The notes under the pieces are model-generated. The model was not told where the DNA came from. It was given only the letters and a program-made list of their open reading frames with translations, and searched no databases. A stretch of 64,000 nt of DNA from Alteraurantiacibacter buctensis. Its GTDB lineage: Bacteria; Pseudomonadota; Alphaproteobacteria; Sphingomonadales; Sphingomonadaceae. The stretch covers positions 1 through 64,000 of the forward strand of contig NZ_WTYV01000007.1 of assembly GCF_009827655.1 (NCBI RefSeq). The letters are read 5' to 3'. How positions within the stretch are numbered: position 1 is the first letter of the stretch; every line of letters starts with the position of its first letter. Shown in pieces: positions 1-64,000 of this stretch. A program made the translations under genes and the position numbers.

Positions 1-74
1 CCACCTGCGGCCAGCCATGGCGGCGGAGGCAATCTTGCACTAACAATCAACACGGACCACTCGGTGGGGGCCGA

Positions 75-317
75 TCAATCGCACAAGCGCGGTCCGAGAA
101 CTGGATGAGCAAGATAGGCCCGCGCCTCGTCGAGCGAGCGAATGGCATAGTGTTGCGACATGGAGCTGCGACCCAGGCCCGCGATCTGCGGGAAGATAAA
201 CCACATCCAGTGGCCACGCTTCGCGCCACGGCGGATCTCGAAGAGAGCCGCCGCATACGTCGTTTCCTGCGCCTTCAGGAACCGGTTGAGGTCAAAGGAA
301 GTGGTCATGGGCGGCAA
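75..317 (-). pseudogene. DUF1810 family protein, 3'-truncated
   Basis: The 80 residues match the N-terminal half of DUF1810 proteins (about 140 residues), with the signatures HWMWFIFPQ, LGRSSMSQHYAI and DEARAYLAHPVLGPRL. After that point the sequence leaves the family and stops within two codons, so the C-terminal half is missing. Start may be ATG 317 or ATG 308. No function is established for the family. The loss fits the rearranged, IS-littered flank to the right. Confidence 0.6.
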
Positions 318-460
318 TTAGATGGCTGGCCCCTTATCGTCTACCAGTCCGGCCAGTTCACCTTCTCTGGCTCCCTGAAGAGCGGGAGCCGCATTGACCG
401 CTCGTCGCCGTTCGCCTGACACCGACCGGGCTTGCGCTCGAACTGACCATGCTCGACCCG

Positions 461-584
461 CCAGAGACGCGGCCTCCAATCTAGCCCCGAAAGGCGATGT
501 CGAGACGGCCCTCTTTGAACCTCATTGACGGATTGGGGCCCGCAAAGGCGCCTGATATCAGAGACCATTTGTGGGGGTGGTTGG
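461..584. repeat. Diverged repeat flanking IS6 relic (copy 1)
   Basis: The last 37 bases or so, beginning gcgcctgatatcagagacc, are identical to bases 15284-15320. Upstream of that, both copies keep recognisable similarity from a gccagagacg motif onward. Both lie immediately left of an IS6-family end. The repeat is absent beside the intact IS copy at 40044, so it is not part of the IS. Identity unknown. Confidence 0.6.
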
Positions 585-585
585 A

Positions 586-714
586 GGTGCTGTCAGTCTG
601 ACCGCAACTCGTCTCCGATCTGCGGAGCACTGGCTAACCTGAGAGGTAGAGCCATGTCAGGCTCGGACTCTCGCCGGCTCAGAATACCAGCGGTGCAGTT
701 GCTCTGACAGGTCC
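586..714. mobile_element. IS6-family deletion relic (129 bp, both ends kept)
   Basis: The left end GGTGCTGTCAGTCTGACCGC and a right end with gctctgacag match the termini of the complete element at 40044-40884. Almost the whole transposase gene is gone, leaving a MITE-like remnant. It could be moved only in trans, if at all. Confidence 0.7.
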
Positions 715-721
715 GCGCTTG

Positions 722-1222
722 CTAGAGGTTCTGTTGCACCTTGATCAGCAGTCGCACCAGCTCGCGTTGCTCGTCCTCGCTCAAGATCGCTGCGATCGGC
801 TCTTCGAGCGTCTGGCTCTTCAGCATGCTTTGCTCCGCGTAGGCTCGTCCCTTATCGGTCAGACTGAGATGCACCTTGCGACCATCCTCGGGAGACGGTG
901 TCCGCGTGATCAGGTCCTCTGCCTCCAACTCACGAAGGAACAGGGCCACCTTGGACTGGTCGAGAAAGAGCGCATCGGCAAGGTCGCGCGGCGAGATCCC
1001 GGGATTGTAACCGATCAGAAGCGGGATGGAGAAGGCGCCACGGGGCACGCTGGGCTTTGCCCGGCGGCTACGCAGGAGCATGCGCTTACGGATCGCCCGC
1101 CAGGTCAAGTGGACTTGAAACCCAACGTGACCAGCAATCGGGCCGAATTCCGTCTCCCCGCTCATCCCACGCCCATCCTTGCACCCCACAGGCAAACACC
1201 GCCGCCGCCATAGATGCGACAA
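722..1222 (-). CDS. MarR family transcriptional regulator
   Basis: A winged-helix MarR-type DNA-binding protein. The core runs from about residue 60, with helix-turn-helix ISPRDLADALFLDQSKVALFLRELEAE (read in two parts) and a wing containing TPSPEDGRKVHLSLTDKGR. These repressors usually release DNA on binding a small aromatic acid or other ligand. ATG 1165 is an alternative start. It lies 25 bases or more downstream of the beta-helix gene and seems to be the last gene of the 7869-722 operon, so it is a candidate binder of the palindrome at 7888-7914. Confidence 0.8.
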   Translation of the reverse strand: MSHLWRRRCLPVGCKDGRGMSGETEFGPIAGHVGFQVHLTWRAIRKRMLLRSRRAKPSVPRGAFSIPLLIGYNPGISPRDLADALFLDQSKVALFLRELEAEDLITRTPSPEDGRKVHLSLTDKGRAYAEQSMLKSQTLEEPIAAILSEDEQRELVRLLIKVQQNL

Positions 1223-1247
1223 GTGCTGCAGAGCAAGGAGGGCATTT

Positions 1248-3221
1248 TCATCCGACCGGTTCGCGCGGGCCCACGACGAACGGCTGGCCGGCCTCGATCG
1301 CGCCTAAGTCGGGGCCACGACCGGTGAAGCGATCGGAGACATTGGGCAGGATTGTTCCGGCATCGACCGCAGGCGAACTGACTGCCAGGGAAAAATCGAA
1401 ATCTGCCGGGTCATAATTGCGGGTCGGATTTGTCGGGTCCGGCGGGCTGGCACGCACGAAGCTGGTCCAGTCCACAATGACGCTGCTACGGTCCCGTCCT
1501 GTAGCGGCAGCATAGGATGCCAGGTCCGCAAACGTCGTTTCGGTGCGTCGCGCGGACCAGGAAGTTGCTCCGTTTGCCGGGCGCACGATCGCGAAGGTGT
1601 TACCACCCGCCGTTGCCGGCCCGAAGCCGTTGTAATCCGATGAGCTGTAGGCTGTGAACTCCTCGGTCGAGAAGACTTGCGGCCAGGCCCCCTGGCCCAG
1701 GATCAGGTTGTTGCGGAAGTGGACGTTGGAAGTTGGCCCCATCTGGTGGACCTCTGACAGGAATGTGTTGTTGTAGAGGATAACGCCCGCACTGTTGGCG
1801 GTCAGCTTCAGAGCGCCGCCTTCGGGCGCGTTGTAGACGATGTTGCGGATGAAGTAGATCGGGCCACCAAGCGCCGGCTGCGTCGACAGCGCCCGATGGG
1901 CGTGATTGAAGCAGCGGTTGCGCATTACCCGCACGTTGAACATCGCGCCATCGGCCTCGATGCAATTGTCATCCACGTTGCGGATATCGTTGTTGTAGAT
2001 ATCCAGCGCCACCGGCATCCGGTCGCGTGGCGTGTCCGGCCAGTCATCCGGATTGCCATAGGTTGCGTGGTCGATCCCGTCATGAAAGTTGGCCACCAGA
2101 TTGTGCGCGATCACGTGGCCGGAACCGAACACCTTGATGGCGTATTCGCTGAGCAAGGGCTGCGGGAATCCCGGCAGTTGGTTCCAGGTGCGGCCGATCC
2201 AGCCCATCAACCTGTCGGGATCGTTGCGACCCATGAAAGTGTTGTCGGCAATATAGAAATCGCGTGCGCCGCCCCAGTCTGTGGAAACGCCCCTGCCCAC
2301 GTCTTCGATCCGCGAATGCTTAAGGACAAAGCCGACAGCGCCGCCAATCCGCTTGTGCCCCAGGTCGAAGGCCACATCGGTGTTGCGGATGGTCAGGCCT
2401 TCAAAATGGTGGTGATCCGCAGCCTGAAGATTGAACAGGACGTGGTTGCCGCCACCGTCGATGATCACCTCGCCATCGCCTGCAGCAACGATCGCAATCG
2501 GTCGCTCTGCCGTGCCCTTGGCTGTCAGGTACATCGTACCGTCGAACAGCGTGCCCATGCCGCGCCCGCCGTACTGGCGTCGGTCCTGGCTGTAGGTGCC
2601 CGCGTGCATCACGATCGTGTCGCCCGGTTGCACGCGGGGCAGGAACGAATTGGACCAGTCCGCGCCGTTGGCCCCGGTGTTGTAGGCCTCCAGAAGGCTG
2701 GAAAATGCCGGCTCCTGCTTTTCCCCCTGATGGCCGGGCGGGTAGACGTGGAACCGGCGCCCGTCCGTTGCGGGGCGCGGTTCGGCTCTTGTCCTCACAG
2801 TCACTGTGCGCGTTGTTTCGCCGCTCGTTCCGTCAGGGTCGCTAAGCTGCAGGCGAACCTCGTACTCGGTATCTTCCGCCAGATCGAAGACGCTGCCGGC
2901 AAACATGTTGGGCGTGACGACGTCGAACGAGGGCGGCTGCCGAATTTCCTCGCCGCTCAGGCGCAGCAGAGGCAGGGCCTCGCGCCACTGTTCGCCACTG
3001 CCCGCGGGACGATAGGACACGGCGACCGCAGCATCACGGTTGTTGTCCCCTTCGATGTACCATTCGAAACCCAGCGCCATCAGGGTTGCGGGTTCGACGA
3101 CAAGCTCGCCAGCGCGGACCTCGCGCGTGTCATCCTGCGCCCGCGCCGGTCCGGTCGCCGCTGCGCCTGCCACCAGGGCAAGGGCAGCGGCGGCCATCCG
3201 ATGGCTGTCGAAGGAAGCCAT
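1248..3221 (-). CDS. Exported right-handed parallel beta-helix protein
   Basis: 657 residues with a signal peptide ending near ARAQ (residue 29). A fibronectin-III-like stretch (about 85-145, ending TVTVRTRAEP) is followed by a long beta-helix region (about 150-630), with signatures such as GDTIVMHAGTYS, IAIVAAGDGEVIIDGGG and FEGLTIRNTD. The fold is shared with chondroitinase B-like lyases and related carbohydrate-active enzymes, but I cannot identify catalytic residues. Its ATG overlaps the stop of the TonB receptor upstream (TGATG), so the two are translationally coupled. A role in cleaving or binding a glycan imported by that receptor is inference. Confidence 0.75.
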   Translation of the reverse strand: MASFDSHRMAAAALALVAGAAATGPARAQDDTREVRAGELVVEPATLMALGFEWYIEGDNNRDAAVAVSYRPAGSGEQWREALPLLRLSGEEIRQPPSFDVVTPNMFAGSVFDLAEDTEYEVRLQLSDPDGTSGETTRTVTVRTRAEPRPATDGRRFHVYPPGHQGEKQEPAFSSLLEAYNTGANGADWSNSFLPRVQPGDTIVMHAGTYSQDRRQYGGRGMGTLFDGTMYLTAKGTAERPIAIVAAGDGEVIIDGGGNHVLFNLQAADHHHFEGLTIRNTDVAFDLGHKRIGGAVGFVLKHSRIEDVGRGVSTDWGGARDFYIADNTFMGRNDPDRLMGWIGRTWNQLPGFPQPLLSEYAIKVFGSGHVIAHNLVANFHDGIDHATYGNPDDWPDTPRDRMPVALDIYNNDIRNVDDNCIEADGAMFNVRVMRNRCFNHAHRALSTQPALGGPIYFIRNIVYNAPEGGALKLTANSAGVILYNNTFLSEVHQMGPTSNVHFRNNLILGQGAWPQVFSTEEFTAYSSSDYNGFGPATAGGNTFAIVRPANGATSWSARRTETTFADLASYAAATGRDRSSVIVDWTSFVRASPPDPTNPTRNYDPADFDFSLAVSSPAVDAGTILPNVSDRFTGRGPDLGAIEAGQPFVVGPREPVG

Positions 3222-6169
3222 CAGAACCCGGCAACCACGCGCAGGAAGGCGATGCGGCCGCGCGGATCGACCAGCAGGGCGCCACGGTCATAGCTGGGCA
3301 ATTCCGGGCGATCCTGGAACAGGTTGCGCACGCCGATGCTGATCGAGGAATTGTCCACTTCCCAGAAATCTCCCACATCCAGCGTGTAGGTTACATCCAC
3401 GGTGACGGTTCCGGAAAGATAATCATCTTCCGGCTGCTTCACGTCACCTGGGCTGCGGACCAGCGCGTCGTTCTCGATTCCGCCGTAATAGTTCAGGATC
3501 GTCGAAATCGAGTGGGGCCCGGTGCGGTAGTTCATCCGGCCCTGGCCCCGCCATTTGGGTGACAGCGATCCGCCGGTAACCGTGGTGTTGCGGTTGCCGG
3601 CAATGTTGACGAACGGCCGCCCGGGTGCGGACTGGATGGCATAGGTGGGCACATAGGTTGCAATGGCCGACAGGTTCAGTTCGCCTTCGCCCAGATCGGT
3701 CGAGTATTGGGCCTCAAAGTCGAACCCTTCGGTCTTCAGGCCCGCCAGGTTGATGTAGGACGGCTTGACGAAGATCACGTTGTTCTGCCCGTCGCGGATG
3801 ACCTTTGCGGGATCGTTGGCCGTTACCAGCGCCTGGGTGTTCTCGGCGCTGATCAGGTTGTCGAACGTGTAGTGCCAGTAGCCTGCTTCGAACCGGAACC
3901 CGGTAAACGGCTCCAGAATGACGCCCGCCGAATAGGAGGTCGAGCGCTGCGGCTCCAGGTTGGGGTTGCCTTCGAACAGCGTGGTAATGCGCCGTGTCGC
4001 ATCCGTGCCGCGCGGGCCGGGGCCTACGTCACTGATGTTGGCCAGGCCGCTCGACTGAGTGAAGCGCTGGAACAAGGTGGGCTCGAGGAAGGATGTGCCA
4101 TAGGTGCCGCGCAGGGTCAGCCAGCCGCTGGGCACGGTATAGATCACGCCAATCTTCGGGTCGGTGGTCGAATTGTCCTCGAACTTCTCGTGCCGCACGG
4201 CAGCGTTTACGTTCAGGGTGCCCAGATCGTTGTCGAAGATCGGGGCGGACAGTTCGGCGAAGAAGGCGAGGGCATCCTGTTGGGCGGCAACGTCGGTAGA
4301 GACCGATCCGGTTTCGACAATGCCCGTGTTCTTGGCTGCGTCGAAATCCACCGCCCAGGTATCGCGCCGGTACTGCATGCCAAAGGCCAGGCTCAGCGGC
4401 CCGCCAGGCAGGTCGAACAGCGGACCCGTGGCATAGGCATCGAACACCTGCTGGCTGGTGCGGTAGTTGTCCCACAGGGAAGGCATCAGCCAATCTATCA
4501 CGTCCTGCCGGTTGGCAGCGGCGCTCCCAGGGGTGGCGTAGATCGCATTGTTGAACGGGTTGAAGAAGTAGCAACTGCCTTCCCCGGGACGCTGCCCGGG
4601 CGTGCCCGCGTTGCAGTTGGGCCCCCCGAAGCCGGCCAGCGCCGCGCGGAGTTGCGGGATCAGCACGTTGTTGTTCTGCGCATTGTTGCGCTCGGTAATC
4701 TTGGAATAGGTGAAGTTGGTGTCGTAGAACCAGTCACCCAGGAAATCCCCGGAGAATCCGCCCACGAAGCGCAAGGCATCGTTGATGTTCTCGGCCCCTG
4801 TCCGGCTGCGGGCGCATTCGCCGGGTGCCAGCGTGTTCTGCGTCGGCAGGCCGCACTGCGAACCCAGGATGCGCCCTTCAAACACGACATCTTCATAGAA
4901 GGCGATGCCGGATGCGGGATCGGTGGGGTTCGCTGCCAGCACGACCACGCCGTTGGCATCTCGCAGCGGAATCATCGAACCGGGTGCCGAGGGTTGCGCA
5001 TAGAGCTGTTGCCCGGCAGAGTTGCGCGCGAAATAGACCGGAGCAAGACCATTGGCGATCCGGTCCGCATCGGCGCGGGCAACCCCGGGGTTGTAACCTG
5101 GCACCACAATCGACGGATTGACGTTGATCGATGCCGAAGTGGAGGTCGACGCTTCGATATGCGCGCGCTGATAGCCGCCTTCCAGTCTAAGCTTCAGCCA
5201 GGGTTCGAACTCATGCTCAACAACTGCGTAAGTCTGTACGCGGTTTTCTTCTGAGACGAGCCCGCTGTCGGGGTAGAAGTCATAGTAGCAGGTGCCAGTG
5301 GTCACGTTCGGCGTGCCGGCGGGGAAGAACACGGTCTGCTGGGTTACGCCGCAGCCTTCGTCCTGCACCCGCGTGGTTGCGGTGGTCAGCTGACCCCCGG
5401 CATTGCGCCGCGGCACCACGAACCGCCCCGGGTTCCAGGGAGACGAGTAGAACGGAACGTCGGTCCAAGGCTGGTCTTCGGGGAAGAGTTGATCGCGGAT
5501 ATTGTATTCAGCAGCCAGAACCACGTGGGTGTCCCCTAACGAGCCGCCGAAGATGCCGCCGAAGCGCGATTCCTGCTTGCCGCTGTGAGTGACGATGTTG
5601 GTCTGCGCGCGCAGTTCCATGCCCTCGAAGTCGTCGCGGGTGAACATGTTGACCACGCCGCCAACCGCGTCCGAACCATAAAGTGACGATGCGCCATCCT
5701 TCAGGATTTCAACATTGCCGATCATGATCTGCGGGACCAGGCCGTTCACGTCGACCACGTTGGCTTCGCGGGGAAGCCGCGTCTGGCGGCGCGAGTTGAG
5801 CAAGATCAGCGTCGCACCGTCGCCCAGGTTGCGCAGATTGACCGTGCCGCCGCCGGTAAAGGCGGTGGCTCCCCCACCAGCCGGCACGGTCACAGCGTTG
5901 GTGTTGTAAGGCAACTCGGCCAGGTAGCGGGCCACGGAGGTTGCGCCCTTTTCTTCGAAATCCTCGCGGTCGAGCACGTCAACCGGGGACGAAGGCTGGA
6001 AGCTTGTGCCGCGGATAAGGCTCCCCGTCACCACTATGGTATCGCCGCCGTCTTCGGCGTCGCCAGCGGATTGTGGCACCGGCACCGCGCTGTCCTGCGC
6101 CGCAGCGGCACCATGCGTAAGGATCGCGGCAACGCCGCACAGCAAAGCAATCTTCCTCATTGAAACCAC
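3221..6169 (-). CDS. TonB-dependent outer-membrane receptor
   Basis: 982 residues: signal peptide (about 1-24), TonB box DTIVVTGS near residue 43, plug domain (about 60-190, with ILKDGASSLYGSDAVGGVVN) and a C-terminal beta-barrel ending in the aromatic-terminated strand FLRVVAGF. Such receptors import scarce ligands using TonB/ExbBD energy. The ligand is unknown; the neighbouring exported beta-helix protein makes a carbohydrate one possibility. Second gene of a four-gene minus-strand operon. Confidence 0.92.
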   Translation of the reverse strand: MVSMRKIALLCGVAAILTHGAAAAQDSAVPVPQSAGDAEDGGDTIVVTGSLIRGTSFQPSSPVDVLDREDFEEKGATSVARYLAELPYNTNAVTVPAGGGATAFTGGGTVNLRNLGDGATLILLNSRRQTRLPREANVVDVNGLVPQIMIGNVEILKDGASSLYGSDAVGGVVNMFTRDDFEGMELRAQTNIVTHSGKQESRFGGIFGGSLGDTHVVLAAEYNIRDQLFPEDQPWTDVPFYSSPWNPGRFVVPRRNAGGQLTTATTRVQDEGCGVTQQTVFFPAGTPNVTTGTCYYDFYPDSGLVSEENRVQTYAVVEHEFEPWLKLRLEGGYQRAHIEASTSTSASINVNPSIVVPGYNPGVARADADRIANGLAPVYFARNSAGQQLYAQPSAPGSMIPLRDANGVVVLAANPTDPASGIAFYEDVVFEGRILGSQCGLPTQNTLAPGECARSRTGAENINDALRFVGGFSGDFLGDWFYDTNFTYSKITERNNAQNNNVLIPQLRAALAGFGGPNCNAGTPGQRPGEGSCYFFNPFNNAIYATPGSAAANRQDVIDWLMPSLWDNYRTSQQVFDAYATGPLFDLPGGPLSLAFGMQYRRDTWAVDFDAAKNTGIVETGSVSTDVAAQQDALAFFAELSAPIFDNDLGTLNVNAAVRHEKFEDNSTTDPKIGVIYTVPSGWLTLRGTYGTSFLEPTLFQRFTQSSGLANISDVGPGPRGTDATRRITTLFEGNPNLEPQRSTSYSAGVILEPFTGFRFEAGYWHYTFDNLISAENTQALVTANDPAKVIRDGQNNVIFVKPSYINLAGLKTEGFDFEAQYSTDLGEGELNLSAIATYVPTYAIQSAPGRPFVNIAGNRNTTVTGGSLSPKWRGQGRMNYRTGPHSISTILNYYGGIENDALVRSPGDVKQPEDDYLSGTVTVDVTYTLDVGDFWEVDNSSISIGVRNLFQDRPELPSYDRGALLVDPRGRIAFLRVVAGF

Positions 6170-6192
6170 TCCCGGGTTTGGTGTTTGTGTGT

Positions 6193-7869
6193 TCAGCGCC
6201 AGCGATCGATCGAAACGGATTGCGGTCGGTACATTGACCAGGCCTGCATCATCGGGCTGGCATCGTTGCCGGCCACGATCACCTTGATGGTGCCAGGGGC
6301 GAAGCGGGGTACGCAGGTGTCCTCAGGTTGTCCGGCGTAGGCGCTGATATCCTGGAAACGGCCCTCCAGTCGCAGATCGCCCAAGGGTCGGCAGGCGTTC
6401 TGTTCGAGGTAGGCCTGCAGGTCGGATTTCGACATACCCTCCGCTTGCAGTGCTTCGGCGCGGGCTGGCGACACGATCAGGGCCGCCCCGCCGACAATCT
6501 GGAACCGAGCGAGGTCCGGCGGCACGTCAGCTATTCCCGTCCCCAGGCCATAATTGCCGGCGTGCGCCCACCCTCCGGTGAACAGCGTCAGCACGCTCTC
6601 GTCCGGCCCGAAGCCCGCGTCCTCCGCCAGCGACGGCCATGGACTACGCTCTTCGTTTTCAGCGAACATGAAGCTGTAATTGCTGTTGCTACCGATCACC
6701 GCCATCAGGTTGGTGCCAAAGTGGCCATCGCCCAGATTGGTAATGAACAGGCGCAGCGCGCGGCCCATGCACGCATTGGCACGGTTGCCCGGGCCGACCG
6801 CATTGGTGCCCGCGTTCATGCCCACCTGTTCGCGAATGGGGCCGTTGACCACCTGCATGAACGAGAACGAATTCGTCGATCGCAGAATCGCATTCATGTT
6901 GAACTTCTGGAACGCTTCCATTGATGCCAGCAGCACCGGCATGTGTTCCGGCCGGCAGCCCGCCATCACGCCGTTGACTGCGACATCCCGCACTGTGGCG
7001 ATCAGCCCTTCCGGCGGAAATTCCGGAGCCACCACCTCATCGGGTGGATGGCTGGTTCCTGTGAGCATTTCGGCCACCAGTTCGGCGGTTGGCGGCACAA
7101 TGGGCAAACCGTCGGTCAGGCCCATTTCATGAAACCGCTCCTGTACCTGGGCCATGTCGGCGGACAGCAGTACCTCAGGCCGAGGGGGCGCCTCACCAGT
7201 ACCGGCTCGCAGTTCGGCCGCTGTGCGCGGGGTGACCAGCCCGGCAACGATGGCGTCAAGCGATTGTGCGAAAGCCGCAGGCTCCATCTGTTCCGGCGGA
7301 TAATCGAAAGCGGCACGCCGCACGGCCACGCCGAAGCGCTGATTCGACAGATCGCCCACGCTTCCTAACTCGCGGAAATTCACGACCACGCCGGGGATGC
7401 CCAGCCGCTCGATGGTCGCGCTCCAACGGAAAGCGTAAGCCGTTGTGGAGGATGACGCAGCGGCCACGTAGACATAGCCGTCGAACCCGCTTTGCAAGGT
7501 TGCCCACAATTGCGGGTCATCCTGGGAATAGGTGACGTTGCGATCAAGGATCTGGACGCGGGCGCCTTGCCCTTCAAGGTGTTGCACGAGACGGGGCAGT
7601 GCCAGATCGAAACCGGAATTGTCGGGCCAAGATTTGATGATTGCGATGCGCTTGCCGGCAAGGTTTTCCAGTCGATTGGCCAGCGGGGTCAACTCAATCG
7701 GCGGGAGTGTCCCGCGCGGATCGAGAACAGCAATGGCAGTATCCTGTCCTGCCGCTAGGGCGCCTTGCATCGGGGCAAGAGCTAGTCCTGCGGCTGCCAA
7801 CATCATCGACAAACGCGAATGCACGGCCGCTGCAATCAGGTCGCGCGTTGCCCTGCCCCTTCCACGCAT
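6193..7869 (-). CDS. Exported UGSC-like fusion protein lacking the UGSC motif
   Basis: 558 residues with an N-terminal export signal (cleavage near ALAAGQ, residue 41). Residues about 45-215 have the layout of the UGSC (seleno)protein family: VLDPRGT, then AGKRIAIIKSWP, then a strand followed by ERLGIPGVVVNF. The redox motif U/C-G-S-C is replaced by ASSS at about 138-141. Residues about 245-470 form a second domain with TDGLPIVPPTAELVAEML and NGVMAGCRPEHMPVLLASME, a signature I associate with proteins paired with UGSC genes. The substrate is unknown. First gene of the operon, 24 bases upstream of the TonB receptor. The family assignment is from memory of motifs. Confidence 0.55.
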   Translation of the reverse strand: MRGRGRATRDLIAAAVHSRLSMMLAAAGLALAPMQGALAAGQDTAIAVLDPRGTLPPIELTPLANRLENLAGKRIAIIKSWPDNSGFDLALPRLVQHLEGQGARVQILDRNVTYSQDDPQLWATLQSGFDGYVYVAAASSSTTAYAFRWSATIERLGIPGVVVNFRELGSVGDLSNQRFGVAVRRAAFDYPPEQMEPAAFAQSLDAIVAGLVTPRTAAELRAGTGEAPPRPEVLLSADMAQVQERFHEMGLTDGLPIVPPTAELVAEMLTGTSHPPDEVVAPEFPPEGLIATVRDVAVNGVMAGCRPEHMPVLLASMEAFQKFNMNAILRSTNSFSFMQVVNGPIREQVGMNAGTNAVGPGNRANACMGRALRLFITNLGDGHFGTNLMAVIGSNSNYSFMFAENEERSPWPSLAEDAGFGPDESVLTLFTGGWAHAGNYGLGTGIADVPPDLARFQIVGGAALIVSPARAEALQAEGMSKSDLQAYLEQNACRPLGDLRLEGRFQDISAYAGQPEDTCVPRFAPGTIKVIVAGNDASPMMQAWSMYRPQSVSIDRWR

Positions 7870-7887
7870 GATAATCCTCCCTGCAAA

Positions 7888-7914
7888 AGATACTTATTTT
7901 TCTTAAGTATCTTG
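7888..7914. promoter_or_regulatory. Palindromic operator candidate upstream of UGSC-like operon
   Basis: AAGATACTTA and TAAGTATCTT form perfect 10-base arms around a 7-base spacer, 19-45 bases upstream of the first gene of the 7869-722 operon. The size and symmetry suit a MarR-type dimer, and a MarR gene is the last gene of the operon. An RNA hairpin is the alternative. Confidence 0.5.
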
Positions 7915-8184
7915 GATAGCTAAAGACGTGACTCCGCGCAAGAGCGTTTACAGTAAGGCCGGAGGAGCGCTGGAAAGCGCTTGGCGGCTGGCCGGCGTCG
8001 TGATTTGACTTCGGCCGCAAGACGCTAGCCGATTGGGCTATCAGCAGACAGAACGCTGGGATGTCCCGCATCGATAGGGTCGCCGCACCACGACCAAATT
8101 GGCGGACTCGCCCCATTGATCCTCAGCAACGGGGTCGGTCGCGGACTGGCCGCTTTCGGCAAGTAGCTGCGTTATAGCGGACGT
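7915..8184. other. Intergenic, no gene seen
   Basis: No reading frame with convincing protein character is found here. It probably holds the promoter for the minus-strand operon starting at 7869; the right side ends in the truncated IS copy. Confidence 0.4.
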
Positions 8185-8884
8185 TCAAACCGGCGGCCGT
8201 CTCGGTGTATCGCCAGCCGGTGGGAGCGAGGCGAACTTCTGCAAGCTCTTCATCTGCCGGAACCTGAGCATCGCTCGTTCTCTTCGTCGGAACGGCAGGT
8301 GGCTATTCTCCGGCCCGTTTTTGGCCCAGCGGCCAATCTCCTGCTTCTGGGCGTTGCCGAACTCGGTCATCGCGGCTTTGTACGAGCGCAGGCCGTCGGT
8401 GGTGATCCCGACCGGTGAGCCGTGGCGCTTCAGCGCCTTCTTCTTAAAGGCGAGAGCCGCCTTCTTGTCGCGGGTCTTCGTCACGAAGCTCTCGAGCACC
8501 TCCCCCTCCTGGTCGACCGCGCGCCACAGGTGATGCATCTCGCCGTTGATCTTTACATACACCTCGTCGAGGTGCCATTTCCATTGCCGAAACCCCTTCA
8601 TCCGGCTGACCCGCTGGCGCCGGACGTCAGCGGCGAACAGCGGACCGAACCCTTTCCACCAGTGACGCACGGTCTCGTGGCAGATGTCGATACCCCGCTC
8701 GGCCAGCAGATCCTCCACGTTCCGCAGGCTCAGCGGAAAGCGGACGTACATCATCACCACGAGGCGAATGACCTCGGGTGGCGAGTTAAAAATGACGAAG
8801 CGAGCTGGCTGGTTTGCGAGGGCGTGGCATCGGGAGCGCCCTACCCTTACGGGATCAGAACGCTAGCGGAGAACTTGCTCTGAG
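8185..8884 (-). pseudogene. IS6-family transposase pseudogene with right IS end
   Basis: Residues from MVMMYVRFPLSL onward match the intact transposase at 40109-40825. Two lesions inactivate it. One extra base near 8786 breaks the frame after the normal ATG (the first about 15 residues are in another frame). The C-terminus diverges after MKSLQKFAS near 8230, replacing roughly the last 40 residues. The right end (gctctgagagagcc) remains at about 8874-8889, but no left end is visible. Confidence 0.8.
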
Positions 8885-8941
8885 AGAGCCCCGCAGGACA
8901 CTCAAGCCAGGTGGCCGATCCTCAGCCGGGCCGGGCGAGGG

Positions 8942-11386
8942 TCAGAACCGCTTCTTCAGGCTGATCGCCCATTCGCGCGGGCGGCCCGGCTGGGCATTGG
9001 CCCCGGCAGGACCGGAGATCTCGGCGGTCGTCAGGTAATAATACTCGTTGAACAGGTTGGTCACCTCCAGCGACGCTTCCAGGTCCTCGTCCACGTTGCG
9101 CCACGTCAGGCGTGCGTTGGCCAGCGTGTACGGCGCAATGCGCGTTCGGTTCTGGTTCACCGCAGTGCCGAACACCTCGGACTGGTAGCTGGCATCGAAG
9201 CGCGGCGTGAACGATCCCATGGCGCCCGCCTCGATCCGATATTGCACGCCGACGCTCCATTTCCATTCGGGCGTGTACGGCGGCGACATACCAAACTGCA
9301 CACCGTTGGGGCTGGTCGGTCCACCCGCCGCCGGAGCAATAGTCTTGTATTCGAAATCGAGGTAGCTAGCTGAAGCGTCGATCACCAGGCCGTCGGTCGG
9401 CCGGATCGACGTTTCGGCTTCGAGGCCGCGAATCCGCGCGGTTCCAACGTTTGCCGGCAGACCACACGGGAACGCGGCCGTAGCCGGCAGCGGCGGCGGA
9501 TTGAACTGCGGGCAGCTGTTCAGGATCAGCTGAATGTCCTGATAATTGGACGAGAATGCCGCTACGTTAAAGCGCATGAGGCGGTCGAACAGCTCCGACT
9601 TGAAGCCAAGTTCCCACGTTTCCAGCGTCTCCGGCCCGAAAGGCTGCACCTGCGTGTACGCGAATGGCCGCGGATTGACGCCGCCGCCCTTGAAGCCGGT
9701 CGAATACTGACCGTACACGTTGACCTCGTCGGTCACCTGATAGGCCAGGTTCAGCCGGTAGTCCCAGCGGTTACCGCGATAGGTGCCGGTCTTCCCGTCG
9801 AGCAAAGCATTCTGCCCGGTCAGCAAATTGCCTGCGCGGTCGCGTCGGCGATAGCTGTAATCCTTGCCTTCTTCGGTATATCGCACGCCCGCAGTGGCTG
9901 TGAGTTCGTCGGTCAGGTCGTAAGACGCATGGACAAAACCGGCGCGCGTGAAGCTGGGAACCGGATCGCCGGAGACGAATACCAGCGGCGTTCCGGGCGT
10001 ATAGCGGAGGTCCTGCCGGGCGGTGTAGAAAATGTCCTGGTTCATGATGAACCCGCCGAGGGTGTAATTCAGCCGATCGCCCACTTCGCCGTTCAGGCGC
10101 AGCTCGTTGCTCCACGAATTGAACTGCAATCGGTTGGGGCCGCCCAGGCCATGGGACAGCGGCGACAAGTCGTCCTCGGCGGTAAAGATGGAATCGTACC
10201 AGCGGTAAGCCGTGATTCCGACGAGTTCCAGGCTATCTGCCAGCTGCCATTCGACCTGGCCCGAGATGCCCCAGCCCTTGAAGTTTACCTGCCCGTCGAT
10301 TGCCGACCGCTGCAAGGCGCCGTCGGCGGGCGATTCATACGCGGCGAAATTGCAGAACCGGCCGCAGATGAAACGGTTATCGAAGCGGAAGGGGATGGAG
10401 AACGGGTTGATGTCGCCATTGCCGGCATAGTTCGCGTCGACCAGCACGCCCCCCGCCATTTCATGCTTCTGACGCGTGAAATCGGCGATGACGTTGACTT
10501 CCAGATCGGGCGTCGGTTCGTAGCGCAACTGTGCGCGGGCGGCGCGGAAGCCGACTTCGCCCTGGCGCGAAAGCAGACAATTGGGCGCATCGCGCAGCGC
10601 CGGGATGCCGCCGGCAGGGTTGACCTGTGCGGTGACGCCGGCACTGGTGACATAGGTTGCGGGACCGCCGGCGGGAAAGACGCAGCCGAAGTCGAGCCGG
10701 TCGACATAGCCATCCTGCTGGCGGCTGACCGCGGCGACCCGCAAGGCCAGCGTGTCTTCGATCAGGCCCACGTCGACCGCCCCGCGCATATCGATGCGGT
10801 TGCGGCTGCCATATGTCGCCGACAGGAAGCCCGAGCCGTCGCCTTCTGGGCGGCGCGAATAGAGCTTGATCGAGCCGCCGATGGAGTTTTTGCCCGACAG
10901 CGTGCCTTGCGGCCCGCGCGAGATCTCGACCCGGTCGAGATCGAGCAGGTCAAGGATCGAGCCGGTCAGTGTCGAATAGTAGACGTCATCGACATAAAGT
11001 CCCACGCCAGGCTCAAGTGCCGGGTGGAAGTCGAACTGGCCGACGCCGCGGATATTGGCCGCCAGCGACGGTCCGAAGAACGACGAGTTCGGCTTGAGCG
11101 TCACCGAAGGGGCCTGTGCCGCCACTTCGGCGATGGTCACCTGGCTGCGCGCCTCCATCATCTCGCCCGACACAGCGGTAATCGCGATCGGCGTGTATTG
11201 CAGATTCTGTTCGCGGAATTGCGCGGTGACGACGATTGTCTCGACTTCGTCGGTCGACGCCTCGACTTCGGGCGAAGCGGGCGCATTGCCTCCGGTCTGG
11301 GAACCCGCCTGCTGGGCGGCGACCGGTGCAGCGATGGTGACGGCCAAAACACTGGCGGCGGCGAGCAGATGGCGTTGCTTGTTCAT
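8942..11386 (-). CDS. TonB-dependent outer-membrane receptor
   Basis: 814 residues: signal peptide to about residue 25 (APVAAQQ), TonB box VETIVVTAQ near 47-55, plug (about 60-180, including VEISRGPQGTLSGKNSIGG) and a beta-barrel ending ISLKKRF. Its sequence type resembles the sphingomonad receptors that accompany aromatic and xenobiotic catabolic genes. It is the last gene of the MFS-decarboxylase-receptor operon, 33 bases after the amidohydrolase, so it may take up the same or a precursor compound. Confidence 0.92.
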   Translation of the reverse strand: MNKQRHLLAAASVLAVTIAAPVAAQQAGSQTGGNAPASPEVEASTDEVETIVVTAQFREQNLQYTPIAITAVSGEMMEARSQVTIAEVAAQAPSVTLKPNSSFFGPSLAANIRGVGQFDFHPALEPGVGLYVDDVYYSTLTGSILDLLDLDRVEISRGPQGTLSGKNSIGGSIKLYSRRPEGDGSGFLSATYGSRNRIDMRGAVDVGLIEDTLALRVAAVSRQQDGYVDRLDFGCVFPAGGPATYVTSAGVTAQVNPAGGIPALRDAPNCLLSRQGEVGFRAARAQLRYEPTPDLEVNVIADFTRQKHEMAGGVLVDANYAGNGDINPFSIPFRFDNRFICGRFCNFAAYESPADGALQRSAIDGQVNFKGWGISGQVEWQLADSLELVGITAYRWYDSIFTAEDDLSPLSHGLGGPNRLQFNSWSNELRLNGEVGDRLNYTLGGFIMNQDIFYTARQDLRYTPGTPLVFVSGDPVPSFTRAGFVHASYDLTDELTATAGVRYTEEGKDYSYRRRDRAGNLLTGQNALLDGKTGTYRGNRWDYRLNLAYQVTDEVNVYGQYSTGFKGGGVNPRPFAYTQVQPFGPETLETWELGFKSELFDRLMRFNVAAFSSNYQDIQLILNSCPQFNPPPLPATAAFPCGLPANVGTARIRGLEAETSIRPTDGLVIDASASYLDFEYKTIAPAAGGPTSPNGVQFGMSPPYTPEWKWSVGVQYRIEAGAMGSFTPRFDASYQSEVFGTAVNQNRTRIAPYTLANARLTWRNVDEDLEASLEVTNLFNEYYYLTTAEISGPAGANAQPGRPREWAISLKKRF

Positions 11387-11419
11387 GTCCTTCTCCCTCT
11401 CATGATTGTTTCGCGGCCG

Positions 11420-12454
11420 TCAGCCGCGCGGAGCGATCTTGAAAATGCGTTCGGCATTGCCGTGCGTCACGGCTTGGCGCTCGGCCTCGCTCAAGGGCGC
11501 CTCGCGAATGAATTGCACCGCCGGCTCCATCGGCTGGTAGGGATAGTCGATCGCCCACATCACGTTTTCGACCCCCAGCTTGTCGATCGAGTAGCGCAGC
11601 GCCAGCGGGTCTTCGACGCCGCTGGTGGTGATGACGAAGTTGTCCTTGAAGTACTCGGCGATTGACCGTTGTGTCCGGGGCGCGCGACCAGCCTTCTGCG
11701 AGCGCGTGTTCATGAAATTGATCCGCCACAGCCAGAAGCCGATCGCCTCGCCCATGTGACCGATGCAGATCTTGAGGTTCGGGAACCGGTCAAACACGCC
11801 GCCCGCCATCATCCGCACGGCGTGGGTGCCGACTTCGACCCCGTACCCCCACATCGCCGAATCCATGCCGTAGTCGGCCAGCGGGCCCTTCAGCGTCAGC
11901 GAAGGCGCGCGCGGGTGGATGTAGATGCATGCGCCGAGCGCCTCGGCCGCTTCGAGGCACGGCCAGAACTTGGGATCGTCGAGATATTCGTCGTTGGTGT
12001 GGCTGTTCAGGATGAAGCCGTTCAGCTTAAGCTCGGTAATCGCACGCTCCATCTCGCGCGCTGCGCGGCGCGGACTTTGCGGCGCGAACGAGGCCAGACC
12101 GGCGAAGCGATCGGGCCGCCCGTGGCAGATTTCAGCCAGCCGGTCATTCGCCAACGCCGCCAGATCGGTCGCCGTATCGGCGTCGAACATTTGCACACCC
12201 GGCGCGGTCAGCGACAGCAGGTGCATATCGATGCCCAGCGCATCCATCTGCGGCAGCCGTTCGCCCTCGATGTCGAGCAGGCCGGTCAGGAAGTCGACCC
12301 CGGCGTATTCCGCGCCGCCGCCCACGGCCTCGTAGATGCCGCTGACCAGCAGCTTGTCGAGGCTCTGGCTCGGACCTTTGCAGGTCTCCGCCAGCTGTGC
12401 GGCAACCTCGGGGATTTGCCAGGCTTCTTCGGTGGCGATCAGACGGACGGACAC
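11420..12454 (-). CDS. Amidohydrolase-family aromatic acid decarboxylase (LigW/gamma-resorcylate type)
   Basis: 344 residues from a GTG start preceded by AAAGGGAG at a 7-base spacing; this matches family length. Signatures are IATEEAW at the N-terminus, FILNSHTNDEYLDD, IYIHPRAP, ICIGHMGEAIGFWLWR, and AIDYPYQPMEP near the C-terminus, supplying the metal-site Glu, His and Asp of the LigW (5-carboxyvanillate) and gamma-resorcylate decarboxylases. The likely reaction is non-oxidative decarboxylation of a hydroxylated aromatic acid; the exact substrate cannot be read. It starts 17 bases after the MFS gene. Confidence 0.75.
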   Translation of the reverse strand: MSVRLIATEEAWQIPEVAAQLAETCKGPSQSLDKLLVSGIYEAVGGGAEYAGVDFLTGLLDIEGERLPQMDALGIDMHLLSLTAPGVQMFDADTATDLAALANDRLAEICHGRPDRFAGLASFAPQSPRRAAREMERAITELKLNGFILNSHTNDEYLDDPKFWPCLEAAEALGACIYIHPRAPSLTLKGPLADYGMDSAMWGYGVEVGTHAVRMMAGGVFDRFPNLKICIGHMGEAIGFWLWRINFMNTRSQKAGRAPRTQRSIAEYFKDNFVITTSGVEDPLALRYSIDKLGVENVMWAIDYPYQPMEPAVQFIREAPLSEAERQAVTHGNAERIFKIAPRG

Positions 12455-12471
12455 AGGCAAACTCCCTTTAT

Positions 12472-13674
12472 TTAGTGCGACAGCGGCGGGCGGCGCGAGA
12501 GCCACAACGCCAAGAAGGCGGCGACGATCATCGGCACGACGGGGATGAGGAAGAACTGGTGCGGCGCAAAGAAGCCCGCCCCGGCAACGGCGGCCCCCAC
12601 CAGCGGGCCGATGATCGAGCCGATCCGGCCTATCCCCAGCGCCCATCCCAGGCCCGAACTGCGCATGGCCTCGGGGTATGTTGCGCCGGTCGCACCGTTG
12701 ATGGCGTTCTGCGTGCCGATCACGCCAAATCCAGCCATCACGATCAGGATCGTCAGCGCCGCCGTGCCCCACACTACCGCTCCGGCAAGGCCCAGCATGA
12801 TCGCGCCAGTCAGGGCGAACAGGCCAGCCGTGCGCCAGCGGTTCCAGCTCAGCATGATGCTGGAAAAGATGCCGCCGATCGTGCCACCGGTGTGAAACGC
12901 GGTGGTCAGCCAGGCCGATTCCTCCAGCGAAAAGTTGGCCGCGCGGGTCACCAGCGGCACCCAGGCATTGAGCAGGTAGCCGCTCATCAGGCAGAACGCA
13001 AAGATGAACCAGATCGCGATGGTCTGCGCGCGGTAGGTGGGAGCCAGCAGCCGGCGGACCCCAGGGCGCGGCGCCTCGCCGCTGTCAACGACCGCGTCAT
13101 CGTTTGCTTGCGGGCGGCCTTCGGGCAACGAGAAGTGGACGATTAGCGCGATGATCAGCGGCAGAATGCCGCCTAGCAGGAACATCACCTGCCAGCCATA
13201 GTCGCCGATCAGCTGGGCCGCGGCCACGCCAGCGACGACGCCGCCGAAGGTGATGCCGATCCCGACGAGCCCAGTCGCGGTCGCGCGGTATCGCGGCCCG
13301 GCAATCTGCGCGGCGAGCGCCAGTGCGTTGGGCAGCATGCCGCCGAGGCCGACGCCGACGAAAAATCGCAAGATTACCAGTTGGGTCAGCGACGTCGCCA
13401 TCACGGTGACGAGCGAAACAAGGCCGTAGGCAATACACGAGCCGACGATCACCTTGCGGCGGCCGTGCCGGTCGCCCAGCGGACCGATCAGGATCGCGCC
13501 CACCAGCACCCCAACCAGCGAGGCGCTGAGTACCGGGCCCAGTTGCGCCGGTGTGACGCTGAAGGCGGCTACGATCGACGGACCGGCAAGGTTTGCGGCC
13601 TGCAGGTCGAACCCCTCGACCACCAGTGCAATCACGATGATTGCCCGGCCCACCAGCGGCCGGTCGCGCACCAT
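12472..13674 (-). CDS. MFS transporter, aromatic acid:H+ symporter type
   Basis: 400 residues with about 12 membrane segments. The loop 2-3 signature GDRHGRRKV and the early EGFDLQAANLAGPSI segment resemble the AAHS family (PcaK/BenK-like). It should sit in the inner membrane and import an aromatic carboxylate driven by protons. First gene of the operon with the amidohydrolase and TonB receptor, which together make an outer-membrane, inner-membrane and enzyme set. Confidence 0.85.
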   Translation of the reverse strand: MVRDRPLVGRAIIVIALVVEGFDLQAANLAGPSIVAAFSVTPAQLGPVLSASLVGVLVGAILIGPLGDRHGRRKVIVGSCIAYGLVSLVTVMATSLTQLVILRFFVGVGLGGMLPNALALAAQIAGPRYRATATGLVGIGITFGGVVAGVAAAQLIGDYGWQVMFLLGGILPLIIALIVHFSLPEGRPQANDDAVVDSGEAPRPGVRRLLAPTYRAQTIAIWFIFAFCLMSGYLLNAWVPLVTRAANFSLEESAWLTTAFHTGGTIGGIFSSIMLSWNRWRTAGLFALTGAIMLGLAGAVVWGTAALTILIVMAGFGVIGTQNAINGATGATYPEAMRSSGLGWALGIGRIGSIIGPLVGAAVAGAGFFAPHQFFLIPVVPMIVAAFLALWLSRRPPLSH

Positions 13675-13722
13675 GTTCTCTCCCTCGATCCAGCCTTATG
13701 TCAGGCGGTATGCAAGTTATAA

Positions 13723-13743
13723 TGAACCTTAGTTCACTTAAGT
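13723..13743. promoter_or_regulatory. Operator candidate between MFS and TetR genes
   Basis: TGAAC-CTTA-GTTCA at 13723-13736 is an inverted repeat, directly followed by the 8-base palindrome ACTTAAGT (13736-13743). They lie in the divergent gap between the transporter operon and the TetR gene, the usual place for a TetR site. Confidence 0.45.
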
Positions 13744-13824
13744 CAACCGACATCCGCTGGCAGGCCGATGCGGTTGACCTGGTGCGCCTCAGGCCATAGT
13801 CCACGAGTGGAAAGGGGATCGTCT

Positions 13825-14463
13825 GTGGCCAGCGCGACACGTCGACGAGCACGCCGTAACAGTCGCGGCGAAGCGGCCGATCGGATGATTGCGGTCGGCC
13901 GCGAACTCCTTTCCGACCGCGATATTGACTTGCTTACCGTACGCGAGATCGCCGAAGCTGCGGGTTCGTCGGTGGGCAGCTTCTACAACTGCTTTGGTGA
14001 CAAGGAGCAGTATTTCGCCAGCTTGATTGAAGACATGGTCTTGCGCCGGCAGGCCGGGGCCAGGGTCAACTTCGGCCAGCCCTTTGCTGAACTGCCCCGC
14101 GCGCTCGCCACCGGCGCGATCACCAATTTCCGCGAGCACCAAGGTATGATCCGCAGCGCCTTGCGCAAGCATCTGCTGGGTGCGCCGGTGTGGGACCCGA
14201 TCTCCGTGATGAGCACCGAGTTTGTCGACGAGTATCGCCGGCGTTGCAGCCAGCATCTCGGCCGCCCGCTGACCCGCACCGAGCGCAAGCGCATCGCGTT
14301 TGCTTTCGTCTGGTTGTACGGGATGCTGATGCAGCAGGTTATGCGCGTAAACAACACTCACGATTACGACAGCCAAGACCAGGAATTTACCGAACACGCC
14401 GTCCAGAGCTTCCTCAGCCTGCTGTACGACGCGATCCCGTTGACCGGCACCGCCGAAGGGTGA
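13825..14463 (+). CDS. TetR/AcrR family transcriptional regulator
   Basis: 212 residues from GTG 13825, chosen because AGGGG lies 7 bases upstream; GTG 13807 and ATG 13768 are alternatives. The N-terminal helix-turn-helix contains LLTVREIAEAAGSSVGSFYN followed by FGDKEQYFASL, typical of TetR. The helical C-terminus would bind a ligand. Its divergence from the MFS-decarboxylase-TonB operon suggests it is the local repressor. Confidence 0.85.
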   Translation: MASATRRRARRNSRGEAADRMIAVGRELLSDRDIDLLTVREIAEAAGSSVGSFYNCFGDKEQYFASLIEDMVLRRQAGARVNFGQPFAELPRALATGAITNFREHQGMIRSALRKHLLGAPVWDPISVMSTEFVDEYRRRCSQHLGRPLTRTERKRIAFAFVWLYGMLMQQVMRVNNTHDYDSQDQEFTEHAVQSFLSLLYDAIPLTGTAEG

Positions 14464-14906
14464 GCCGGCGGGGCGCGACCGGACTTTCAGTCGAACTGAC
14501 CACCGCCAGGCCAAAGCTGATCACAGGCAGGCTGCAACCAGACGAAGAACTGGTCGCAGGCGAAGGCGGCACCGTCACCATCCACGTGCCGCTAACCCTC
14601 CCCTTGCGCGGCGGCCGCAAATACGTGGCAGCAAGTCATCGTGCTGGAACTCCGGATCTGACGCTGATCGCGGCCCTGCGCAGGGCCCATGCGATGCTCG
14701 ACCGCGACCGGGGTCGCCCACTCATGGTCGAAGCGCCTGCCTCACCGTACGATCGCCGTATCCTGCGCCTCGCTTTCCTCGCCCCTGACCTGCAAACCGA
14801 TATCCTCAACGGACGTCAGCCTGCCTCTCTCAACCTGGAATACCTGATGGCCCGCGACATCCCGCTCGCCTGGTCGGAGCAGCGCACAGCCCTCGGCTGG
14901 GCCTGA
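14464..14906 (+). pseudogene. Large serine recombinase, C-terminal fragment
   Basis: After the TetR stop the frame encodes the C-terminal tail of recombinase-family proteins common in alphaproteobacteria: a basic RKYVAASHR segment, then APASPYDRRILRLAFLAPDL and the terminal IPLAWSEQRTALGW. The catalytic resolvase domain and most of the recombinase domain are absent, and no start codon context is seen. It is the relic of an excised or degraded element. Confidence 0.7.
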
Positions 14907-14916
14907 CCCGCTGCTC

Positions 14917-15130
14917 CCTGTTCCATCGAACAAATAGCCTGTTCAGGTCGAATATCAGGCCCTGTTATGGCGATTAAATACCCTGTTCGGTCGAATAACA
15001 GGGAAACGGGGTTCTGACGCACACAACCTACGGAAAACGAGGCATTTTTTGCGATCATCCCGAGCGAGTTCGGCCCGCAACAGCCTGTTTTTGACTGCAA
15101 ATGCGCAATTTTCCCTGTTCTTCCCTGTTA
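14917..15130. repeat. CCTGTT repeat tract downstream of recombinase fragment
   Basis: CCTGTT recurs at 14917, 14938, 14961 and 14982 (steps of 21, 23 and 21 bases), with a TCGAA motif in three of the four units, and again at 15083, 15113 and 15123. The helical-turn spacing is iteron-like. The rest of 14907-15321 (about 415 bases) holds no gene that I can support; its last part is repeat copy 2. Confidence 0.5.
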
Positions 15131-15169
15131 ACCGGCAAAACCCAGGCAAACTGAACTGATGCTCCTCAG

Positions 15170-15320
15170 GCCAGAGACGGGTGCTCCAATTGGCCGGCAA
15201 AGCTGGACGTTGAGACTGGTCTGTTCGCGCCTCCGTGACGGTTTAGGCCGCGCAAACCCGCCTGTTCCGCGCCCTTGCGCAGGGCGCCTGATATCAGAGA
15301 CCATTTGTGGGGGTGGTTGG
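15170..15320. repeat. Diverged repeat flanking IS6 copy (copy 2)
   Basis: Partner of the repeat at 461-584: about 37 identical bases (15284-15320) directly left of the IS end, and weaker similarity further left. Copy 2 has an extra segment of about 26 bases relative to copy 1. Confidence 0.6.
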
Positions 15321-15321
15321 C

Positions 15322-15867
15322 GGTGCTGTCAGTCTAACTGCAACTTGTCTCTGATTGGCGGAGTTCGCCCAACCCTAACGTCGGCTCAGGCCATGAGCGA
15401 CCGCCACTCGGCCAGGGCGGCCGAGCGGCGGGTCTTGTAGGTTGTCCTGTCGACGAGGTGGCGTTCGAGGTTAAAGTGGTTGTGGACGTTCGCGTGAACC
15501 GAGGCGAACTTCTGTAGGCCCTTCATCTGGCGGAAGTGCAGCATGGCCCTTTCCCGTCGGCGGAACGGCAGGTGGCTGTTCTCCACCCGGTTGTTGGCCC
15601 GGCGTCCGACCGCCTGCTTGTAGGTGTTGCCAAGCTCGGTCATCGCCGACTTATACGAGCGCAGGCCGTCGGTCGCGATCTCGGCGGGTGAGCCGTGGCG
15701 CTTTCGCGCCTTCTTCATGAAAGCCAGCGCAGCCTTCTTGTCGCGGGTCACCTCGGGCGATGAATTGAAATAGCGGAACGGGCTGGCTGGCTTGCGAGAA
15801 CGAGACATGCCAGCGCCCTACCCTCGCTGGCCGAGAACGCTAGTAGTGCGTTTGCTCTGACAGAGCC
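15322..15867 (-). mobile_element. IS6-family element with internal deletion
   Basis: Both ends match the intact 841-bp copy (left GGTGCTGTCAGTCTAACTGC, right gctctgacagagcc), but this copy is only 546 bp. The transposase frame 15386-15808 (140 residues against 238) joins SSPEV directly to TRDKKAALAF. This removes about 98 residues, including the first catalytic Asp of the DDE triad, in frame. It cannot transpose by itself. Its right end overlaps the 3' end of the FnrL gene. Confidence 0.85.
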
Positions 15868-16609
15868 CGCGCAAAGCATCCATATCCCGGATCAGCAGGT
15901 CGAAGCGATTGGGCGATGTAAGCAGGCCCTCGTTGCGCATGACTGTAAACTGGCGGCTGACCGTTTCGATGTTCATGCCCAGCAGGTCGCCGATCTGCTG
16001 CCGGGAAAATGGCACATCGATAAATCTTTGCCCCTGCACAGGCGTCGCAATGCCGAAGGTTTCGGCAAGGTGCAGCAGGAACTTCGCCAGTCGCGCGCCT
16101 GCCGATGTCGTCCCCAGGATGCCCATCCATTTTCGCAGTTCGTCGAGATCGCTGAAGGCCAGCTCCAGCAGTGCATGGCCCAGCGGCGGATAATCACGGG
16201 CCAGGGCATCGAAGCCGTGTCGCGGCAGCAGGCAGATTTCCGCTTCTCCGACCGGATCGATATCATACCCGGCACCCTCGCCGACGGCGCGGCCGACAAG
16301 AGTTCCCGGAAAGGCCAGCCCCACGATCAGCTGGGTCCCGCGCGCGGTCGATGCGCTCAGCTTGACGATGCCGCTGCGGACGACCGCCAGGTAGCGGCCG
16401 GCATCGCCCTGCCAGGCGATCGGCTCGTCGCGGCGAAGCCTGCGCGCTGCACGCATCTGCTCAATCTGGCGCAGCCGATCAGGCGGCAGGATGCCACAAA
16501 CCGACTTGTGACGGATCGGGCATTCGGCACAGGACTGCGGCGCGGCTTTGCCAAGCTGGCCTGCACTCTGGCGGGCGACTGGCTCCGTGCGGGCAAGGGC
16601 CATGGTCAT
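15818..16609 (-). CDS. fnrL: FNR/FixK-type oxygen-responsive regulator (FnrL-like)
   Basis: 263 residues. An N-terminal cysteine cluster, CAECPIRHKSVC, plus a later Cys in GEAEICLLPR fits a 4Fe-4S FNR protein; a cyclic-nucleotide-fold core and the C-terminal recognition helix SRQQIGDLLGMNIETVSRQF follow. Active FNR dimers bind TTGAT-N4-ATCAA under low oxygen. ATG 16609 overlaps the stop of the upstream receiver gene (ATGA). The last 14 or so residues (SKRTTSVLGQRG region) are encoded by the IS end, so the native C-terminus has been replaced just after the recognition helix region; the DNA-binding part is intact. Confidence 0.85.
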   Translation of the reverse strand: MTMALARTEPVARQSAGQLGKAAPQSCAECPIRHKSVCGILPPDRLRQIEQMRAARRLRRDEPIAWQGDAGRYLAVVRSGIVKLSASTARGTQLIVGLAFPGTLVGRAVGEGAGYDIDPVGEAEICLLPRHGFDALARDYPPLGHALLELAFSDLDELRKWMGILGTTSAGARLAKFLLHLAETFGIATPVQGQRFIDVPFSRQQIGDLLGMNIETVSRQFTVMRNEGLLTSPNRFDLLIRDMDALRGLCQSKRTTSVLGQRG

Positions 16610-17010
16610 CTGCCTGGCGCCTTTATTTCGGGCAGGCCGGCAATGGCTTTCAGCAGGGTCTCGCCCAGCAGCGGCTTTTCGATCACCTGCGCCCCTAGTT
16701 CCACGCAAACCCGCAGCAGCGGCAAGCCTGGGGTAGAGGTAAGGACAATGACCGGTCGGCCCAGCTCCACCCCCCACCAGCGGGCCAAGTCCTCGGGGAA
16801 ATTGCTGCCCCGGCCCTCGCAATCCAGCACCAGGCAATCAGCCTCGCTTGCCAGATGGTCCGGCCTGCTGCCACGAGCCACCGCCAGGGCATGAATGCCA
16901 TAGCCGCGGGTCTCCAGCGCAAAGGCGATGGCCGTGCGCACCCCTTCGTCGGCCACGCCAAGCGCGACGACTTTCTGTGGCGCAGTGCCTGCGGGTGTGC
17001 GCACAGTCAT
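16606..17010 (-). CDS. Single-domain response-regulator receiver protein
   Basis: 134 residues with receiver-like features: a VVALGVADEG strand with acidic residues, Asp63 in CLVLDCEG, Thr/Ser in VIVLTSTPG, and Lys112 in VIEKPLL. No output domain. GTG 17004 is an alternative start because GGAGG abuts ATG 17010 but lies 6 bases from the GTG. Coupled to fnrL by an ATGA overlap and adjacent to fixLJ, so it may be an additional phosphate acceptor or sink in the oxygen circuit (inference). Confidence 0.65.
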   Translation of the reverse strand: MTVRTPAGTAPQKVVALGVADEGVRTAIAFALETRGYGIHALAVARGSRPDHLASEADCLVLDCEGRGSNFPEDLARWWGVELGRPVIVLTSTPGLPLLRVCVELGAQVIEKPLLGETLLKAIAGLPEIKAPGR

Positions 17011-17045
17011 CCTCCGGTCTGATGATGCAGGGGAAGCGGCGGCCT

Positions 17046-17735
17046 TCAGGCCGCGTGCTTCCAGATAGGCTCCAGCGAGCGGTGCGGCGGACATTCGGCC
17101 ACGGCTTGCGTGGGCAGGTCGGCCAGCTCGTTGGCAAAAGAGTGGTTGACGTCGCGATGGTGCGCCTCGTCGGCGCGCACTACCAGCACCACGTCGCGCA
17201 GGGTGGCATCGTCCGGCAGCCCCCAATAGGCGCGGGCGATAGCCGGCGCGGGCACATTCGCGCTGCGCCCTTCGTCAATCTCGGCCAGGTAATGGGTATA
17301 ACTGATCACCGCCTCTTCCTCGAAGTAGCCAACCACCCGGTGGGCGGTGCGCGGGCTGGCCAGGTAGAGGACGAAGAAGCCGACGTAGAACACCCATTGC
17401 ACGGCAATGATTACCATGCGCTCGAACAGCGTGGGCTGGGACACTTCAATGAAGGTCATGAGGTGCATCCGCTCGTTTTCGGCCTCGTCCATCAGGGTGC
17501 GGATCCAGCCACGATCGTCGCGCATGCGGCGCAGGGCGTGCAGGTGGTTGATCGTCGCCCCGACCATGCCGGGAACTGCCGCGACGGTTTCCAGCACCAC
17601 TGCCCGGTGGCCATAGCGCCTGGCGAAGAAGGTATCGGCGCACCAGCGCAGCACCTTGGTAAAGCCAAAGGCCACGCGGTCCGACAGGCCGCGCGGCTGG
17701 TGGTGGATCGACAGGTCGACCATGGGGGCAGTCAT
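17046..17735 (-). CDS. aox: Alternative (cyanide-insensitive) ubiquinol oxidase
   Basis: 229 residues. All four di-iron motifs of AOX are present: [32 protein letters not shown] and [11 protein letters not shown]. Two hydrophobic stretches (about 55-75 and 110-135) suit a monotopic inner-membrane protein that oxidises ubiquinol with oxygen without proton pumping. ATG 17735 is preferred over ATG 17741 because AGGAGA lies at a better distance. First of three minus-strand genes (aox, receiver, fnrL), divergent from fixL. Confidence 0.92.
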
Positions 17736-17862
17736 TTGCATTCTCCTGACCATTCCGGCACCAAGGCCGGGTTGCTTCGTTGCGTGGCAATTAGGCCGGC
17801 CATCAGGGAGAGGCGATTTGGGTCTTCATCCTACGGGCCAACACGGAGGCGGGCAGCCCAGC

Positions 17863-19368
17863 GTGCTTCGGCCGGAGAACAGCCTGCCGTGGCGGCCAGA
17901 CAACACCTTCTTCTCGGGACCGGCCGCCACTGCGGGAGGCGCGCTGGTCGTGCTGGCCGGCGTTTTCCTGCGCGTTGCGCTGGATCCCATGATGGAAAAC
18001 CGGGCCACCTACATCTTTCTCGTTCCAGGGGTAGTGGTGGGCGCGTTGGGCGGCTTCTGGCCGGCCATCATTGCAACCGTAATAGCAGTGATCTGCGGCG
18101 TGCTGGCCGACCAGTGGACTGGCGAAATGCGCTTTGGCGACTGGGTGGCGGCCTGCGCCTTCCTGGTGATCGGCACCGTGCTGGCAGCGGGCGGCGCCTG
18201 GCTGAAGCGCAGCCGCGAGCGGGACCGATCCAGCCGCATGGCACTCGCCCAGCGTGAGGCACATCTCACTTCGGTGATCCAGACGGTTCCGGATGCCATA
18301 ATCGTAATCGACGACGCAGGCATCATCCGCGACTTCAGCGAGACCGCCGAGCGCCAGTTCGGCTGGAGCGCGGCAGAAGCGGTGGGCCAGAATGTTTCGA
18401 TGCTGATGCCTTCGCCCTATCGCGAGGCGCACGATGGCTACCTGCAACGCTATTACGCCACCGGCGAGCGACGGATTATCGGCATCGGCCGCGTCGTTGT
18501 TGGCGAACGCAAGGACGGTTCCACCTTCCCGATGGAACTGGCTGTGGCAGAAATGAGCCTGGCCGAAGGACACTATTTCACCGGATTCGTGCGCGACCTG
18601 ACCGAGCGCCAGCAGACCGAGACGCGGCTGCAGGAACTGCAAACCGAGCTGGTCCACGTCTCGCGCCTGACCGCACTGGGTGAAATGGCCTCGGCCCTGG
18701 CGCACGAACTAAACCAGCCGCTCTCTGCCATCGGCAACTACCTGATGGGCAGTCGCACGTTGCTTGAGCGGGACGAAGTGCCGCTGGCCCGCGTGGCGGA
18801 GGCGGTCGACCGGGCCGGACGCGAGGCCCTGCGGGCGGGCGAGATAATTCGTCGCCTGCGCGATTTCGTGGCCCGCGGCGAGACCGAGCGCCGGGTAGAG
18901 AACCTGCCTAAGCTGATCGAGGAGGCCAGCGCGCTGGCGCTGGTCGGCGCCAAGGAGCACGGCGTCCGCGTGCGGTTCGAGATGGACCCCGCGGTCGATC
19001 ATGTGCTGGTGGACAAGGTGCAGGTCCAGCAGGTGGTGCTGAACCTTATCCGCAACGCGATCGATGCCATGTCCGATACGGCCGGCCGACGCGATCTGGC
19101 GGTAATAGTCACCCGCGCGCCCGGCGGCATGGCCCAGGTCAGCGTGTCGGACACCGGCCCCGGCATCGCCCCCGATGTGGCCGAGCGCCTGTTCCAGCCG
19201 TTTGTGACCACCAAGCAGGCGGGAATGGGTGTTGGCCTGTCGATCTGCCGCACGATCGTGGAAGCGCACGGCGGGCACATCAGCGCACGGGGCAATGCCG
19301 AAGGCGGAGCCACCTTCGCATTCACGATCCCTACGGTTGAAGACGAGGAGTTGGCGACGAATGTCTGA
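17863..19368 (+). CDS. fixL: FixL haem-PAS oxygen-sensing histidine kinase
   Basis: About 501 residues from GTG 17863; the start is uncertain as no close ribosome site is seen. Membrane segments lie at about 22-115. The PAS domain (about 130-245) has His190 in [11 protein letters not shown] and Arg210 in IIGIGRVV, the same 20-residue spacing as the haem ligand and distal Arg of Bradyrhizobium FixL (200/220). His281 in [10 protein letters not shown] is the phosphorylation site, and [14 protein letters not shown] and GVGLSI form the ATPase. It should autophosphorylate when oxygen is low and pass phosphate to the FixJ encoded by the overlapping gene. Confidence 0.9.
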
Positions 19369-19969
19369 GGCTGCGGTTCATGTAATCGATGACGATGATG
19401 GCGTGCGGGACTCCCTGTCCTTCTTGCTCGACTGCTCAGGGATCGCCACGCGCACCTATTCTTCGGCCGCGCAGTTCCTCGCGGCCCTGCCCGGTATCGC
19501 ACCAGGCTGCATCATCACCGATGTGCGCATGCCTGACATGACCGGGCTGGAACTGCTAGACGAACTCAAGCGACGCGGGTTGGATACCCCAGTGATCGTC
19601 GTCACCGGACACGCCGATGTGCCGATGGCGATTCAGGCGCTGCACGCGGGCGTGGCCGACTTCATCGAGAAACCTTTCAGCGACGAGGCGATCTTGGTTG
19701 CTGTGCGGGCGGCCCTGGCGCGGCAGCAGGATCGCAGCGAACTGGAAGCCGAACGCAGCCAGATTGTCGCCCGCCTGGCTACCCTCTCGGGCCGTGAACG
19801 CGAGGTGATGGACGGCCTCGTGGAAGGCAAGGCCAACAAGGTCATCGCCTTCGAACTCGATATCAGTGCGCGCACGGTGGAAGTTTACCGCGCCAATGCC
19901 ATGACCAAGATGCAGGCGCGCACGCTGTCGGAACTTGTGCGCATGGCAATGATCGCCCGCATAGGCTGA
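19361..19969 (+). CDS. fixJ: FixJ response regulator
   Basis: 202 residues starting at an ATG that overlaps the last 8 bases of fixL. The receiver domain has the acidic cluster [12 protein letters not shown], Asp54 in [10 protein letters not shown] and Lys in FIEKPFSDE. The C-terminal LuxR-type helix-turn-helix (about 140-200) contains [19 protein letters not shown] and [10 protein letters not shown]. Phosphorylated FixJ normally activates fixK/fnr-type genes; the fnrL-aox set next door is the obvious target. Confidence 0.93.
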
Positions 19970-20461
19970 AATTGGCGGGCGAGACCGCCGGCTATGCCGC
20001 CTTGGTCACAGGCTTTCCGCAGCCCTTGATTGCTTCTCTCAGAAACTGGGCCGGAGCGAGAATGTCTGGTACTGGCAACCGAAGCTTGCAAAGCGGACGT
20101 TTCAGTAACGACCCCATTGCGAACATTCCGATTGGCCGCTTCAGCGGTGAGGTGCGTCATGGCCGATCAGCGGGCATCAGGATCTGTAGATCGTTGCATA
20201 GGGCTACAGCCGGATCGGTTGCAAAGTCGATCTCGGACACTAGATTCTACTTATGCAATTTGATGGTCTTTTCGCGCCACGCGAACCCCAGCTGCTGATG
20301 ATCGGCAATTAGCCGGACGAACGTCTCGCCAACGTGCGTCCGGTTAAAGCGGTATCGCGGCACTGAAGACACTTTCGTCAAAACACGACCAGCTGCATCG
20401 ATGCCAGGCCTTAGCACCTCTCTGCACGAGAGGATTTGCGCCTTCAGCGGCGCTGATTTGT
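19970..20461. other. Intergenic, no supported gene
   Basis: About 490 bases between fixJ and the globin-like gene. A short GGCGG/CCGCC inverted repeat at 19974-19989 lies just after fixJ, without a T-tract. A minus-strand frame at 20247-20528 has some protein-like character in its last 45 residues but no recognisable family, and it runs into the globin-like gene. Confidence 0.4.
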
Positions 20462-20926
20462 ATGCGAGTAAGACCAATGGCCAGCAGAATGCACCATTAT
20501 CTATATTCAACGCCGGATACTTTCCCACAACATCGAAATCTGGGAGTGAGCGACAAAACGGCCGGGGTGGTTGCGCAGTCCTTGAGTCTGCTGAAAGATC
20601 ACCGCCAAGGCATCTCCTCCGCGATGAAGAGATATGTTGGGCGGAGCGATTCCGCTGATGGCGTTCCGATGATTTTCGATATGCTGTTCGATTACGCCCC
20701 GTCTTTGAGCGGCTATGCTAACAATTTACCCGACCCCGGAGAGATCCAGCGTCGTCACATGGCGTTAGGCATCACTTCGCAAACGTACTCGCTTTTTGGC
20801 GATGGCCTTGGCGCGATACTGAGGGACGTGCTGGGGGCTCAGGCCACACCTGCCTTGATATCAGCATGGGGCGATACATACTGGGCGATAGTCCGCTTGA
20901 TCACTCAATCCAGCCCTCAACAGTAG
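20462..20926 (+). CDS. Short globin-like protein
   Basis: The region from GVSDKTAGVVAQSLSLL resembles helix A/B of flavohaemoglobin-type globins. RRHMALGITSQTYSLFG resembles the F helix with proximal His and the following HYPIVG region, and GAILRDVLGAQATPALISAW resembles helices G/H. The CD/D part (about 20 residues in Vitreoscilla haemoglobin) is missing, so the protein is small and distal-pocket residues cannot be assigned. The start is unsure: ATG 20462, 20477 or 20489, or a GTG near 20548. Proximity to fixLJ and aox fits a role in oxygen or NO handling (inference). Confidence 0.6.
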   Translation: MRVRPMASRMHHYLYSTPDTFPQHRNLGVSDKTAGVVAQSLSLLKDHRQGISSAMKRYVGRSDSADGVPMIFDMLFDYAPSLSGYANNLPDPGEIQRRHMALGITSQTYSLFGDGLGAILRDVLGAQATPALISAWGDTYWAIVRLITQSSPQQ

Positions 20927-20942
20927 GGCAATTCGATTCCTT

Positions 20943-20971
20943 GCGGACCAGAGCGATTGGCTCCGGTCCGC
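20943..20971. terminator. Hairpin between convergent globin-like and rnk genes
   Basis: GCGGACC-A-GAGC pairs with GCTC-C-GGTCCGC around a 5-base loop, 16 bases after the globin-like stop. There is no clear T-tract. The place between convergent genes suits a terminator. Confidence 0.45.
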
Positions 20972-21031
20972 GGAAGGGGATACACCGGTTGCTGTTGACC
21001 TGGGTGGAGGTGAGTAGAGGATAGGTCAATG

Positions 21032-21436
21032 TCAGCCCTGCGTGACATCGATGATGCGCAATAGCCTTTCATGCCCTTCCCGATCCGGCCACGAAATCGA
21101 CTGGCCAGCGCGCAAACCGATCAGTCCTGCGCCGACGAGCGATATAATGGAAATGCGACCAGCTTCGATGTCGGCTTCGTGCGGGTAGACGAGTTGCAAC
21201 GTCCTCTCTGTCCTGCTTGCATCATCAACGAACGTGACGGTGCAGTTCATCCCGACAATATCTGGCGGCAGGTGGTCATCCCTCACTAACCGGGCACGGT
21301 CAATTTCCTTCAGGAGCAGGTCGGCGACCTGCGGCATGCGGGCCTCTGCGTTCAGAGCGAGATTGCTGATCCTTTCGGCATCCGATTCCCGGATCTGGAT
21401 AGGCGGGCGCGCTTGGCCCTTGCGATTCTTGGTCAT
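21032..21436 (-). CDS. rnk: Nucleoside diphosphate kinase regulator (Rnk/GreA-like)
   Basis: 134 residues from ATG 21436, which has CAGGAGGA 4-5 bases upstream. An N-terminal helical stretch (RISNLALNAEARMPQVADLL) is followed by the GreA/GreB-type C-terminal domain, with MNCTVTFVDD, TLQLVYPHEAD, ISIISLVGAGLIGLRAGQ and a final WPDRE. Rnk proteins bind RNA polymerase near the secondary channel in other species; no partner is visible here. Confidence 0.8.
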   Translation of the reverse strand: MTKNRKGQARPPIQIRESDAERISNLALNAEARMPQVADLLLKEIDRARLVRDDHLPPDIVGMNCTVTFVDDASRTERTLQLVYPHEADIEAGRISIISLVGAGLIGLRAGQSISWPDREGHERLLRIIDVTQG

Positions 21437-21618
21437 GGATTCCTCCTGGGGCGGCCGGACACATGGCTGCGAGTGCAAGAAAAATTGCACGGTGAATTGT
21501 GAGAGTTGAAAAAGTAGCCCCGGACCGCGCAGGTCAGGAAATCGCTGTCCGGGGCTAGGCGCCCACGAGAAGCGAGTTTCCATGGCAGCGGTAGCGCTGC
21601 TTAGAGGCAAATATGATC

Positions 21619-21679
21619 ATGGGGTCAAAATGGGCGCGGCATGTAAGAAAGTCAAAGGGGTTCGATAAATGGACCCCAT
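21619..21679. repeat. 61-bp inverted-repeat unit, IS21-end-like
   Basis: ATGGGGTC at 21619-21626 and GACCCCAT at 21672-21679 bound the unit, and inside it tcaaagggg recurs. The ggggtcaaaatgg motif resembles terminal repeats of IS21-type elements. It could be a remnant end or simply a terminator for the MreB gene that ends at 21683. Confidence 0.35.
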
Positions 21680-21682
21680 AGA

Positions 21683-22687
21683 TCAGAAGGCTAATGCCTT
21701 CTGAAGCCCGAGAGCAACGCAGTTTGCATGATCGTTGGCTACGGAAACTTGCAGACCCGTGTCATTCGCAATAGCTTTGCCCACCAGTCCGATTGCTGCG
21801 CTGCCGCCCGTGAGAAAGATTCCGGAACCATGTATATCCCGGCTCAGCTCAGGCGGGAGCTGCGCCAACAAATTCCTGACCATTCGGGTTACAGCGGCTA
21901 TTTGCTTGTCGATCACGGAAATCAGTTCACCGGCAGAAATTGCCACGGCTTCTGGCAGGCCGCTCACGAGGCTCCGCCCCTTGATGACAATCTCGGCTTG
22001 TTCGCTCAACTCATTTTCCAGGATGTTGACCAGATCGCGCTTCACCCGCTCTGCCGTATTCGTGCCGACTAGAAACTTGTGCCTTATGTGAAGGTAATCA
22101 GATAGCGCCGCGTCCAGCGCGTTACCGCCGCCCCGAATTGACGCAGTGGCGCACATGCCGCCAAGCGATATCACGGCAGCTTCGGTGACACCTGCGCCAC
22201 ACTCGACGATCATGGAGCCCTCCGGACGATATAGCGGAAGGCCCGCGCCCAGGGCGGCTGCCAGTGGCTCGGCGACCAGTTCGACCGATCCCAAGCCCGC
22301 ATCGTTGGCCGCCGTCAGCAAAGCGCCGCGCTCGGCAACAGTCGCATCGGCGGGCACGCCGATGATTGCGCGGAACGGACGGAGGCGCCGTTGGCCAACG
22401 CTTGATCTGACGGCGTAAACCAGGAATTCTCGAGCTGCTGCAATATCGCTTAATACGCCGCGATGGAGGGGGCGAACAATCCTTAAGGCGCCCGACGTAC
22501 GGTTTAACATCGCCTTCACCGACGCTCCCACGGCAACGAGCTCGCTGCCAGATGCCTCACCGGCAAAACAGCAAAGAGACGGTTCGTCGAACAGCACTCC
22601 GGCATTGCACACCACCACTCTTGTGTTTGCAGTACCGAAATCGATCGCCAGATCAGGTTTACCGGAACCTATCAGAAATTTTCTCAT
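21683..22687 (-). CDS. MreB/actin-like protein (divergent paralogue)
   Basis: 334 residues with the actin-fold phosphate loops LAIDFGTANTRV and MIVECGAGVTEAAVISLGG, IRGGGNALDAAL, the adenosine-binding FLTGGSAAIGL, and RPLHRGVLSD as in MreB. The sequence is more divergent than housekeeping MreB, and no mreC/mreD or rodA follows, so it is probably an extra copy with a special role in shape or in positioning. No operon partner is evident. Confidence 0.8.
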   Translation of the reverse strand: MRKFLIGSGKPDLAIDFGTANTRVVVCNAGVLFDEPSLCCFAGEASGSELVAVGASVKAMLNRTSGALRIVRPLHRGVLSDIAAAREFLVYAVRSSVGQRRLRPFRAIIGVPADATVAERGALLTAANDAGLGSVELVAEPLAAALGAGLPLYRPEGSMIVECGAGVTEAAVISLGGMCATASIRGGGNALDAALSDYLHIRHKFLVGTNTAERVKRDLVNILENELSEQAEIVIKGRSLVSGLPEAVAISAGELISVIDKQIAAVTRMVRNLLAQLPPELSRDIHGSGIFLTGGSAAIGLVGKAIANDTGLQVSVANDHANCVALGLQKALAF

Positions 22688-22814
22688 TCCTAGCGGTTAG
22701 CAGGCATAGGAGGCAATGTCTCCAGCACCAATGTCGGAAAGTGACAGGCCCGCTGCCTGTGATGCTATACTCCAGACTGCGGGAATCGCGGCAGCCTACC
22801 CTTCGAACAGCAGC

Positions 22815-24179
<1,365 letters not shown>

Positions 24180-24413
24180 TTAGTATCTGTGGTTCGTCGG
24201 AATGATCGCAGACATCCCTTTTCCGTAATGCCGTGCATTAATAATGATCATCTCGACGAGAGAATCCCCGTCAAGGTCACGCGGCGGTACACTGCGACCG
24301 GTCGAAGCCCCAAGCACGATCACCATCTGCGACACTTTCACCGGAGGGCCGACCGAGATATTTTCAACCACCCCCATGGTCGGGAGATCAAAAAGCCAAA
24401 CCCCAAACGCTCA

Positions 24414-24671
24414 TCAGCGAAGGCAGTGCCCCTTCGGGCAAAAGTTGCTTTCCGTAATTCGGGAAGTGTCGCTTACAGCGATGTACAGGAGAAAACCCCC
24501 CGTCACGCCCATCAAGGCAAACACCGCCGTCATGACCCAGAAGTAGAAGGGCTGTCTATCCGCGCGGACGTATATCCATCCCGACTTGTCGCGCAGGTGT
24601 CTGTTCCGGAGCGCCGACCAAAAACCTGCCAGTCCGATAGTGACGGACAGTATTCCGAGCAAAAAGTTCAT
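24414..24671 (-). CDS. Small two-helix membrane protein
   Basis: 85 residues with hydrophobic segments at about 3-19 and 44-64 and a short polar loop. It overlaps the stop of the preceding secreted-protein gene by four bases (ATGA at 24668-24671), which supports it as real and coupled. Not recognised; last gene of the 27712-24414 operon. Confidence 0.6.
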   Translation of the reverse strand: MNFLLGILSVTIGLAGFWSALRNRHLRDKSGWIYVRADRQPFYFWVMTAVFALMGVTGGFLLYIAVSDTSRITESNFCPKGHCLR

Positions 24672-25114
24672 GATGAAGTACGTCCGGAGGTCAATTCAGC
24701 CGTAGCAGCGGGAATGTTCTCCGCCTGGGGCAAGGTGAGGTAGGAATCTCGACAGACCTCTTCGATTACCCGGCCCTCCATCTCGAGCCAGTGCGGGGAC
24801 CGGAACCCTGTTTCAGAGGCCCGCGTGTCGTATAGGTCCCCATCCCGAAAGCGCTCCTGCCGAACCCTCCGGAATTGCGACGTATCGCAATCATACTCGT
24901 TGAGAAAGGCGTCGATCAGCGGGGAGCCGTCCTGCGTCAACCAGACAGACCATGACCATGCCGTTCTGACGTTCGGCCCGGTCTGATCTGGTGCCGAGAG
25001 ATAAGCTCCCCAGCGGTCATCCTGGCTGAGAACGTATACCCGCCCCTCAAGCGGCGCCGACTGCAGCCCAGGGGAAATCAGGAATGTCGTCGCAAGGACT
25101 ACCATCGGGATCAT
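24668..25114 (-). CDS. Small secreted protein, unknown function
   Basis: 148 residues beginning with a signal peptide (MIPMVVLATTFLISPGLQSA). The mature part has two cysteines, CDTSQFRRVRQERF and EEVCRDSYLT, that could form a disulphide, and several aromatic residues in RTAWSWSVW. No family recognised. It lies between two other envelope-directed genes of the same operon. Confidence 0.65.
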   Translation of the reverse strand: MIPMVVLATTFLISPGLQSAPLEGRVYVLSQDDRWGAYLSAPDQTGPNVRTAWSWSVWLTQDGSPLIDAFLNEYDCDTSQFRRVRQERFRDGDLYDTRASETGFRSPHWLEMEGRVIEEVCRDSYLTLPQAENIPAATAELTSGRTSS

Positions 25115-25155
25115 AATTCACTCCACGCGGCGGCTGTAGCCGTGTTTCACAGGCG

Positions 25156-26301
25156 TCAAGGGCGGGGCGGCAAGCTCTCCGGAGAGGCCTGCCTGAATAC
25201 GCGGGCGGCGAGGTTCCATTCGAGGGGGACGGTCTCGCAGATCTCGCCAGCAAGACAGGGCCGAGCGTCGAGCAGCCGTGCAGGGACGCGGTCTACCTGA
25301 AATGCCGGCCAGCGACCGGGCGCCGCGACGAAGGCGCGGGAGGCACCGTCCGTCCCGTCGGAGATCCAGACTTCGTAGCCATAATCGGCAGCTTCCTGCT
25401 CCGCGCAGGCGCTGGGTGCCTCGATAACCCAGTCCCGCTGGCCGTCACCGTTCAGATCCGGTGTCGAAGCGACGGCTGGGTAAGAGACGGTGAATTCATC
25501 GGGATCGTCCGGGTTGCCACAGGCGCGACGCCCCGCGAAATATCTGTCAAAAACAGCCGCTGGAATATCAGGCGGCAACTCCGGTCTTCCATCGACCTCG
25601 CCGAGATCCACGGTCCCCTCGCCAAAGCCGCTCACGACAGCTTCGCCATCGGAACTCGGGCGCTCGGAAAGGCTGCGGGCGGCCGGGTCCCAGGCCCAAG
25701 CGAGGCGACAAACTTCCCGTGGGGGAAAACAGTTCAGGTGGTGAAACGAAGCCTCCAGTCGGACCTCGTCGCCGACTGTTCGGATGTCCGAATCCCAAGC
25801 CTGACGGTCGAAGACGCGCAGGTAGTGATCGCCGTCGCTGACGTACAGACTGAGACGACAACCTCCGGTTCCGCAGAGCCGCTGGTCTTCCGGCCACCGG
25901 ATCAGCCAGTCCGCGACACCGTCCCTGCTGACGTCAACCGGCATGAGCACCCCGGCAGGGGCTTCCGTAAACGGGACCGGACGGTTTGTGGGGTCCTCGA
26001 TATCGAAAGACGCACGGTTCAGTTCGTCCAGAACATACCAGACGAAACCGGGAGGGGGTTCCTGCGCAATAACTCCGGCAGGCGACAGGGCGAGCCAGAG
26101 ACCGACGAGCACTGCCCCTACTGCGGCAAGCCCGCGCGGCGCTGTTTTTGCCGATGCCACAGGGCTGCGGGCTTCAATGGCTGACAGTATCGAAATTCGC
26201 CAGCGCGACGCCGCCTTGATCCTGCCGGTCAGCGACTGCACAGACGCCTTTCGCATCGCAGTAGCAGACGAGAGGCGCGCTAGGTGTTGTTGCCTGAACA
26301 A
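25156..26301 (-). CDS. Exported protein with repeat-like DxNxDGxxDW segments
   Basis: 381 residues. A basic N-terminus is followed by a hydrophobic segment (about 59-78) ending GVIAQ, consistent with export or anchoring. Two segments, DVSRDGVADWLIRW and DLNGDGQRDWVIE, resemble calcium-binding FG-GAP/VCBS repeats. Paired cysteines (CGTGGC, CFPPREVC, CLAGEIC) point to an oxidising compartment. Start uncertain. It follows the Sel1 gene by four bases. Confidence 0.6.
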   Translation of the reverse strand: MFRQQHLARLSSATAMRKASVQSLTGRIKAASRWRISILSAIEARSPVASAKTAPRGLAAVGAVLVGLWLALSPAGVIAQEPPPGFVWYVLDELNRASFDIEDPTNRPVPFTEAPAGVLMPVDVSRDGVADWLIRWPEDQRLCGTGGCRLSLYVSDGDHYLRVFDRQAWDSDIRTVGDEVRLEASFHHLNCFPPREVCRLAWAWDPAARSLSERPSSDGEAVVSGFGEGTVDLGEVDGRPELPPDIPAAVFDRYFAGRRACGNPDDPDEFTVSYPAVASTPDLNGDGQRDWVIEAPSACAEQEAADYGYEVWISDGTDGASRAFVAAPGRWPAFQVDRVPARLLDARPCLAGEICETVPLEWNLAARVFRQASPESLPPRP

Positions 26302-26305
26302 GTCG

Positions 26306-27712
26306 TCACCCTTTGGATTTGCCCACCGTGTCCGCGCTCTTGCGGGATGCTGGTGCAGCCGTCGATGTCATGCCGAGGCGGGTCATTGCATCTTGCACCT
26401 CGTCCATGTCCAAGGTGTCGATGGCGTCCTGGTAGCCCAGCGCCGCGGCCGCCTGTAGCAGCTCGATCCCTCGCCGCTCATCGCTTGTGATGCCGCCTTC
26501 GCCGACGAAGGTCATCTTGCCCAGCACGGTCAAGGCTTGCGGATCGTTCTGCGCGGCTCCCAAGCGGATATAGCGCAAACCTTCGGGGACGTTTTCTGCC
26601 ACGCCCTGCCCCAGCATGAGCGAGAGACCATAGACGCCCTGCGCCTCGGGATGGCCCAGATCGGCCGCGCGGCGAAATAATTCCAGGCCCGCTGCCACGT
26701 CGTTGGGCACTCCTTGGCCGGTCATGTATAGTTGCCCCAGGAACGACATGCCTGCCGGATCGCCGGCTTCGGCCGCACGACGGAACATGGCAACAGCCTC
26801 CCGCTGGTCCTGCGCCACGCCCCGGCCGACGAACATCATCCGCGCCAGTTCGGTCATCGACGGACCGTGGCCCTGGTCAGCCGCAAGGCGGGCATAGTGT
26901 GCCGCGCGCTCCCAGTTCTCCGCGGTGCCCACGCCCAGTTCGTAGACAATGGTACCGAGAGCTGCCTGAGCAAACAGTTCGCCCGCATCGGCTGCTCGCT
27001 CCAGGTTGGCCACGGCAACAGGATCGAGCTGCCCGTCGGCCAGGCCGCTCAGCCGATAGAGCCCGTTCAGCCCCGCGCCGTAGGTGCTGCCTGCAGCAGC
27101 CGCTCGGGCCGTGGAGTCAAGCGCCAGCGCCTGATCCTGCGGACCACCGATCCCCTCGTGCGCGAAATAGCCTAGGTTCGCCAGCGCCTCGGCATGGCCG
27201 CGCTCGCCCGCCGTGGCAAACCAGCGGCGCGCCTGGGCATCGTCCCGCGGGACCCCGGCATACCCGGTGTAATAGAGGCGGGCGAGGTTCCACGCACTTT
27301 CGGGATTGCCGCCTTCCGCCTCGGCGAACAGCCGAGCCACCACCTGTTCGGACGTTTCCTGCTGGTAGATGATGTACGTGCGGCGATCGACCACGGACTG
27401 CGGCCCCCCGCTTGACTGACCGCCGCTGCTCAGCGCAGCCGCCAGCCCGTCTAACGGGGTGCCCATGCCACCCGATCCAAACGACGAAGAAGACGATGAG
27501 CCGATGCTGCTGCCCAGCGAACGCTGTTGCGCCAGCCCGGCCTGGAATGCGCGGTCGGCTGCGGCGCGATCGTTGGCAGCGTCTTGCGCCCGCATCGATG
27601 CCATCATCGCCTGGCGATTACGCTCGTCTGTCGCGGGATCGGCTTGTGCCGCACCGGTCCACACACCAAGGACGATCGCCCAGAATGCCAACATCGGTCG
27701 CTTCGCGCGCAT
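26306..27712 (-). CDS. Exported Sel1-repeat (TPR-like) protein
   Basis: 468 residues with a signal peptide (to about residue 24, AAQA), a Ser/Gly-rich stretch (about 68-100), then 8-9 Sel1 repeats from about 130 to 440, such as AWNLARLYYTGYAGVPRD and SFLGQLYMTGQGVPND. Sel1 repeats form alpha-solenoids that bind proteins, often in periplasmic or signalling complexes. First gene of an operon of four envelope-directed proteins, so a scaffold role is plausible. Confidence 0.85.
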   Translation of the reverse strand: MRAKRPMLAFWAIVLGVWTGAAQADPATDERNRQAMMASMRAQDAANDRAAADRAFQAGLAQQRSLGSSIGSSSSSSFGSGGMGTPLDGLAAALSSGGQSSGGPQSVVDRRTYIIYQQETSEQVVARLFAEAEGGNPESAWNLARLYYTGYAGVPRDDAQARRWFATAGERGHAEALANLGYFAHEGIGGPQDQALALDSTARAAAAGSTYGAGLNGLYRLSGLADGQLDPVAVANLERAADAGELFAQAALGTIVYELGVGTAENWERAAHYARLAADQGHGPSMTELARMMFVGRGVAQDQREAVAMFRRAAEAGDPAGMSFLGQLYMTGQGVPNDVAAGLELFRRAADLGHPEAQGVYGLSLMLGQGVAENVPEGLRYIRLGAAQNDPQALTVLGKMTFVGEGGITSDERRGIELLQAAAALGYQDAIDTLDMDEVQDAMTRLGMTSTAAPASRKSADTVGKSKG

Positions 27713-27814
27713 ACCAAATTCTCCTCATTCGCGCTCTCGATATAGCGCGAAGAGGGATCGAAAAACGTGAATTTTCTTGTTAGAATTTCGCGGCCAATGG
27801 CCTCGCAGGTGGGA

Positions 27815-28279
27815 TCAATCCCTCTGCTTCCAAGAGTCGTAATTCATAGTGCCTGCACTAATTATCCCCAGGTAGCCGAGGATTTCGCGTATTGCCCGAA
27901 GGTCGCCCTGGGCAGCCTTTTCCCGCAGCTTCATCAGGCTGATCTGAAACCATTTCAGCCTGCGCGTGCCCTGCGGCGTTCGGATGGGAACGCGCGCTCC
28001 GAGAATCTCCATGATCAGCGTCTTCTCGTTCCTGCTTTAGCGCGCCCTTCCGTTCGGATTTCCGGACCGGTCTTTCTTGAAACGCGAGTGGACAGGCGGT
28101 TTGCCGTAGCCGACCGCATACCCGTGATCTTCTTCCTCCTCATTCGGCCTCTTGGCGCCGGTGCCTGACGCAGGCGTCGGTTCACTCGCCCGGGGAGCGG
28201 GGCCCGGTCCCGGCCGGGTTGGCCCCTCAGGCCATGGCGACCGGGGTTCGGGATTACGCGTGACCTTACGGAAAGCCAT
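27815..28279 (-). pseudogene. DUF5681-type protein interrupted by in-frame TAA
   Basis: The frame from ATG 28279 reads YGKPPVHSRFKKDRSGNPNG, the DUF5681 signature, then stops at TAA (28037-28039). In the same frame it continues SRNEKTLIMEIL and SLMKLREKAAQGDLRAIREI, the remainder of the family. A single nonsense codon thus splits an otherwise colinear gene. DUF5681 genes often accompany phage-like terminase genes, as here. Confidence 0.7.
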
Positions 28280-28345
28280 TTTGGGTTCCTCGTCATTCCA
28301 TGGGTTGATTGTCCGGGCCGCGCGGTGGCGCGGCCCGGTGTCGGA

Positions 28346-28747
28346 TCATGCTGTCTGTATCGGCGGTAAGGCTTCGGGAGTGTCGGTGTGGCCGGCGTTC
28401 TCGCCCGCCCTCGACGCCGCGACCCGCGCGAACGTCTCGCCGGTGTCGGCGAGCACGGCCTCGCGGCCGGTCCGCTTCTCCCAGCGCCTGATCGCGACAT
28501 CGACATAGGTGGGCTCGATCTCGATCCCGTACGCCACGCGTTTCGTGCGCTCGGCCGCGAGGATCGTGGTGCCTGAGCCCATGAACCCGTCGATTACGAT
28601 CTCCGCGGTCCTGGTCACGTCGCGGATGGCGTCGGCCACCAATGCGGTCGGCTTGACCGTGGGGTGATCGGCTAGGTCGTCGGCCCGTGTCGCCCCGAAG
28701 CTGTTGACCCCGGCGTAATCCCAGACACCCGCGGGAAAATCTGGCAT
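28346..28747 (-). pseudogene. DNA methyltransferase, C-terminal fragment
   Basis: 133 residues covering the end of an N6/N4 DNA methylase: HPTVKPTALVADAI, then DGFMGSGTTILAAERTKR (the AdoMet-binding motif) and GIEIEPTYVDVAIRRWEKRTG. The catalytic part and any ParB-like N-terminal half are lost; the frame meets phage terminase sequence of the opposite strand within 20 bases. It is prophage-type debris. Confidence 0.75.
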
Positions 28748-28765
28748 CGCAAGAAGGGCGATCTG

Positions 28766-29240
28766 GTGGATCGAGTTCGCTTCCCGAAGTCGGTCCTCGA
28801 GGAACGCAGGCTTGCCCTGGGCAACCGGTCCTACTCAGCGCAGTACCAGAACAACCCGATCGTCGCGGACGGAGGTTGTTTCCGCTCTGCGCACTTCGGC
28901 CAGTACAGCGAGGCTCAGCCGCGCGATCAGTTCCACCGGATCGTCCTGTCGATGGACATGGCCTCGACCGATCGGAGCACCTCGGATTACTCGGTGTGCA
29001 TGACGTGGGGCTACTTGCCGCCCAACTGGTATTTGCTGGATGTCTATCGCGCTAAGCCCGCGTTCCCCGAACTTGTGGAGCGGACAATCAGCCTGCACAG
29101 GCGATGGAAGGCCGACGCACTGACCATCGAGGCGGCGTCCAGCGGCCACGCGCTGTACCAGCAGGTAAAACGCGCCAGACTGCCGGGAATGGTCGTCAGC
29201 CCGACACCGAGGGGAAGCAAGCTCGACCGAGCCGACGCCA
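28766..29240 (+). pseudogene. Phage terminase large subunit, nuclease-domain fragment
   Basis: Starts within RVRFPKSVLEERRLALG and [10 protein letters not shown], the motor-to-nuclease linker of large terminases, followed by the nuclease segment [20 protein letters not shown] and [16 protein letters not shown]. The ATPase domain upstream is missing, and the C-terminus is cut by the IS3 remnant at about 29235. Confidence 0.75.
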
Positions 29241-29412
29241 TAACGGCCGGCAATCGAACTCATCGCCGCCCACTCCGACGGGTAATCCCCCCGGTGCTCC
29301 TCCACCATCCGCACCACACGGTCGCGAAACTCAGGTGAAAACTTGTTCCTTGTAGCGCTCATCGTGGCTCCTTCTCACAAATAGGAGCCTCCGGAAAGCC
29401 CGGGACGCTTCA
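29231..29412 (-). mobile_element. IS3-family end with OrfA fragment
   Basis: The terminal sequence on the minus strand begins TGAAGCGTCCCGGG, as in IS3-family ends. It is followed by an ATG at 29362 and the first 45 residues of an OrfA ([19 protein letters not shown]). The rest of the element is absent, the frame running straight into terminase sequence. Confidence 0.7.
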
Positions 29413-29537
29413 GTGCGCTCTTGGTGCTCAGGGTTTGGAAAGCTGTCAGTCGGCATACGACCCAAAATCGGACATTCAGCAAATGCGCTCAAACCCAACC
29501 GCAAAGTGTTTGGGTTGGGATGCCTGTTCACACGCTG

Positions 29538-31133
29538 CTAGGCGAACCACTGTTCGAGATAGGTGGAGATAGACATGCCATCTTCGGGCAATACAGATAG
29601 GCCTATATAGAGATCTGGGCGCACGAGAACGAAACGCCCCTCTTCGCGGATCTCGTAGCGTTCGCGAATCTCACCGGTTTCGTCCGAGACTATGTGATCG
29701 AAGTCGAAACCGGCATCCTTGTCGTCCGCAATCAGGCAAACCGAGATTTGACCGGGGTAATGTTCTTCCAGATTACTCCGAACCGATCGGGCCAACTCCA
29801 GGTGGACTTGTTTCTCTTCGCCGGGAACGATGAGCAGGGTGAAGCCAGGATGTCGCAGGACGTCGTAGACACGCTTCTGCGGTTCGCGCACCAACATTGC
29901 ATCGGGCGCTCTTGCGCCGGCTTTCGGTCCAGCGACTTCTGCAATGCCGTCGGGCAACACGACATTGTCGCTGTAGTTGTGCGACAGGCCGGACACGAGG
30001 TGGATCGTACGCGCCTCCCAACCCGGCTCCTGTGTTTGTTTCCAGCGCTCTTTGGGTTCGTCGCCGAAGCCCATTACGATATGGTGGGTCGCCATTGCGC
30101 CTTCGCTAATCTGCTCGCCGATCGGCTTTCGTTCCTTCTCGTAGCTGTCAAGAATAGCAGCGTCGGCCCGGCCCTGGCACACGGCTGCCAGTTTCCAGCC
30201 CAGATTGAAAGCATCCTGCATGCAACCGTTCATACCCTGCCCTCCCGATGGCGAATGGATATGGCTGGCGTCGCCGCAAATCACTAATCGCCCGTTACGA
30301 TAACGCTCGGCAATATTGTTGTGGATTTCCCAAGCGGTGACCCATTCGGGCTCACCGACTTTGAATCCAATACCGATCTTGTCGGCAACCTCCTGGAAGG
30401 CCGCGCGCTGGTCGCTCGCATAGACATACTCTCCGGAAGGCTCGCTCATGTAGATGCGCCAGTTCTTCCCCGGCAATTTGGTACAGTTCATGAACAGGTC
30501 TTTGTTGAAGAAGTAGTTCATCCAGCGATCATCAAAAGTCACGTTTTCGAGCTGCACGTCCATCATTGACATCACTGCAACTTGTTCACCTTCAAAGGCG
30601 ATACCGGCCGCATCCCGCACAAAACTGCGCTTGCCGTCACAGCCCACAACCCATGGGTAGCGATGCGCCTCCACCCGGCCGTCGGGTAACTTGATCTGCG
30701 CCGCGACGCTGTCACTGCTAGCATCAAGCCCGACGAGTTCTGTGCGGTATTCAGGCTTGATCCCGTATTGCGCCAAAAGGTGTTCGCGTAGCACCTGTTC
30801 AAAATCATTCTGGTTGATCTTGTAATAGAAGGCGAAGCGCGTCGGCAGTACGCGATAATCGGTGCGCGGCTGCTCTTCGGCCGGTAAATGTGGAAAGTTG
30901 TAGATATTACCGGGGCATTCGAGGCAGACCTCTTCGAGCCGATAAGCGATCCCCATATGCTCGAACATCTCCATAGAGCGAGCATGAACGGTCATCGCGC
31001 GCGTTGTATGCGAGGGACCCTGGCGCTTTTCGACCAATCGCACAGTAACCTGACGGCGTAGCAATTCATGCGCCAGTATCAGACCAGACGGTCCGGCCCC
31101 CACGATTAGGACTTGAGGTTCTGCGGACTGCAT
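29538..31133 (-). CDS. FAD-dependent aromatic hydroxylase (MhpA/PcpB type)
   Basis: 531 residues of the class A flavin monooxygenase family: Rossmann motif VLIVGAGPSGLILAHEL, the WVVGCDGKRSFVRDAAGI (DG) motif, and RLVICGDASHIHSPSGGQG (GD) motif with NLGWKLAAV. A thioredoxin-like C-terminal tail ends the protein. It would hydroxylate a phenolic ring with NAD(P)H and oxygen in the cytosol. Located downstream of the p-cresol-type dehydrogenase genes, it could act on the product, but 400 bases separate them. Confidence 0.85.
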   Translation of the reverse strand: MQSAEPQVLIVGAGPSGLILAHELLRRQVTVRLVEKRQGPSHTTRAMTVHARSMEMFEHMGIAYRLEEVCLECPGNIYNFPHLPAEEQPRTDYRVLPTRFAFYYKINQNDFEQVLREHLLAQYGIKPEYRTELVGLDASSDSVAAQIKLPDGRVEAHRYPWVVGCDGKRSFVRDAAGIAFEGEQVAVMSMMDVQLENVTFDDRWMNYFFNKDLFMNCTKLPGKNWRIYMSEPSGEYVYASDQRAAFQEVADKIGIGFKVGEPEWVTAWEIHNNIAERYRNGRLVICGDASHIHSPSGGQGMNGCMQDAFNLGWKLAAVCQGRADAAILDSYEKERKPIGEQISEGAMATHHIVMGFGDEPKERWKQTQEPGWEARTIHLVSGLSHNYSDNVVLPDGIAEVAGPKAGARAPDAMLVREPQKRVYDVLRHPGFTLLIVPGEEKQVHLELARSVRSNLEEHYPGQISVCLIADDKDAGFDFDHIVSDETGEIRERYEIREEGRFVLVRPDLYIGLSVLPEDGMSISTYLEQWFA

Positions 31134-31536
31134 AATGAGGCTGCTCCCAATATTGTTGCCGTCTTTTTTAAAGATCTAACTTGTTGTGATAGGCACCGAC
31201 AAAGCAAACTGGCTAAGGAGACAGGGTATTACTAGTCACTCCGGATGAGCAAGGCTAACAGCCCGCTTCTCTGTTTCGACACCTCGTCCGAGATCATCCG
31301 CTGGCGGCGAACACGAATGTCAGCTTTCCACCCAATCTGCGACGTGAGATAAGGTCTGTACCTGGGCCGGTAAGGGACTGTCGGCTTTTGGTGTTTGCGC
31401 CATATAATGCAGCCAATCAGCAATCGAGCCAATTTCAGGCCTGTCGGCAATCTCGGCCATTGGGCACCCCGCTTTTGCACTGCACCGCTGGCGACACCGC
31501 GCCAGTATCGCAGCAAGTAATCACCAACGATTGAGC
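31134..31536. other. Intergenic stretch with one possible small ORF
   Basis: 403 bases between two minus-strand genes. Apart from the 46-codon frame listed separately, I see no gene. The left end should carry the promoter of the flavin hydroxylase. Confidence 0.4.
31320..31460 (-). CDS. Possible 46-residue small protein
   Basis: The frame begins MAEIADRPEIGSIADWLHYM and ends HVADWVES. Composition is protein-like and possibly helical, and a GCGGGGTG stretch precedes the ATG. The frame is open upstream with a cysteine-rich extension (CRQRCSAKAGC), so it may instead be the tail of a lost gene. Not recognised. Confidence 0.25.
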   Translation of the reverse strand: MAEIADRPEIGSIADWLHYMAQTPKADSPLPAQVQTLSHVADWVES

Positions 31537-32928
31537 CTATGCCGTAAGGGCCGTTTCAATCTTACGGTGCAACTCGGCCAATCCACTCCCGGTGTCTCGG
31601 CCAAGACCGAGGCCGGCGAGTTCAAAGCTCTGGGCTGCGACGCCGATTCCTTGCTGCTGCATTGCGGTCACCAACTGCCTTGCACTCTCGGCAAGGCGCT
31701 CCTCGCTGCGCTGGTTGAAAGGAGTATAAGGCAGATAGATCTTCTGAAACAAGGAGCGCCCGACAACCGCCATTTCAGTCAGGAACGGCAAGCCGTGTTC
31801 GGCGAGCGCCTGCTTTGCGTGCCCGCCCATCGCAAGTGCGAAACGATCTTCGATGGGGGCGACCATAGTCAGGCTTGCCGCATGGCTGGCATCGATACCG
31901 GGGAACGACACGCCTGCGACGCCTGGCTGGCCTGATACCAGCGCGGCCTGCTCCTGCCAGACGGGTGACCCAGCCTGTTCTTCAACGCTGACTGCGCGAA
32001 CATCTGCAATGGAGGAAAGCGCTCCATCAATCGTTGCTCTTGCCAGTGCGATCAGATTGGGAAGCCCATAGAGCGCCGAGGTCAATCGCCACTCGGAAGC
32101 GGCATTCTCGGAATGGCGGGCCTCATCGAACTCGCGGTGGGTCAGGCTGACGGTGCCAGGTAGCAAGTTCGCAATCTTGAATTCACGCAACGCTTCCATG
32201 ACTTCGGACAGGGCCTGAGTATTGGCTATCTGGTATGCCAAAGTCTGGGTGACAGGCACCTGTCCCATCAGCCAGACGCCAATCTGGGTTGGCACGAGCA
32301 GGCCAGACTGCATGGCCAGCCCGTCTGAATATGGTCCCAGCGAATATTTGTAGAGCTGCCAAGTCTTGCTGCCCGGCATGGCGCCCATGCCCGTGCGAAC
32401 CAGTTCGCCATAGGGCGTTGCGAACTCTGCCCCGCACTGCACCAGTGCGTGTTCGCCGTAGGGTGTGTAGCCAATTCCCTTGGCAAAGGTGCTGCCGACG
32501 ATCGATGCTGCGCCATCGCGTTCGCTGTCGACCTGCAACGCATGGCCATGCTCTGCTAGATAGGCGGACAAGGCCGCATAGCTGACGCCCGGCTCGACCC
32601 GTGCGTAGCCATTGGCGACATCGACTTCGAGAACGCGGTCCAGCCGCGACAGGTCGAGGATAACCGTGTTGCCATCGCCGCAAAGCCTCGCGCCTACGTT
32701 GGAGGCATTGAACACCGTGAGCAAACCAGCGCCATGCGCGTGCGCAGCAGCTACTGCATGCTGCGCGGCTTCGGCGTTCCCGGGGCGTACAGCCACCACG
32801 TAGTTTGCCTCAACCCCCGGATGGGTAGCGAAGCGCTCTGCCAGCGCATCGAAGGCGGTGTCGCCCGGACGGAGAAGCTCCAAGTCCATCCCTGTCTGGT
32901 TCAGGCTTTCGATCAGGCTCATGCTCAT
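31537..32928 (-). CDS. p-Cresol methylhydroxylase/VAO-type flavoprotein, paralogue without signal peptide
   Basis: 463 residues: a PCMH-type FAD-binding half (AVRPGNAEAAQHAVAAA, ARVEPGVSYAALSAYL, KGIGYTPYGEHALVQCG), then the substrate cap and a C-terminal IYLPYTPFNQRSEERL. It has the fold of PchF but starts directly with the catalytic domain. No Sec or Tat signal is seen, so it is predicted cytosolic unless exported with a partner. ATGA overlap with the cytochrome c stop shows coupling. Confidence 0.8.
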   Translation of the reverse strand: MSMSLIESLNQTGMDLELLRPGDTAFDALAERFATHPGVEANYVVAVRPGNAEAAQHAVAAAHAHGAGLLTVFNASNVGARLCGDGNTVILDLSRLDRVLEVDVANGYARVEPGVSYAALSAYLAEHGHALQVDSERDGAASIVGSTFAKGIGYTPYGEHALVQCGAEFATPYGELVRTGMGAMPGSKTWQLYKYSLGPYSDGLAMQSGLLVPTQIGVWLMGQVPVTQTLAYQIANTQALSEVMEALREFKIANLLPGTVSLTHREFDEARHSENAASEWRLTSALYGLPNLIALARATIDGALSSIADVRAVSVEEQAGSPVWQEQAALVSGQPGVAGVSFPGIDASHAASLTMVAPIEDRFALAMGGHAKQALAEHGLPFLTEMAVVGRSLFQKIYLPYTPFNQRSEERLAESARQLVTAMQQQGIGVAAQSFELAGLGLGRDTGSGLAELHRKIETALTA

Positions 32929-33275
32929 TGCCCTTCCTCCAGCAGGTAGTCGGCGATCCGGTCTACTTCCTCGTCAGTGATTTCGGTTGGCCGGAATGGG
33001 GGCATCATCTGAAAGCCTTGCCGCACGGCGTAATGGATCAGCGGGCGGTTGATCGCCTGCATGTCACGCAACACGGAATTTTCAGGCCCGAAATCGCCTT
33101 CCATTCGCATGGTGCCGGGATGGCCCGGACCCGGATCATGACAACCCGCACACCACTGCTGGTAGAGGTCTTCTCCGCTGCGCTTCTGCGGTTCGGCCTG
33201 CTGCGCATCAATCGCTGCGAATGGAACAAGTGCTGCTGATGTCAGCAGGACGAGGGCGAAAATTCTTATCCGCAT
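32925..33275 (-). CDS. Periplasmic c-type cytochrome, PchC-like
   Basis: 116 residues: signal peptide to about residue 24, a single haem site CAGCH (42-46), and the likely axial Met in FQMMPPFRP (90/91). Size and context match the small cytochrome subunit of p-cresol or eugenol hydroxylases, which takes electrons from the flavin and passes them to the respiratory chain. Its ATG overlaps the stop of the Tat-exported flavoprotein by 10 bases. Confidence 0.85.
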   Translation of the reverse strand: MRIRIFALVLLTSAALVPFAAIDAQQAEPQKRSGEDLYQQWCAGCHDPGPGHPGTMRMEGDFGPENSVLRDMQAINRPLIHYAVRQGFQMMPPFRPTEITDEEVDRIADYLLEEGQ

Positions 33276-34936
33276 GGCAGGTCTCCTTCGCAGAACTGGC
33301 TGGGCCAGATGCCGCTTTTGCCCGGCGCAAGGATGCCGCTCGGGTCAATGGCTGCCTTGAGCCGCGAATTGAGGCGGCCCAGCGCACCATCGTTCCATGA
33401 ATAGGAACTGGCGACCTTGTCCATCAAATCGAGGTGCGTGCGGTAGACGCCAAAGCTGTCTTCGGTGGCATCGTCGATCAGGCGGTCCAGCAATTCGAGA
33501 AGGCGTGCCTTTTCTTCCGGTCGATCCCGGCGGAAGGCAGGCATGTAGATGTGGTGCATATCGCGCCAGCCGACGATGAATTCGCCGAAATAGTCGAAAC
33601 CTGCCTCTTCCGACATTTGCCGAACCTTGGTGTATTGCCGCAGGGCCAGTTCGCCATCGACGGGTACGACGGGGCCGAAGCCGACATGCGCGGCGTTGGG
33701 TATCCAGGCTACAGTGCCGAATTCAGTCATATTGGGTTCGCCGCGCATCAGCTTGGCTCGGTATTGCCAGCTGGCGGTGTGGCCCTTCTCGGCCTCGGAG
33801 AAGAAGCGTGCGCCGCGGATGGTGGAAAAGCTGTCTCTCAGCACTTCCCAGGTGGCGTCCATCATCTCCTCTGTGCCGTAAAGCGCGCCGTAGAAGCTCC
33901 AGTTGCCCACATCGAGATCATCCATGATGGCGCGCCGCGCACTGTCGGGAAGTGCGCCTTCTCCGGTGTAGTATTGGTCCTTGCGCTTCTCGACCGCTGC
34001 CTCCCACACGAGCTCGGTAGAGGTAGCCGCATTGGGAATGAGCTGTGCGAGCTTGAGTGGACGGACAACTTCCGTGATCGGCTGGATCGCGTCCTCATCC
34101 GCAAAGGTAACCATATAGGGGCGATAGCCTGGCGGTTGGGGCATCAGCTGCACGCCCATTCGCGTAACCACGCCGAGGTTGGACTGGGTGAACAACCCGT
34201 CGACCCAGGGGCCATTGCCATAGCGATAGACGCTCATGGCAGCCTGTCCCGCCTGCCCGCCCATGCCGGTGTCGACAACCGTGCCATCCGACAGCACCAC
34301 CTGCATCCCGCACTGCTGCTGCAGGAAGTGTTCGCCCATCGGCGTATAGCCGACGCCGCGATCCAGCAGGTTGCCCACCACACCGCCCCAGCCGGGCGCT
34401 GCGCAGTCGATCCATAAACGCGATCCGGTGCGGCGCAGGTGGCGATACAGCTCGGTGTAGGAGACGCCCGGCTCGACAATAGCGTAGCAGTGTTTCTCGT
34501 TGACCTCGATGATGCGGTTCATTCGCTTCAGGTCGAGAACCAGGGTGCCGGGCATACGTGGCGCAGCCCCTCCATAGCCAAGGTTGCGCCCGGTCGAGAT
34601 GGTCCAGACCGGAATACCGTGTTCACGGGCCACGGCCAGCACGCGTTGTATCTGATCGACCGACGTTGGCGCCACGGCACCCGACGGCGCATGCTCTTCC
34701 GGCGGCTTCATGGCGAAGTGGTCATTGTAACCAACAAGCTGGTCGGAATCGGAGAACACGTTTCGCGGCCCGACGATTGCACGCAATGCATCCAGCGCGG
34801 AATCGAAGGCGCTGCGGCTCACTCGCGGTGGCAGCGGCGCACCGTCCGGCCCCGCTGCAAGCGCGCCATTGGCAGCCACCAGTGTTAGTCCGGCACCAAC
34901 CGCCGAATTGCGGATGAAATTTCGTCTGGTGATCAT
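33266..34936 (-). CDS. 4-Cresol dehydrogenase-type flavoprotein subunit, Tat-exported
   Basis: 556 residues from ATG 34936. A twin-arginine signal RRNFIRNSAVGAG leads a PCMH/vanillyl-alcohol-oxidase domain: PVWTISTGRNLGYGGAAP, YAIVEPGVSYTELYRHL, NLLDRGVGYTPMGEHFL and QSNLGVVTRMGVQLMP; the C-terminus ends SGILAPGKSGIWP. It should oxidise a 4-alkylphenol (p-cresol, 4-ethylphenol or eugenol type) in the periplasm and reduce the cytochrome encoded by the overlapping next gene. ATG 34945 is an alternative start. Substrate not decidable from sequence. Confidence 0.85.
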   Translation of the reverse strand: MITRRNFIRNSAVGAGLTLVAANGALAAGPDGAPLPPRVSRSAFDSALDALRAIVGPRNVFSDSDQLVGYNDHFAMKPPEEHAPSGAVAPTSVDQIQRVLAVAREHGIPVWTISTGRNLGYGGAAPRMPGTLVLDLKRMNRIIEVNEKHCYAIVEPGVSYTELYRHLRRTGSRLWIDCAAPGWGGVVGNLLDRGVGYTPMGEHFLQQQCGMQVVLSDGTVVDTGMGGQAGQAAMSVYRYGNGPWVDGLFTQSNLGVVTRMGVQLMPQPPGYRPYMVTFADEDAIQPITEVVRPLKLAQLIPNAATSTELVWEAAVEKRKDQYYTGEGALPDSARRAIMDDLDVGNWSFYGALYGTEEMMDATWEVLRDSFSTIRGARFFSEAEKGHTASWQYRAKLMRGEPNMTEFGTVAWIPNAAHVGFGPVVPVDGELALRQYTKVRQMSEEAGFDYFGEFIVGWRDMHHIYMPAFRRDRPEEKARLLELLDRLIDDATEDSFGVYRTHLDLMDKVASSYSWNDGALGRLNSRLKAAIDPSGILAPGKSGIWPSQFCEGDLPCG

Positions 34937-34997
34937 GGCGATCATTCTCCCTTGGTACGCCATCATGCCAGCTTGGCCCGCTAATTCGCGCGGCTGG

Positions 34998-35026
34998 GAG
35001 TGCACCCTCGCTAGACTGTGAGTGCA
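34998..35026. promoter_or_regulatory. Direct-repeat operator candidate for AraC regulator
   Basis: GAGTGCA occurs at 34998-35004 and 35020-35026, 22 bases apart in the same orientation, within the divergent gap between the flavoprotein operon and the AraC gene. Two half-sites two helical turns apart fit AraC/XylS-type binding. Confidence 0.4.
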
Positions 35027-35064
35027 ATTTGAGATCGGCGGGCAATGCGCTATTGTAAGCGCCA

Positions 35065-36102
35065 ATGACCGGAAGGTGGGATCACCACCTTCCGTGGAGA
35101 GGGTTTGACGACATGACGCTTGGACAAATGGCTGACAGATTCTGGGCTACCGACAGCTGGAGCGTTGGCGCAAAGATGTCGCGCTGGAATGACACCGTCG
35201 CCACGCACATGACTGAGCTACACGTTGATGCCGCGCAGCCGGAAAGTTTCAAGGCTAGTTGGACGCAGACGGCTCTGGGTCCCATCGACCTCAACGTTCT
35301 GGGCACCACGCCGCAGATCGTGCGGCGCACGCCGGAAATGACGCGCAGCACTGCTGAAGGCTCTTACGAGATCGTCTACATGCAGCGTGGTTCGATGATC
35401 GTGCGGGAGTGGGGCGACGAACAGCTGATCCGCCAGGGCGATTTCGGTGTTCTGCGCAACGCCGTGCCTTACGAGTTCGAGTGTCCGCGCGAGAATGTCG
35501 CGCTGTCGATGCATGTGTCGCAGGGCTGGATGGACAAGTGGCTCCGCGATCCGGAGGGCTTGCGTCGGATGCCGTGGCAAGCACGCTCGCAATGGGGCGC
35601 GCCGCTGGCATCGCTGTTGCGGTTGATTGCAGCAAATGGTGTCGCGGACTGTGCCGTTCCGCGCGACGTGATTGCCGATCAAATAGGTAGCTTGTTTGCC
35701 CTGATCGGGCAGAACGCAGGCGCACAGCGCAGAGTGCGAACGAGCACCTTCGATCGTATCGAAGCGCTGCTAGATACGCTATTTACTGACCCTGATCTGT
35801 CGCCAGGCCAGCTGGCTGGAGAAGTAGGCATATCAAAACGGCACCTGCACGGTCTGTTTGCCGACAACGGGACAACCTTCGGCGCGCAACTTGTCGAACG
35901 CCGTCTGCAATATGCCGCCGATCGCCTCTCCGCAGGCTCGCTTGATGCAAGTTTCGTCGGAGACATCGCATTCGAAGCAGGCTTTTCCGACCCAAGTCAC
36001 TTCGCCCGTCGTTTCCGGAAACGGTTTGGTTGCGCACCCAGCGCATGGCGCAATGGCCGCAGGCCGATAGGGCCGAAGGGAACGTCCGCTTTTGAGCACT
36101 GA
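35065..36102 (+). CDS. AraC/XylS family transcriptional activator
   Basis: 345 residues. The N-terminal half has an AraC-binding-like segment (EIVYMQRGSMIVREWGDEQL, then GDFGVLRNAVPYEF). The C-terminal half (about 235-335) carries two helix-turn-helix units: LSPGQLAGEVGISKRHLHGL and IAFEAGFSDPSHFARRFRKR. ATG 35113 is a possible later start. It is divergent from the p-cresol-type operon and is the likely activator of it. Confidence 0.88.
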   Translation: MTGRWDHHLPWRGFDDMTLGQMADRFWATDSWSVGAKMSRWNDTVATHMTELHVDAAQPESFKASWTQTALGPIDLNVLGTTPQIVRRTPEMTRSTAEGSYEIVYMQRGSMIVREWGDEQLIRQGDFGVLRNAVPYEFECPRENVALSMHVSQGWMDKWLRDPEGLRRMPWQARSQWGAPLASLLRLIAANGVADCAVPRDVIADQIGSLFALIGQNAGAQRRVRTSTFDRIEALLDTLFTDPDLSPGQLAGEVGISKRHLHGLFADNGTTFGAQLVERRLQYAADRLSAGSLDASFVGDIAFEAGFSDPSHFARRFRKRFGCAPSAWRNGRRPIGPKGTSAFEH

Positions 36103-36392
36103 GAAATCGGAAGCTTACGTCTTTGATTGGGGCGCAAATCTGCCATTTCACACTCAGTGTTTCGTCAGAACCGTACTCTCGGCCGAAAACGTAACTCCAA
36201 GGCCGGAACATCCAAGTTTCCACTGGACTGTTCTTACCCCGCAAGCATTGGTGACGCCACGCCCGGCACGCCGGGCTCATGCCGGTAGCGGCGGCCATTC
36301 GGCTCCGCCCAACCGGAGTACCATGGTGACCACCAAATACACACATGCCCGGCAAACCATGGCTGGCGCCGCGACGAAGCAGGGCTCGCCCA

Positions 36393-36567
36393 GGTGCTGT
36401 CAGTCTAACCGCAACTTGTCTCCGATTGGCGGAGTTTGGCCTACCCAAGCGATGGTTCAGGCCATGAGCGACTGCCACTCGGCCAGGGCGGCCGAGCGGC
36501 GGGTCTTGTAGGTTGTTCTGTCGACGAGGTGGCGTTCGAGGTTGAAGTGGATGTGGACGTTTGCGTT
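36393..36567 (-). mobile_element. IS6-family 3'-end remnant
   Basis: Starts with the left end GGTGCTGTCAGTCTAACCGC, followed by the last 40 or so codons of the transposase (minus strand, ending SAALAEWQSLMA). Similarity stops at about 36567, where other sequence begins. The region 36103-36392 left of it holds no supported gene. Confidence 0.8.
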
Positions 36568-36569
36568 TC

Positions 36570-36747
36570 GGGGTCGGCTGGCAGCAGGGCCTCCGTCCGG
36601 GCCAGGGCCACTCGATAATAGCCCGGATGATACACCGCTTCCCGCAGCTTGAGGTGAAGAATGCTCCCTCCGGTCAGTTGCGTCACTGCCCCGGTATGGG
36701 TGGCGGTGGGAGAGAGCCTGCGGACGAACTCTCTTTCGAATAATGCA
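36570..36747 (-). pseudogene. Fragment of an unidentified protein, cut by IS6 remnant
   Basis: An open frame reads EFVRRLSPTATHTGAVTQLT then HLKLREAVYHPGYYRVALAR, and then runs into the IS. The YHPGYYRVALA motif recalls SCE4755-type polysaccharide-monooxygenase-like proteins, but the fragment is too short to be sure. No start remains. Bases 36748-36962 show nothing else. Confidence 0.35.
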
Positions 36748-36962
36748 TTGTATCACAATAATAAATTTAGATTCCTCCAGGCAGTCCGCTGGTTGAGCGT
36801 ACCTGGTTCAAGCCCTTGCGCTTTCACGATGCGTCAAGTTCGACAGTGGCTTTGATACTGAAACCCCGCTCTCGTGGCCCGCAATGGATTCCGATGCAAA
36901 TCCCTCCTATTATCCTCCGGAGATGAGCCAAACCGGACATCACCGCTGATAATAAGGACGTT

Positions 36963-38615
36963 ATGCCTCATCACACGCCACTCATCGGAACAATAGTTGC
37001 CGGACTTGTCGTAGCATTCGTGATGGGTGCCCTCGCGCATCGGCTCAGGATTTCACCGCTCGTTGGTTACCTTCTTGCGGGTGTGCTTATCGGTCCGTTC
37101 ACTCCGGGTTTCGTGGCCGATTCGGGACTTGCCAATGAATTAGCCGAGCTTGGCGTAATTCTTCTCATGTTCGGGGTTGGTCTCCATTTCTCGCTGCGAG
37201 ACCTGTTGGCAGTCAAAAACATCGCCGTACCCGGTGCTATCGTACAGATAGCCGTCGCAACTGCGCTCGGCGCTGCTTTGGCCATCTCACTGGGATGGAG
37301 TGTTGTTACCGGTCTAGTTTTTGGCTTGTCGTTGTCAGTGGCCAGCACCGTCGTTCTGTTAAGGGCGCTGCAGGGACACAAGCTGGTCGACACCCAGCAG
37401 GGCCGCATTGCTGTGGGCTGGCTGATCGTTGAAGACGTCGTGATGGTCCTGGCGATCGTGCTGCTTCCAGTCCTGGCCAATATCATGAGTGGGGGCGGGG
37501 TAACCACGAGCACGGTGGTCTACACGCTTGGTGAAGCGGTACTGAAAGTCGTGGGCTTTATCGCGGTCATGCTGCTGGCGGGCAAAAGGTTGATCCCTTG
37601 GGTGCTGCACTGGGCGGCCCATTCCGGTTCGCGCGAACTGTTCCGTCTCGCTGTCCTATCAATTGCGCTAGGTGTCGCCTTCGGCGCCGCCTTCATTTTC
37701 GAGGTGTCATTCGCGCTCGGCGCGTTCTTTGCTGGTATGATCCTCGGCGAAACAACGCTGAGCAAGCGCGCGGCCGAGGAGACTCTCCCGCTACGCGATG
37801 CCTTTGCGGTGCTTTTTTTCGTCTCGGTAGGCATGCTTTTCAATCCGGCGGTGGTGATTGACCAGCCTTTGCCGCTATTGGCAACGGTGGCCATCATTCT
37901 GGTGGGGAAGTCAGTTGCCGCCTATTTTATCGTCAGGGCCTTTCGCCATCCAAACCGGACGGCGCTGGTGGTTTCTGCGAGCCTCGCGCAGATTGGCGAG
38001 TTCTCCTTCATTCTCGCAAGCCTTGGCACCGGCCTTGGTCTTATACCGGCTGAGGCGCGTGATCTGATACTAGGCGGGGCGATCATCTCGATCGTTGCAA
38101 ATCCCTTTATTTTCTCGATCGCAGCCGGATCCATGGTCAAAGCAGGTCAAGCTGCGGCTGCGCATGCAGTTGCATTAGAGGAAAAACGGGAAACAGATCG
38201 GCGCGAGCATTTGGTACTGGTGGGGTATGGAGCCGTGGGGCAGCTTGTTGCTGCCGGTACCCGCAATGCAGGCCGCGCGATCGTCATCATTGAAGATCAG
38301 GAGGATATTGCTCGGAAGGCCGAGGCTGATGGTTTTGTGGTTATCGTGGGCAATGCATCTGATCCCAATGTCTTGGAAGAAGCTGGAATCCGACATGCCA
38401 GCAAACTGGTGATTGCAATTCCTGAGGGGTTTGAGGCGGGCAGTATCGCCGAGCACGGCCGAGCGCTGAACAATCGGGCAATCGTAATCGCAAGAGCGCA
38501 TTCGGACGCGGAAGTGCAGCATTTGCAGAAGCATGGTGCTCATAATGTTGTTTTGGGCGAGCGTGAGATTGCAGACCGAATGCTCTCGTTAGCGGCCTCC
38601 TTACGGTCAGCCTGA
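36963..38615 (+). CDS. Kef/YbaL-type cation:proton antiporter (CPA2) with RCK domain
   Basis: 550 residues. About 12 membrane segments (residues 5-390) with the CPA2 signatures LLMFGVGLHFSLRDLL, SVASTVVLLRAL and SFALGAFFAGMILGE. A C-terminal Rossmann/TrkA-N domain (about 400-540) has VLVGYGAVGQLVAAG. Such proteins exchange K+ (or glutathione-gated K+) for protons at the inner membrane. It stands alone between IS remnants. Confidence 0.9.
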   Translation: MPHHTPLIGTIVAGLVVAFVMGALAHRLRISPLVGYLLAGVLIGPFTPGFVADSGLANELAELGVILLMFGVGLHFSLRDLLAVKNIAVPGAIVQIAVATALGAALAISLGWSVVTGLVFGLSLSVASTVVLLRALQGHKLVDTQQGRIAVGWLIVEDVVMVLAIVLLPVLANIMSGGGVTTSTVVYTLGEAVLKVVGFIAVMLLAGKRLIPWVLHWAAHSGSRELFRLAVLSIALGVAFGAAFIFEVSFALGAFFAGMILGETTLSKRAAEETLPLRDAFAVLFFVSVGMLFNPAVVIDQPLPLLATVAIILVGKSVAAYFIVRAFRHPNRTALVVSASLAQIGEFSFILASLGTGLGLIPAEARDLILGGAIISIVANPFIFSIAAGSMVKAGQAAAAHAVALEEKRETDRREHLVLVGYGAVGQLVAAGTRNAGRAIVIIEDQEDIARKAEADGFVVIVGNASDPNVLEEAGIRHASKLVIAIPEGFEAGSIAEHGRALNNRAIVIARAHSDAEVQHLQKHGAHNVVLGEREIADRMLSLAASLRSA

Positions 38616-38830
38616 GAGGACTGAACTTCATGCGAACGGGCCTGCCGGCTTGGGTTAGTCCGCATTCGTAAAATGCCGATAGCTAGGATTTGCCCTACGT
38701 CTGCCAACTTCTCTTCTGCGGTCATGGTGTTGGGGTCTGGGCACCCCGGCGCCCATCTGACCCTCGGCTGCGCCACAGGATAAAGCTCCATCACGAGATT
38801 GGGCTTCTTCGCCAGCAGGGCGAGTAACAC
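38616..38830 (-). pseudogene. Fragment of recombinase-associated small protein (uncertain)
   Basis: The frame contains PDPNTMTAEEKLADVGQILA then IGILRMRTNPSRQ, a pattern I recall from small ORFs next to alphaproteobacterial serine recombinases. The tail overlaps the antiporter 3' end with no similarity expected there. Probably a remnant; could be spurious. Confidence 0.3.
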
Positions 38831-39359
38831 CTTCGGTCGGTGAAAATGGCTGTTTTCTGGGGCTTTAGGTTTTCTGGTAGGTGATAGAGTTCGTGATGCT
38901 CTCGGTAGGCGGTCGGTTTTTGCAACTCACGGCCTGTGGGTGACTAAGCGGCAGTGGAGAGCTATTCTTCCAAAAAACGACGCAAAATCAGAGGTTTTTA
39001 AGAAGACGTGCCCACCGACCATGGTCAAGGGAGACAGTTTGTTTCGCAACTCGGTGCGTTGGCGGTGGGTAGTCGACTGGCATCGAACCTTCTCTGGGTC
39101 GGAACGTATTGAACTTCGTCTGTTCAACGTGAGTTCGAATCCTGGTCGACTGGCGCCCCCTTCCTGCCTGCATCGGATGAAGGTGGTGGAGGCGAGCGCT
39201 AGAAATTGATAAATGTCCTGCATAATGTCGTCCTAAGCTCGAAAATCCCGGAATATGGCGCGAAAATGAATCATATCGCGATAAATAGGACAAAAAATAC
39301 CATCTTCTTTTGTCTCTCGTGGCGCGGCATATTCAGTCGCAACGAAAGGAGACCGAACG
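38831..39359. other. Intergenic, no supported gene
   Basis: About 530 bases without a convincing frame. Contains gttcgaatcc at 39131, which resembles a tRNA T-loop but lacks the rest of a tRNA. A 10-base palindrome TATCGCGATA (39274-39283) lies in the promoter region of the XRE gene and could be its operator. Confidence 0.4.
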
Positions 39360-39707
39360 ATGGCATTCAATGCAGCGCTGCTTCGCAAGAAGCTCAAGGA
39401 AGAAGGTCGGACGCGGGCGTTTCTCGCCGAACTTACCGGGAAGAACGAACGCACCGTCAGTCGCTGGTTGAACGGCGGCAATTCACCAAAGACCAAAGAT
39501 TTGGAGAAGATCGCGACTGCGCTAAACTGCCGGCCGCAGGACTTCGATCCACGCTATGCAGACGAGGGGCCTGGAGTGCCGGTTACACGCCCGAATGGCG
39601 GCATTGTTGGACGATGCGGAACGTCAAGTTTTTCAGCGCGACGGGCAGCAAGCAGTCGTTGCCAGCGTCCAAAGTTGACAACGCTTAACACGGTGCTGTC
39701 AGTCTAA
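39360..39707 (+). CDS. XRE-type helix-turn-helix regulator, 3'-truncated
   Basis: Starts after a strong AAAGGAG site. The N-terminal helix-turn-helix (LLRKKLKEEGRTRAFLAELT then GKNERTVSRWLNGG) and LEKIATALNCRPQDFDPRYA are typical of XRE regulators. After about residue 75 the sequence loses protein character and ends TVLSV inside an IS6 end at 39692. The native C-terminal domain has been lost, but a DNA-binding fragment may still be made. Confidence 0.65.
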   Translation: MAFNAALLRKKLKEEGRTRAFLAELTGKNERTVSRWLNGGNSPKTKDLEKIATALNCRPQDFDPRYADEGPGVPVTRPNGGIVGRCGTSSFSARRAASSRCQRPKLTTLNTVLSV

Positions 39708-39709
39708 CC
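39692..39709. mobile_element. Isolated IS6-family end (18 bases)
   Basis: GGTGCTGTCAGTCTAACC matches the left end of the intact copy at 40044 and then diverges at once into a coding fragment. It is the trace of an excision or recombination event. Confidence 0.5.
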
Positions 39710-40059
39710 ACGCCGCTTGGCGCGCGTTCGTCGACCGCTTCGTGGCGGGACTTTCCCTCGATGACCCGGCACAGGCGCCACCCCGCGTCGGTGGACTCAA
39801 CTGGATGCGCATGCCGTTCCCGGGTCCAGCGGACCTGACCTTGTACCGCACTAAGGGCTCGGCCGAGACCGGGGCGTTCCTCCGCTACCGCGAGGGAACC
39901 GGGTTCGCGCTGTTCGGGGAACTGGCCTTGCAGCGAGAGGCCATCGACGGCGAGTTCCGCGCGGCGGGATTGCCCGCACCGTGCTGGGGCGAGGGAGATG
40001 GAGAGCAATTTATTACCGTCACGGCTTCGTCGCCGCTTCCGTGGGTGCTGTCAGTCTAA
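39710..40059 (+). pseudogene. Gene fragment between two IS6 ends
   Basis: An open frame reads AAWRAFVDRFVAGLSLDDPA, then FLRYREGTGFALFGELALQR and is cut by the IS at 40044 (ending PWVLSV). Good codon character but no start and no native end. It faintly recalls DUF4268-type C-terminal regions; not a firm identification. Confidence 0.4.
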
Positions 40060-40884
40060 CCGCAACTCGTCTCCGATTGACGGAGTTCGGCCCTGAACAA
40101 CGCAACCGTTAGGCCACGAGGTTCTGCCACTCGGCCAGGGCAGCCGAGCGGCGAAGCTTGTAGGTCTGTCGGTCGACAAGGTGACGGTCCTGGTTGAAGT
40201 GGTTGTGAAACGAGGCGTGGACTGAGGCGAATTTCTGCAGCGACTTCATCCTCCGGAAGCGCTGCATCGCACGCTCTCTTCGTCGGAATGGCAGGTGTGA
40301 ATTCTCCGCCCGGTTGTTGAGCCAGCGCCCAATCTCGCGACGCTCAAGATTGCCCAGTTCGCGCATTGCTGCTGGGTAGGAGCGCATGCCGTCGGTGACG
40401 ATTGCCTCCGCCCTGCCATGGCGTTTCAGCGCCTTCTTCAGAAAGGCAAGCGCCGCGGCTTTGTCTCGCTTCTTTGTGACGAAACTCTCCAGGATTTCGC
40501 CTTCGTGATCCACGGCCCGCCACAGGTAATGGCGCTCGCCATTGATCTTCACGAACACCTCATCGAGGTGCCAACGCCACTGCCGGAATCCCTTCATCCG
40601 ACTGACGCGTTGCCGACGGATGTCTGCAGCGAACATCGGACCAAACCGGTTCCACCACAGCCGCACCGTCTCATGGCATATATCGATGCCGCGCTCGAAC
40701 AGCAGATCCTCCACGTTCCGCAAGCTGAGCGGAAAGCGGACGTACATCATCACCACTAGGCGAATGACCTCGGGTGACGAGTTGAAATAGCGAAACGGAC
40801 TAGCTGGTTTGCGAGGGCGTGGCATGCCCTCGCCCTACCCTCGCCGGCTCAGAACGCTAGCGGTGCGTTTGCTCTGACAGTGCC
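40044..40884 (-). mobile_element. Intact IS6-family insertion sequence (841 bp)
   Basis: Bounded by GGTGCTGTCAG at the left and CTGACAGTGCC at the right (an inverted repeat with a few mismatches). The flanking 8 bases (cttccgtg and ccgacgcg) differ, so no target duplication remains, as expected when flanks were exchanged by recombination between copies. Reference for the relics at 586, 8185, 15322, 36393 and 39692. Confidence 0.9.
40109..40825 (-). CDS. IS6-family transposase
   Basis: 238 residues, full length for the family. An N-terminal HTH region (RNVEDLLFERGIDICHETV) is followed by the DDE triad: Asp88 in RWHLDEVFVKI, Asp145 in AIVTDGMRSY and Glu184 in PFRRRERAMQRF. It moves the element by copy-in/cointegrate transposition. 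This is the only apparently functional copy in the window. Confidence 0.95.
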   Translation of the reverse strand: MPRPRKPASPFRYFNSSPEVIRLVVMMYVRFPLSLRNVEDLLFERGIDICHETVRLWWNRFGPMFAADIRRQRVSRMKGFRQWRWHLDEVFVKINGERHYLWRAVDHEGEILESFVTKKRDKAAALAFLKKALKRHGRAEAIVTDGMRSYPAAMRELGNLERREIGRWLNNRAENSHLPFRRRERAMQRFRRMKSLQKFASVHASFHNHFNQDRHLVDRQTYKLRRSAALAEWQNLVA

Positions 40885-41275
40885 CCGACGCGGCCACCCC
40901 CGCTTTTCAGAGACACTGGACCTCGACACATTCCTTGCCTGCCGCCACGCGGTCGTGCGCCATGAAGGGCGCAGTCAGGAGATTGCCGAGCGGGCGGTTG
41001 CCGAGGCCGGCCTTGTGCGCCACGTGGCCTTGCACACACCGCATTATGTCAGTCTGCCGTTTCACATCGCCAGCAGCGATCTCATCAGCATCGTGCCCAG
41101 AAACCTGGCCACCTCTTTCGAGAAGGTCATGGACCTGCAAATCGCCGCCCCGCCCATTGCCATTCCCGACATTCCCCTGAAACAGCACTGGGCAAAGCGA
41201 TCGGCAACTGATCCCGCGGTGGCCTGGCTGACTTCTCTGGTGGAAGAACTGTTCCTGGGACGTGATCCCACCTGA
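40885..41275 (+). pseudogene. LysR-type regulator, C-terminal fragment
   Basis: The frame carries the effector-domain end of a LysR protein: RHAVVRHEGRSQEIAERAV, then RHVALHTPHYVSLPFHIASS and DLISIVPRNLA, ending VAWLTSLVEELF. The DNA-binding half is missing, cut by the IS at 40884. It may once have regulated nearby catabolic genes; it ends 19 bases from the convergent thiolase gene. Confidence 0.75.
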
Positions 41276-41294
41276 TTGTGGCCAGGTGGCGGGC

Positions 41295-42497
41295 TCAGAC
41301 CCGCTCGATCAACAAGGCGATGCCCTGACCCACGCCAATGCACATCGTGGCAATCGCAAAGCGACCGCCATTGCGGCACAGTTCCTCCGTTGCCGTCAGC
41401 GCCAGGCGCGCGCCGGACATGCCGAGCGGATGACCAAGTGCGATCGCCCCGCCATTGGAGTTCACCCGCGGATCGTCATGGGCGATGCCCAGTTGGTTCA
41501 GGACGGCCAGACCTTGCGCGGCAAAAGCTTCGTTCAGTTCGATTGTGGCGACATCGCGCATGGATACGCCAGTGCGTTCTAGCAGACGAACGGTCGCCGG
41601 AGCTGGGCCTATCCCCATGATCCGCGGTGCGACGCCAGCGGTGGCCATCGCCATGATCCGTGCTCGCGGTGTCAGTCCATGGCGGATGGCTGCCGCCTCG
41701 CTGGCGATAATCAACGCGGCAGCGCCGTCATTCACCCCACTGGAATTGCCTGCGGTGACGGTACCGCTGGCATTGACGACCGGATTCAGTCGGGCAAGCG
41801 CTTCCAGCGACGTTTCACGCGGATGCTCGTCTGCCGTTACCAGCATGGCCTCGCCCTTGCGTTGAGGCACCGAAACGGCGCAGATTTCTGCGGCCAGCCG
41901 GCCATTGGCCTGCGCGGCAGCTGCCTTCTGCTGACTCCGCAGGGCAAACAGATCCTGATCCTCCCGCGAGATTGAAAACTCCCCGGCCACGTTTTCCGCC
42001 GTCTGCGGCATGGGGTCGACTCCGTGCGCAGCCTTCATCCGCGGATTGACGAAGCGCCAGCCAATCGTGGTATCATAAACGGCGTTTTCACGGGCAAAGG
42101 CGCTGGTTGCCTTGGGCATCACAAACGGTGCCCGGCTCATGCTTTCCACGCCGCCAGCCACGATGAAATCGGCATCGCCCGCTTGGATCGCCCGCGCCGC
42201 TGTGCCAACCGCATCAAGACCCGAACCGCAAAGCCGGTTGACCGTCGAGCCACCCACCCCTTCAGGTAGCCCGGCAAGCAGGCCTGCCATGCGCGCCACG
42301 TTACGGTTATCCTCGCCAGCCTGGTTGGCGCAGCCAAGGATCACGTCATCGAGCGCCGCCCAATCAACTGCTTGGTTCCGTTCCATTAGTGCCTTGATCG
42401 GTATGCTTGCCAGATCGTCGGCCCGGATTGACGACAAGGCTCCGCCATAGCGGCCGATCGGCGTACGGATGGCATCGCAGATAAAGGCATGGGTCAC
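41295..42497 (-). CDS. pcaF: 3-Oxoadipyl-CoA thiolase (acetyl-CoA acyltransferase)
   Basis: 400 residues from GTG 42497, 4 bases after the hydrolase stop with AAGGA upstream; this length is exact for PcaF/PaaJ. Signatures: ICDAIRTPIGRYGGAL, nucleophile Cys in VNRLCGSGLDAVGTAAR, GHPLGMSGARLAL and the acid/base Cys in ATMCIGVGQGIAL. It cleaves 3-oxoadipyl-CoA to succinyl-CoA and acetyl-CoA, the last step of the box route. Last gene of the box operon. Confidence 0.88.
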   Translation of the reverse strand: MTHAFICDAIRTPIGRYGGALSSIRADDLASIPIKALMERNQAVDWAALDDVILGCANQAGEDNRNVARMAGLLAGLPEGVGGSTVNRLCGSGLDAVGTAARAIQAGDADFIVAGGVESMSRAPFVMPKATSAFARENAVYDTTIGWRFVNPRMKAAHGVDPMPQTAENVAGEFSISREDQDLFALRSQQKAAAAQANGRLAAEICAVSVPQRKGEAMLVTADEHPRETSLEALARLNPVVNASGTVTAGNSSGVNDGAAALIIASEAAAIRHGLTPRARIMAMATAGVAPRIMGIGPAPATVRLLERTGVSMRDVATIELNEAFAAQGLAVLNQLGIAHDDPRVNSNGGAIALGHPLGMSGARLALTATEELCRNGGRFAIATMCIGVGQGIALLIERV

Positions 42498-42501
42498 GTG
42501 C

Positions 42502-43260
42502 TCAATCCTTATCATTCAGAAAGCCGCAGACTGCGGCGATGACGGCATCCTGCTGGTCGAGATGCGGCGAATGGCGGCAATCGGGCAGTTCGACCCGGGT
42601 GGTGTCGGCCAGAACGGCCGCGATACGGTCGAGCTGATCCAGGGTGCCATATTGATCATCATGCCCATGAATTAGCAGGGCCGGAGCGGAAATGCCGCCG
42701 AGCAGACCTTCAATATTCCAGTCGCGAAAACGGGGATCGAGCCAGATAGCAGACCAGTCATCAAAAAGAGCAATCGGGTCCGCGTGATAGCGTTTCATCC
42801 GTTCGCCCATGTCTGTTTGCGGAAAGCGCGCGGCGACCTCGGCAATGCTGCTGTGGGTCAGATCTTCCACCAGGACATGCGGGGCCTCCAAGGTCAGGCT
42901 GGCCACCCGCCCGGGGTGCATATTTGCCCCGATCAGCGCAATCGAGGCCCCGTCGCTATGCCCGAACCAATGCGCCCTCTCCATGCCAAGGGCGTCCATG
43001 ACATCCGACAACAGCGCCGCCTCGCGGTGCATGTAGTCGGGCTCGCGCCTGGTTGTGTCCGGATCGCTCCAGCCATGCCCCATCCGCGACCAGGCGACAA
43101 CTTCGCGGCCGGTGGCGCTGGCCAGCATGGCCGGAAACTCCTTCCACAGCTTGATCGAGCCAAGACCCTCATGCAGCAACAGGATGGGCAAGCCTACGCC
43201 ACCGCCCCATCGCGCGAATTCCAGCCGCGCCGATCCCACAGTCATGAATGCGCTGCTCAC
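42502..43260 (-). CDS. Alpha/beta hydrolase of the box operon
   Basis: 252 residues with the nucleophile elbow GHSDGAS, oxyanion region LLLHEGLGSIKLW, acid in HGHDDQYGT and base in CRHSPHLDQQD. It resembles hydrolases and enol-lactonases found in box and ketoadipate clusters. It may remove dead-end CoA esters or lactones; the substrate is not known. ATGA overlap with the stop of the fused hydratase/dehydrogenase gene. Confidence 0.75.
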   Translation of the reverse strand: MSSAFMTVGSARLEFARWGGGVGLPILLLHEGLGSIKLWKEFPAMLASATGREVVAWSRMGHGWSDPDTTRREPDYMHREAALLSDVMDALGMERAHWFGHSDGASIALIGANMHPGRVASLTLEAPHVLVEDLTHSSIAEVAARFPQTDMGERMKRYHADPIALFDDWSAIWLDPRFRDWNIEGLLGGISAPALLIHGHDDQYGTLDQLDRIAAVLADTTRVELPDCRHSPHLDQQDAVIAAVCGFLNDKD

Positions 43261-45272
43261 TTGGGTTCACCCCGTGCAAGGGCGAACAGGGCCGGCGAAG
43301 CTCCGATGCCCATTTCCTCCAGCCGTCGCACTACTTCGGACAAGCCCACATGGCGTGCATGATACATCGGGCCTCCGGTCCAGGCAGGCCAGCCGTAACC
43401 ATTCAGCCAAACCACATCGATATCCGACTCCCGCAAGGCAATGCCGTCTTCAAGCAGTTGGGCGCCTTCGTCGACCATGGGCCAAAGCAGGCGATCGAGC
43501 ACCTCGGCGTCGCTGAATTCGCGCCGGACTACCCCATTATCCCTTGCAAACTCGGCGATGATCCGACGCGCCTCTTCCGAGGGGACAGGCTTGCTATCCT
43601 CCCCGTAGTCATAGAACCCGGCCTGAGTCTTCTGACCTCTCCGCCCCGCCTCGCACAGCCTTTCGCGGATGGTCGATCCGGTGGAGGTTTCCGGCGACCA
43701 GCCGAGGTCAAGCCCCGCCAGATCACCCACGCGGATCGGGCCCATGGCCATGCCGAAGGCCTCCATGACGCCATCCACCTGCTCTGGCGCGGCGCCTTCG
43801 ACCACCATCGCCTCGGCATGTTTGCGGCGCACCGCCAGCATGCGGTTACCGATGAAGCCCCAGGCGTTGCCCGAAAGGACGGCAACCTTGCCAAGCCTTT
43901 TGGCTAGGGCAAAGGCGGTGGCCAGAACATCGGGCGAGGTCTCTGCGCCCTGCACGATCTCCAGCAGTTTCATGATGTTGGCGGGCGAGAAGAAATGCAT
44001 TCCGACCACGTCGGCCGGTCGCGAAGTGGCCGCTGCGATTTCATCAAGATCGAGATAGGACGTGTTGCTCGCCAGAATGGCGCCAGACCGCGCGATCCGG
44101 TCAAGGCTGGCGAAGATCTCCTGTTTCACCGCCATCGTTTCGTATGCGGCTTCGATGATCAGGTCGGCATCGGCCAGCGCGTCGATGGTGGTGCCGCAGG
44201 AAAGCAGAGCGCGCGCAGCATCGGCCTTTGCCGAAGTCATCCGCCCCGACGCGACATTGCTGTCGAGTACCTTGGCTATATGCGCCTGCCCCCGGGCGAG
44301 AGCCGCGGGGTCGCGTTCGAAAAGGTGAACCGGCAATCCTGCACTGATCAGGGCAATGGCAATGCCGCTACCCATGGTGCCGCTGCCAATAACGCCCGCG
44401 CGTTCGACCGGGCGTGGATCGATACCGGCGATAACGGGCACTTTGGCAGCTTCACGTTCGGCAAAGAAGACATAGCGAAGGGCTTCTGTTTGCGGGCCTG
44501 CCCGCAATTTCAGAAAGATCTCGCGCTCGCGCGTGGCGCCTTCGGCAAACGGCAGTTCAGTAGCCGCACGAACCGAAGCGATAATCGCCGGTGGTGCGTC
44601 CAGACCGCGAAACTTGCGCGCGTTGCGCTTGGCGAACTCGACATAAACCCCGTCATCCACCTTCTGCGCAGCAAGGTCGCGGGTACGGCGCGGTGGCTTT
44701 TCGGCCATTTCGCCCGCAAACCTGATGGCCGCTGATCCCAGGTCTCCGTCGGCGATGCGGTCGACCAGACCCATGGCGAGCGCATCGGGTGCCTTGACCG
44801 GATCGCCAAGAGCAATGATGTCCAGCGCCCGCTCGACGCCCACCAGACGCGGCAGGTGCTGCGTCCCGCGCGCTCCCGGCATCAGGCCAAGCTTGACCTC
44901 GGGCAGGCCCAGCTTCGCGTCCTGCGTGGCAATCCGGTAATGGCACGCCATGGCGATTTCCATGCCGCCGCCCAGTGCCGTGCCGTGGATGGCCGCCACT
45001 ACGGGCTTGGCCGAGGCTTCAATCGTATCGACAACTTCGGTCAGAAGGGGCTGGGTCGACGGCTTGCCAAACTCCTTGAGATCGGCCCCGGCAAAAAAGG
45101 TTCGGCCCGCACAGGCGATCACCAGCGCAGCTACATCCGCATCGGCATTCGCCCGGGCTATCCCTTCGACAAGTGCCGCACGCACTGCCTGGGAAATCGC
45201 GTTGACCGGCGGATTATCGATGGTGAGCGTGGCGATCACGCCCGAACGGGTCCAGTTCGTCAACCCGGCCAT
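43257..45272 (-). CDS. Fused enoyl-CoA hydratase/3-hydroxyacyl-CoA dehydrogenase (FadB-like)
   Basis: 671 residues. Residues 1-190 form a crotonase domain (ACAGRTFFAGADLKEFG, IHGTALGGGMEIAMAC, LGLPEVKLGLMPGARGTQ). From about 290 is a Rossmann NAD domain (AGVIGSGTMGSGIAIALISA), followed by the dehydrogenase C-terminus with GMHFFSPANIMKLLEIV. It should hydrate 2,3-dehydroadipyl-CoA and oxidise 3-hydroxyadipyl-CoA to 3-oxoadipyl-CoA in the box pathway. The order and 3-base spacing to the boxD-like gene indicate one transcript. Confidence 0.88.
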   Translation of the reverse strand: MAGLTNWTRSGVIATLTIDNPPVNAISQAVRAALVEGIARANADADVAALVIACAGRTFFAGADLKEFGKPSTQPLLTEVVDTIEASAKPVVAAIHGTALGGGMEIAMACHYRIATQDAKLGLPEVKLGLMPGARGTQHLPRLVGVERALDIIALGDPVKAPDALAMGLVDRIADGDLGSAAIRFAGEMAEKPPRRTRDLAAQKVDDGVYVEFAKRNARKFRGLDAPPAIIASVRAATELPFAEGATREREIFLKLRAGPQTEALRYVFFAEREAAKVPVIAGIDPRPVERAGVIGSGTMGSGIAIALISAGLPVHLFERDPAALARGQAHIAKVLDSNVASGRMTSAKADAARALLSCGTTIDALADADLIIEAAYETMAVKQEIFASLDRIARSGAILASNTSYLDLDEIAAATSRPADVVGMHFFSPANIMKLLEIVQGAETSPDVLATAFALAKRLGKVAVLSGNAWGFIGNRMLAVRRKHAEAMVVEGAAPEQVDGVMEAFGMAMGPIRVGDLAGLDLGWSPETSTGSTIRERLCEAGRRGQKTQAGFYDYGEDSKPVPSEEARRIIAEFARDNGVVRREFSDAEVLDRLLWPMVDEGAQLLEDGIALRESDIDVVWLNGYGWPAWTGGPMYHARHVGLSEVVRRLEEMGIGASPALFALARGEPK

Positions 45273-45275
45273 AAC

Positions 45276-46820
45276 TCACATGCCCCCGATAGCGGTCAGG
45301 ATACGATCACTCGCCTGAATGGCACTGCGCTGCAGGTAGGGCATCATGCCGATGATCCCGCCCAGTTCCGCGCCGCCCCCCGCCCGTCCAGGCCCGCCGT
45401 GCTGCAAATGCGGCAGGGCTGCACCGTGGCCTGTGGCAAACTCGGCATTGTCGCGATCAACGATCATGATACGCCCGTGGAAGCTGGAAACCCCGCCGAC
45501 AAGGTCGTTAATGGCGGCCGCATCGTTGCTGAAGATCGACAGCGCCAGCGATCCCTCGCCCGCATTCGCCAGCACGATGGCCTCCTGGGCATCTGCATAG
45601 GGCATCAGTGTGGCCACCGGCCCGAAAGCTTCGACGGCGTGAACTGCCTTCGCCACTGCAGGTCGATCGCAGCGCAGCAGCGTCGCGGCAAAGAATGCGC
45701 CCTTATCGAGCTCTCCGCCGAGTTGCGGAATGATGCCGCCGGTCACCAGTTCGGCCTCGGTCCGCAGCGTGGCGAGATTGGACATCACGTCTTCGCGCTG
45801 GGCAATCCCCGCCAGCGCTCCCAGGCGCGTGGTATCGCTGCGCGGATCGCCAATCGTTGCCTTGCCCAGACGTGCCACCACTGCGCCCTGCACCTGATCG
45901 ATCAGATGTGCGGGAACCAGAACACGGCGAATAGCGGTGCACTTCTGCCCCGCCTTCTGTGTCATTTCACGCACGACTTCCTTGATGAACAGGTCGAATT
46001 CAGGTGCCTCTGGCGAAGCGTCCGGGCCGAGAATCGCAGCATTGAGGCTATCCTGCTCAGCGGAGAAACGCACGGTCCGCGCAATGATATTGCGCCGGGC
46101 CTTGAGCATGTTGGCAGTCGCGGCGGAGCCGGTGAAGGCAACACTGTCCTGCCCGTCAAGCCGGTCGAGCAGGTCACCCGCTGAACCCAGCAGCAATTGC
46201 ACCGCGCCCGGTGGCAAGGCACCACTTTCGATCATTATCCGGAATGCAGCCTCGGTCAGGTAGGCACCGACCGTGCCCGGCTTCACAATCGCGGGCATCC
46301 CTGCCAACAGCGTGGGCGCCAGCTTTTCAAGCATTCCCCATACGGGGAAATTGTAGGCGTTGATGTGGATCGCAGCCCCGCGCAAAGGCGCAAGGATGTG
46401 CTGACCGATGAAGTCGCCCTTGCTGATCGTCTCGCGCGCGCCGTCGGTCATGACCCGTGCGTCGGGCAGGCCTTTCGCCTTTGACGAATAGACGAATAGC
46501 GTGCCGATACCGCCCTCGATATCGAAGGCACTGTCGCTGCGGGTCGCGCCGGTGAAGGCCGACAGTGCGTAAAGCTCGTCCTTGCGCGCAGTCAGCGCGT
46601 CAGCCAGCGCACGCAGCATCTTGCCGCGCTGCTGGAACGTCATGGCGCGCAGGGCCGGTCCACCGACCTCGCGCGCATGTTGCAGCATGGCGCCAGGGTC
46701 GGCCTCTGAGGGCATCAGGGCAACTGTCGAGCCATCGATGGCCGAGACAAGCTGCGCTTCCTCGCCCGCCGGCAGAAACCGGTCCTGGGCATAGGAACGA
46801 AGGGCAATTGGCTGGGTCAT
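45276..46820 (-). CDS. boxD: 3,4-Dehydroadipyl-CoA semialdehyde dehydrogenase (BoxD/PaaZ-like)
   Basis: 514 residues of an aldehyde dehydrogenase resembling the N-terminal half of PaaZ without its MaoC domain: RGAAIHINAYNFPVWGMLEK, VKPGTVGAYLTEAAFR, SVAFTGSAATAN, catalytic Cys in TQKAGQKCTAIRR, and EAFGPVATLM. BoxD oxidises the BoxC product to 3,4-dehydroadipyl-CoA with NADP. Its place between a PaaG-like gene and the beta-oxidation fusion supports this function. Confidence 0.85.
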   Translation of the reverse strand: MTQPIALRSYAQDRFLPAGEEAQLVSAIDGSTVALMPSEADPGAMLQHAREVGGPALRAMTFQQRGKMLRALADALTARKDELYALSAFTGATRSDSAFDIEGGIGTLFVYSSKAKGLPDARVMTDGARETISKGDFIGQHILAPLRGAAIHINAYNFPVWGMLEKLAPTLLAGMPAIVKPGTVGAYLTEAAFRIMIESGALPPGAVQLLLGSAGDLLDRLDGQDSVAFTGSAATANMLKARRNIIARTVRFSAEQDSLNAAILGPDASPEAPEFDLFIKEVVREMTQKAGQKCTAIRRVLVPAHLIDQVQGAVVARLGKATIGDPRSDTTRLGALAGIAQREDVMSNLATLRTEAELVTGGIIPQLGGELDKGAFFAATLLRCDRPAVAKAVHAVEAFGPVATLMPYADAQEAIVLANAGEGSLALSIFSNDAAAINDLVGGVSSFHGRIMIVDRDNAEFATGHGAALPHLQHGGPGRAGGGAELGGIIGMMPYLQRSAIQASDRILTAIGGM

Positions 46821-46844
46821 GTCAGGGCTTTCGGTTCGTAAGGA

Positions 46845-47621
46845 TCAGGATCGGGGCTTGGCGAAGCGGAGCACCGCCTGCCGATAGGCGTCCGTCGCGC
46901 CGAGCTTGCCCTGGGCGACACGTTCGCTTGCCAGAGCAGCTTCAAGCGTTCCGGTCGGATTGGAGCGCAGCTGGCGCTTGATTGCCGACAGGGCTTGCGG
47001 CGAGCGCTGGGCCAGGCCGCGTGCGATCTCGTTCGCGGTGTCGGCCAGTAACGCATCATCGACCACCCGACTGACAAGGCCGATCATAGCCGCTTCCTCG
47101 CCACTGACTGCCCGACCCGTAAGCGCCAAATCTAGCGCCCGCGCCTGGCCGACAAGGCGGGGCAGCGACCAGCTCGCGCCGCTGTCGGGGCCGAGCGCGA
47201 CGTTGACGAAGCCGAACTGGAACCTAGCCGATCTGGCGGCCAGCACGATGTCGCAGGCGATGGCGAGGGCAGCGCCGGCCCCGAACGCCATGCCGTTTAC
47301 GGCTGCGATGACCGGTTGCGGAAGGTTTGCCAGCCGCAGTACCAGCGGATTGTAGTTTTCTTCGAGTGATGCCGCGAGATCGGGCACCTCACGGCGAGCA
47401 AAGCTGGCCGCCCGCTCGCCAAGGTCCTGCCCTGCACTGAAGGCCCTGCCGCAACCCGTCAGCACGACTGCGCCAATGGTCGGCTCGCCTTCAACCTTGT
47501 CAAGGGCGTCGCGCAGAGCCTGGTGCATCGCCCCATCGATGGCATTCAATTGCGCTTCACGCACCAGGCTGATGGTGGCGACACCATCGGCTATGTGGAG
47601 CCGGACCCGATCCTCAGCCAC
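46845..47621 (-). CDS. Enoyl-CoA hydratase/isomerase (PaaG-like)
   Basis: 258 residues of the crotonase fold: CGRAFSAGQDLGERAA, VNGMAFGAGAALAIACD (oxyanion hole), and GPDSGASWSLPRLVG. The Asp in the last motif and the SWxLPRLVG pattern resemble PaaG isomerases. In this operon it may shift the double bond of 3,4-dehydroadipyl-CoA to the 2,3 position. Its start overlaps the upstream DUF4863 gene stop by 8 bases. Confidence 0.8.
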   Translation of the reverse strand: MAEDRVRLHIADGVATISLVREAQLNAIDGAMHQALRDALDKVEGEPTIGAVVLTGCGRAFSAGQDLGERAASFARREVPDLAASLEENYNPLVLRLANLPQPVIAAVNGMAFGAGAALAIACDIVLAARSARFQFGFVNVALGPDSGASWSLPRLVGQARALDLALTGRAVSGEEAAMIGLVSRVVDDALLADTANEIARGLAQRSPQALSAIKRQLRSNPTGTLEAALASERVAQGKLGATDAYRQAVLRFAKPRS

Positions 47622-48096
47622 GGGTGAACTCGATAGCGCCGCCCGGAAGGAGATAGAGGACCAGGGCCTTGCCGCCGGTTACCGTGGGGTGATGGGCCGA
47701 ACCGGGACCATAGACCTTCCAGCCCGCACCCTGTCCGTCAAACGCGGCGCCCAGATCAATAGGGATGACCAGGTCGATCTCGCCATTGGGGTGCGCATGA
47801 TGCGGACCGACGATTTCGGTCATCTCCACCACATCAACCGACATACCGGCCAGTGCCTCACCTGCGGGCACGGCACGCCCGAACTTGATGCCGCCTGCCT
47901 CGCGGCCGCACAGCCAGCCCTCCTCGCATCCACGCAGGACCCATTCGCGCGCATCTGCATGCCATGCGCCATCGGCCGGGAAATCACGGTTGAGGCGCGC
48001 TTGGAGCGCATCGTCGAGTGGCGCGCCAGCGATGGCATCGGTCACCACGCCAAGGTGGGTCACGAAACCCTCGGGTGTTTGCGGACGTTCGCCCAT
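47614..48096 (-). CDS. DUF4863 family protein (4-hydroxylaminobenzoate lyase-like)
   Basis: 160 residues: a helical N-terminus and a small cupin-like C-terminus with GPHHAHPNGEIDLVIPID and GPGSAHHPTVTGGKALVLYL. The family includes PnbB-type 4-hydroxylaminobenzoate lyases, as I recall. No nitrobenzoate reductase is present in the window, so its role in a benzoyl-CoA operon is open: detoxification of a reactive intermediate is one possibility. Confidence 0.6.
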   Translation of the reverse strand: MGERPQTPEGFVTHLGVVTDAIAGAPLDDALQARLNRDFPADGAWHADAREWVLRGCEEGWLCGREAGGIKFGRAVPAGEALAGMSVDVVEMTEIVGPHHAHPNGEIDLVIPIDLGAAFDGQGAGWKVYGPGSAHHPTVTGGKALVLYLLPGGAIEFTRG

Positions 48097-48112
48097 GTCT
48101 TTCCTCCTGAAA

Positions 48113-49354
48113 TCAGCCTGCCGCGACAGCGACAGGGATGAATTCCTTCAACTGCCGGTCTGCATCGGCCAGAACGGCGGGATCGACTGCAACACCCAGT
48201 TCCACCAATCGTCGGCCGTGCGAATAGTCGCGGGCGTTATTGATACAATCGAGCGCCATCACCCGGCCTGCGTCATCCAGATAGACGACTGCAAACTTTC
48301 TCGACGCAGGATCACCGCGCAGCACCGTCCGGGCATGACCGGCCGACAGGCCGACGGTCTGCAATTTGAGGTCGTACTGGTTCGACCAGAACCAGGGCGT
48401 AGCCTCATAGTGGGCTGCTTCGCCGCAAATGGTTCGCGCTACCACCGTTGCCATGTCATTGGCGTTCTGCACCGATTCAAGCCGTATCACGGCCCCACCG
48501 GCAAACTTGTTCGCATGCGCCGCGCAATCCCCGATGGCGAAGATGTCGGCAAGCGAGGTGCGGCATTGTGCGTCCACCAGCACGCCATTGCCCGTTTCGG
48601 CACCAGCTTTTGCCAGCGGTTCAACGCAAGGGGCAATACCGATGCCCACGATCACCATGTCGGCGGGCAGAACCTCGTCACTGGCAAGCCTGACCCCGCT
48701 GACGCGACCCTGCCCTTCAATCCCGGCAATCTCCTGCCCGGTGCGCAGGTCAACCCCATGGGCGCGGTGATCGGCCTCGTAGAAAGCGGACAGCGCCTCA
48801 CCGGCAACCCGCGCCAGAACGCGCGGCAGGGCTTCGAGCAGAACCACCTGCTTGCCCAACTTTGTCAGCACGGCAGCGGCCTCGAGCCCGATATACCCCC
48901 CGCCAACCACCACCACGTGCTGCACGCCCGGCAGCTCTGCCATGATTGCGTCGACATCCTCACGGTCCCGCACACAATGCACGCCCGGCAGATCGGCACC
49001 CGGCAATGGCAGGGTGCGCGGGTCACCGCCCGCTGCCCAGATCAGTTTGCCATAGGTAATCTCGCGCCCGTTGGCGCATTGCAGCCGATGCCCGTCGGCA
49101 TCAACTGCCGTCACCGTATGGCCCAGCAGAAGCGTAATGTCCTTTTCCGCCCAATAGGATGCCGGACGCAGATAGAGACGTTCGAACGGCTTTTCCTGCG
49201 CCAGATATTCCTTCGACAGCGGCGGGCGTTCATAGGGCAGCTCGGTCTCGCGACCGATGATGGCGATCGAACCGGCAAATCCGGCAGCGCGCAAGGCTAT
49301 CGCCGCCTGCGCGCCGCCGTGGCCCCCACCCACAATGGCAACATCAAAGGTCAT
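48113..49354 (-). CDS. FAD-dependent ferredoxin (rubredoxin-type) reductase
   Basis: 413 residues with FAD motif [34 protein letters not shown] motif [17 protein letters not shown] and [14 protein letters not shown]. It matches the putidaredoxin/biphenyl-dioxygenase reductase family, which passes electrons from NADH to a 2Fe-2S ferredoxin. As no BoxA is encoded here, this reductase is a candidate electron source for BoxB and/or the Rieske oxygenase at 59783. Overlaps benzoate-CoA ligase (ATGA). Confidence 0.85.
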
Positions 49355-50910
49355 GCATCCTCCCGCAGGCGGAACCTCTGGATCTTGCCGGTGGCTGTCT
49401 TGGGAAGTTCGGCAACGAAGGTGATCCAGCGCGGATACTTGTAAGGGGCCAGGTGGCTCTTGCAGTGATCTTTCAGTTCCTGCTCCAGCGAAGGGGTCGG
49501 CTGCACATCGTTGTGCAACACCACATAGGCATGCGGTTTCACCAGCCCGTCGGCATCCTCGGCCCCCACTACTGCGGCTTCCAGCACCATGTTGTGACCC
49601 GACAGTGTCTCTTCCACTTCGATCGGAGAAACGTAGATGCCCCCGACCTTGAGCATGTCATCGGCGCGGCCAGCATAGGTCAGCCAACCCTCCTCGTCGC
49701 AGACATACTTGTCTCCGCTCGCTGTCCATTCGCCGCAAAAGGTCGCCGTCGATTTTTCGCGATTCCGCCAGTAGCCGATTGCGCTGGTCGGTCCGCAGAT
49801 CTGCAGGTTGCCGATCTCTCCGGGCGGCACTTCCGATCCGTCATCGCCGACAAGCCGCACGCGGTAGCCATCGACGACACGCCCCGTGCAACCATACCGC
49901 ACCGAGCCGGGTCGCTGGGATACGAAGATGTGCAGCATCTCCGTCGACCCCAGACCATCGAGCACGTCGGCACCGAACTTGTCGGCAAAAGCCTTGCCAA
50001 TGTGACCGGGCAGGGCCTCGCCAGCCGAAGTTGCGATCCGCAATCGAGGCGCGTCCTGCTTCGTAGGACAGGATGGGTGGGCAAGCCACCCCGCAAAGAA
50101 CGTCGGCACTCCGCCCAGTACCGAGACCTGATGTTCGACGATGAGCGCCGAAATCGCATCGGGAGTCGACCGTCCGTTGTGCAGCACAACCGTCGCGCCA
50201 GCGGCATAGGGAAAGCTCAGGGAATTGCCCAGGCCGTAGGCGAAAAACTGCTTCGCCACCGACAGCACCACATCATCTTCACGCAGGCCCATCGTTCCCA
50301 GCGCGTAGAGATTGGCAGTAAGCCGTATCGATCCGTGCAGGTGCATCGCCCCCTTGGGCCTGCCGGTAGACCCCGAGGTGTAAAGCCAGAACGCCACATC
50401 GTCACGATGTGTGGGCGCCGGATCGGGCGCCGGTTGGGCATCGGCGAGCAAGGCCTCGAGATCATCAAACGGCCCGCCCTCGCTGCCGACGAACTTCACG
50501 AAGGGTTCGGCTGCGGCGATCGCTTGCCACTTGTCGGACAATTCGCCCGACACGAAGACAGCAACGGCACCGCTGTTGTTCAGTATCCAGCCATAATCGT
50601 CTTCGGTCAGAAGCGTGTTGAGCGGAACCGGGATCACGCCTGCACGCATTGCACCCAGGAAGACCGTCGGGAAATCGCGCGTATCGGTAAGGCACAGCAA
50701 GACCCGCTGATCACGCCGCACGCCAAGGCGGTTGAAAACGTCCGCCATGCGGGCAACCCTGTCGCCGAGTTCACGGTAGGTGCAAGTTCCCCGGTGATCG
50801 ATGATGGCCGTCTTGCCGGGATGGCGGGCCAGATTGGCGGCGAGGAGATCTTCCGCCGCGTTGAAGTATTCCGGCAGATCGGCAGCGCAGCGCCCGTCAC
50901 TCGTGTTCAT
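49351..50910 (-). CDS. bclA: Benzoate-CoA ligase
   Basis: 519 residues of the ANL superfamily: P-loop [33 protein letters not shown] (a stretch typical of benzoate-CoA ligases), [20 protein letters not shown] and C-terminal Lys in [16 protein letters not shown]. It forms benzoyl-CoA from benzoate, ATP and CoA in the cytosol and primes the box pathway. A strong stem-loop lies between it and boxB. Family members can also take hydroxy- or aminobenzoates. Confidence 0.88.
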
Positions 50911-50933
50911 CGGCTATCCCCCATTCCCACCAA

Positions 50934-50969
50934 GGGTCGGGGCACCGGACTTACCCGGCGCTCCGACCC
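50934..50969 (-). promoter_or_regulatory. Stem-loop between boxB and bclA
   Basis: GGGTCGG-GGC-ACCGG pairs with CCGG-CGC-TCCGACCC around a short loop in the 68-base gap. There is no T-tract, so it is more likely an mRNA processing or stability element than a terminator. Confidence 0.5.
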
Positions 50970-50978
50970 CGGCTCAGT

Positions 50979-52376
50979 TCAGGCCGCCCTGACGTATTCG
51001 AATTCGAACGGCATGTTGTTGATTCCGCGATCCGGCGGGCAGGTCCAGTTGGCACACTTGCCTGGCTCCGTGACACCCACCATGAGCGACTTGACATAGG
51101 CCCGGTCGAATTCGCTGGGCAGTGCGGCCCTGACCTGATCCGGGTCGCTCGGCTTGCCGCTCGTATCGAAGGCCATTCCCGCCCAGACGCCAACACTGCG
51201 GTTGAACCGTTCGGAAGGCAGGGTCAGTTCAACCTGGAAACCTGCCTTCGCGATCGTCCGGTTCCAGCGGGTAAGCCCGATGGCACAGTCGCGAACGTAA
51301 GCATTGCGGGTGATCAGGTTCATCGCATTGCGCGTGGCGACTTGCTCGAGTCCGCCGGGGGTATCGACATCCTCGAAGGTGTCGATGCAGTCGTGGTCTT
51401 CGTAGGTCCCCTCGTCAGGACGCCCCTTCAAGCCATTCGCCCAGTAAGTGGCGGCATTGGAGCTGATTTCCGCGCCGAACAGGTCAAGTGCCGAGGAATA
51501 CCAGAAGTTGATGTAGCGCTGGATCAGCGGCAGATCGATCACCCCGGACTTGCGCAGGGTTTCCGGATCATCGGTTCCCAGCTTCTGCATTTCCTCCAGC
51601 GTGCGCCGGATGACCCGGGCAATCCCCGTTTCGCCCACGAACATGTGATGGGCCTCTTCGGTCAGCATGAAGCTGCAGGTCCGCGCCAGGGGATCAAAGC
51701 CGCTCTCGGCCAGCGACTTGAGCTGGTATTTACCGTCACGATCGGTGAAGTACGTGAACATGTAGAACGAAAGCCAATCGTCGATCGGCTCGTTGAACGT
51801 GCCCAGGATACGCGGGTTGTCGACATCGCCCGAATGGCGGTGCAGCATTTCTTCCGCTTCCTCGCGACCATCGCGGCCGAAGTAGGCGTGAAGAAGATAG
51901 ACCATCGCCCACAAGTGGCGGCCTTCCTCCACATTGACCTGGAACAGGTTGCGCATGTCGTAAAGCGACGGCGCGGTCAGGGCCAGCAGCCGCTGCTGCT
52001 CAACCGACGCGGGTTCGGTGTCGCCCTGTGTCACGATCAGGCGGCGCAAAGCGGAGCGATATTCACCGGGAACCTGCTGCCAGGCCGGCTTGCCCTTATG
52101 GTCGCCGAAGCCGATGGTGCGATCCTGCTGCTTGTCGGCAAGAAAGATGCCCCAGCGATAATCCGGCATCTTGACGTGGCCGAACGTCGCCCAGCCCTTG
52201 GCATCGACCGAGGTGGCAGTACGCAGATAAACGTCGTGGCCCTGGTAGGTAGTCGGCCCCAGGTCCTTCCACCAGTCGATAAAAGCCGGCTGCCAGTGTT
52301 CGAGCGCACGTTGCAGGGCACGGTCAGTTGACAGGTCTACGTTATTGGGAATGCGGGACTGGTAATCGATCGCCAT
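50979..52376 (-). CDS. boxB: Benzoyl-CoA 2,3-epoxidase subunit BoxB (copy 1)
   Basis: 465 residues. All di-iron ligands expected from Azoarcus evansii BoxB (as I recall: E120, E150, H153, D211, E240, H243) occur here shifted by one: E121, E151, H154, D212, E241 and H244, within NVEEGRHLWAMVYLL, FTDRDGKYQL and LTEEAHHMFVGETG. It epoxidises the ring of benzoyl-CoA with oxygen and two electrons. No BoxA reductase is in the window. Located just after boxC and an intrinsic terminator. Confidence 0.95.
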   Translation of the reverse strand: MAIDYQSRIPNNVDLSTDRALQRALEHWQPAFIDWWKDLGPTTYQGHDVYLRTATSVDAKGWATFGHVKMPDYRWGIFLADKQQDRTIGFGDHKGKPAWQQVPGEYRSALRRLIVTQGDTEPASVEQQRLLALTAPSLYDMRNLFQVNVEEGRHLWAMVYLLHAYFGRDGREEAEEMLHRHSGDVDNPRILGTFNEPIDDWLSFYMFTYFTDRDGKYQLKSLAESGFDPLARTCSFMLTEEAHHMFVGETGIARVIRRTLEEMQKLGTDDPETLRKSGVIDLPLIQRYINFWYSSALDLFGAEISSNAATYWANGLKGRPDEGTYEDHDCIDTFEDVDTPGGLEQVATRNAMNLITRNAYVRDCAIGLTRWNRTIAKAGFQVELTLPSERFNRSVGVWAGMAFDTSGKPSDPDQVRAALPSEFDRAYVKSLMVGVTEPGKCANWTCPPDRGINNMPFEFEYVRAA

Positions 52377-52414
52377 TGCAACGCTCCTTGACCGCCAGGC
52401 GCGGCCCGATCCTG

Positions 52415-52453
52415 AAAAAATCCCGCCGCCCCTGGGAGAGGAGTGGGGCGGCG
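52415..52453 (-). terminator. Intrinsic terminator/attenuator between boxC and boxB
   Basis: On the minus strand CGCCGCCCC and GGGGCGGCG make a perfect 9-base stem with a 12-base loop, followed within 4 bases by TTTTTT. This is a textbook rho-independent terminator, sitting 8 bases after the boxC stop and upstream of boxB in the same direction. Confidence 0.75.
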
Positions 52454-52460
52454 AGAAGCT

Positions 52461-54146
52461 TCAAACCCTCTTGCGGTCAAATTCGGCGCGTCGGCCGGAC
52501 CCGAACAGCTTCAAGGCACCGCCATCGCCCACGGCATTGGGCCGGATAAAGATCCAGTTCTGCCAGGCCGACAGGCGACCAAATACCTTCGACCAGACGT
52601 TCTCGGCACCGGCAAAGCGCAGTGACGCTTCCATTCCGGTGCAGGCATCGGGCGACAGGCCGGCGCGCTCGTCAATCGCCAGGCGCACTTCATCTTCCCA
52701 ATCGATGTCGTCGGGCGCGAAAGTCACGAGACCCAGGTCATGGGCCTCGCCAGAAGGGATCGGCGAACCCGCGAGCGCGCGCAACTCGTCGATGCGTTCC
52801 AGATTGCCGAGGAAGCGCGAACCCAGCCGGGTGAGGCCGTTGCACATCGGGAAATGGCCAAAATTCGCTTCACCAAGATGGAGAACAGGGCCGTTTTCGG
52901 GGTCCGAAATCAGTTCGAGCATGTACCCGCGATCCGCCGCGAAAGCCAGTTCCGCCAGTGTCCCTGCAAAAGCAGAACCCGGCTCAATCACCGCGTATAT
53001 CGAACGCGAGGACACATCGAGGCGCGACAGCGTGCGGCGCAGCATGCCGATTACCTCGTTGGCGAACCAGTGGTCCTTGGCGGCCAGCAGTGCCGCATCA
53101 TAGGCCAGCACCTTGGCTCCATCGCCCGTGGTCTTGAGAACCCACAAGCCCAGCTCGGGTTCGTTGGTGCGCAGCATCAGGATGGCGTCATCAAGCTCGC
53201 GCGCCATTTGCAGGGGCCAGAAGCCGGTGCCCTCGGCCAGCATCGCCGCGGCATCCGCTGGAGGAGCCGTGTCGGGAGCCTTGACCGTTACGGTAGCAAG
53301 CCCACGAGCGCGATCGAACGTCACGTCGACAGTGCCGTAATGGTATCCGGCCTCGTCGATGACACGCTTGAGCGGATCGAGATGAACACCCGCCCCCGCC
53401 TGCGGCCGGGCGCTGCCGGCAGCAAGCGCTTCTGCCTTGGCCCGCACCGCCTCGTCCCAGCGGCCACGCGGCGCAATATCGTCAACCAGATTCCAGTCCT
53501 TGGCCCTGCGGCCGCGCACGCCCTCTTCCGAGGTGCAAAACACATCGGCCAGATCACGGCGCACCTTGCGCTTGTCGACCACGCGGGTGAGGCCCCCGGT
53601 TCCGGGCAGGACCGCCAGCAACGGCACTTCGGGAAGCGACACGGCAGAGGAGCGATCATCGATCAGCAAAATCTCGTCGCAAGCCAGCGCTACTTCATAG
53701 CCACCGCCAGCGCAGGTGCCGTTGACCGCAGCAAGGAACTTGAGCGAGCCGTTCTGCGACGAGTCCTCGAACCCGTTGCGCGTTTCATTGGTGAACTTGC
53801 AGAAATTGACCTTCCATGCGTGGCTGGAAATGCCCAGCATGTAGATGTTCGCACCCGAACAGAAGATGCGCTCGTTCGCACTCGTCAGCACCACACAGGC
53901 CACCTGCGGATGTTCGAAGCGCAGGCGCTGGACAATGTCGTGGAGCTCCATGTCCACGCCAAGGTCATAGCTGTTCAGCTTGAGCTTGTAGCCCGGCAGC
54001 AAACCACCCTCAGGGTCGACATCCATCGAAACGGTAGCGATGCGCCCGTCGATTGCGACCTTCCAGTGGCGATAATCGCCGCCAGTCCGGTCGTAGGTGA
54101 AAATTGCCGCATCCTGTGCGGCTTTTTCCGCCAATTGCGTTGCCAT
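52461..54146 (-). CDS. boxC: Benzoyl-CoA-dihydrodiol lyase / 2,3-epoxybenzoyl-CoA dihydrolase
   Basis: 561 residues from ATG 54146 (GAGGAGCG 7 bases upstream), the usual BoxC length. Two crotonase-like halves; the first has VVLTSANERIFCSGANIYML, NGTCAGGGYEVALACDE and LPEVPLLAVLPGTGGLTRV. The enzyme opens 2,3-epoxybenzoyl-CoA hydrolytically to 3,4-dehydroadipyl-CoA semialdehyde and formate. First structural gene after boxR; a perfect FNR-type box lies in its promoter region. Confidence 0.93.
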   Translation of the reverse strand: MATQLAEKAAQDAAIFTYDRTGGDYRHWKVAIDGRIATVSMDVDPEGGLLPGYKLKLNSYDLGVDMELHDIVQRLRFEHPQVACVVLTSANERIFCSGANIYMLGISSHAWKVNFCKFTNETRNGFEDSSQNGSLKFLAAVNGTCAGGGYEVALACDEILLIDDRSSAVSLPEVPLLAVLPGTGGLTRVVDKRKVRRDLADVFCTSEEGVRGRRAKDWNLVDDIAPRGRWDEAVRAKAEALAAGSARPQAGAGVHLDPLKRVIDEAGYHYGTVDVTFDRARGLATVTVKAPDTAPPADAAAMLAEGTGFWPLQMARELDDAILMLRTNEPELGLWVLKTTGDGAKVLAYDAALLAAKDHWFANEVIGMLRRTLSRLDVSSRSIYAVIEPGSAFAGTLAELAFAADRGYMLELISDPENGPVLHLGEANFGHFPMCNGLTRLGSRFLGNLERIDELRALAGSPIPSGEAHDLGLVTFAPDDIDWEDEVRLAIDERAGLSPDACTGMEASLRFAGAENVWSKVFGRLSAWQNWIFIRPNAVGDGGALKLFGSGRRAEFDRKRV

Positions 54147-54166
54147 CGAATCGCTCCTCAGCCCGT

Positions 54167-54206
54167 CACTGCCGGAACAATAGGTCATTGATGGCGATCA
54201 AACAAG
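54167..54206 (-). promoter_or_regulatory. Putative boxC promoter with FNR/FixK box in the spacer
   Basis: On the minus strand TTGTTT and TATTGT are 17 bases apart, a reasonable sigma-70 promoter about 24 bases upstream of the boxC start signals. The spacer contains TTGATCGCCATCAA (54188-54201), a perfect FNR box. A bound FNR dimer here would overlap the polymerase, so repression is the simplest reading; this is inference. Confidence 0.55.
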
Positions 54207-54209
54207 CAC

Positions 54210-54219
54210 TATATTTCAT
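54210..54219. promoter_or_regulatory. TATATTTCAT element, copy 1 (boxC upstream)
   Basis: The same 10 bases occur in the same orientation at 55103-55112 at the boxR start. Both are preceded by GC and followed by a TGC or AGC triplet. Shared by the two BoxR-relevant promoters, it is a candidate part of a BoxR site. Confidence 0.3.
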
Positions 54220-55094
54220 CCAGCAAACGAGGCTACGACTCCTTCAAGCATGCTGACGGTGTGATTGAAATCCTGCCCCGAAGTGTCGAGGCGAGCATCG
54301 GCTCTGGCGTAGTCAGCCTCTCGAGCTGCCAGAATGGCCTTCAGGTCGTTCATGGCAGTGCGGTTACCCGTCATCGGGCGCAAATCACCTTGTGCAACCA
54401 CTCTCGACATGTGGTCTTCAGGCGTCGCCTGCAGCCAGACTGTCCAGGTTTCACGAAGCAACTGGTCGAACAGCTTACCATCCGCCACCACTGCACCTGG
54501 AGCCGCGATGACTGCAGCTGCGTTTGTGCGGCAGATATCTCGCAACACGTCGGCCTCATAACGCCGTAACGCCGCCGGACCATTGATCTCCAGCAGGACG
54601 CCAATTGATCCGCCATATCTCTGCTCGACCTCCTTCGATATCTCGAAGAATGGTACACTCAACCGGTCGGCAAGAGCCTGGCCCAGAGAGCTTTTTCCTG
54701 CTCCGCGCAAGCCGATGAGAGCAACCCGCCGCCCCTTCCCATCCACGGCATCGGGCCTCTCTCCCAGCCATGCGAGCGCTTCGCGAACACGCTCTGGCGG
54801 TGCGCGTCGCAGCAGTTGGGCGGCATGTGCCACACCGGCATCGCGCTCCCCGCCCATTGGCAGCAACTCAGCCATCGCCATGCCCAGCGCTTCGGAAATG
54901 GCGAGGAGCATTTCAACCGAGGGATTGCCGGTACCAGCTTCCAGATGGGCCAGATAGCGTTCAGAAGCACCTGAAGCTGCGGCCAGTTGCTTGCGGGTGA
55001 AGCCAGCCCTCGCACGTGCCGAACGTATTCGCTGAGCGATCTCCTGGCTGCCGACAAAGCTGGCCTGACCGCTCTGGATCGTCACATCTTGCAT
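54216..55094 (-). CDS. boxR: BoxR-type benzoyl-CoA-responsive regulator (HTH + shikimate-kinase-like domain)
   Basis: 292 residues from ATG 55094; ATG 55112 would add six. An XRE helix-turn-helix (about 18-75, with FTRKQLAAASGASERYLAHL and GNPSVEMLLAISEALGM) joins a shikimate-kinase-like domain (about 120-285) with the P-loop LIGLRGAGKSSLGQALA. This fusion is diagnostic for BzdR/BoxR repressors, which release DNA on binding benzoyl-CoA. Same direction as, and 70 bases upstream of, boxC; divergent from the flavodoxin gene. Confidence 0.92.
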   Translation of the reverse strand: MQDVTIQSGQASFVGSQEIAQRIRSARARAGFTRKQLAAASGASERYLAHLEAGTGNPSVEMLLAISEALGMAMAELLPMGGERDAGVAHAAQLLRRAPPERVREALAWLGERPDAVDGKGRRVALIGLRGAGKSSLGQALADRLSVPFFEISKEVEQRYGGSIGVLLEINGPAALRRYEADVLRDICRTNAAAVIAAPGAVVADGKLFDQLLRETWTVWLQATPEDHMSRVVAQGDLRPMTGNRTAMNDLKAILAAREADYARADARLDTSGQDFNHTVSMLEGVVASFAG

Positions 55095-55102
55095 AGTTGC
55101 TA

Positions 55103-55112
55103 TATATTTCAT
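55103..55112. promoter_or_regulatory. TATATTTCAT element, copy 2 (boxR/flavodoxin gap)
   Basis: Partner of 54210-54219. It lies at the beginning of boxR, next to TTGCATAGTTGC, in the gap shared with the divergent flavodoxin gene, where autoregulation by BoxR would act. Confidence 0.3.
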
Positions 55113-55154
55113 ATCTGCCGGTGATACGAATCTTATTTCCGAATGGAGAGTGCT

Positions 55155-55616
55155 ATGTCGAGCGGAAACAGGCGCGCGGGCATTTTTGTTGCCACGATGA
55201 CCGGCCTGGCGGACCTGTGCGCCGAAGAAATCGAAAGTGCGCTGGCGGCTGCAGGCGTTGCTTGTGAACGCCAGTTGATGGATGGACTCGACAGCAGCGC
55301 CTTCGCAGATTTTGATCTGCTTGTTATCGTCTCATCGACGTATGGGCACGGTGAAATTCCAGACAACGGGCAGGCGCTGTTCACCGCGCTCGAAGCTGGG
55401 GCAGACCTGTCCGGCAAAGACTATGTGGTCTTCGCGCTCGGCGACCGGACATATTCGGACACCTTCTGCGCAGCTGGCGAGAGGTGGGATCAGGTGATGT
55501 CCGCATGCGGCGCATCCCGCGTCGTCGATGTTGAATGCCATGACGCATCCAGCGGCACGCTTGCAGAAGATGTCGCTGGCGAGTGGGCTGCCGGCTGGGC
55601 TCCGGCGATAGCTTAA
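55155..55616 (+). CDS. Flavodoxin
   Basis: 153 residues from ATG 55155 with GGAGAG at a proper distance (ATG 55143 overlaps that site). The flavodoxin-type FMN loop is IFVATMTGLADLCAEEI, with the second loop VSSTYGHGEIPDNG and third loop FALGDRTYSDTFC. It is a small cytosolic FMN electron carrier. Divergent from boxR and flanked by boxC and a second boxB, so a role as electron donor to BoxB in place of BoxA is an attractive inference. Confidence 0.85.
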   Translation: MSSGNRRAGIFVATMTGLADLCAEEIESALAAAGVACERQLMDGLDSSAFADFDLLVIVSSTYGHGEIPDNGQALFTALEAGADLSGKDYVVFALGDRTYSDTFCAAGERWDQVMSACGASRVVDVECHDASSGTLAEDVAGEWAAGWAPAIA

Positions 55617-55627
55617 GGAGACAAGCG

Positions 55628-56107
55628 ATGGATGCAGTCATTTCAGACCCCGCAATGGAACATGCGCACAGTGCCATTGGCGGTTTCGTCGCGCGGTGCG
55701 CCCTGCTCGATTACCGTGTCAGTCAGTTCATGGCCCGGTGGTTCTGCAGCCACGAGAAGCAGAAATTCCTCTCCTATACCTTGAAAGCCATGCCTTTTGT
55801 GGAGAAGCGGCAGGTTATCGAAGAGCGACTGACAAACTGGCACACCGATCCTGAGGCGCTGCGGACCACGATGAGCGACATCGCTTCCGTGCTGGAGCGA
55901 CGCAACCTGGTTGTGAGCGGCGTCCTCTCGCGTCGATCGTCGGGTGCCTTGTGCGTCAAGAGCTTTTCGGGCGCCCGCTTCATCTCCGAACCAGGGGCAA
56001 TCGACATCATCGATATTGCAGATCTGGCTGCATTGTCGGAAAAGGCAAGCGAACTGGCAGAACGAGTGATGGCGCTTGGCCTCGGCCTGAAGCAAGGCGG
56101 CAATTGA
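55628..56107 (+). CDS. Conserved-looking helical protein of unknown function
   Basis: 159 residues from ATG 55628 with AAGGAGAC upstream, 11 bases after the flavodoxin stop, so co-transcribed with it. Mostly helical: HSAIGGFVARCALLDYRVSQ, KAMPFVEKRQVIEERL and a terminal ALSEKASELAERVMAL. Not recognised. Linkage suggests an accessory role for the flavodoxin or BoxB. Confidence 0.65.
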   Translation: MDAVISDPAMEHAHSAIGGFVARCALLDYRVSQFMARWFCSHEKQKFLSYTLKAMPFVEKRQVIEERLTNWHTDPEALRTTMSDIASVLERRNLVVSGVLSRRSSGALCVKSFSGARFISEPGAIDIIDIADLAALSEKASELAERVMALGLGLKQGGN

Positions 56108-56123
56108 CCGGCCACGAGAAAAT

Positions 56124-56155
56124 GGAGGCGGGCCCGATTTGGCTTGCCCGCCTCC
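56124..56155. terminator. Bidirectional terminator between convergent genes
   Basis: GGAGGCGGGC and GCCCGCCTCC form a perfect 10-base stem with a 12-base loop between the stop of the plus-strand helical protein and the stop of the minus-strand boxB copy 2. A short TTTT follows on the minus strand. Confidence 0.7.
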
Positions 56156-56171
56156 TCACATCCAGATCGGG

Positions 56172-57665
56172 TCAGGCGATCCGGACGTATTCATAATCCA
56201 GCGGCTGGCTGTTGATCCCGGTGCGCGGTGGGGCAATCCAGCTGGCATAGCTGCCAGGCGCATGGCAGGGTTTCATCAGCGAGTTGATGAACTGCAGATC
56301 GTCTTCGGTAGGCAGAAAGCTATCGCGGTTAGCATTCCACGTCTGCTCGTCCACGATATCCCCGGAAGGGGTGATGCAGGCCCCGGCAAATTCACCGATC
56401 CGGCGATTGAACCCCTTGTGCGGCTGGGTGACGCAGAAATCGATGCCTGCTTTGGCAATCGCCCGGTTCCACCGCTCAATGCCCGGCTGGCAATCTGCAA
56501 TGTAATCATCAAGCAGCCGGGAGTTGATGGCGCGCAGCGCGGGCATATCCTCGCTCACCAACTTGCCCTCGACGATCCGCGTCACGGGATAGGTTTCCCC
56601 TTCAAGCACATGATCATCGCCATCGAGACGCGCTTCGCCAAAGCGCCCTTTCAGCCCTGCCGAAAAAGCCGCCGCAGCGTTGCCGGACACCTCACTGCCG
56701 AACAGGTCGCGCGTGACGGACATGTGGAAGTTGGCCTTGCGCTGGATCAGCGGCAGATCAATCACGCCAAGCGCTCGCACTGCTTTGATGTCATGGGGAT
56801 CGGTGATCCCCGCCTTCTTCATAGCGGTGCAGGTCGCTTCGATCACCCGCCCCAGCCCGGTTTCTCCCACGAACATGTGGTGCGCTTCTTCGGTCAGCAT
56901 AAAGCGGCAGCTGCGCGACAGCGGATCGAAGCCGCTTTCTGACAGCGAGGCGAGTTGCATCTTGCCGTCACGGTCGGTGAAATAGGTGAACATGAAAAAT
57001 GACAGCCAATCGGGCGTGGCTTCGTTGAAGGCACCCAGGATGCGCGGATTGTCCGCGTGCCCGCTACGCCGCTCGAGCAGCGCCTGCGCTTCCTCGCGTC
57101 CGTCCCGCCCGAAGTATTTCACCAGCAGGTAGACCATCGCCCACAGGTGTCGTCCTTCCTCGACATTGACCTGGAACAGGTTGCGCATGTCGTAGAGCGA
57201 GGGAGCAGTACGCCCCAGGTGACGCTGCTGTTCAACGGATGCCGGCTCGGTATCGGCCTGCACTACGATCAAACGGCGCAGCAGCGAGCGGTACTCGGCG
57301 GGCACTTCCTTCCACACGGGCTCGCCCTTGTGCTTGCCGAAAGGAATGGTGCGCCCGTCAACCTCGGGTGCCAGCAGGATTCCCCAGCGATAGTCCGGCA
57401 TCTTCACATGGCCGAATTTTGCCCAGCCGGCCGGGTCCACCCCCACGGCCGTGCGCAGATACACATCGGAAGCCTGAAACCCGTCCGGCCCCATCGCCTT
57501 CCACCAATCGATGTACTCCGGCTGCCACTGTTCAAGAGCCCGCTTTAGCTGACGGTCCGAGGACAGGTTCACATTATTGGGGATCAGGTCATCGTAATCG
57601 ACCTCGACAAAGCCGTCGCCCTTCACCGAGGCATCGTCTTCCAGCAGCGTTTCGACTTCACTCAC
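56172..57665 (-). CDS. boxB2: Benzoyl-CoA 2,3-epoxidase subunit BoxB (copy 2)
   Basis: 497 residues, related throughout to copy 1 but clearly diverged, with an extra acidic N-terminus of about 22 residues. The di-iron ligands are all present: E140, E170, H173, D231, E260 and H263. It should therefore be an active epoxidase for benzoyl-CoA or a substituted analogue. It is transcribed alone, with its own promoter region holding a perfect FNR box, which suggests use under different oxygen conditions from copy 1. Confidence 0.93.
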   Translation of the reverse strand: MSEVETLLEDDASVKGDGFVEVDYDDLIPNNVNLSSDRQLKRALEQWQPEYIDWWKAMGPDGFQASDVYLRTAVGVDPAGWAKFGHVKMPDYRWGILLAPEVDGRTIPFGKHKGEPVWKEVPAEYRSLLRRLIVVQADTEPASVEQQRHLGRTAPSLYDMRNLFQVNVEEGRHLWAMVYLLVKYFGRDGREEAQALLERRSGHADNPRILGAFNEATPDWLSFFMFTYFTDRDGKMQLASLSESGFDPLSRSCRFMLTEEAHHMFVGETGLGRVIEATCTAMKKAGITDPHDIKAVRALGVIDLPLIQRKANFHMSVTRDLFGSEVSGNAAAAFSAGLKGRFGEARLDGDDHVLEGETYPVTRIVEGKLVSEDMPALRAINSRLLDDYIADCQPGIERWNRAIAKAGIDFCVTQPHKGFNRRIGEFAGACITPSGDIVDEQTWNANRDSFLPTEDDLQFINSLMKPCHAPGSYASWIAPPRTGINSQPLDYEYVRIA

Positions 57666-57703
57666 TGCGGTTTCCTCTCGTCATATGTGCTATGAAGCAT
57701 CTT

Positions 57704-57751
57704 TGAAATGCATTATGACGCATTGCACTGGGCAACCTTGATCCAGATCAA
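57704..57751 (-). promoter_or_regulatory. FNR/FixK box and -10 upstream of boxB2
   Basis: TTGATCCAGATCAA (57738-57751) is a perfect FNR box. On the minus strand CATAAT (57717-57712) fits a -10; the start of transcription would be about 57704, placing the box centre near -41, the class II activator position. The box is also 36 bases from the divergent aldo/keto reductase ATG, too close for the same geometry. Confidence 0.65.
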
Positions 57752-57786
57752 GCTACCGCCCGCCGGGAGCAAGGGAGACGACAGCA

Positions 57787-58797
57787 ATGCAGCAGGTTCT
57801 GGTAGGCAGCAGCGGCTTGCGCAGTTCGGCGCTTGCCCTGGGAACCCTGACGTTCGGGGAAAGTAAAGCCTGGGGTTCTCCGCCTGACGAGGCAACGGCC
57901 ATCATGCGCCGGTTCGTCCACGCTGGCGGCACGACCATCGATACCGCCCCCAACTACGCGGATGGCCGAAGCGAAGAGATTGTCGGCGCCTTTGCCCGCG
58001 ATCGGCGGGACGAACTCGTGCTGTCAACTAAGTACACTGCATCATCCTCCGCCCACCCGCTCGCTGGAGGTAACAGCCGAAGAAGCATGATCCAGTCAGT
58101 TGAGGCCAGCCTGCGCCGCTTGCAGACTGACCGGATCGATCTGTTGTGGCTGCACTACTGGGACGGGACCACGCCGGTGGAAGAGATCATGCGCGCGGCT
58201 GACGACCTCGTCTGTGCCGGGAAGATTCTGTACTTCGGCATGTCAGATACGCCGGCCTGGCTGGTTTCGCGGGCAGTGACCTTAGCTGAACAGCAACGGC
58301 GGGCGCCGGTCGTCGGCATCCAGGTGGAATACAACCTAGCCGTGCGGGGCGTAGAGCGCGACCTACTGCCGATGGCCGACGCGATGAACCTTGCTGTATT
58401 CTGCTGGGGGCCACTTGCTGCCGGTGCTCTGGCGGGAGCCACGACCCCGCAGCGGCTGCCATCCGAACGCATCCCGACAGCGATACTGGAAGTCCGCAAT
58501 GCGCTGGCAGCTATTGCCGCGAACTGCGGATCGGCACCGGCAAATCTGGCCTTGCGCTGGCTGATGCAATCCCGTCACAATCGCATACCCATCGTCGGGG
58601 TTCGGACCGCCGAACAGTTGGATGACCTTTTGTCGGCCGCAGCAGCCCCTCTCGACACGGAAACCTTCACCATGATCGACGGGCTGGCAAATGCAGGGGC
58701 CCTATTCCCGATGCCACTTATCAATTCAACATACCTCCGCAAGTTCGCGCTGGGAACGCCGGACCGCTTCTCTCCAGCCTTGCCGGGCCGATACTAG
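57787..58797 (+). CDS. Aldo/keto reductase
   Basis: 336 residues of the AKR barrel: SGLRSSALALGTLTFGES, TTIDTAPNYADGRSEEIVG (catalytic Asp/Tyr), STKYTASS (Lys), the lone His in LLWLHYWDG, and NADPH-site IPIVGVRTAEQLDDLL. GGGAG precedes the ATG. Reduces an aldehyde or ketone with NADPH; the substrate is not evident. Divergent from boxB2 and convergent with the thioesterase. Confidence 0.85.
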   Translation: MQQVLVGSSGLRSSALALGTLTFGESKAWGSPPDEATAIMRRFVHAGGTTIDTAPNYADGRSEEIVGAFARDRRDELVLSTKYTASSSAHPLAGGNSRRSMIQSVEASLRRLQTDRIDLLWLHYWDGTTPVEEIMRAADDLVCAGKILYFGMSDTPAWLVSRAVTLAEQQRRAPVVGIQVEYNLAVRGVERDLLPMADAMNLAVFCWGPLAAGALAGATTPQRLPSERIPTAILEVRNALAAIAANCGSAPANLALRWLMQSRHNRIPIVGVRTAEQLDDLLSAAAAPLDTETFTMIDGLANAGALFPMPLINSTYLRKFALGTPDRFSPALPGRY

Positions 58798-58803
58798 GCC
58801 GGT

Positions 58804-59223
58804 TCAGCCGCCGCGGAGCTGCTGCGCGATTTGCTCGGGGATCGGAACGCCCATGATGCCCAGTCCTACGGGTGAGTGCGCCGCCCACACGCGAACCTCG
58901 GTTGCTTCCAGGCAGAGGCGACCGTCCTTCAGAAGCCGGTGGGCAATGCCGAAACTGGAGCGGCCGACGCGGGTGACCTGTGTCTCGATGTGAACCTGCT
59001 CTCCGAAGCTAGCAGGTTCAATGAACCTGGCTCCAGTCTCGACCATGGGCCAGCCGATGATCCCGTGTTCACGCATCAGGTCCGCGCTCGTGCGACTTGT
59101 CGCTGCCTCGATTAAGCGAGCGGTCGAGGTGTCGAAGGCGGCGAAGAAGCGCGGATAGAAGACGATCCCGGCAGGGTCGCAATCGCCCCACTCTATGGTC
59201 CAAGTTCTGGTATTGGAGAACAT
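58804..59223 (-). CDS. 4-Hydroxybenzoyl-CoA thioesterase-like hotdog protein
   Basis: 139 residues from ATG 59223. The hotdog signature IEWGDCDPAGIVFYPRFFA, with the catalytic Asp of 4HBT-type thioesterases, begins the protein; FGEQVHIETQVTRVGRSSF follows. It hydrolyses an acyl- or aroyl-CoA and may rescue CoA from blocked benzoyl-CoA analogues. About 190 bases after the ferredoxin gene. Confidence 0.8.
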   Translation of the reverse strand: MFSNTRTWTIEWGDCDPAGIVFYPRFFAAFDTSTARLIEAATSRTSADLMREHGIIGWPMVETGARFIEPASFGEQVHIETQVTRVGRSSFGIAHRLLKDGRLCLEATEVRVWAAHSPVGLGIMGVPIPEQIAQQLRGG

Positions 59224-59411
59224 GAGCGACACTCTAAACAAGCGACCGCCACTGCGAAGAAGCGCGGTTCAGGACTTTTACTCTGGCAGACAATCACTCG
59301 AAGCCCAAGCACCACCGCAGTTTACGTGAATGCCAAGCCAAAATCGACGTTAAGAATGGAAGGCGGTCCGACAGCGGTGGGTAAGCATGTCCGGGGCCCG
59401 ACGAGCCCAGC

Positions 59412-59741
59412 CTATCTCTGGCTTGATGGGGTTCGCACAATCATGCCTTTCAGAACTTCCGTCACGCAGATTTGGCATGCAAGCCGCGAGTTGGGCTGAG
59501 CTTTATCGACGAACTCCAGAAGCGCCTCTTCGCCATCGCCCGGCGCGGGCAACTGCGACAGAAATTCTGTGTCGACGTAAACATGGCACGTTGCGCAGGC
59601 ACACATGCCGCCACAATCGGCATCGATGCCGGGCACGTCATTTGCGCGGGCAGCAGTCATCAAAGACTGGCCACATTCTGCCTGGACAGAGCGGGCAGCA
59701 CCTTGCGCATCGATAAATGTTATGGTGGGCACGAAATGCAC
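59412..59741 (-). CDS. 2Fe-2S ferredoxin (adrenodoxin/putidaredoxin type)
   Basis: 109 residues with the cluster Cys pattern CGGMCACATC plus a distal Cys in SRLACQICV, and the VYVDTEF and LEFVD segments of this class. GTG 59732 is an alternative start. It carries single electrons from a ferredoxin reductase to an oxygenase: the Rieske protein encoded 41 bases upstream, or BoxB. Confidence 0.88.
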   Translation of the reverse strand: MHFVPTITFIDAQGAARSVQAECGQSLMTAARANDVPGIDADCGGMCACATCHVYVDTEFLSQLPAPGDGEEALLEFVDKAQPNSRLACQICVTEVLKGMIVRTPSSQR

Positions 59742-59782
59742 TCCCGGTGGAATGATTGTTACCTAGATGTGTGAGAGGAAAC

Positions 59783-60823
59783 TCAACCGTTCTCCGGCCG
59801 ATTGTCTAACGACTGCGCGTACTTAGCGATGGTCCGCCGGGCCATGATGCGCGCGGCATCGGCTGCATTGTCGAACAGGCGCTCCTCGCCCAGTTCCTGG
59901 ACACGCTGCTGCTGCGCCTCGATGAACATCTTGTCCTCAGCAATCGCCAATGCGATTTCTTCTGTGATAGCCCTGTTTGCTGCCGGGTCTTCGACCCTGT
60001 GGCCGTTCTGCACCGAGTAGAAGTAGTAGCAGGACGTGTCGGTGGCGGGCGTCGCTGAGTGAAATATCCGCATGTCGAAGCGCGGGGCTGGCGCAGTCGC
60101 CCGGTCCGCTCCGGCGGCTACCCCGCCAGAGTATTGCAGCACTGTGCTGGGTGCATGAAAATCGAACTCCTGCCAGCGGTCGATCCGGGCGGGCAGGTCA
60201 TCGACGCAGTTAAGGTAAGCTGGCGGCGGTGGAGCATCAAGCATCAGGCGCTCGTATCGCAGACCTCTGGCCGTAGGTTTCAGAGTATTCTGCGCAACCA
60301 TGTGCACGTGCGGGTTCGATCCTCCAACCGTACCGCCGTGGACGTAAGCCAGATGGGTTGCGTCCAGAAGGTTATCGGCAATCAGCAAATAGTTGCTCGC
60401 CACGGATGCCATTGCGAAGGTGCTTGGCCAGAGCGGATCGTTGTGGAACGGGTAAGCGGGAATTAGACTATCGTCGACGAGTTCTTTGGCACCCATCCAG
60501 ATCCACAGGATCTGGTCCCGCTCCACCAGTGGATACCAGTCCACCCTGGCTTTGGTCGGAATGGCAGCCTGGTTCGGCACCTCGATGCACTCGCCGCGAC
60601 ATCCGAACACGACGCCATGATAGTTGCAACGAATGCCTTTTTCCGTGACGGTTCCAAGGCTGAGCGGTGCGCCGCGGTGTGAGCAGCTGTCGATCAGCGC
60701 ACAGGCTTCTCCGGTCACTGAGCGAAAGAGGACGAGGGGCTTGTTGCAGATGCGGCGAGCCATGGGCACGGAGGTTACCTCGTGCGACCATGCTGCCACG
60801 TACCACGCGTTGGTTATGATCAT
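59783..60823 (-). CDS. Rieske non-haem iron aromatic oxygenase/demethylase, alpha subunit
   Basis: 346 residues from ATG 60823 (GAGAGG upstream). The Rieske site has CSHRGAPLSLG and CNYHGVVFGCRG; the mononuclear iron region is ADNLLDATHLAYVHGG. Length and layout match the VanA-type single-component group, which acts with a separate reductase or ferredoxin. Likely hydroxylates or O-demethylates an aromatic acid. Followed by the ferredoxin and divergent from IclR. Confidence 0.88.
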   Translation of the reverse strand: MIITNAWYVAAWSHEVTSVPMARRICNKPLVLFRSVTGEACALIDSCSHRGAPLSLGTVTEKGIRCNYHGVVFGCRGECIEVPNQAAIPTKARVDWYPLVERDQILWIWMGAKELVDDSLIPAYPFHNDPLWPSTFAMASVASNYLLIADNLLDATHLAYVHGGTVGGSNPHVHMVAQNTLKPTARGLRYERLMLDAPPPPAYLNCVDDLPARIDRWQEFDFHAPSTVLQYSGGVAAGADRATAPAPRFDMRIFHSATPATDTSCYYFYSVQNGHRVEDPAANRAITEEIALAIAEDKMFIEAQQQRVQELGEERLFDNAADAARIMARRTIAKYAQSLDNRPENG

Positions 60824-60827
60824 AACC
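60812..60827. promoter_or_regulatory. Perfect palindrome across the Rieske gene start
   Basis: GGTTATGATCATAACC is a 16-base perfect palindrome that includes the ATG at 60823. It could be a regulator site or a start-masking mRNA hairpin, or a chance result of the coding sequence. Confidence 0.3.
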
Positions 60828-60997
60828 TCTCTCCCATTCAGCGATTTTACCACTAACCAGTTTTTCTCATATTGCAGGAAGTTGTCGTACCATCAATGTC
60901 ATTATTGCAGATTTGTGTTTTTGGAAGCAGAATGCCTTCTGTGAATATCAGTTTTGGGAGAGGCCCGTCCCAAGAGGCGGGTTGATTCCGGTTGTAA

Positions 60998-61795
60998 ATG
61001 GAAGCCCGACAAATGGCGGCGACTGCCGATCGTGTATTAGGCGTTTTGGCACTTTTTACCGGTCTACGGTCGCGGTGGACCGTCGAGGAAGCAGCTGAGG
61101 CACTCGACCTGACCTTGAGTACCGCCTACCGCTATTTCCGAAGCCTGGCGGAAGCCGATCTGCTGTCATCGTCAATCGCGGGATACTACACACTTGGTCC
61201 CGCCGTCTGCGTGCTCGACCGTGCAATGCGGCTCAACGATCCTTTCATTCACGCGGCGATGGGTGAGATGGAAAAGCTCGCCACGGCTTACCCGAAGACG
61301 ATCATTCTCCTGACCCGGCTCTATAAGAACACAGTCATGTGCGTGCATCGCGAAGGTGAGCAATTGCGCGCGTCAGGCTACGAACGCGGTCGCCCGATGC
61401 CGTTGCACCGTGGGGCCGCCTCCAAGGCGATCCTAGCCAACCTCCCACCTCGCACCTTGCGCAGCCTGATGAACAGCGACCTAAGCGATCCGCCGGTCGA
61501 CATGGAAGACCTTCGCAGCGAACTGAGGCAGATCAAGGCACAAGGTTATTCGCTCACGAGGGGCGAGATTGACACCACCAAAATTGGCATTTCCGTACCC
61601 GTTTTCCGTGGCGATCAATCGCTCGAAGGGAGCCTCTCGTTTGTCCTTGACGCAAGTGACCCTTGCGAAAAGCGCTTGCTCGTGGAGACTCTGATCAGGA
61701 GCCGGAAGGTGGTGGAGGCCAATCTCCTGATTTCGGACTACCTCGCCTTCAATCCTGGCAACCAGCACGCAGCCAAAGTTTTTCCTGGAGACTAG
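60998..61795 (+). CDS. IclR family transcriptional regulator
   Basis: 265 residues. N-terminal winged helix (about 10-70) with WTVEEAAEALDLTLSTAYRY; C-terminal effector domain with GRPMPLHRGAASKAILANLP, typical of IclR. ATG 61013 is a possible start. Divergent from the Rieske-ferredoxin genes and probably their regulator in response to an aromatic effector. Confidence 0.9.
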   Translation: MEARQMAATADRVLGVLALFTGLRSRWTVEEAAEALDLTLSTAYRYFRSLAEADLLSSSIAGYYTLGPAVCVLDRAMRLNDPFIHAAMGEMEKLATAYPKTIILLTRLYKNTVMCVHREGEQLRASGYERGRPMPLHRGAASKAILANLPPRTLRSLMNSDLSDPPVDMEDLRSELRQIKAQGYSLTRGEIDTTKIGISVPVFRGDQSLEGSLSFVLDASDPCEKRLLVETLIRSRKVVEANLLISDYLAFNPGNQHAAKVFPGD

Positions 61796-61843
61796 AGACC
61801 GCGCCTACATGGCCTCGCTAACGGGATGCTCGTGCCGGGTACA

Positions 61844-62821
61844 CTATCGCAGCGCGGCGATGTGCTTTTCGAGAAAATCCGCAATGTGCTGCGCGGTTTC
61901 GCGCGGCCGTTCCAATTGAATGAAGTGGCCTGCTCCCTCCACGATCACGGGAGGTTCGCAGTTCTTCATCAGACGCGGCATCGCCTCAACTAGATCGCGC
62001 ATGCCCGGGAAGTGCAGCACGATATCCCGGCTTCCCCCGATGTAGAGCGCCGGAACTTCAATTGTGCGGTCCGCCCAGCCCGCCATCAATTGCCAGTTGC
62101 GATGCAGGCTTCGGTAGGTGTTCAGTGCGGCGCGGAAGCCGGTGCGGCTAAATTCCTCCACATAGTAGGCAAGGTCTTGCTCGCTCAGGCCGAGCCATGA
62201 GGTGGGCGGCTCATCAAGGCCTTCAATCAAGCTGCCGTTGCCAGCTAGGCGCATGGCCGGCACACCGTCCCCCGCCCAGTCGCCGCTGTTGGTGTAGAAC
62301 AGGCGTCGAAGGAAAGCGCGGGGATTGGCATCCAGCTCCCGCTCGGCCCGTCCTTCTTCAAGAAAGTAGAGCATGTAGAGATCGGGCGGCGCTGCCCGTG
62401 CCATCATCTGGGGCAGGCTGGCAGGACCCCTAGGTGCATAAGGGACCGAAAGGGCGACAATCGCTGCAAATCTGTCAGGCCGCAATTTGGCGATCGTCCA
62501 GCCGATTTCCGCGCCCCAATCGTGGGCCACAACCGCCACTTGGTCTATGGCTAGATGATCCAGCAGGGCAACTAGGTCGCCCATTACGTCGATCGCGGTC
62601 GCTTGTTCAGCCCCGGCCGCCGGTGCCGTTTGACCGAAACCTCTAAGATCGGGTGCGATGACCCTGAAGCCTCGTTCGACGAGCTGCTCCATCACCCCAC
62701 GCCAACCAATCCAAAGATCGGGAAAGCCATGCAGGAGAAGAACCGGAATTCCATCCCCCGCAGTGACGAAGTGATAATCCAGACCGTTGAGGACCGCCTG
62801 GTGATGCACATAATCGGTCAT
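61844..62821 (-). CDS. Epoxide hydrolase-like alpha/beta hydrolase
   Basis: 325 residues: oxyanion motif LLHGFPDLWIGWRG, nucleophile Asp in VVAHDWGAEIGW, acid in IGGSRDIVLHF, base His in EGAGHFIQLERP, and a cap-domain Tyr in LNTYRSLHRNW. This is the soluble epoxide hydrolase/haloalkane dehalogenase class, the Asp nucleophile favouring epoxides. Lies downstream of a flavin monooxygenase and may act on its product or on an escaped arene epoxide. Confidence 0.8.
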   Translation of the reverse strand: MTDYVHHQAVLNGLDYHFVTAGDGIPVLLLHGFPDLWIGWRGVMEQLVERGFRVIAPDLRGFGQTAPAAGAEQATAIDVMGDLVALLDHLAIDQVAVVAHDWGAEIGWTIAKLRPDRFAAIVALSVPYAPRGPASLPQMMARAAPPDLYMLYFLEEGRAERELDANPRAFLRRLFYTNSGDWAGDGVPAMRLAGNGSLIEGLDEPPTSWLGLSEQDLAYYVEEFSRTGFRAALNTYRSLHRNWQLMAGWADRTIEVPALYIGGSRDIVLHFPGMRDLVEAMPRLMKNCEPPVIVEGAGHFIQLERPRETAQHIADFLEKHIAALR

Positions 62822-62900
62822 ACAAGCGCCTTTCCCAGCAAAAAGGGGTTTGCACTAAGCTGCATTGAGCGGAAGTAAGCGGCCCCGAGGCAGCGGGTCA

Positions 62901-64000
62901 TCAGGTCCTGTCGACAAGAAAGCGGGCAAAGAATGCGGCCAGTTCCTCATGCGCACCAAGAGGTAGGATTTCTGCCACGTACTGGTCGGGCCGGACGATG
63001 ACCAAGCAGCCGCGATCCCGGTCGATCCCACGCATGTCGAAGATGTCTTCCTGACCGTCGCCGGCGGGGCAGAAGATCTTTTCACGATCCTGCACGGCGA
63101 ACTTACCCCGCGCGGGCATCAGAAATGAATGCGTCCGTTCAAGCGGGACAGAAGGGTGATCTTGCTGGAAGACGACCCGCACATCGATCACCGAGTCACG
63201 ATCCGAGTCAGGAGAAGTGAAGCGGTTGACCGGCGACGCCGGGTCCTTGTCGAGGTAGTCGCACAAGTCCCACAGGGCGGAGGCCGGATCGCACGGATCG
63301 CTCCGATCGGCGAAGGCGAGGATGCGCCAGCGTCCGTCGGCCGTGACGGTGTGCCCGATGTGCATCGGGCGCGCATCGGCCAGCCGCACGACCGGAGCGG
63401 AGTGCAGCCGCGTGCCCACGACAAAGCCCTTGGCGAGGTCCTGGTGAGCTCCGTCCCCGGTGAACAACGATGGGCTGTAAGTGGTGGCAGTCCCTGCGGT
63501 GTAGCGCCCTTGGCGCACGAAATACTCCTTGATCTCTTCGGGCGTGACATCGCCCTCCGCTGCTTCTGGTGTAGCCTTGAGCGGGGCACTCAGCATGGCT
63601 GCCCATTCGCGATCAAAATCGATCAGTTCCTTGGCGATGGCATGGCGTTCTGCCGAATAGGTCGACAGGATCGCCTCGTCGGACTGGCCACGCAATACGG
63701 CGGCGAGCTTCCAGCCGAGGTTGAAAGCATCCTGCATTGAAACGTTCATGCCTTGGCCTGCCTTGGGACTGTGCGTGTGGCAAGCGTCCCCGGCGATAAA
63801 CACGCGCGGAGGCTGAGTTCCAGCGGCTTCCGGCGGAACGTCATCGAAGCGCGGGCACAGGCGTTGGCCGATCTCGTAGACCGACCACCAGGCTACGTCC
63901 TTCACGTCGAACGCATAAGGGGCAAAGGTTGCCTGGGCCGCTTCAATGATCTTCTCCAGCGTGATGTTTCGCTGAGATGCCCTCTCGTAGCTCTCAAGCT
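62901..64000 (-). CDS. FAD-dependent phenol hydroxylase-type monooxygenase (5' end outside window)
   Basis: The frame is open to the window edge, reading back through SYERASQRNITLEKIIEAAQ. Visible are the GD motif VFIAGDACHTHSPKAGQGMN, NLGWKLAAVLRG, and a C-terminal thioredoxin-like domain (last about 170 residues) as in phenol 2-monooxygenase and 3-hydroxybenzoate 4-hydroxylase MobA. It would hydroxylate a phenolic substrate using NADPH and oxygen. The FAD-binding N-terminus lies beyond the window. Confidence 0.85.
   Translation of the reverse strand, partial: LESYERASQRNITLEKIIEAAQATFAPYAFDVKDVAWWSVYEIGQRLCPRFDDVPPEAAGTQPPRVFIAGDACHTHSPKAGQGMNVSMQDAFNLGWKLAAVLRGQSDEAILSTYSAERHAIAKELIDFDREWAAMLSAPLKATPEAAEGDVTPEEIKEYFVRQGRYTAGTATTYSPSLFTGDGAHQDLAKGFVVGTRLHSAPVVRLADARPMHIGHTVTADGRWRILAFADRSDPCDPASALWDLCDYLDKDPASPVNRFTSPDSDRDSVIDVRVVFQQDHPSVPLERTHSFLMPARGKFAVQDREKIFCPAGDGQEDIFDMRGIDRDRGCLVIVRPDQYVAEILPLGAHEELAAFFARFLVDRT

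Follow-up and report, generated by a model that had tools for sequence, protein, structure and literature searches.

Flavodoxin as the probable electron donor to a benzoyl-CoA epoxidase in a box cluster of Alteraurantiacibacter buctensis that lacks BoxA

We analysed a 64,000-nucleotide stretch of Alteraurantiacibacter buctensis DNA (the window: GCF_009827655.1, contig NZ_WTYV01000007.1, positions 1 to 64,000, forward strand). The assembly has 3.77 Mb in 22 contigs and is 99.7% complete. In a profile search of the window, boxB, boxC, boxD, the benzoate-CoA ligase and boxR all exceeded their curated cut-offs, establishing a full box operon. The genes considered here are the following.

41295..42515, minus strand, 3-oxoadipyl-CoA thiolase (TIGR02430 682 bits, cut-off 597)
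42502..43260, minus strand, alpha/beta hydrolase-like protein (named from reading alone), with homologues at many box loci
43257..45272, minus strand, FadB/FadJ-like bifunctional protein (top NCBIfam match 420 bits, under its cut-off)
45276..46820, minus strand, boxD (NF008868 567 bits, cut-off 444)
46845..47621, minus strand, enoyl-CoA hydratase/isomerase family protein (top NCBIfam match PaaG-like, under its cut-off)
47614..48096, minus strand, small conserved box-cluster gene of the PnbB family (PF16155 158 bits)
48113..49354, minus strand, FAD-dependent NAD(P)H reductase of the putidaredoxin reductase/BphA4 type (Pyr_redox_2 and Reductase_C), possible flavodoxin reductase
49351..50910, minus strand, benzoate-CoA ligase family protein (TIGR02262 673 bits, cut-off 375.25)
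50979..52376, minus strand, boxB1, flavodoxin-associated type of benzoyl-CoA epoxidase (TIGR03225 733 bits, cut-off 499.1)
52461..54188, minus strand, boxC (TIGR03222 882.9 bits, cut-off 712.3)
54216..55112, minus strand, boxR regulator (NF006015 315 bits, cut-off 204), divergent from the flavodoxin gene
55143..55616, plus strand, flavodoxin, proposed electron donor of BoxB1 (PF00258 83.8 bits, cut-off 25)
55583..56107, plus strand, open reading frame behind the flavodoxin, start uncertain, no family assigned
56172..57665, minus strand, boxB2, BoxA-associated type of benzoyl-CoA epoxidase, here without BoxA (TIGR03225 865 bits, cut-off 499.1)
59412..59741, minus strand, 2Fe-2S ferredoxin, probably outside the box system, with a gene for a VanA-type oxygenase 41 bases away

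Several features that the first-pass annotation had read from this DNA were borne out: a flavodoxin gene between boxR and boxB2 (it adjoins boxR), a putidaredoxin-type reductase gene inside the box operon (overlapping the ligase gene by 4 bases), and a 2Fe-2S ferredoxin gene about 1.75 kb beyond boxB2. The product of 47614..48096 shares 45% identity with a DUF4863 protein of a Mycetohabitans box cluster, and in annotated clusters this PF16155 gene appears as DUF4863. The open reading frame behind the flavodoxin gave no Pfam or NCBIfam match, and close relatives keep it (71-74% identity in genomes G331, G188 and G385).

The two BoxB proteins are 60% identical to each other. The di-iron ligands of Azoarcus BoxB are Glu120, Glu150, His153, Asp211, Glu240 and His243 (excerpted text of PMC5489048). 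When we compared both proteins with this enzyme, all six ligands were present in each, as had been claimed, and six second-shell residues were likewise intact. The earlier description of two BoxB enzymes therefore held as far as both are present and intact. They are not equivalent copies, since the tree placed them in different types.

We searched for BoxA, which the first-pass annotation had found missing. No BoxA was found in the window or the whole genome; the best TIGR03224 match scored 20.6 bits over model positions 9-81, against a cut-off of 459.2. A boxA elsewhere in the genome, which would speak against a BoxA-free chain, was thus not found above the cut-off, nor was one found in 10 further Sphingomonadales genomes. 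We then considered 80 alphaproteobacterial BoxB genomes besides that of the window (G704, G718 and G744 fell below the BoxB cut-off and so outside this sample). BoxA was present in 14 of these and missing from 66, and we rejected the idea that its absence is an oddity of the window genome. Where BoxA was found, its gene adjoined boxB.

The flavodoxin was examined at the level of sequence and predicted structure. The first methionine of its conserved part lies at 55155. Its AlphaFold2 model had a mean pLDDT of 92.9, and it had structural matches to flavodoxins; among the 50 matches listed, cindoxin was the top full-length fold match by TM-score (0.89). By sequence, the nearest solved flavodoxins were of the YqcA/MioC kind (2m6r, 119 bits; 2hna, 105 bits), and the protein stayed below the MioC/YqcA NCBIfam cut-offs (PRK08105, 87.3 bits vs 160; PRK09004, 77.5 vs 158). 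We know of no YqcA or MioC flavodoxin encoded alongside box genes. Loop residues are conserved across the family, and FMN is the predicted cofactor.

The co-occurrence of this flavodoxin with box clusters lacking boxA, which the first-pass annotation had put forward as a check, was evident in the genomes. A box-linked flavodoxin occurred in 8 of 10 Sphingomonadales genomes. In the class sample the flavodoxin was encoded at the box genes in 29 of 80 genomes, none of which had BoxA (0/29; Fisher p 0.0014, kinship ignored). A strong flavodoxin match was seen in 32 of 79 BoxB genomes and in 0 of 80 BoxB-negative genomes (p 3.5e-12, kinship ignored; G705 entered the BoxA test only). The gene adjoined boxR divergently in 37 of 37 loci. 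Among the named flavodoxin loci, which were the best 80 of 282 relatives, 75 had box genes; the culturable sphingomonads Sphingobium wenxiniae (L212) and Sphingomonas vulcanisoli (L215) are among those with the cluster. The whole-genome and named samples overlap (G188 = L212, G385 = L211, G239 = L215, G757 = L226, G680 = L217, G577 = L245, G499 = L247, G421 = L284 and G458 = L255). In G933 and G958 a different flavodoxin occupied boxA's place, within a clade of 14 rows whose other 12 have BoxA. When pairs were corrected for kinship on the BoxB tree (three BoxB2 rows and G577b excluded from the test and its count), only 3 were available, with p between 0.25 and 1. In two BoxA genomes (G590, G682) the flavodoxin lay apart from the box genes. 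Outside the class, related flavodoxins (180-184 bits) with no box genes nearby occurred in G790 and G1069, both of which bear BoxA. No sphingomonad box cluster was found among the matches listed from a plasmid collection, and a Phaeobacter plasmid flavodoxin (L287) had no box genes annotated nearby.

The BoxB trees were quick ones with SH-aLRT support only. Here BoxB1 fell in a group of 36 rows, none of which had BoxA alone, while BoxB2 clustered with the BoxA users. Four rows of the flavodoxin-type group had no detected flavodoxin, and 15 flavodoxin-labelled rows fell outside it. The named loci with both BoxA and the flavodoxin carried two BoxBs, one per type, where the contig permitted a view. 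(L142 was a single row in the first BoxB tree and contributed both its BoxBs to the two-type tree; the long-branched row G577b was excluded from the latter and from the boxA-replacement tree.) Broken boxB2 remnants were found in relatives. By its placement in the tree, BoxB2 is an orphan of the BoxA-type lineage in the window.

We also evaluated candidate reductase genes. The top solved match of the operon reductase was 3lxd (562 bits), and the protein resembles enzymes that reduce 2Fe-2S ferredoxins. Of 10 Sphingomonadales genomes, 5 carried a homologue of at least 45% identity beside their box genes, and none of the other whole-genome loci did. Other orders had, in some of their flavodoxin clusters, a gene of the FprA/adrenodoxin-reductase type behind boxB, in boxA's usual place; the cluster of Marivibrio halodurans (L264) is an example with BoxB, the flavodoxin and such a reductase. 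This reductase was one family from the clustering of open reading frames within 7 kb of boxB, with members mostly from flavodoxin loci: it occurred at 8 of the 27 loci with the flavodoxin, none of the 14 with BoxA and 1 of the 50 others (p 1.9e-4, kinship ignored). Its presence at the flavodoxin loci slightly raises the odds that the flavodoxin is the donor.

The ferredoxin of 59412-59741 had been proposed, with the flavodoxin, as an alternative donor to BoxB. Electrons would then pass from the operon reductase to this protein and on to BoxB, as in putidaredoxin-type P450 systems, with the flavodoxin incidental; the ferredoxin is itself putidaredoxin-like, and the reductase belongs to a type acting on 2Fe-2S ferredoxins. 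However, a homologue near box genes was seen only in the window and L244, among 91 whole-genome BoxB loci and the best 80 named loci, and the reductase, at 45% identity or more, was seen among the whole-genome loci only at Sphingomonadales box loci. With a VanA-type oxygenase gene so close, the ferredoxin probably serves that enzyme; we rejected it as a box donor, and consider such a chain very improbable. Even less credible is a hidden BoxA, either diverged past recognition or lying in the roughly 0.3% of the genome that may be unseen in an assembly of 22 contigs. This was also rejected, given the low best match and the lack of BoxA in the further Sphingomonadales; moreover, BoxA genes elsewhere adjoin boxB, and the corresponding place is sequenced here.

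General ferredoxin or flavodoxin systems might instead feed both BoxB1 and BoxB2, with the box flavodoxin used otherwise (e.g. in oxidative stress) and co-regulated via boxR. At the loci of 38 BoxB rows neither BoxA nor the flavodoxin had a homologue, and the same held for the operon reductase and for the ferredoxin, so BoxB may use general carriers; clustering of open reading frames gave no common candidate donor for loci without BoxA and the flavodoxin. A Paraburkholderia flavodoxin is described as countering oxidative stress during aromatic degradation (PMC10983741). However, co-regulation explains poorly the in-place replacement of boxA, the FprA-type reductase behind boxB and the clusters with two BoxBs, and we regard this explanation as unlikely. 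The unlabelled families shared near boxB included, among the examples scanned, ABC-transporter parts, an acyl-CoA dehydrogenase and a CoA-transferase.

Together, these comparisons have led us to favour, as the likely reading, a box pathway variant in which the flavodoxin replaces BoxA as the donor of BoxB1. The electron-transfer variant suggested by the first-pass annotation is supported by comparison in its flavodoxin half, through the conservation in BoxA-less clusters, the replacement of boxA in G933 and G958, the FprA-type gene in flavodoxin clusters and the two BoxB types where both donors occur; its ferredoxin half is not supported. In this variant an FMN flavodoxin, its gene divergent from boxR, would take over from the iron-sulfur flavoprotein BoxA. 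It would receive electrons from an NAD(P)H-dependent FAD reductase and deliver them to the BoxB1 di-iron centre. For sphingomonads we give an even chance to the operon BphA4-type enzyme filling the reductase role. In some other orders this role would probably fall to the FprA-type protein encoded directly behind boxB, and where neither type serves, a housekeeping reductase may act. BoxB2, derived from a BoxA-using lineage, may share the flavodoxin chain or be undergoing loss. We infer the electron flow, the FMN content, the reductase's identity and the role of BoxB2.

Among the closest known systems is Azoarcus evansii BoxAB (its BoxB solved as 3PER and 3PM5), which has identical BoxB iron ligands, with boxR, boxC, boxD, the ligase and a DUF4863-type gene alongside. 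Its BoxB is reduced by BoxA, which depends on NADPH and FAD and has two 4Fe-4S clusters (excerpts of PMC4498308), whereas here no BoxA is found, but a flavodoxin gene and, apart from it, one for a reductase. In the P450cin system, a dedicated flavodoxin (cindoxin) stands between an NADPH reductase and the monooxygenase (portions of PMC9687028). The proposed chain would share with it a dedicated flavodoxin in that position, and the modelled flavodoxin is like cindoxin in fold; the acceptor, however, is a cytochrome P450 there and a di-iron enzyme here, and the reductase here is of BphA4 type, or of FprA/adrenodoxin reductase type in other orders. Phenylacetyl-CoA epoxidase PaaABCE belongs to a related di-iron family (PF05138) and also acts on an aryl-acyl-CoA, but has several subunits and is reduced by PaaE (PMC4498308).

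The flavodoxin variant is apparently widespread, judging from the genomes compared. A wider reading can be offered tentatively, as its parts taken jointly fall somewhat short of even odds. The flavodoxin would be the standing reductant of one benzoyl-CoA epoxidase branch in Alphaproteobacteria, uncultured Betaproteobacteria and Acidobacteriota, with electrons passing from NADPH through an FprA-type reductase (its gene in boxA's place) and the flavodoxin to BoxB. The BphA4-type reductase would replace the FprA-type one in sphingomonads, and another flavodoxin would have been recruited independently at least once more. A sister flavodoxin branch would serve stand-alone PaaA-like epoxidases, which would make flavodoxin a general donor to di-iron acyl-CoA epoxidases.

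We found no link between a flavodoxin and the box pathway in the open-licence papers searched. A recent survey rated box clusters without BoxA incomplete, and in one case took the lack as an impediment (PMC10803450). If the flavodoxin is the donor, many genomes now rated incapable of the box route can use it. Clusters that combine both BoxB types with both donors offer a natural experiment on the choice of reductant by a di-iron enzyme, and the flavodoxin and its reductase would be the parts required for expressing such BoxBs in other hosts.

The genome that holds the window (3.77 Mb, 22 contigs, 99.73% complete; the window belongs to contig C20) carries a tightly packed minus-strand box operon, with spacings of -14 to +84 bases between its genes. 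The key box enzymes of the window passed curated cut-offs; BoxB1 and BoxB2 each retain the six iron ligands known from Azoarcus BoxB, together with six of its second-shell residues. This bears out the first-pass annotation, which had read here a box operon with two BoxBs that keep all six di-iron ligands. The gene order also agreed with its placing of a flavodoxin between boxR and boxB2, and of a reductase within the operon.

Genes at the box locus of the window
55112 down to 41295, minus strand: boxR, boxC, boxB1, benzoate-CoA ligase, FAD reductase, small PnbB/DUF4863-type gene, enoyl-CoA hydratase, boxD, FadB-like gene, hydrolase, thiolase
30 bases from the listed start of boxR (starts are uncertain), plus strand: flavodoxin
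55583-56107, plus strand: ORF of unknown family, 3' of the flavodoxin
56172-57665, past the unknown-family ORF, minus strand: boxB2

The ORF at 55583-56107 is also kept in several sphingomonad relatives. The stretch 59412-61795 holds a 2Fe-2S ferredoxin gene and a VanA-type Rieske oxygenase gene 41 bases apart, with a divergent ORF read as an IclR-type regulator beyond the pair; this region is probably a separate demethylase-like unit. Near the window edge, the ORF at 62901-63905 matches a 637-position model of the phenol 2-monooxygenase family over positions 309-636 alone.

The annotation had also reported no BoxA, the usual reductase of BoxB, and the whole-genome search that it called for confirmed this, the top match to the BoxA model being 20.6 bits. 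BoxA was over the cut-off in none of 11 Sphingomonadales genomes, 10 of which have BoxB over the cut-off (the remaining one, G370, has a PaaA-like protein). The model functions where BoxA exists: the phylum sample has 28 further genomes with BoxB, and it found BoxA in 18 of these, among them every one of the 9 that lie outside the class; by coordinates BoxA adjoins boxB in each of the 18. In the class sample of 385 genomes, BoxB was over the cut-off in 81 (the window's genome counted), and BoxA was present in 14 of the other 80, one of the 14 being cut off by a contig end.

We observed the flavodoxin at the box locus in 8/10 BoxB genomes of the order. With a flavodoxin profile, 19/80 class BoxB genomes gave a match no more than about 9 kb from boxB (8 more matches were Sphingomonadales), and searching the complete genomes of the rest of the class set, G705 excepted, added 10, again beside boxR. 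The suggested co-occurrence analysis with boxA-less box clusters thus gave 29/80 class genomes with the box-linked flavodoxin, and BoxA was present in none of the 29 (p 0.0014, kinship ignored). The strong form (194 bits or more) occurred in 32/79 tested BoxB genomes, three of them BoxA genomes (G458, G590, G682), and in 0/80 BoxB-negative genomes picked randomly out of 292 (p 3.5e-12), among which there were two weaker matches, of 116 and 85 bits. The flavodoxin adjoins boxR divergently in 37/37 box-linked loci, window counted. Among the best 80 of 282 named flavodoxin relatives, a sample overlapping the whole-genome one and labelled mostly Alphaproteobacteria, Betaproteobacteria and Acidobacteriota, 75 loci have boxR, boxC or boxB; in all 74 with boxR the flavodoxin is next to it and divergent. 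The flavodoxin is a member of the box system. Some records that carry box-flavodoxin loci bear the labels Mesoflavibacter, Klebsiella pneumoniae (MAGs) and Phormidium (L238, L271, L272); these records look wrongly assigned or contaminated.

The AlphaFold2 model of the box flavodoxin has a mean pLDDT of 92.9. In sequence comparisons with solved proteins, YqcA, cindoxin and MioC came closest; in a fold search cindoxin came second by E-value, with the top TM-score among the 50 matches listed (0.89, 1.4 A). Cindoxin passes electrons from its reductase to P450cin (PMC9687028), a precedent for a flavodoxin dedicated to a monooxygenase. The sister branch of the box flavodoxin has 7 rows (L050, L200-L205; SH-aLRT 100), and 4 of these loci have a PaaA-like di-iron protein nearby (L050, L202, L203, L205). 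An enoyl-CoA hydratase-type gene is also near in some sister-branch loci; L200, L201 and L204 have only hydratase-type genes.

A reductase of the adrenodoxin-reductase/FprA type, which among solved structures matches 1cjc (240 bits) and FprA 1lqt (214 bits) best, was present in 8/27 flavodoxin loci, 0/14 BoxA loci and 1/50 other BoxB loci (p 1.9e-4, kinship ignored). That single locus, in G742, has a BoxB of the flavodoxin type in a genome with no flavodoxin of the box family. In G742 and in 4 of the 8 flavodoxin loci (G680, G746, G757, G669) the gene starts 1-22 bases behind boxB, the place that boxA takes in BoxA clusters; in the remaining 4 it lies 0.6-2.1 kb behind. It also occurs in 20 of the best 80 of 282 named loci, within 350 bases behind boxB in 17 and beside the flavodoxin in 3 without box genes (L237, L246, L267). 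This placing suggests a chain in which electrons would pass from NADPH to the FAD reductase encoded behind boxB, then to the flavodoxin and on to BoxB. Flavodoxins directly behind an FAD-dependent oxidoreductase were also seen on Paracoccus (L288, 4763-6453) and Nitratireductor (L300, 5754-7468) plasmids, in clusters that also encode an aspartate dehydrogenase; the reductase from Paracoccus shares 36-45% identity with box-linked FprA-type reductases.

Sphingomonads have a BphA4-type reductase in the operon instead of the FprA type. At 45% identity or more, it was found in 5/10 Sphingomonadales BoxB genomes and at no other whole-genome locus; it is absent from the box locus of G010 and G017, and one further Sphingomonadales contig ends before its place. 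It is present in 7/9 named Sphingomonadales loci (among the best 80 of 282), and in G003 (L045) the flavodoxin, a small gene and the reductase are consecutive. Among solved structures the BphA4-type reductase is closest to 3lxd (562 bits), the ferredoxin reductase ArR of Novosphingobium. We give about even chances that this enzyme reduces the box flavodoxin.

In the BoxB tree, BoxB1 falls in a 36-row group (SH-aLRT 100). Of its rows, 29 belong to a genome or locus that carries the box-linked flavodoxin, 3 have both donors, 4 have neither and none has BoxA alone. BoxB2 falls in an 18-row group (SH-aLRT 100) of 11 BoxA, 4 flavodoxin (three being BoxB2 copies) and 3 neither. Of 49 named loci in which boxB is followed by at least 1.4 kb of sequence (among the best 80 of 282), 3 have both donors (L250, L261, L266). 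In L261 (942-5077) and L266 (840-5071) two BoxBs flank boxA, the upstream one in a 10-row group of BoxA and donor-less BoxBs (SH-aLRT 99) and the one behind in the 36-row group. This order recurs in G458, where the upstream BoxB is cut by the contig end and weakly placed, and L250 shows the first kind of BoxB, its contig ending just behind boxA. The window, with BoxBs of differing types, thus resembles such a two-type cluster without boxA. Two BoxBs of different tree groups also surround one boxA at L142 (6625-9988). boxB2 is intact in G385 and L214, and a broken remnant at the corresponding place in Sphingobium wenxiniae (L041/L212) and the closely similar Erythrobacteraceae E2-1 (L210); in G331 (L039/L040) its last 25 codons are left here, with an intact copy about 20 kb away. 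The match between BoxB type and donor is not exclusive, because the 36-row group does not take in 15 rows with the flavodoxin label, of which three are BoxB2 copies.

Another, different flavodoxin stands in boxA's place in two genomes of one genus (G933, G958) in which BoxA was not found; it begins about 50 bases behind boxB. In their family, BoxA adjoins boxB in each of the 7 further genomes with BoxB, and the BoxBs of G933 and G958 fall within a 14-row group whose other 12 rows have BoxA (SH-aLRT 99). The gene order is that of G1070 (thiolase, ligase, hydrolase, boxC, boxB, X, boxR, FadB; protein identity 47-84%), where X is boxA in G1070, and the flavodoxin followed by a small thioesterase-like gene in G933 and G958. 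On a long branch, this flavodoxin is joined by one that has no linkage to box genes, which argues that it was probably recruited separately.

Counter-evidence was also seen. The box flavodoxin lies away from box genes in two BoxA genomes (L194, L195), and related flavodoxins of 180-184 bits have no box genes nearby in two BoxA genomes outside the class; a kinship-corrected test of 3 pairs, with low power, gave p 0.25-1. Moreover, at the loci of 38 BoxB rows (2 of them Sphingomonadales, the other 36 class-sample rows) no homologue was seen of BoxA, of the box flavodoxin, of the operon reductase or of the ferredoxin, some of the stretches ending at contig edges; these enzymes, at least, use something general or unrecognised. 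In genus g347 (L083, L294, L299 and others), nine genomes of 6-9 Mb have boxB and neither BoxA nor the flavodoxin; one genome of a sister genus (G1029) has BoxA.

Clusters without BoxA were noted in a 2024 survey of benzoate-CoA ligases (PMC10803450), and a search of open-licence papers found none linking a flavodoxin to BoxB. Of the earlier suggestion of an undescribed electron-transfer variant, the new variant stands, with a proposed donor. On these data, all of them genomic, we regard the box pathway of the window as a new variant that has the flavodoxin as its candidate electron donor.
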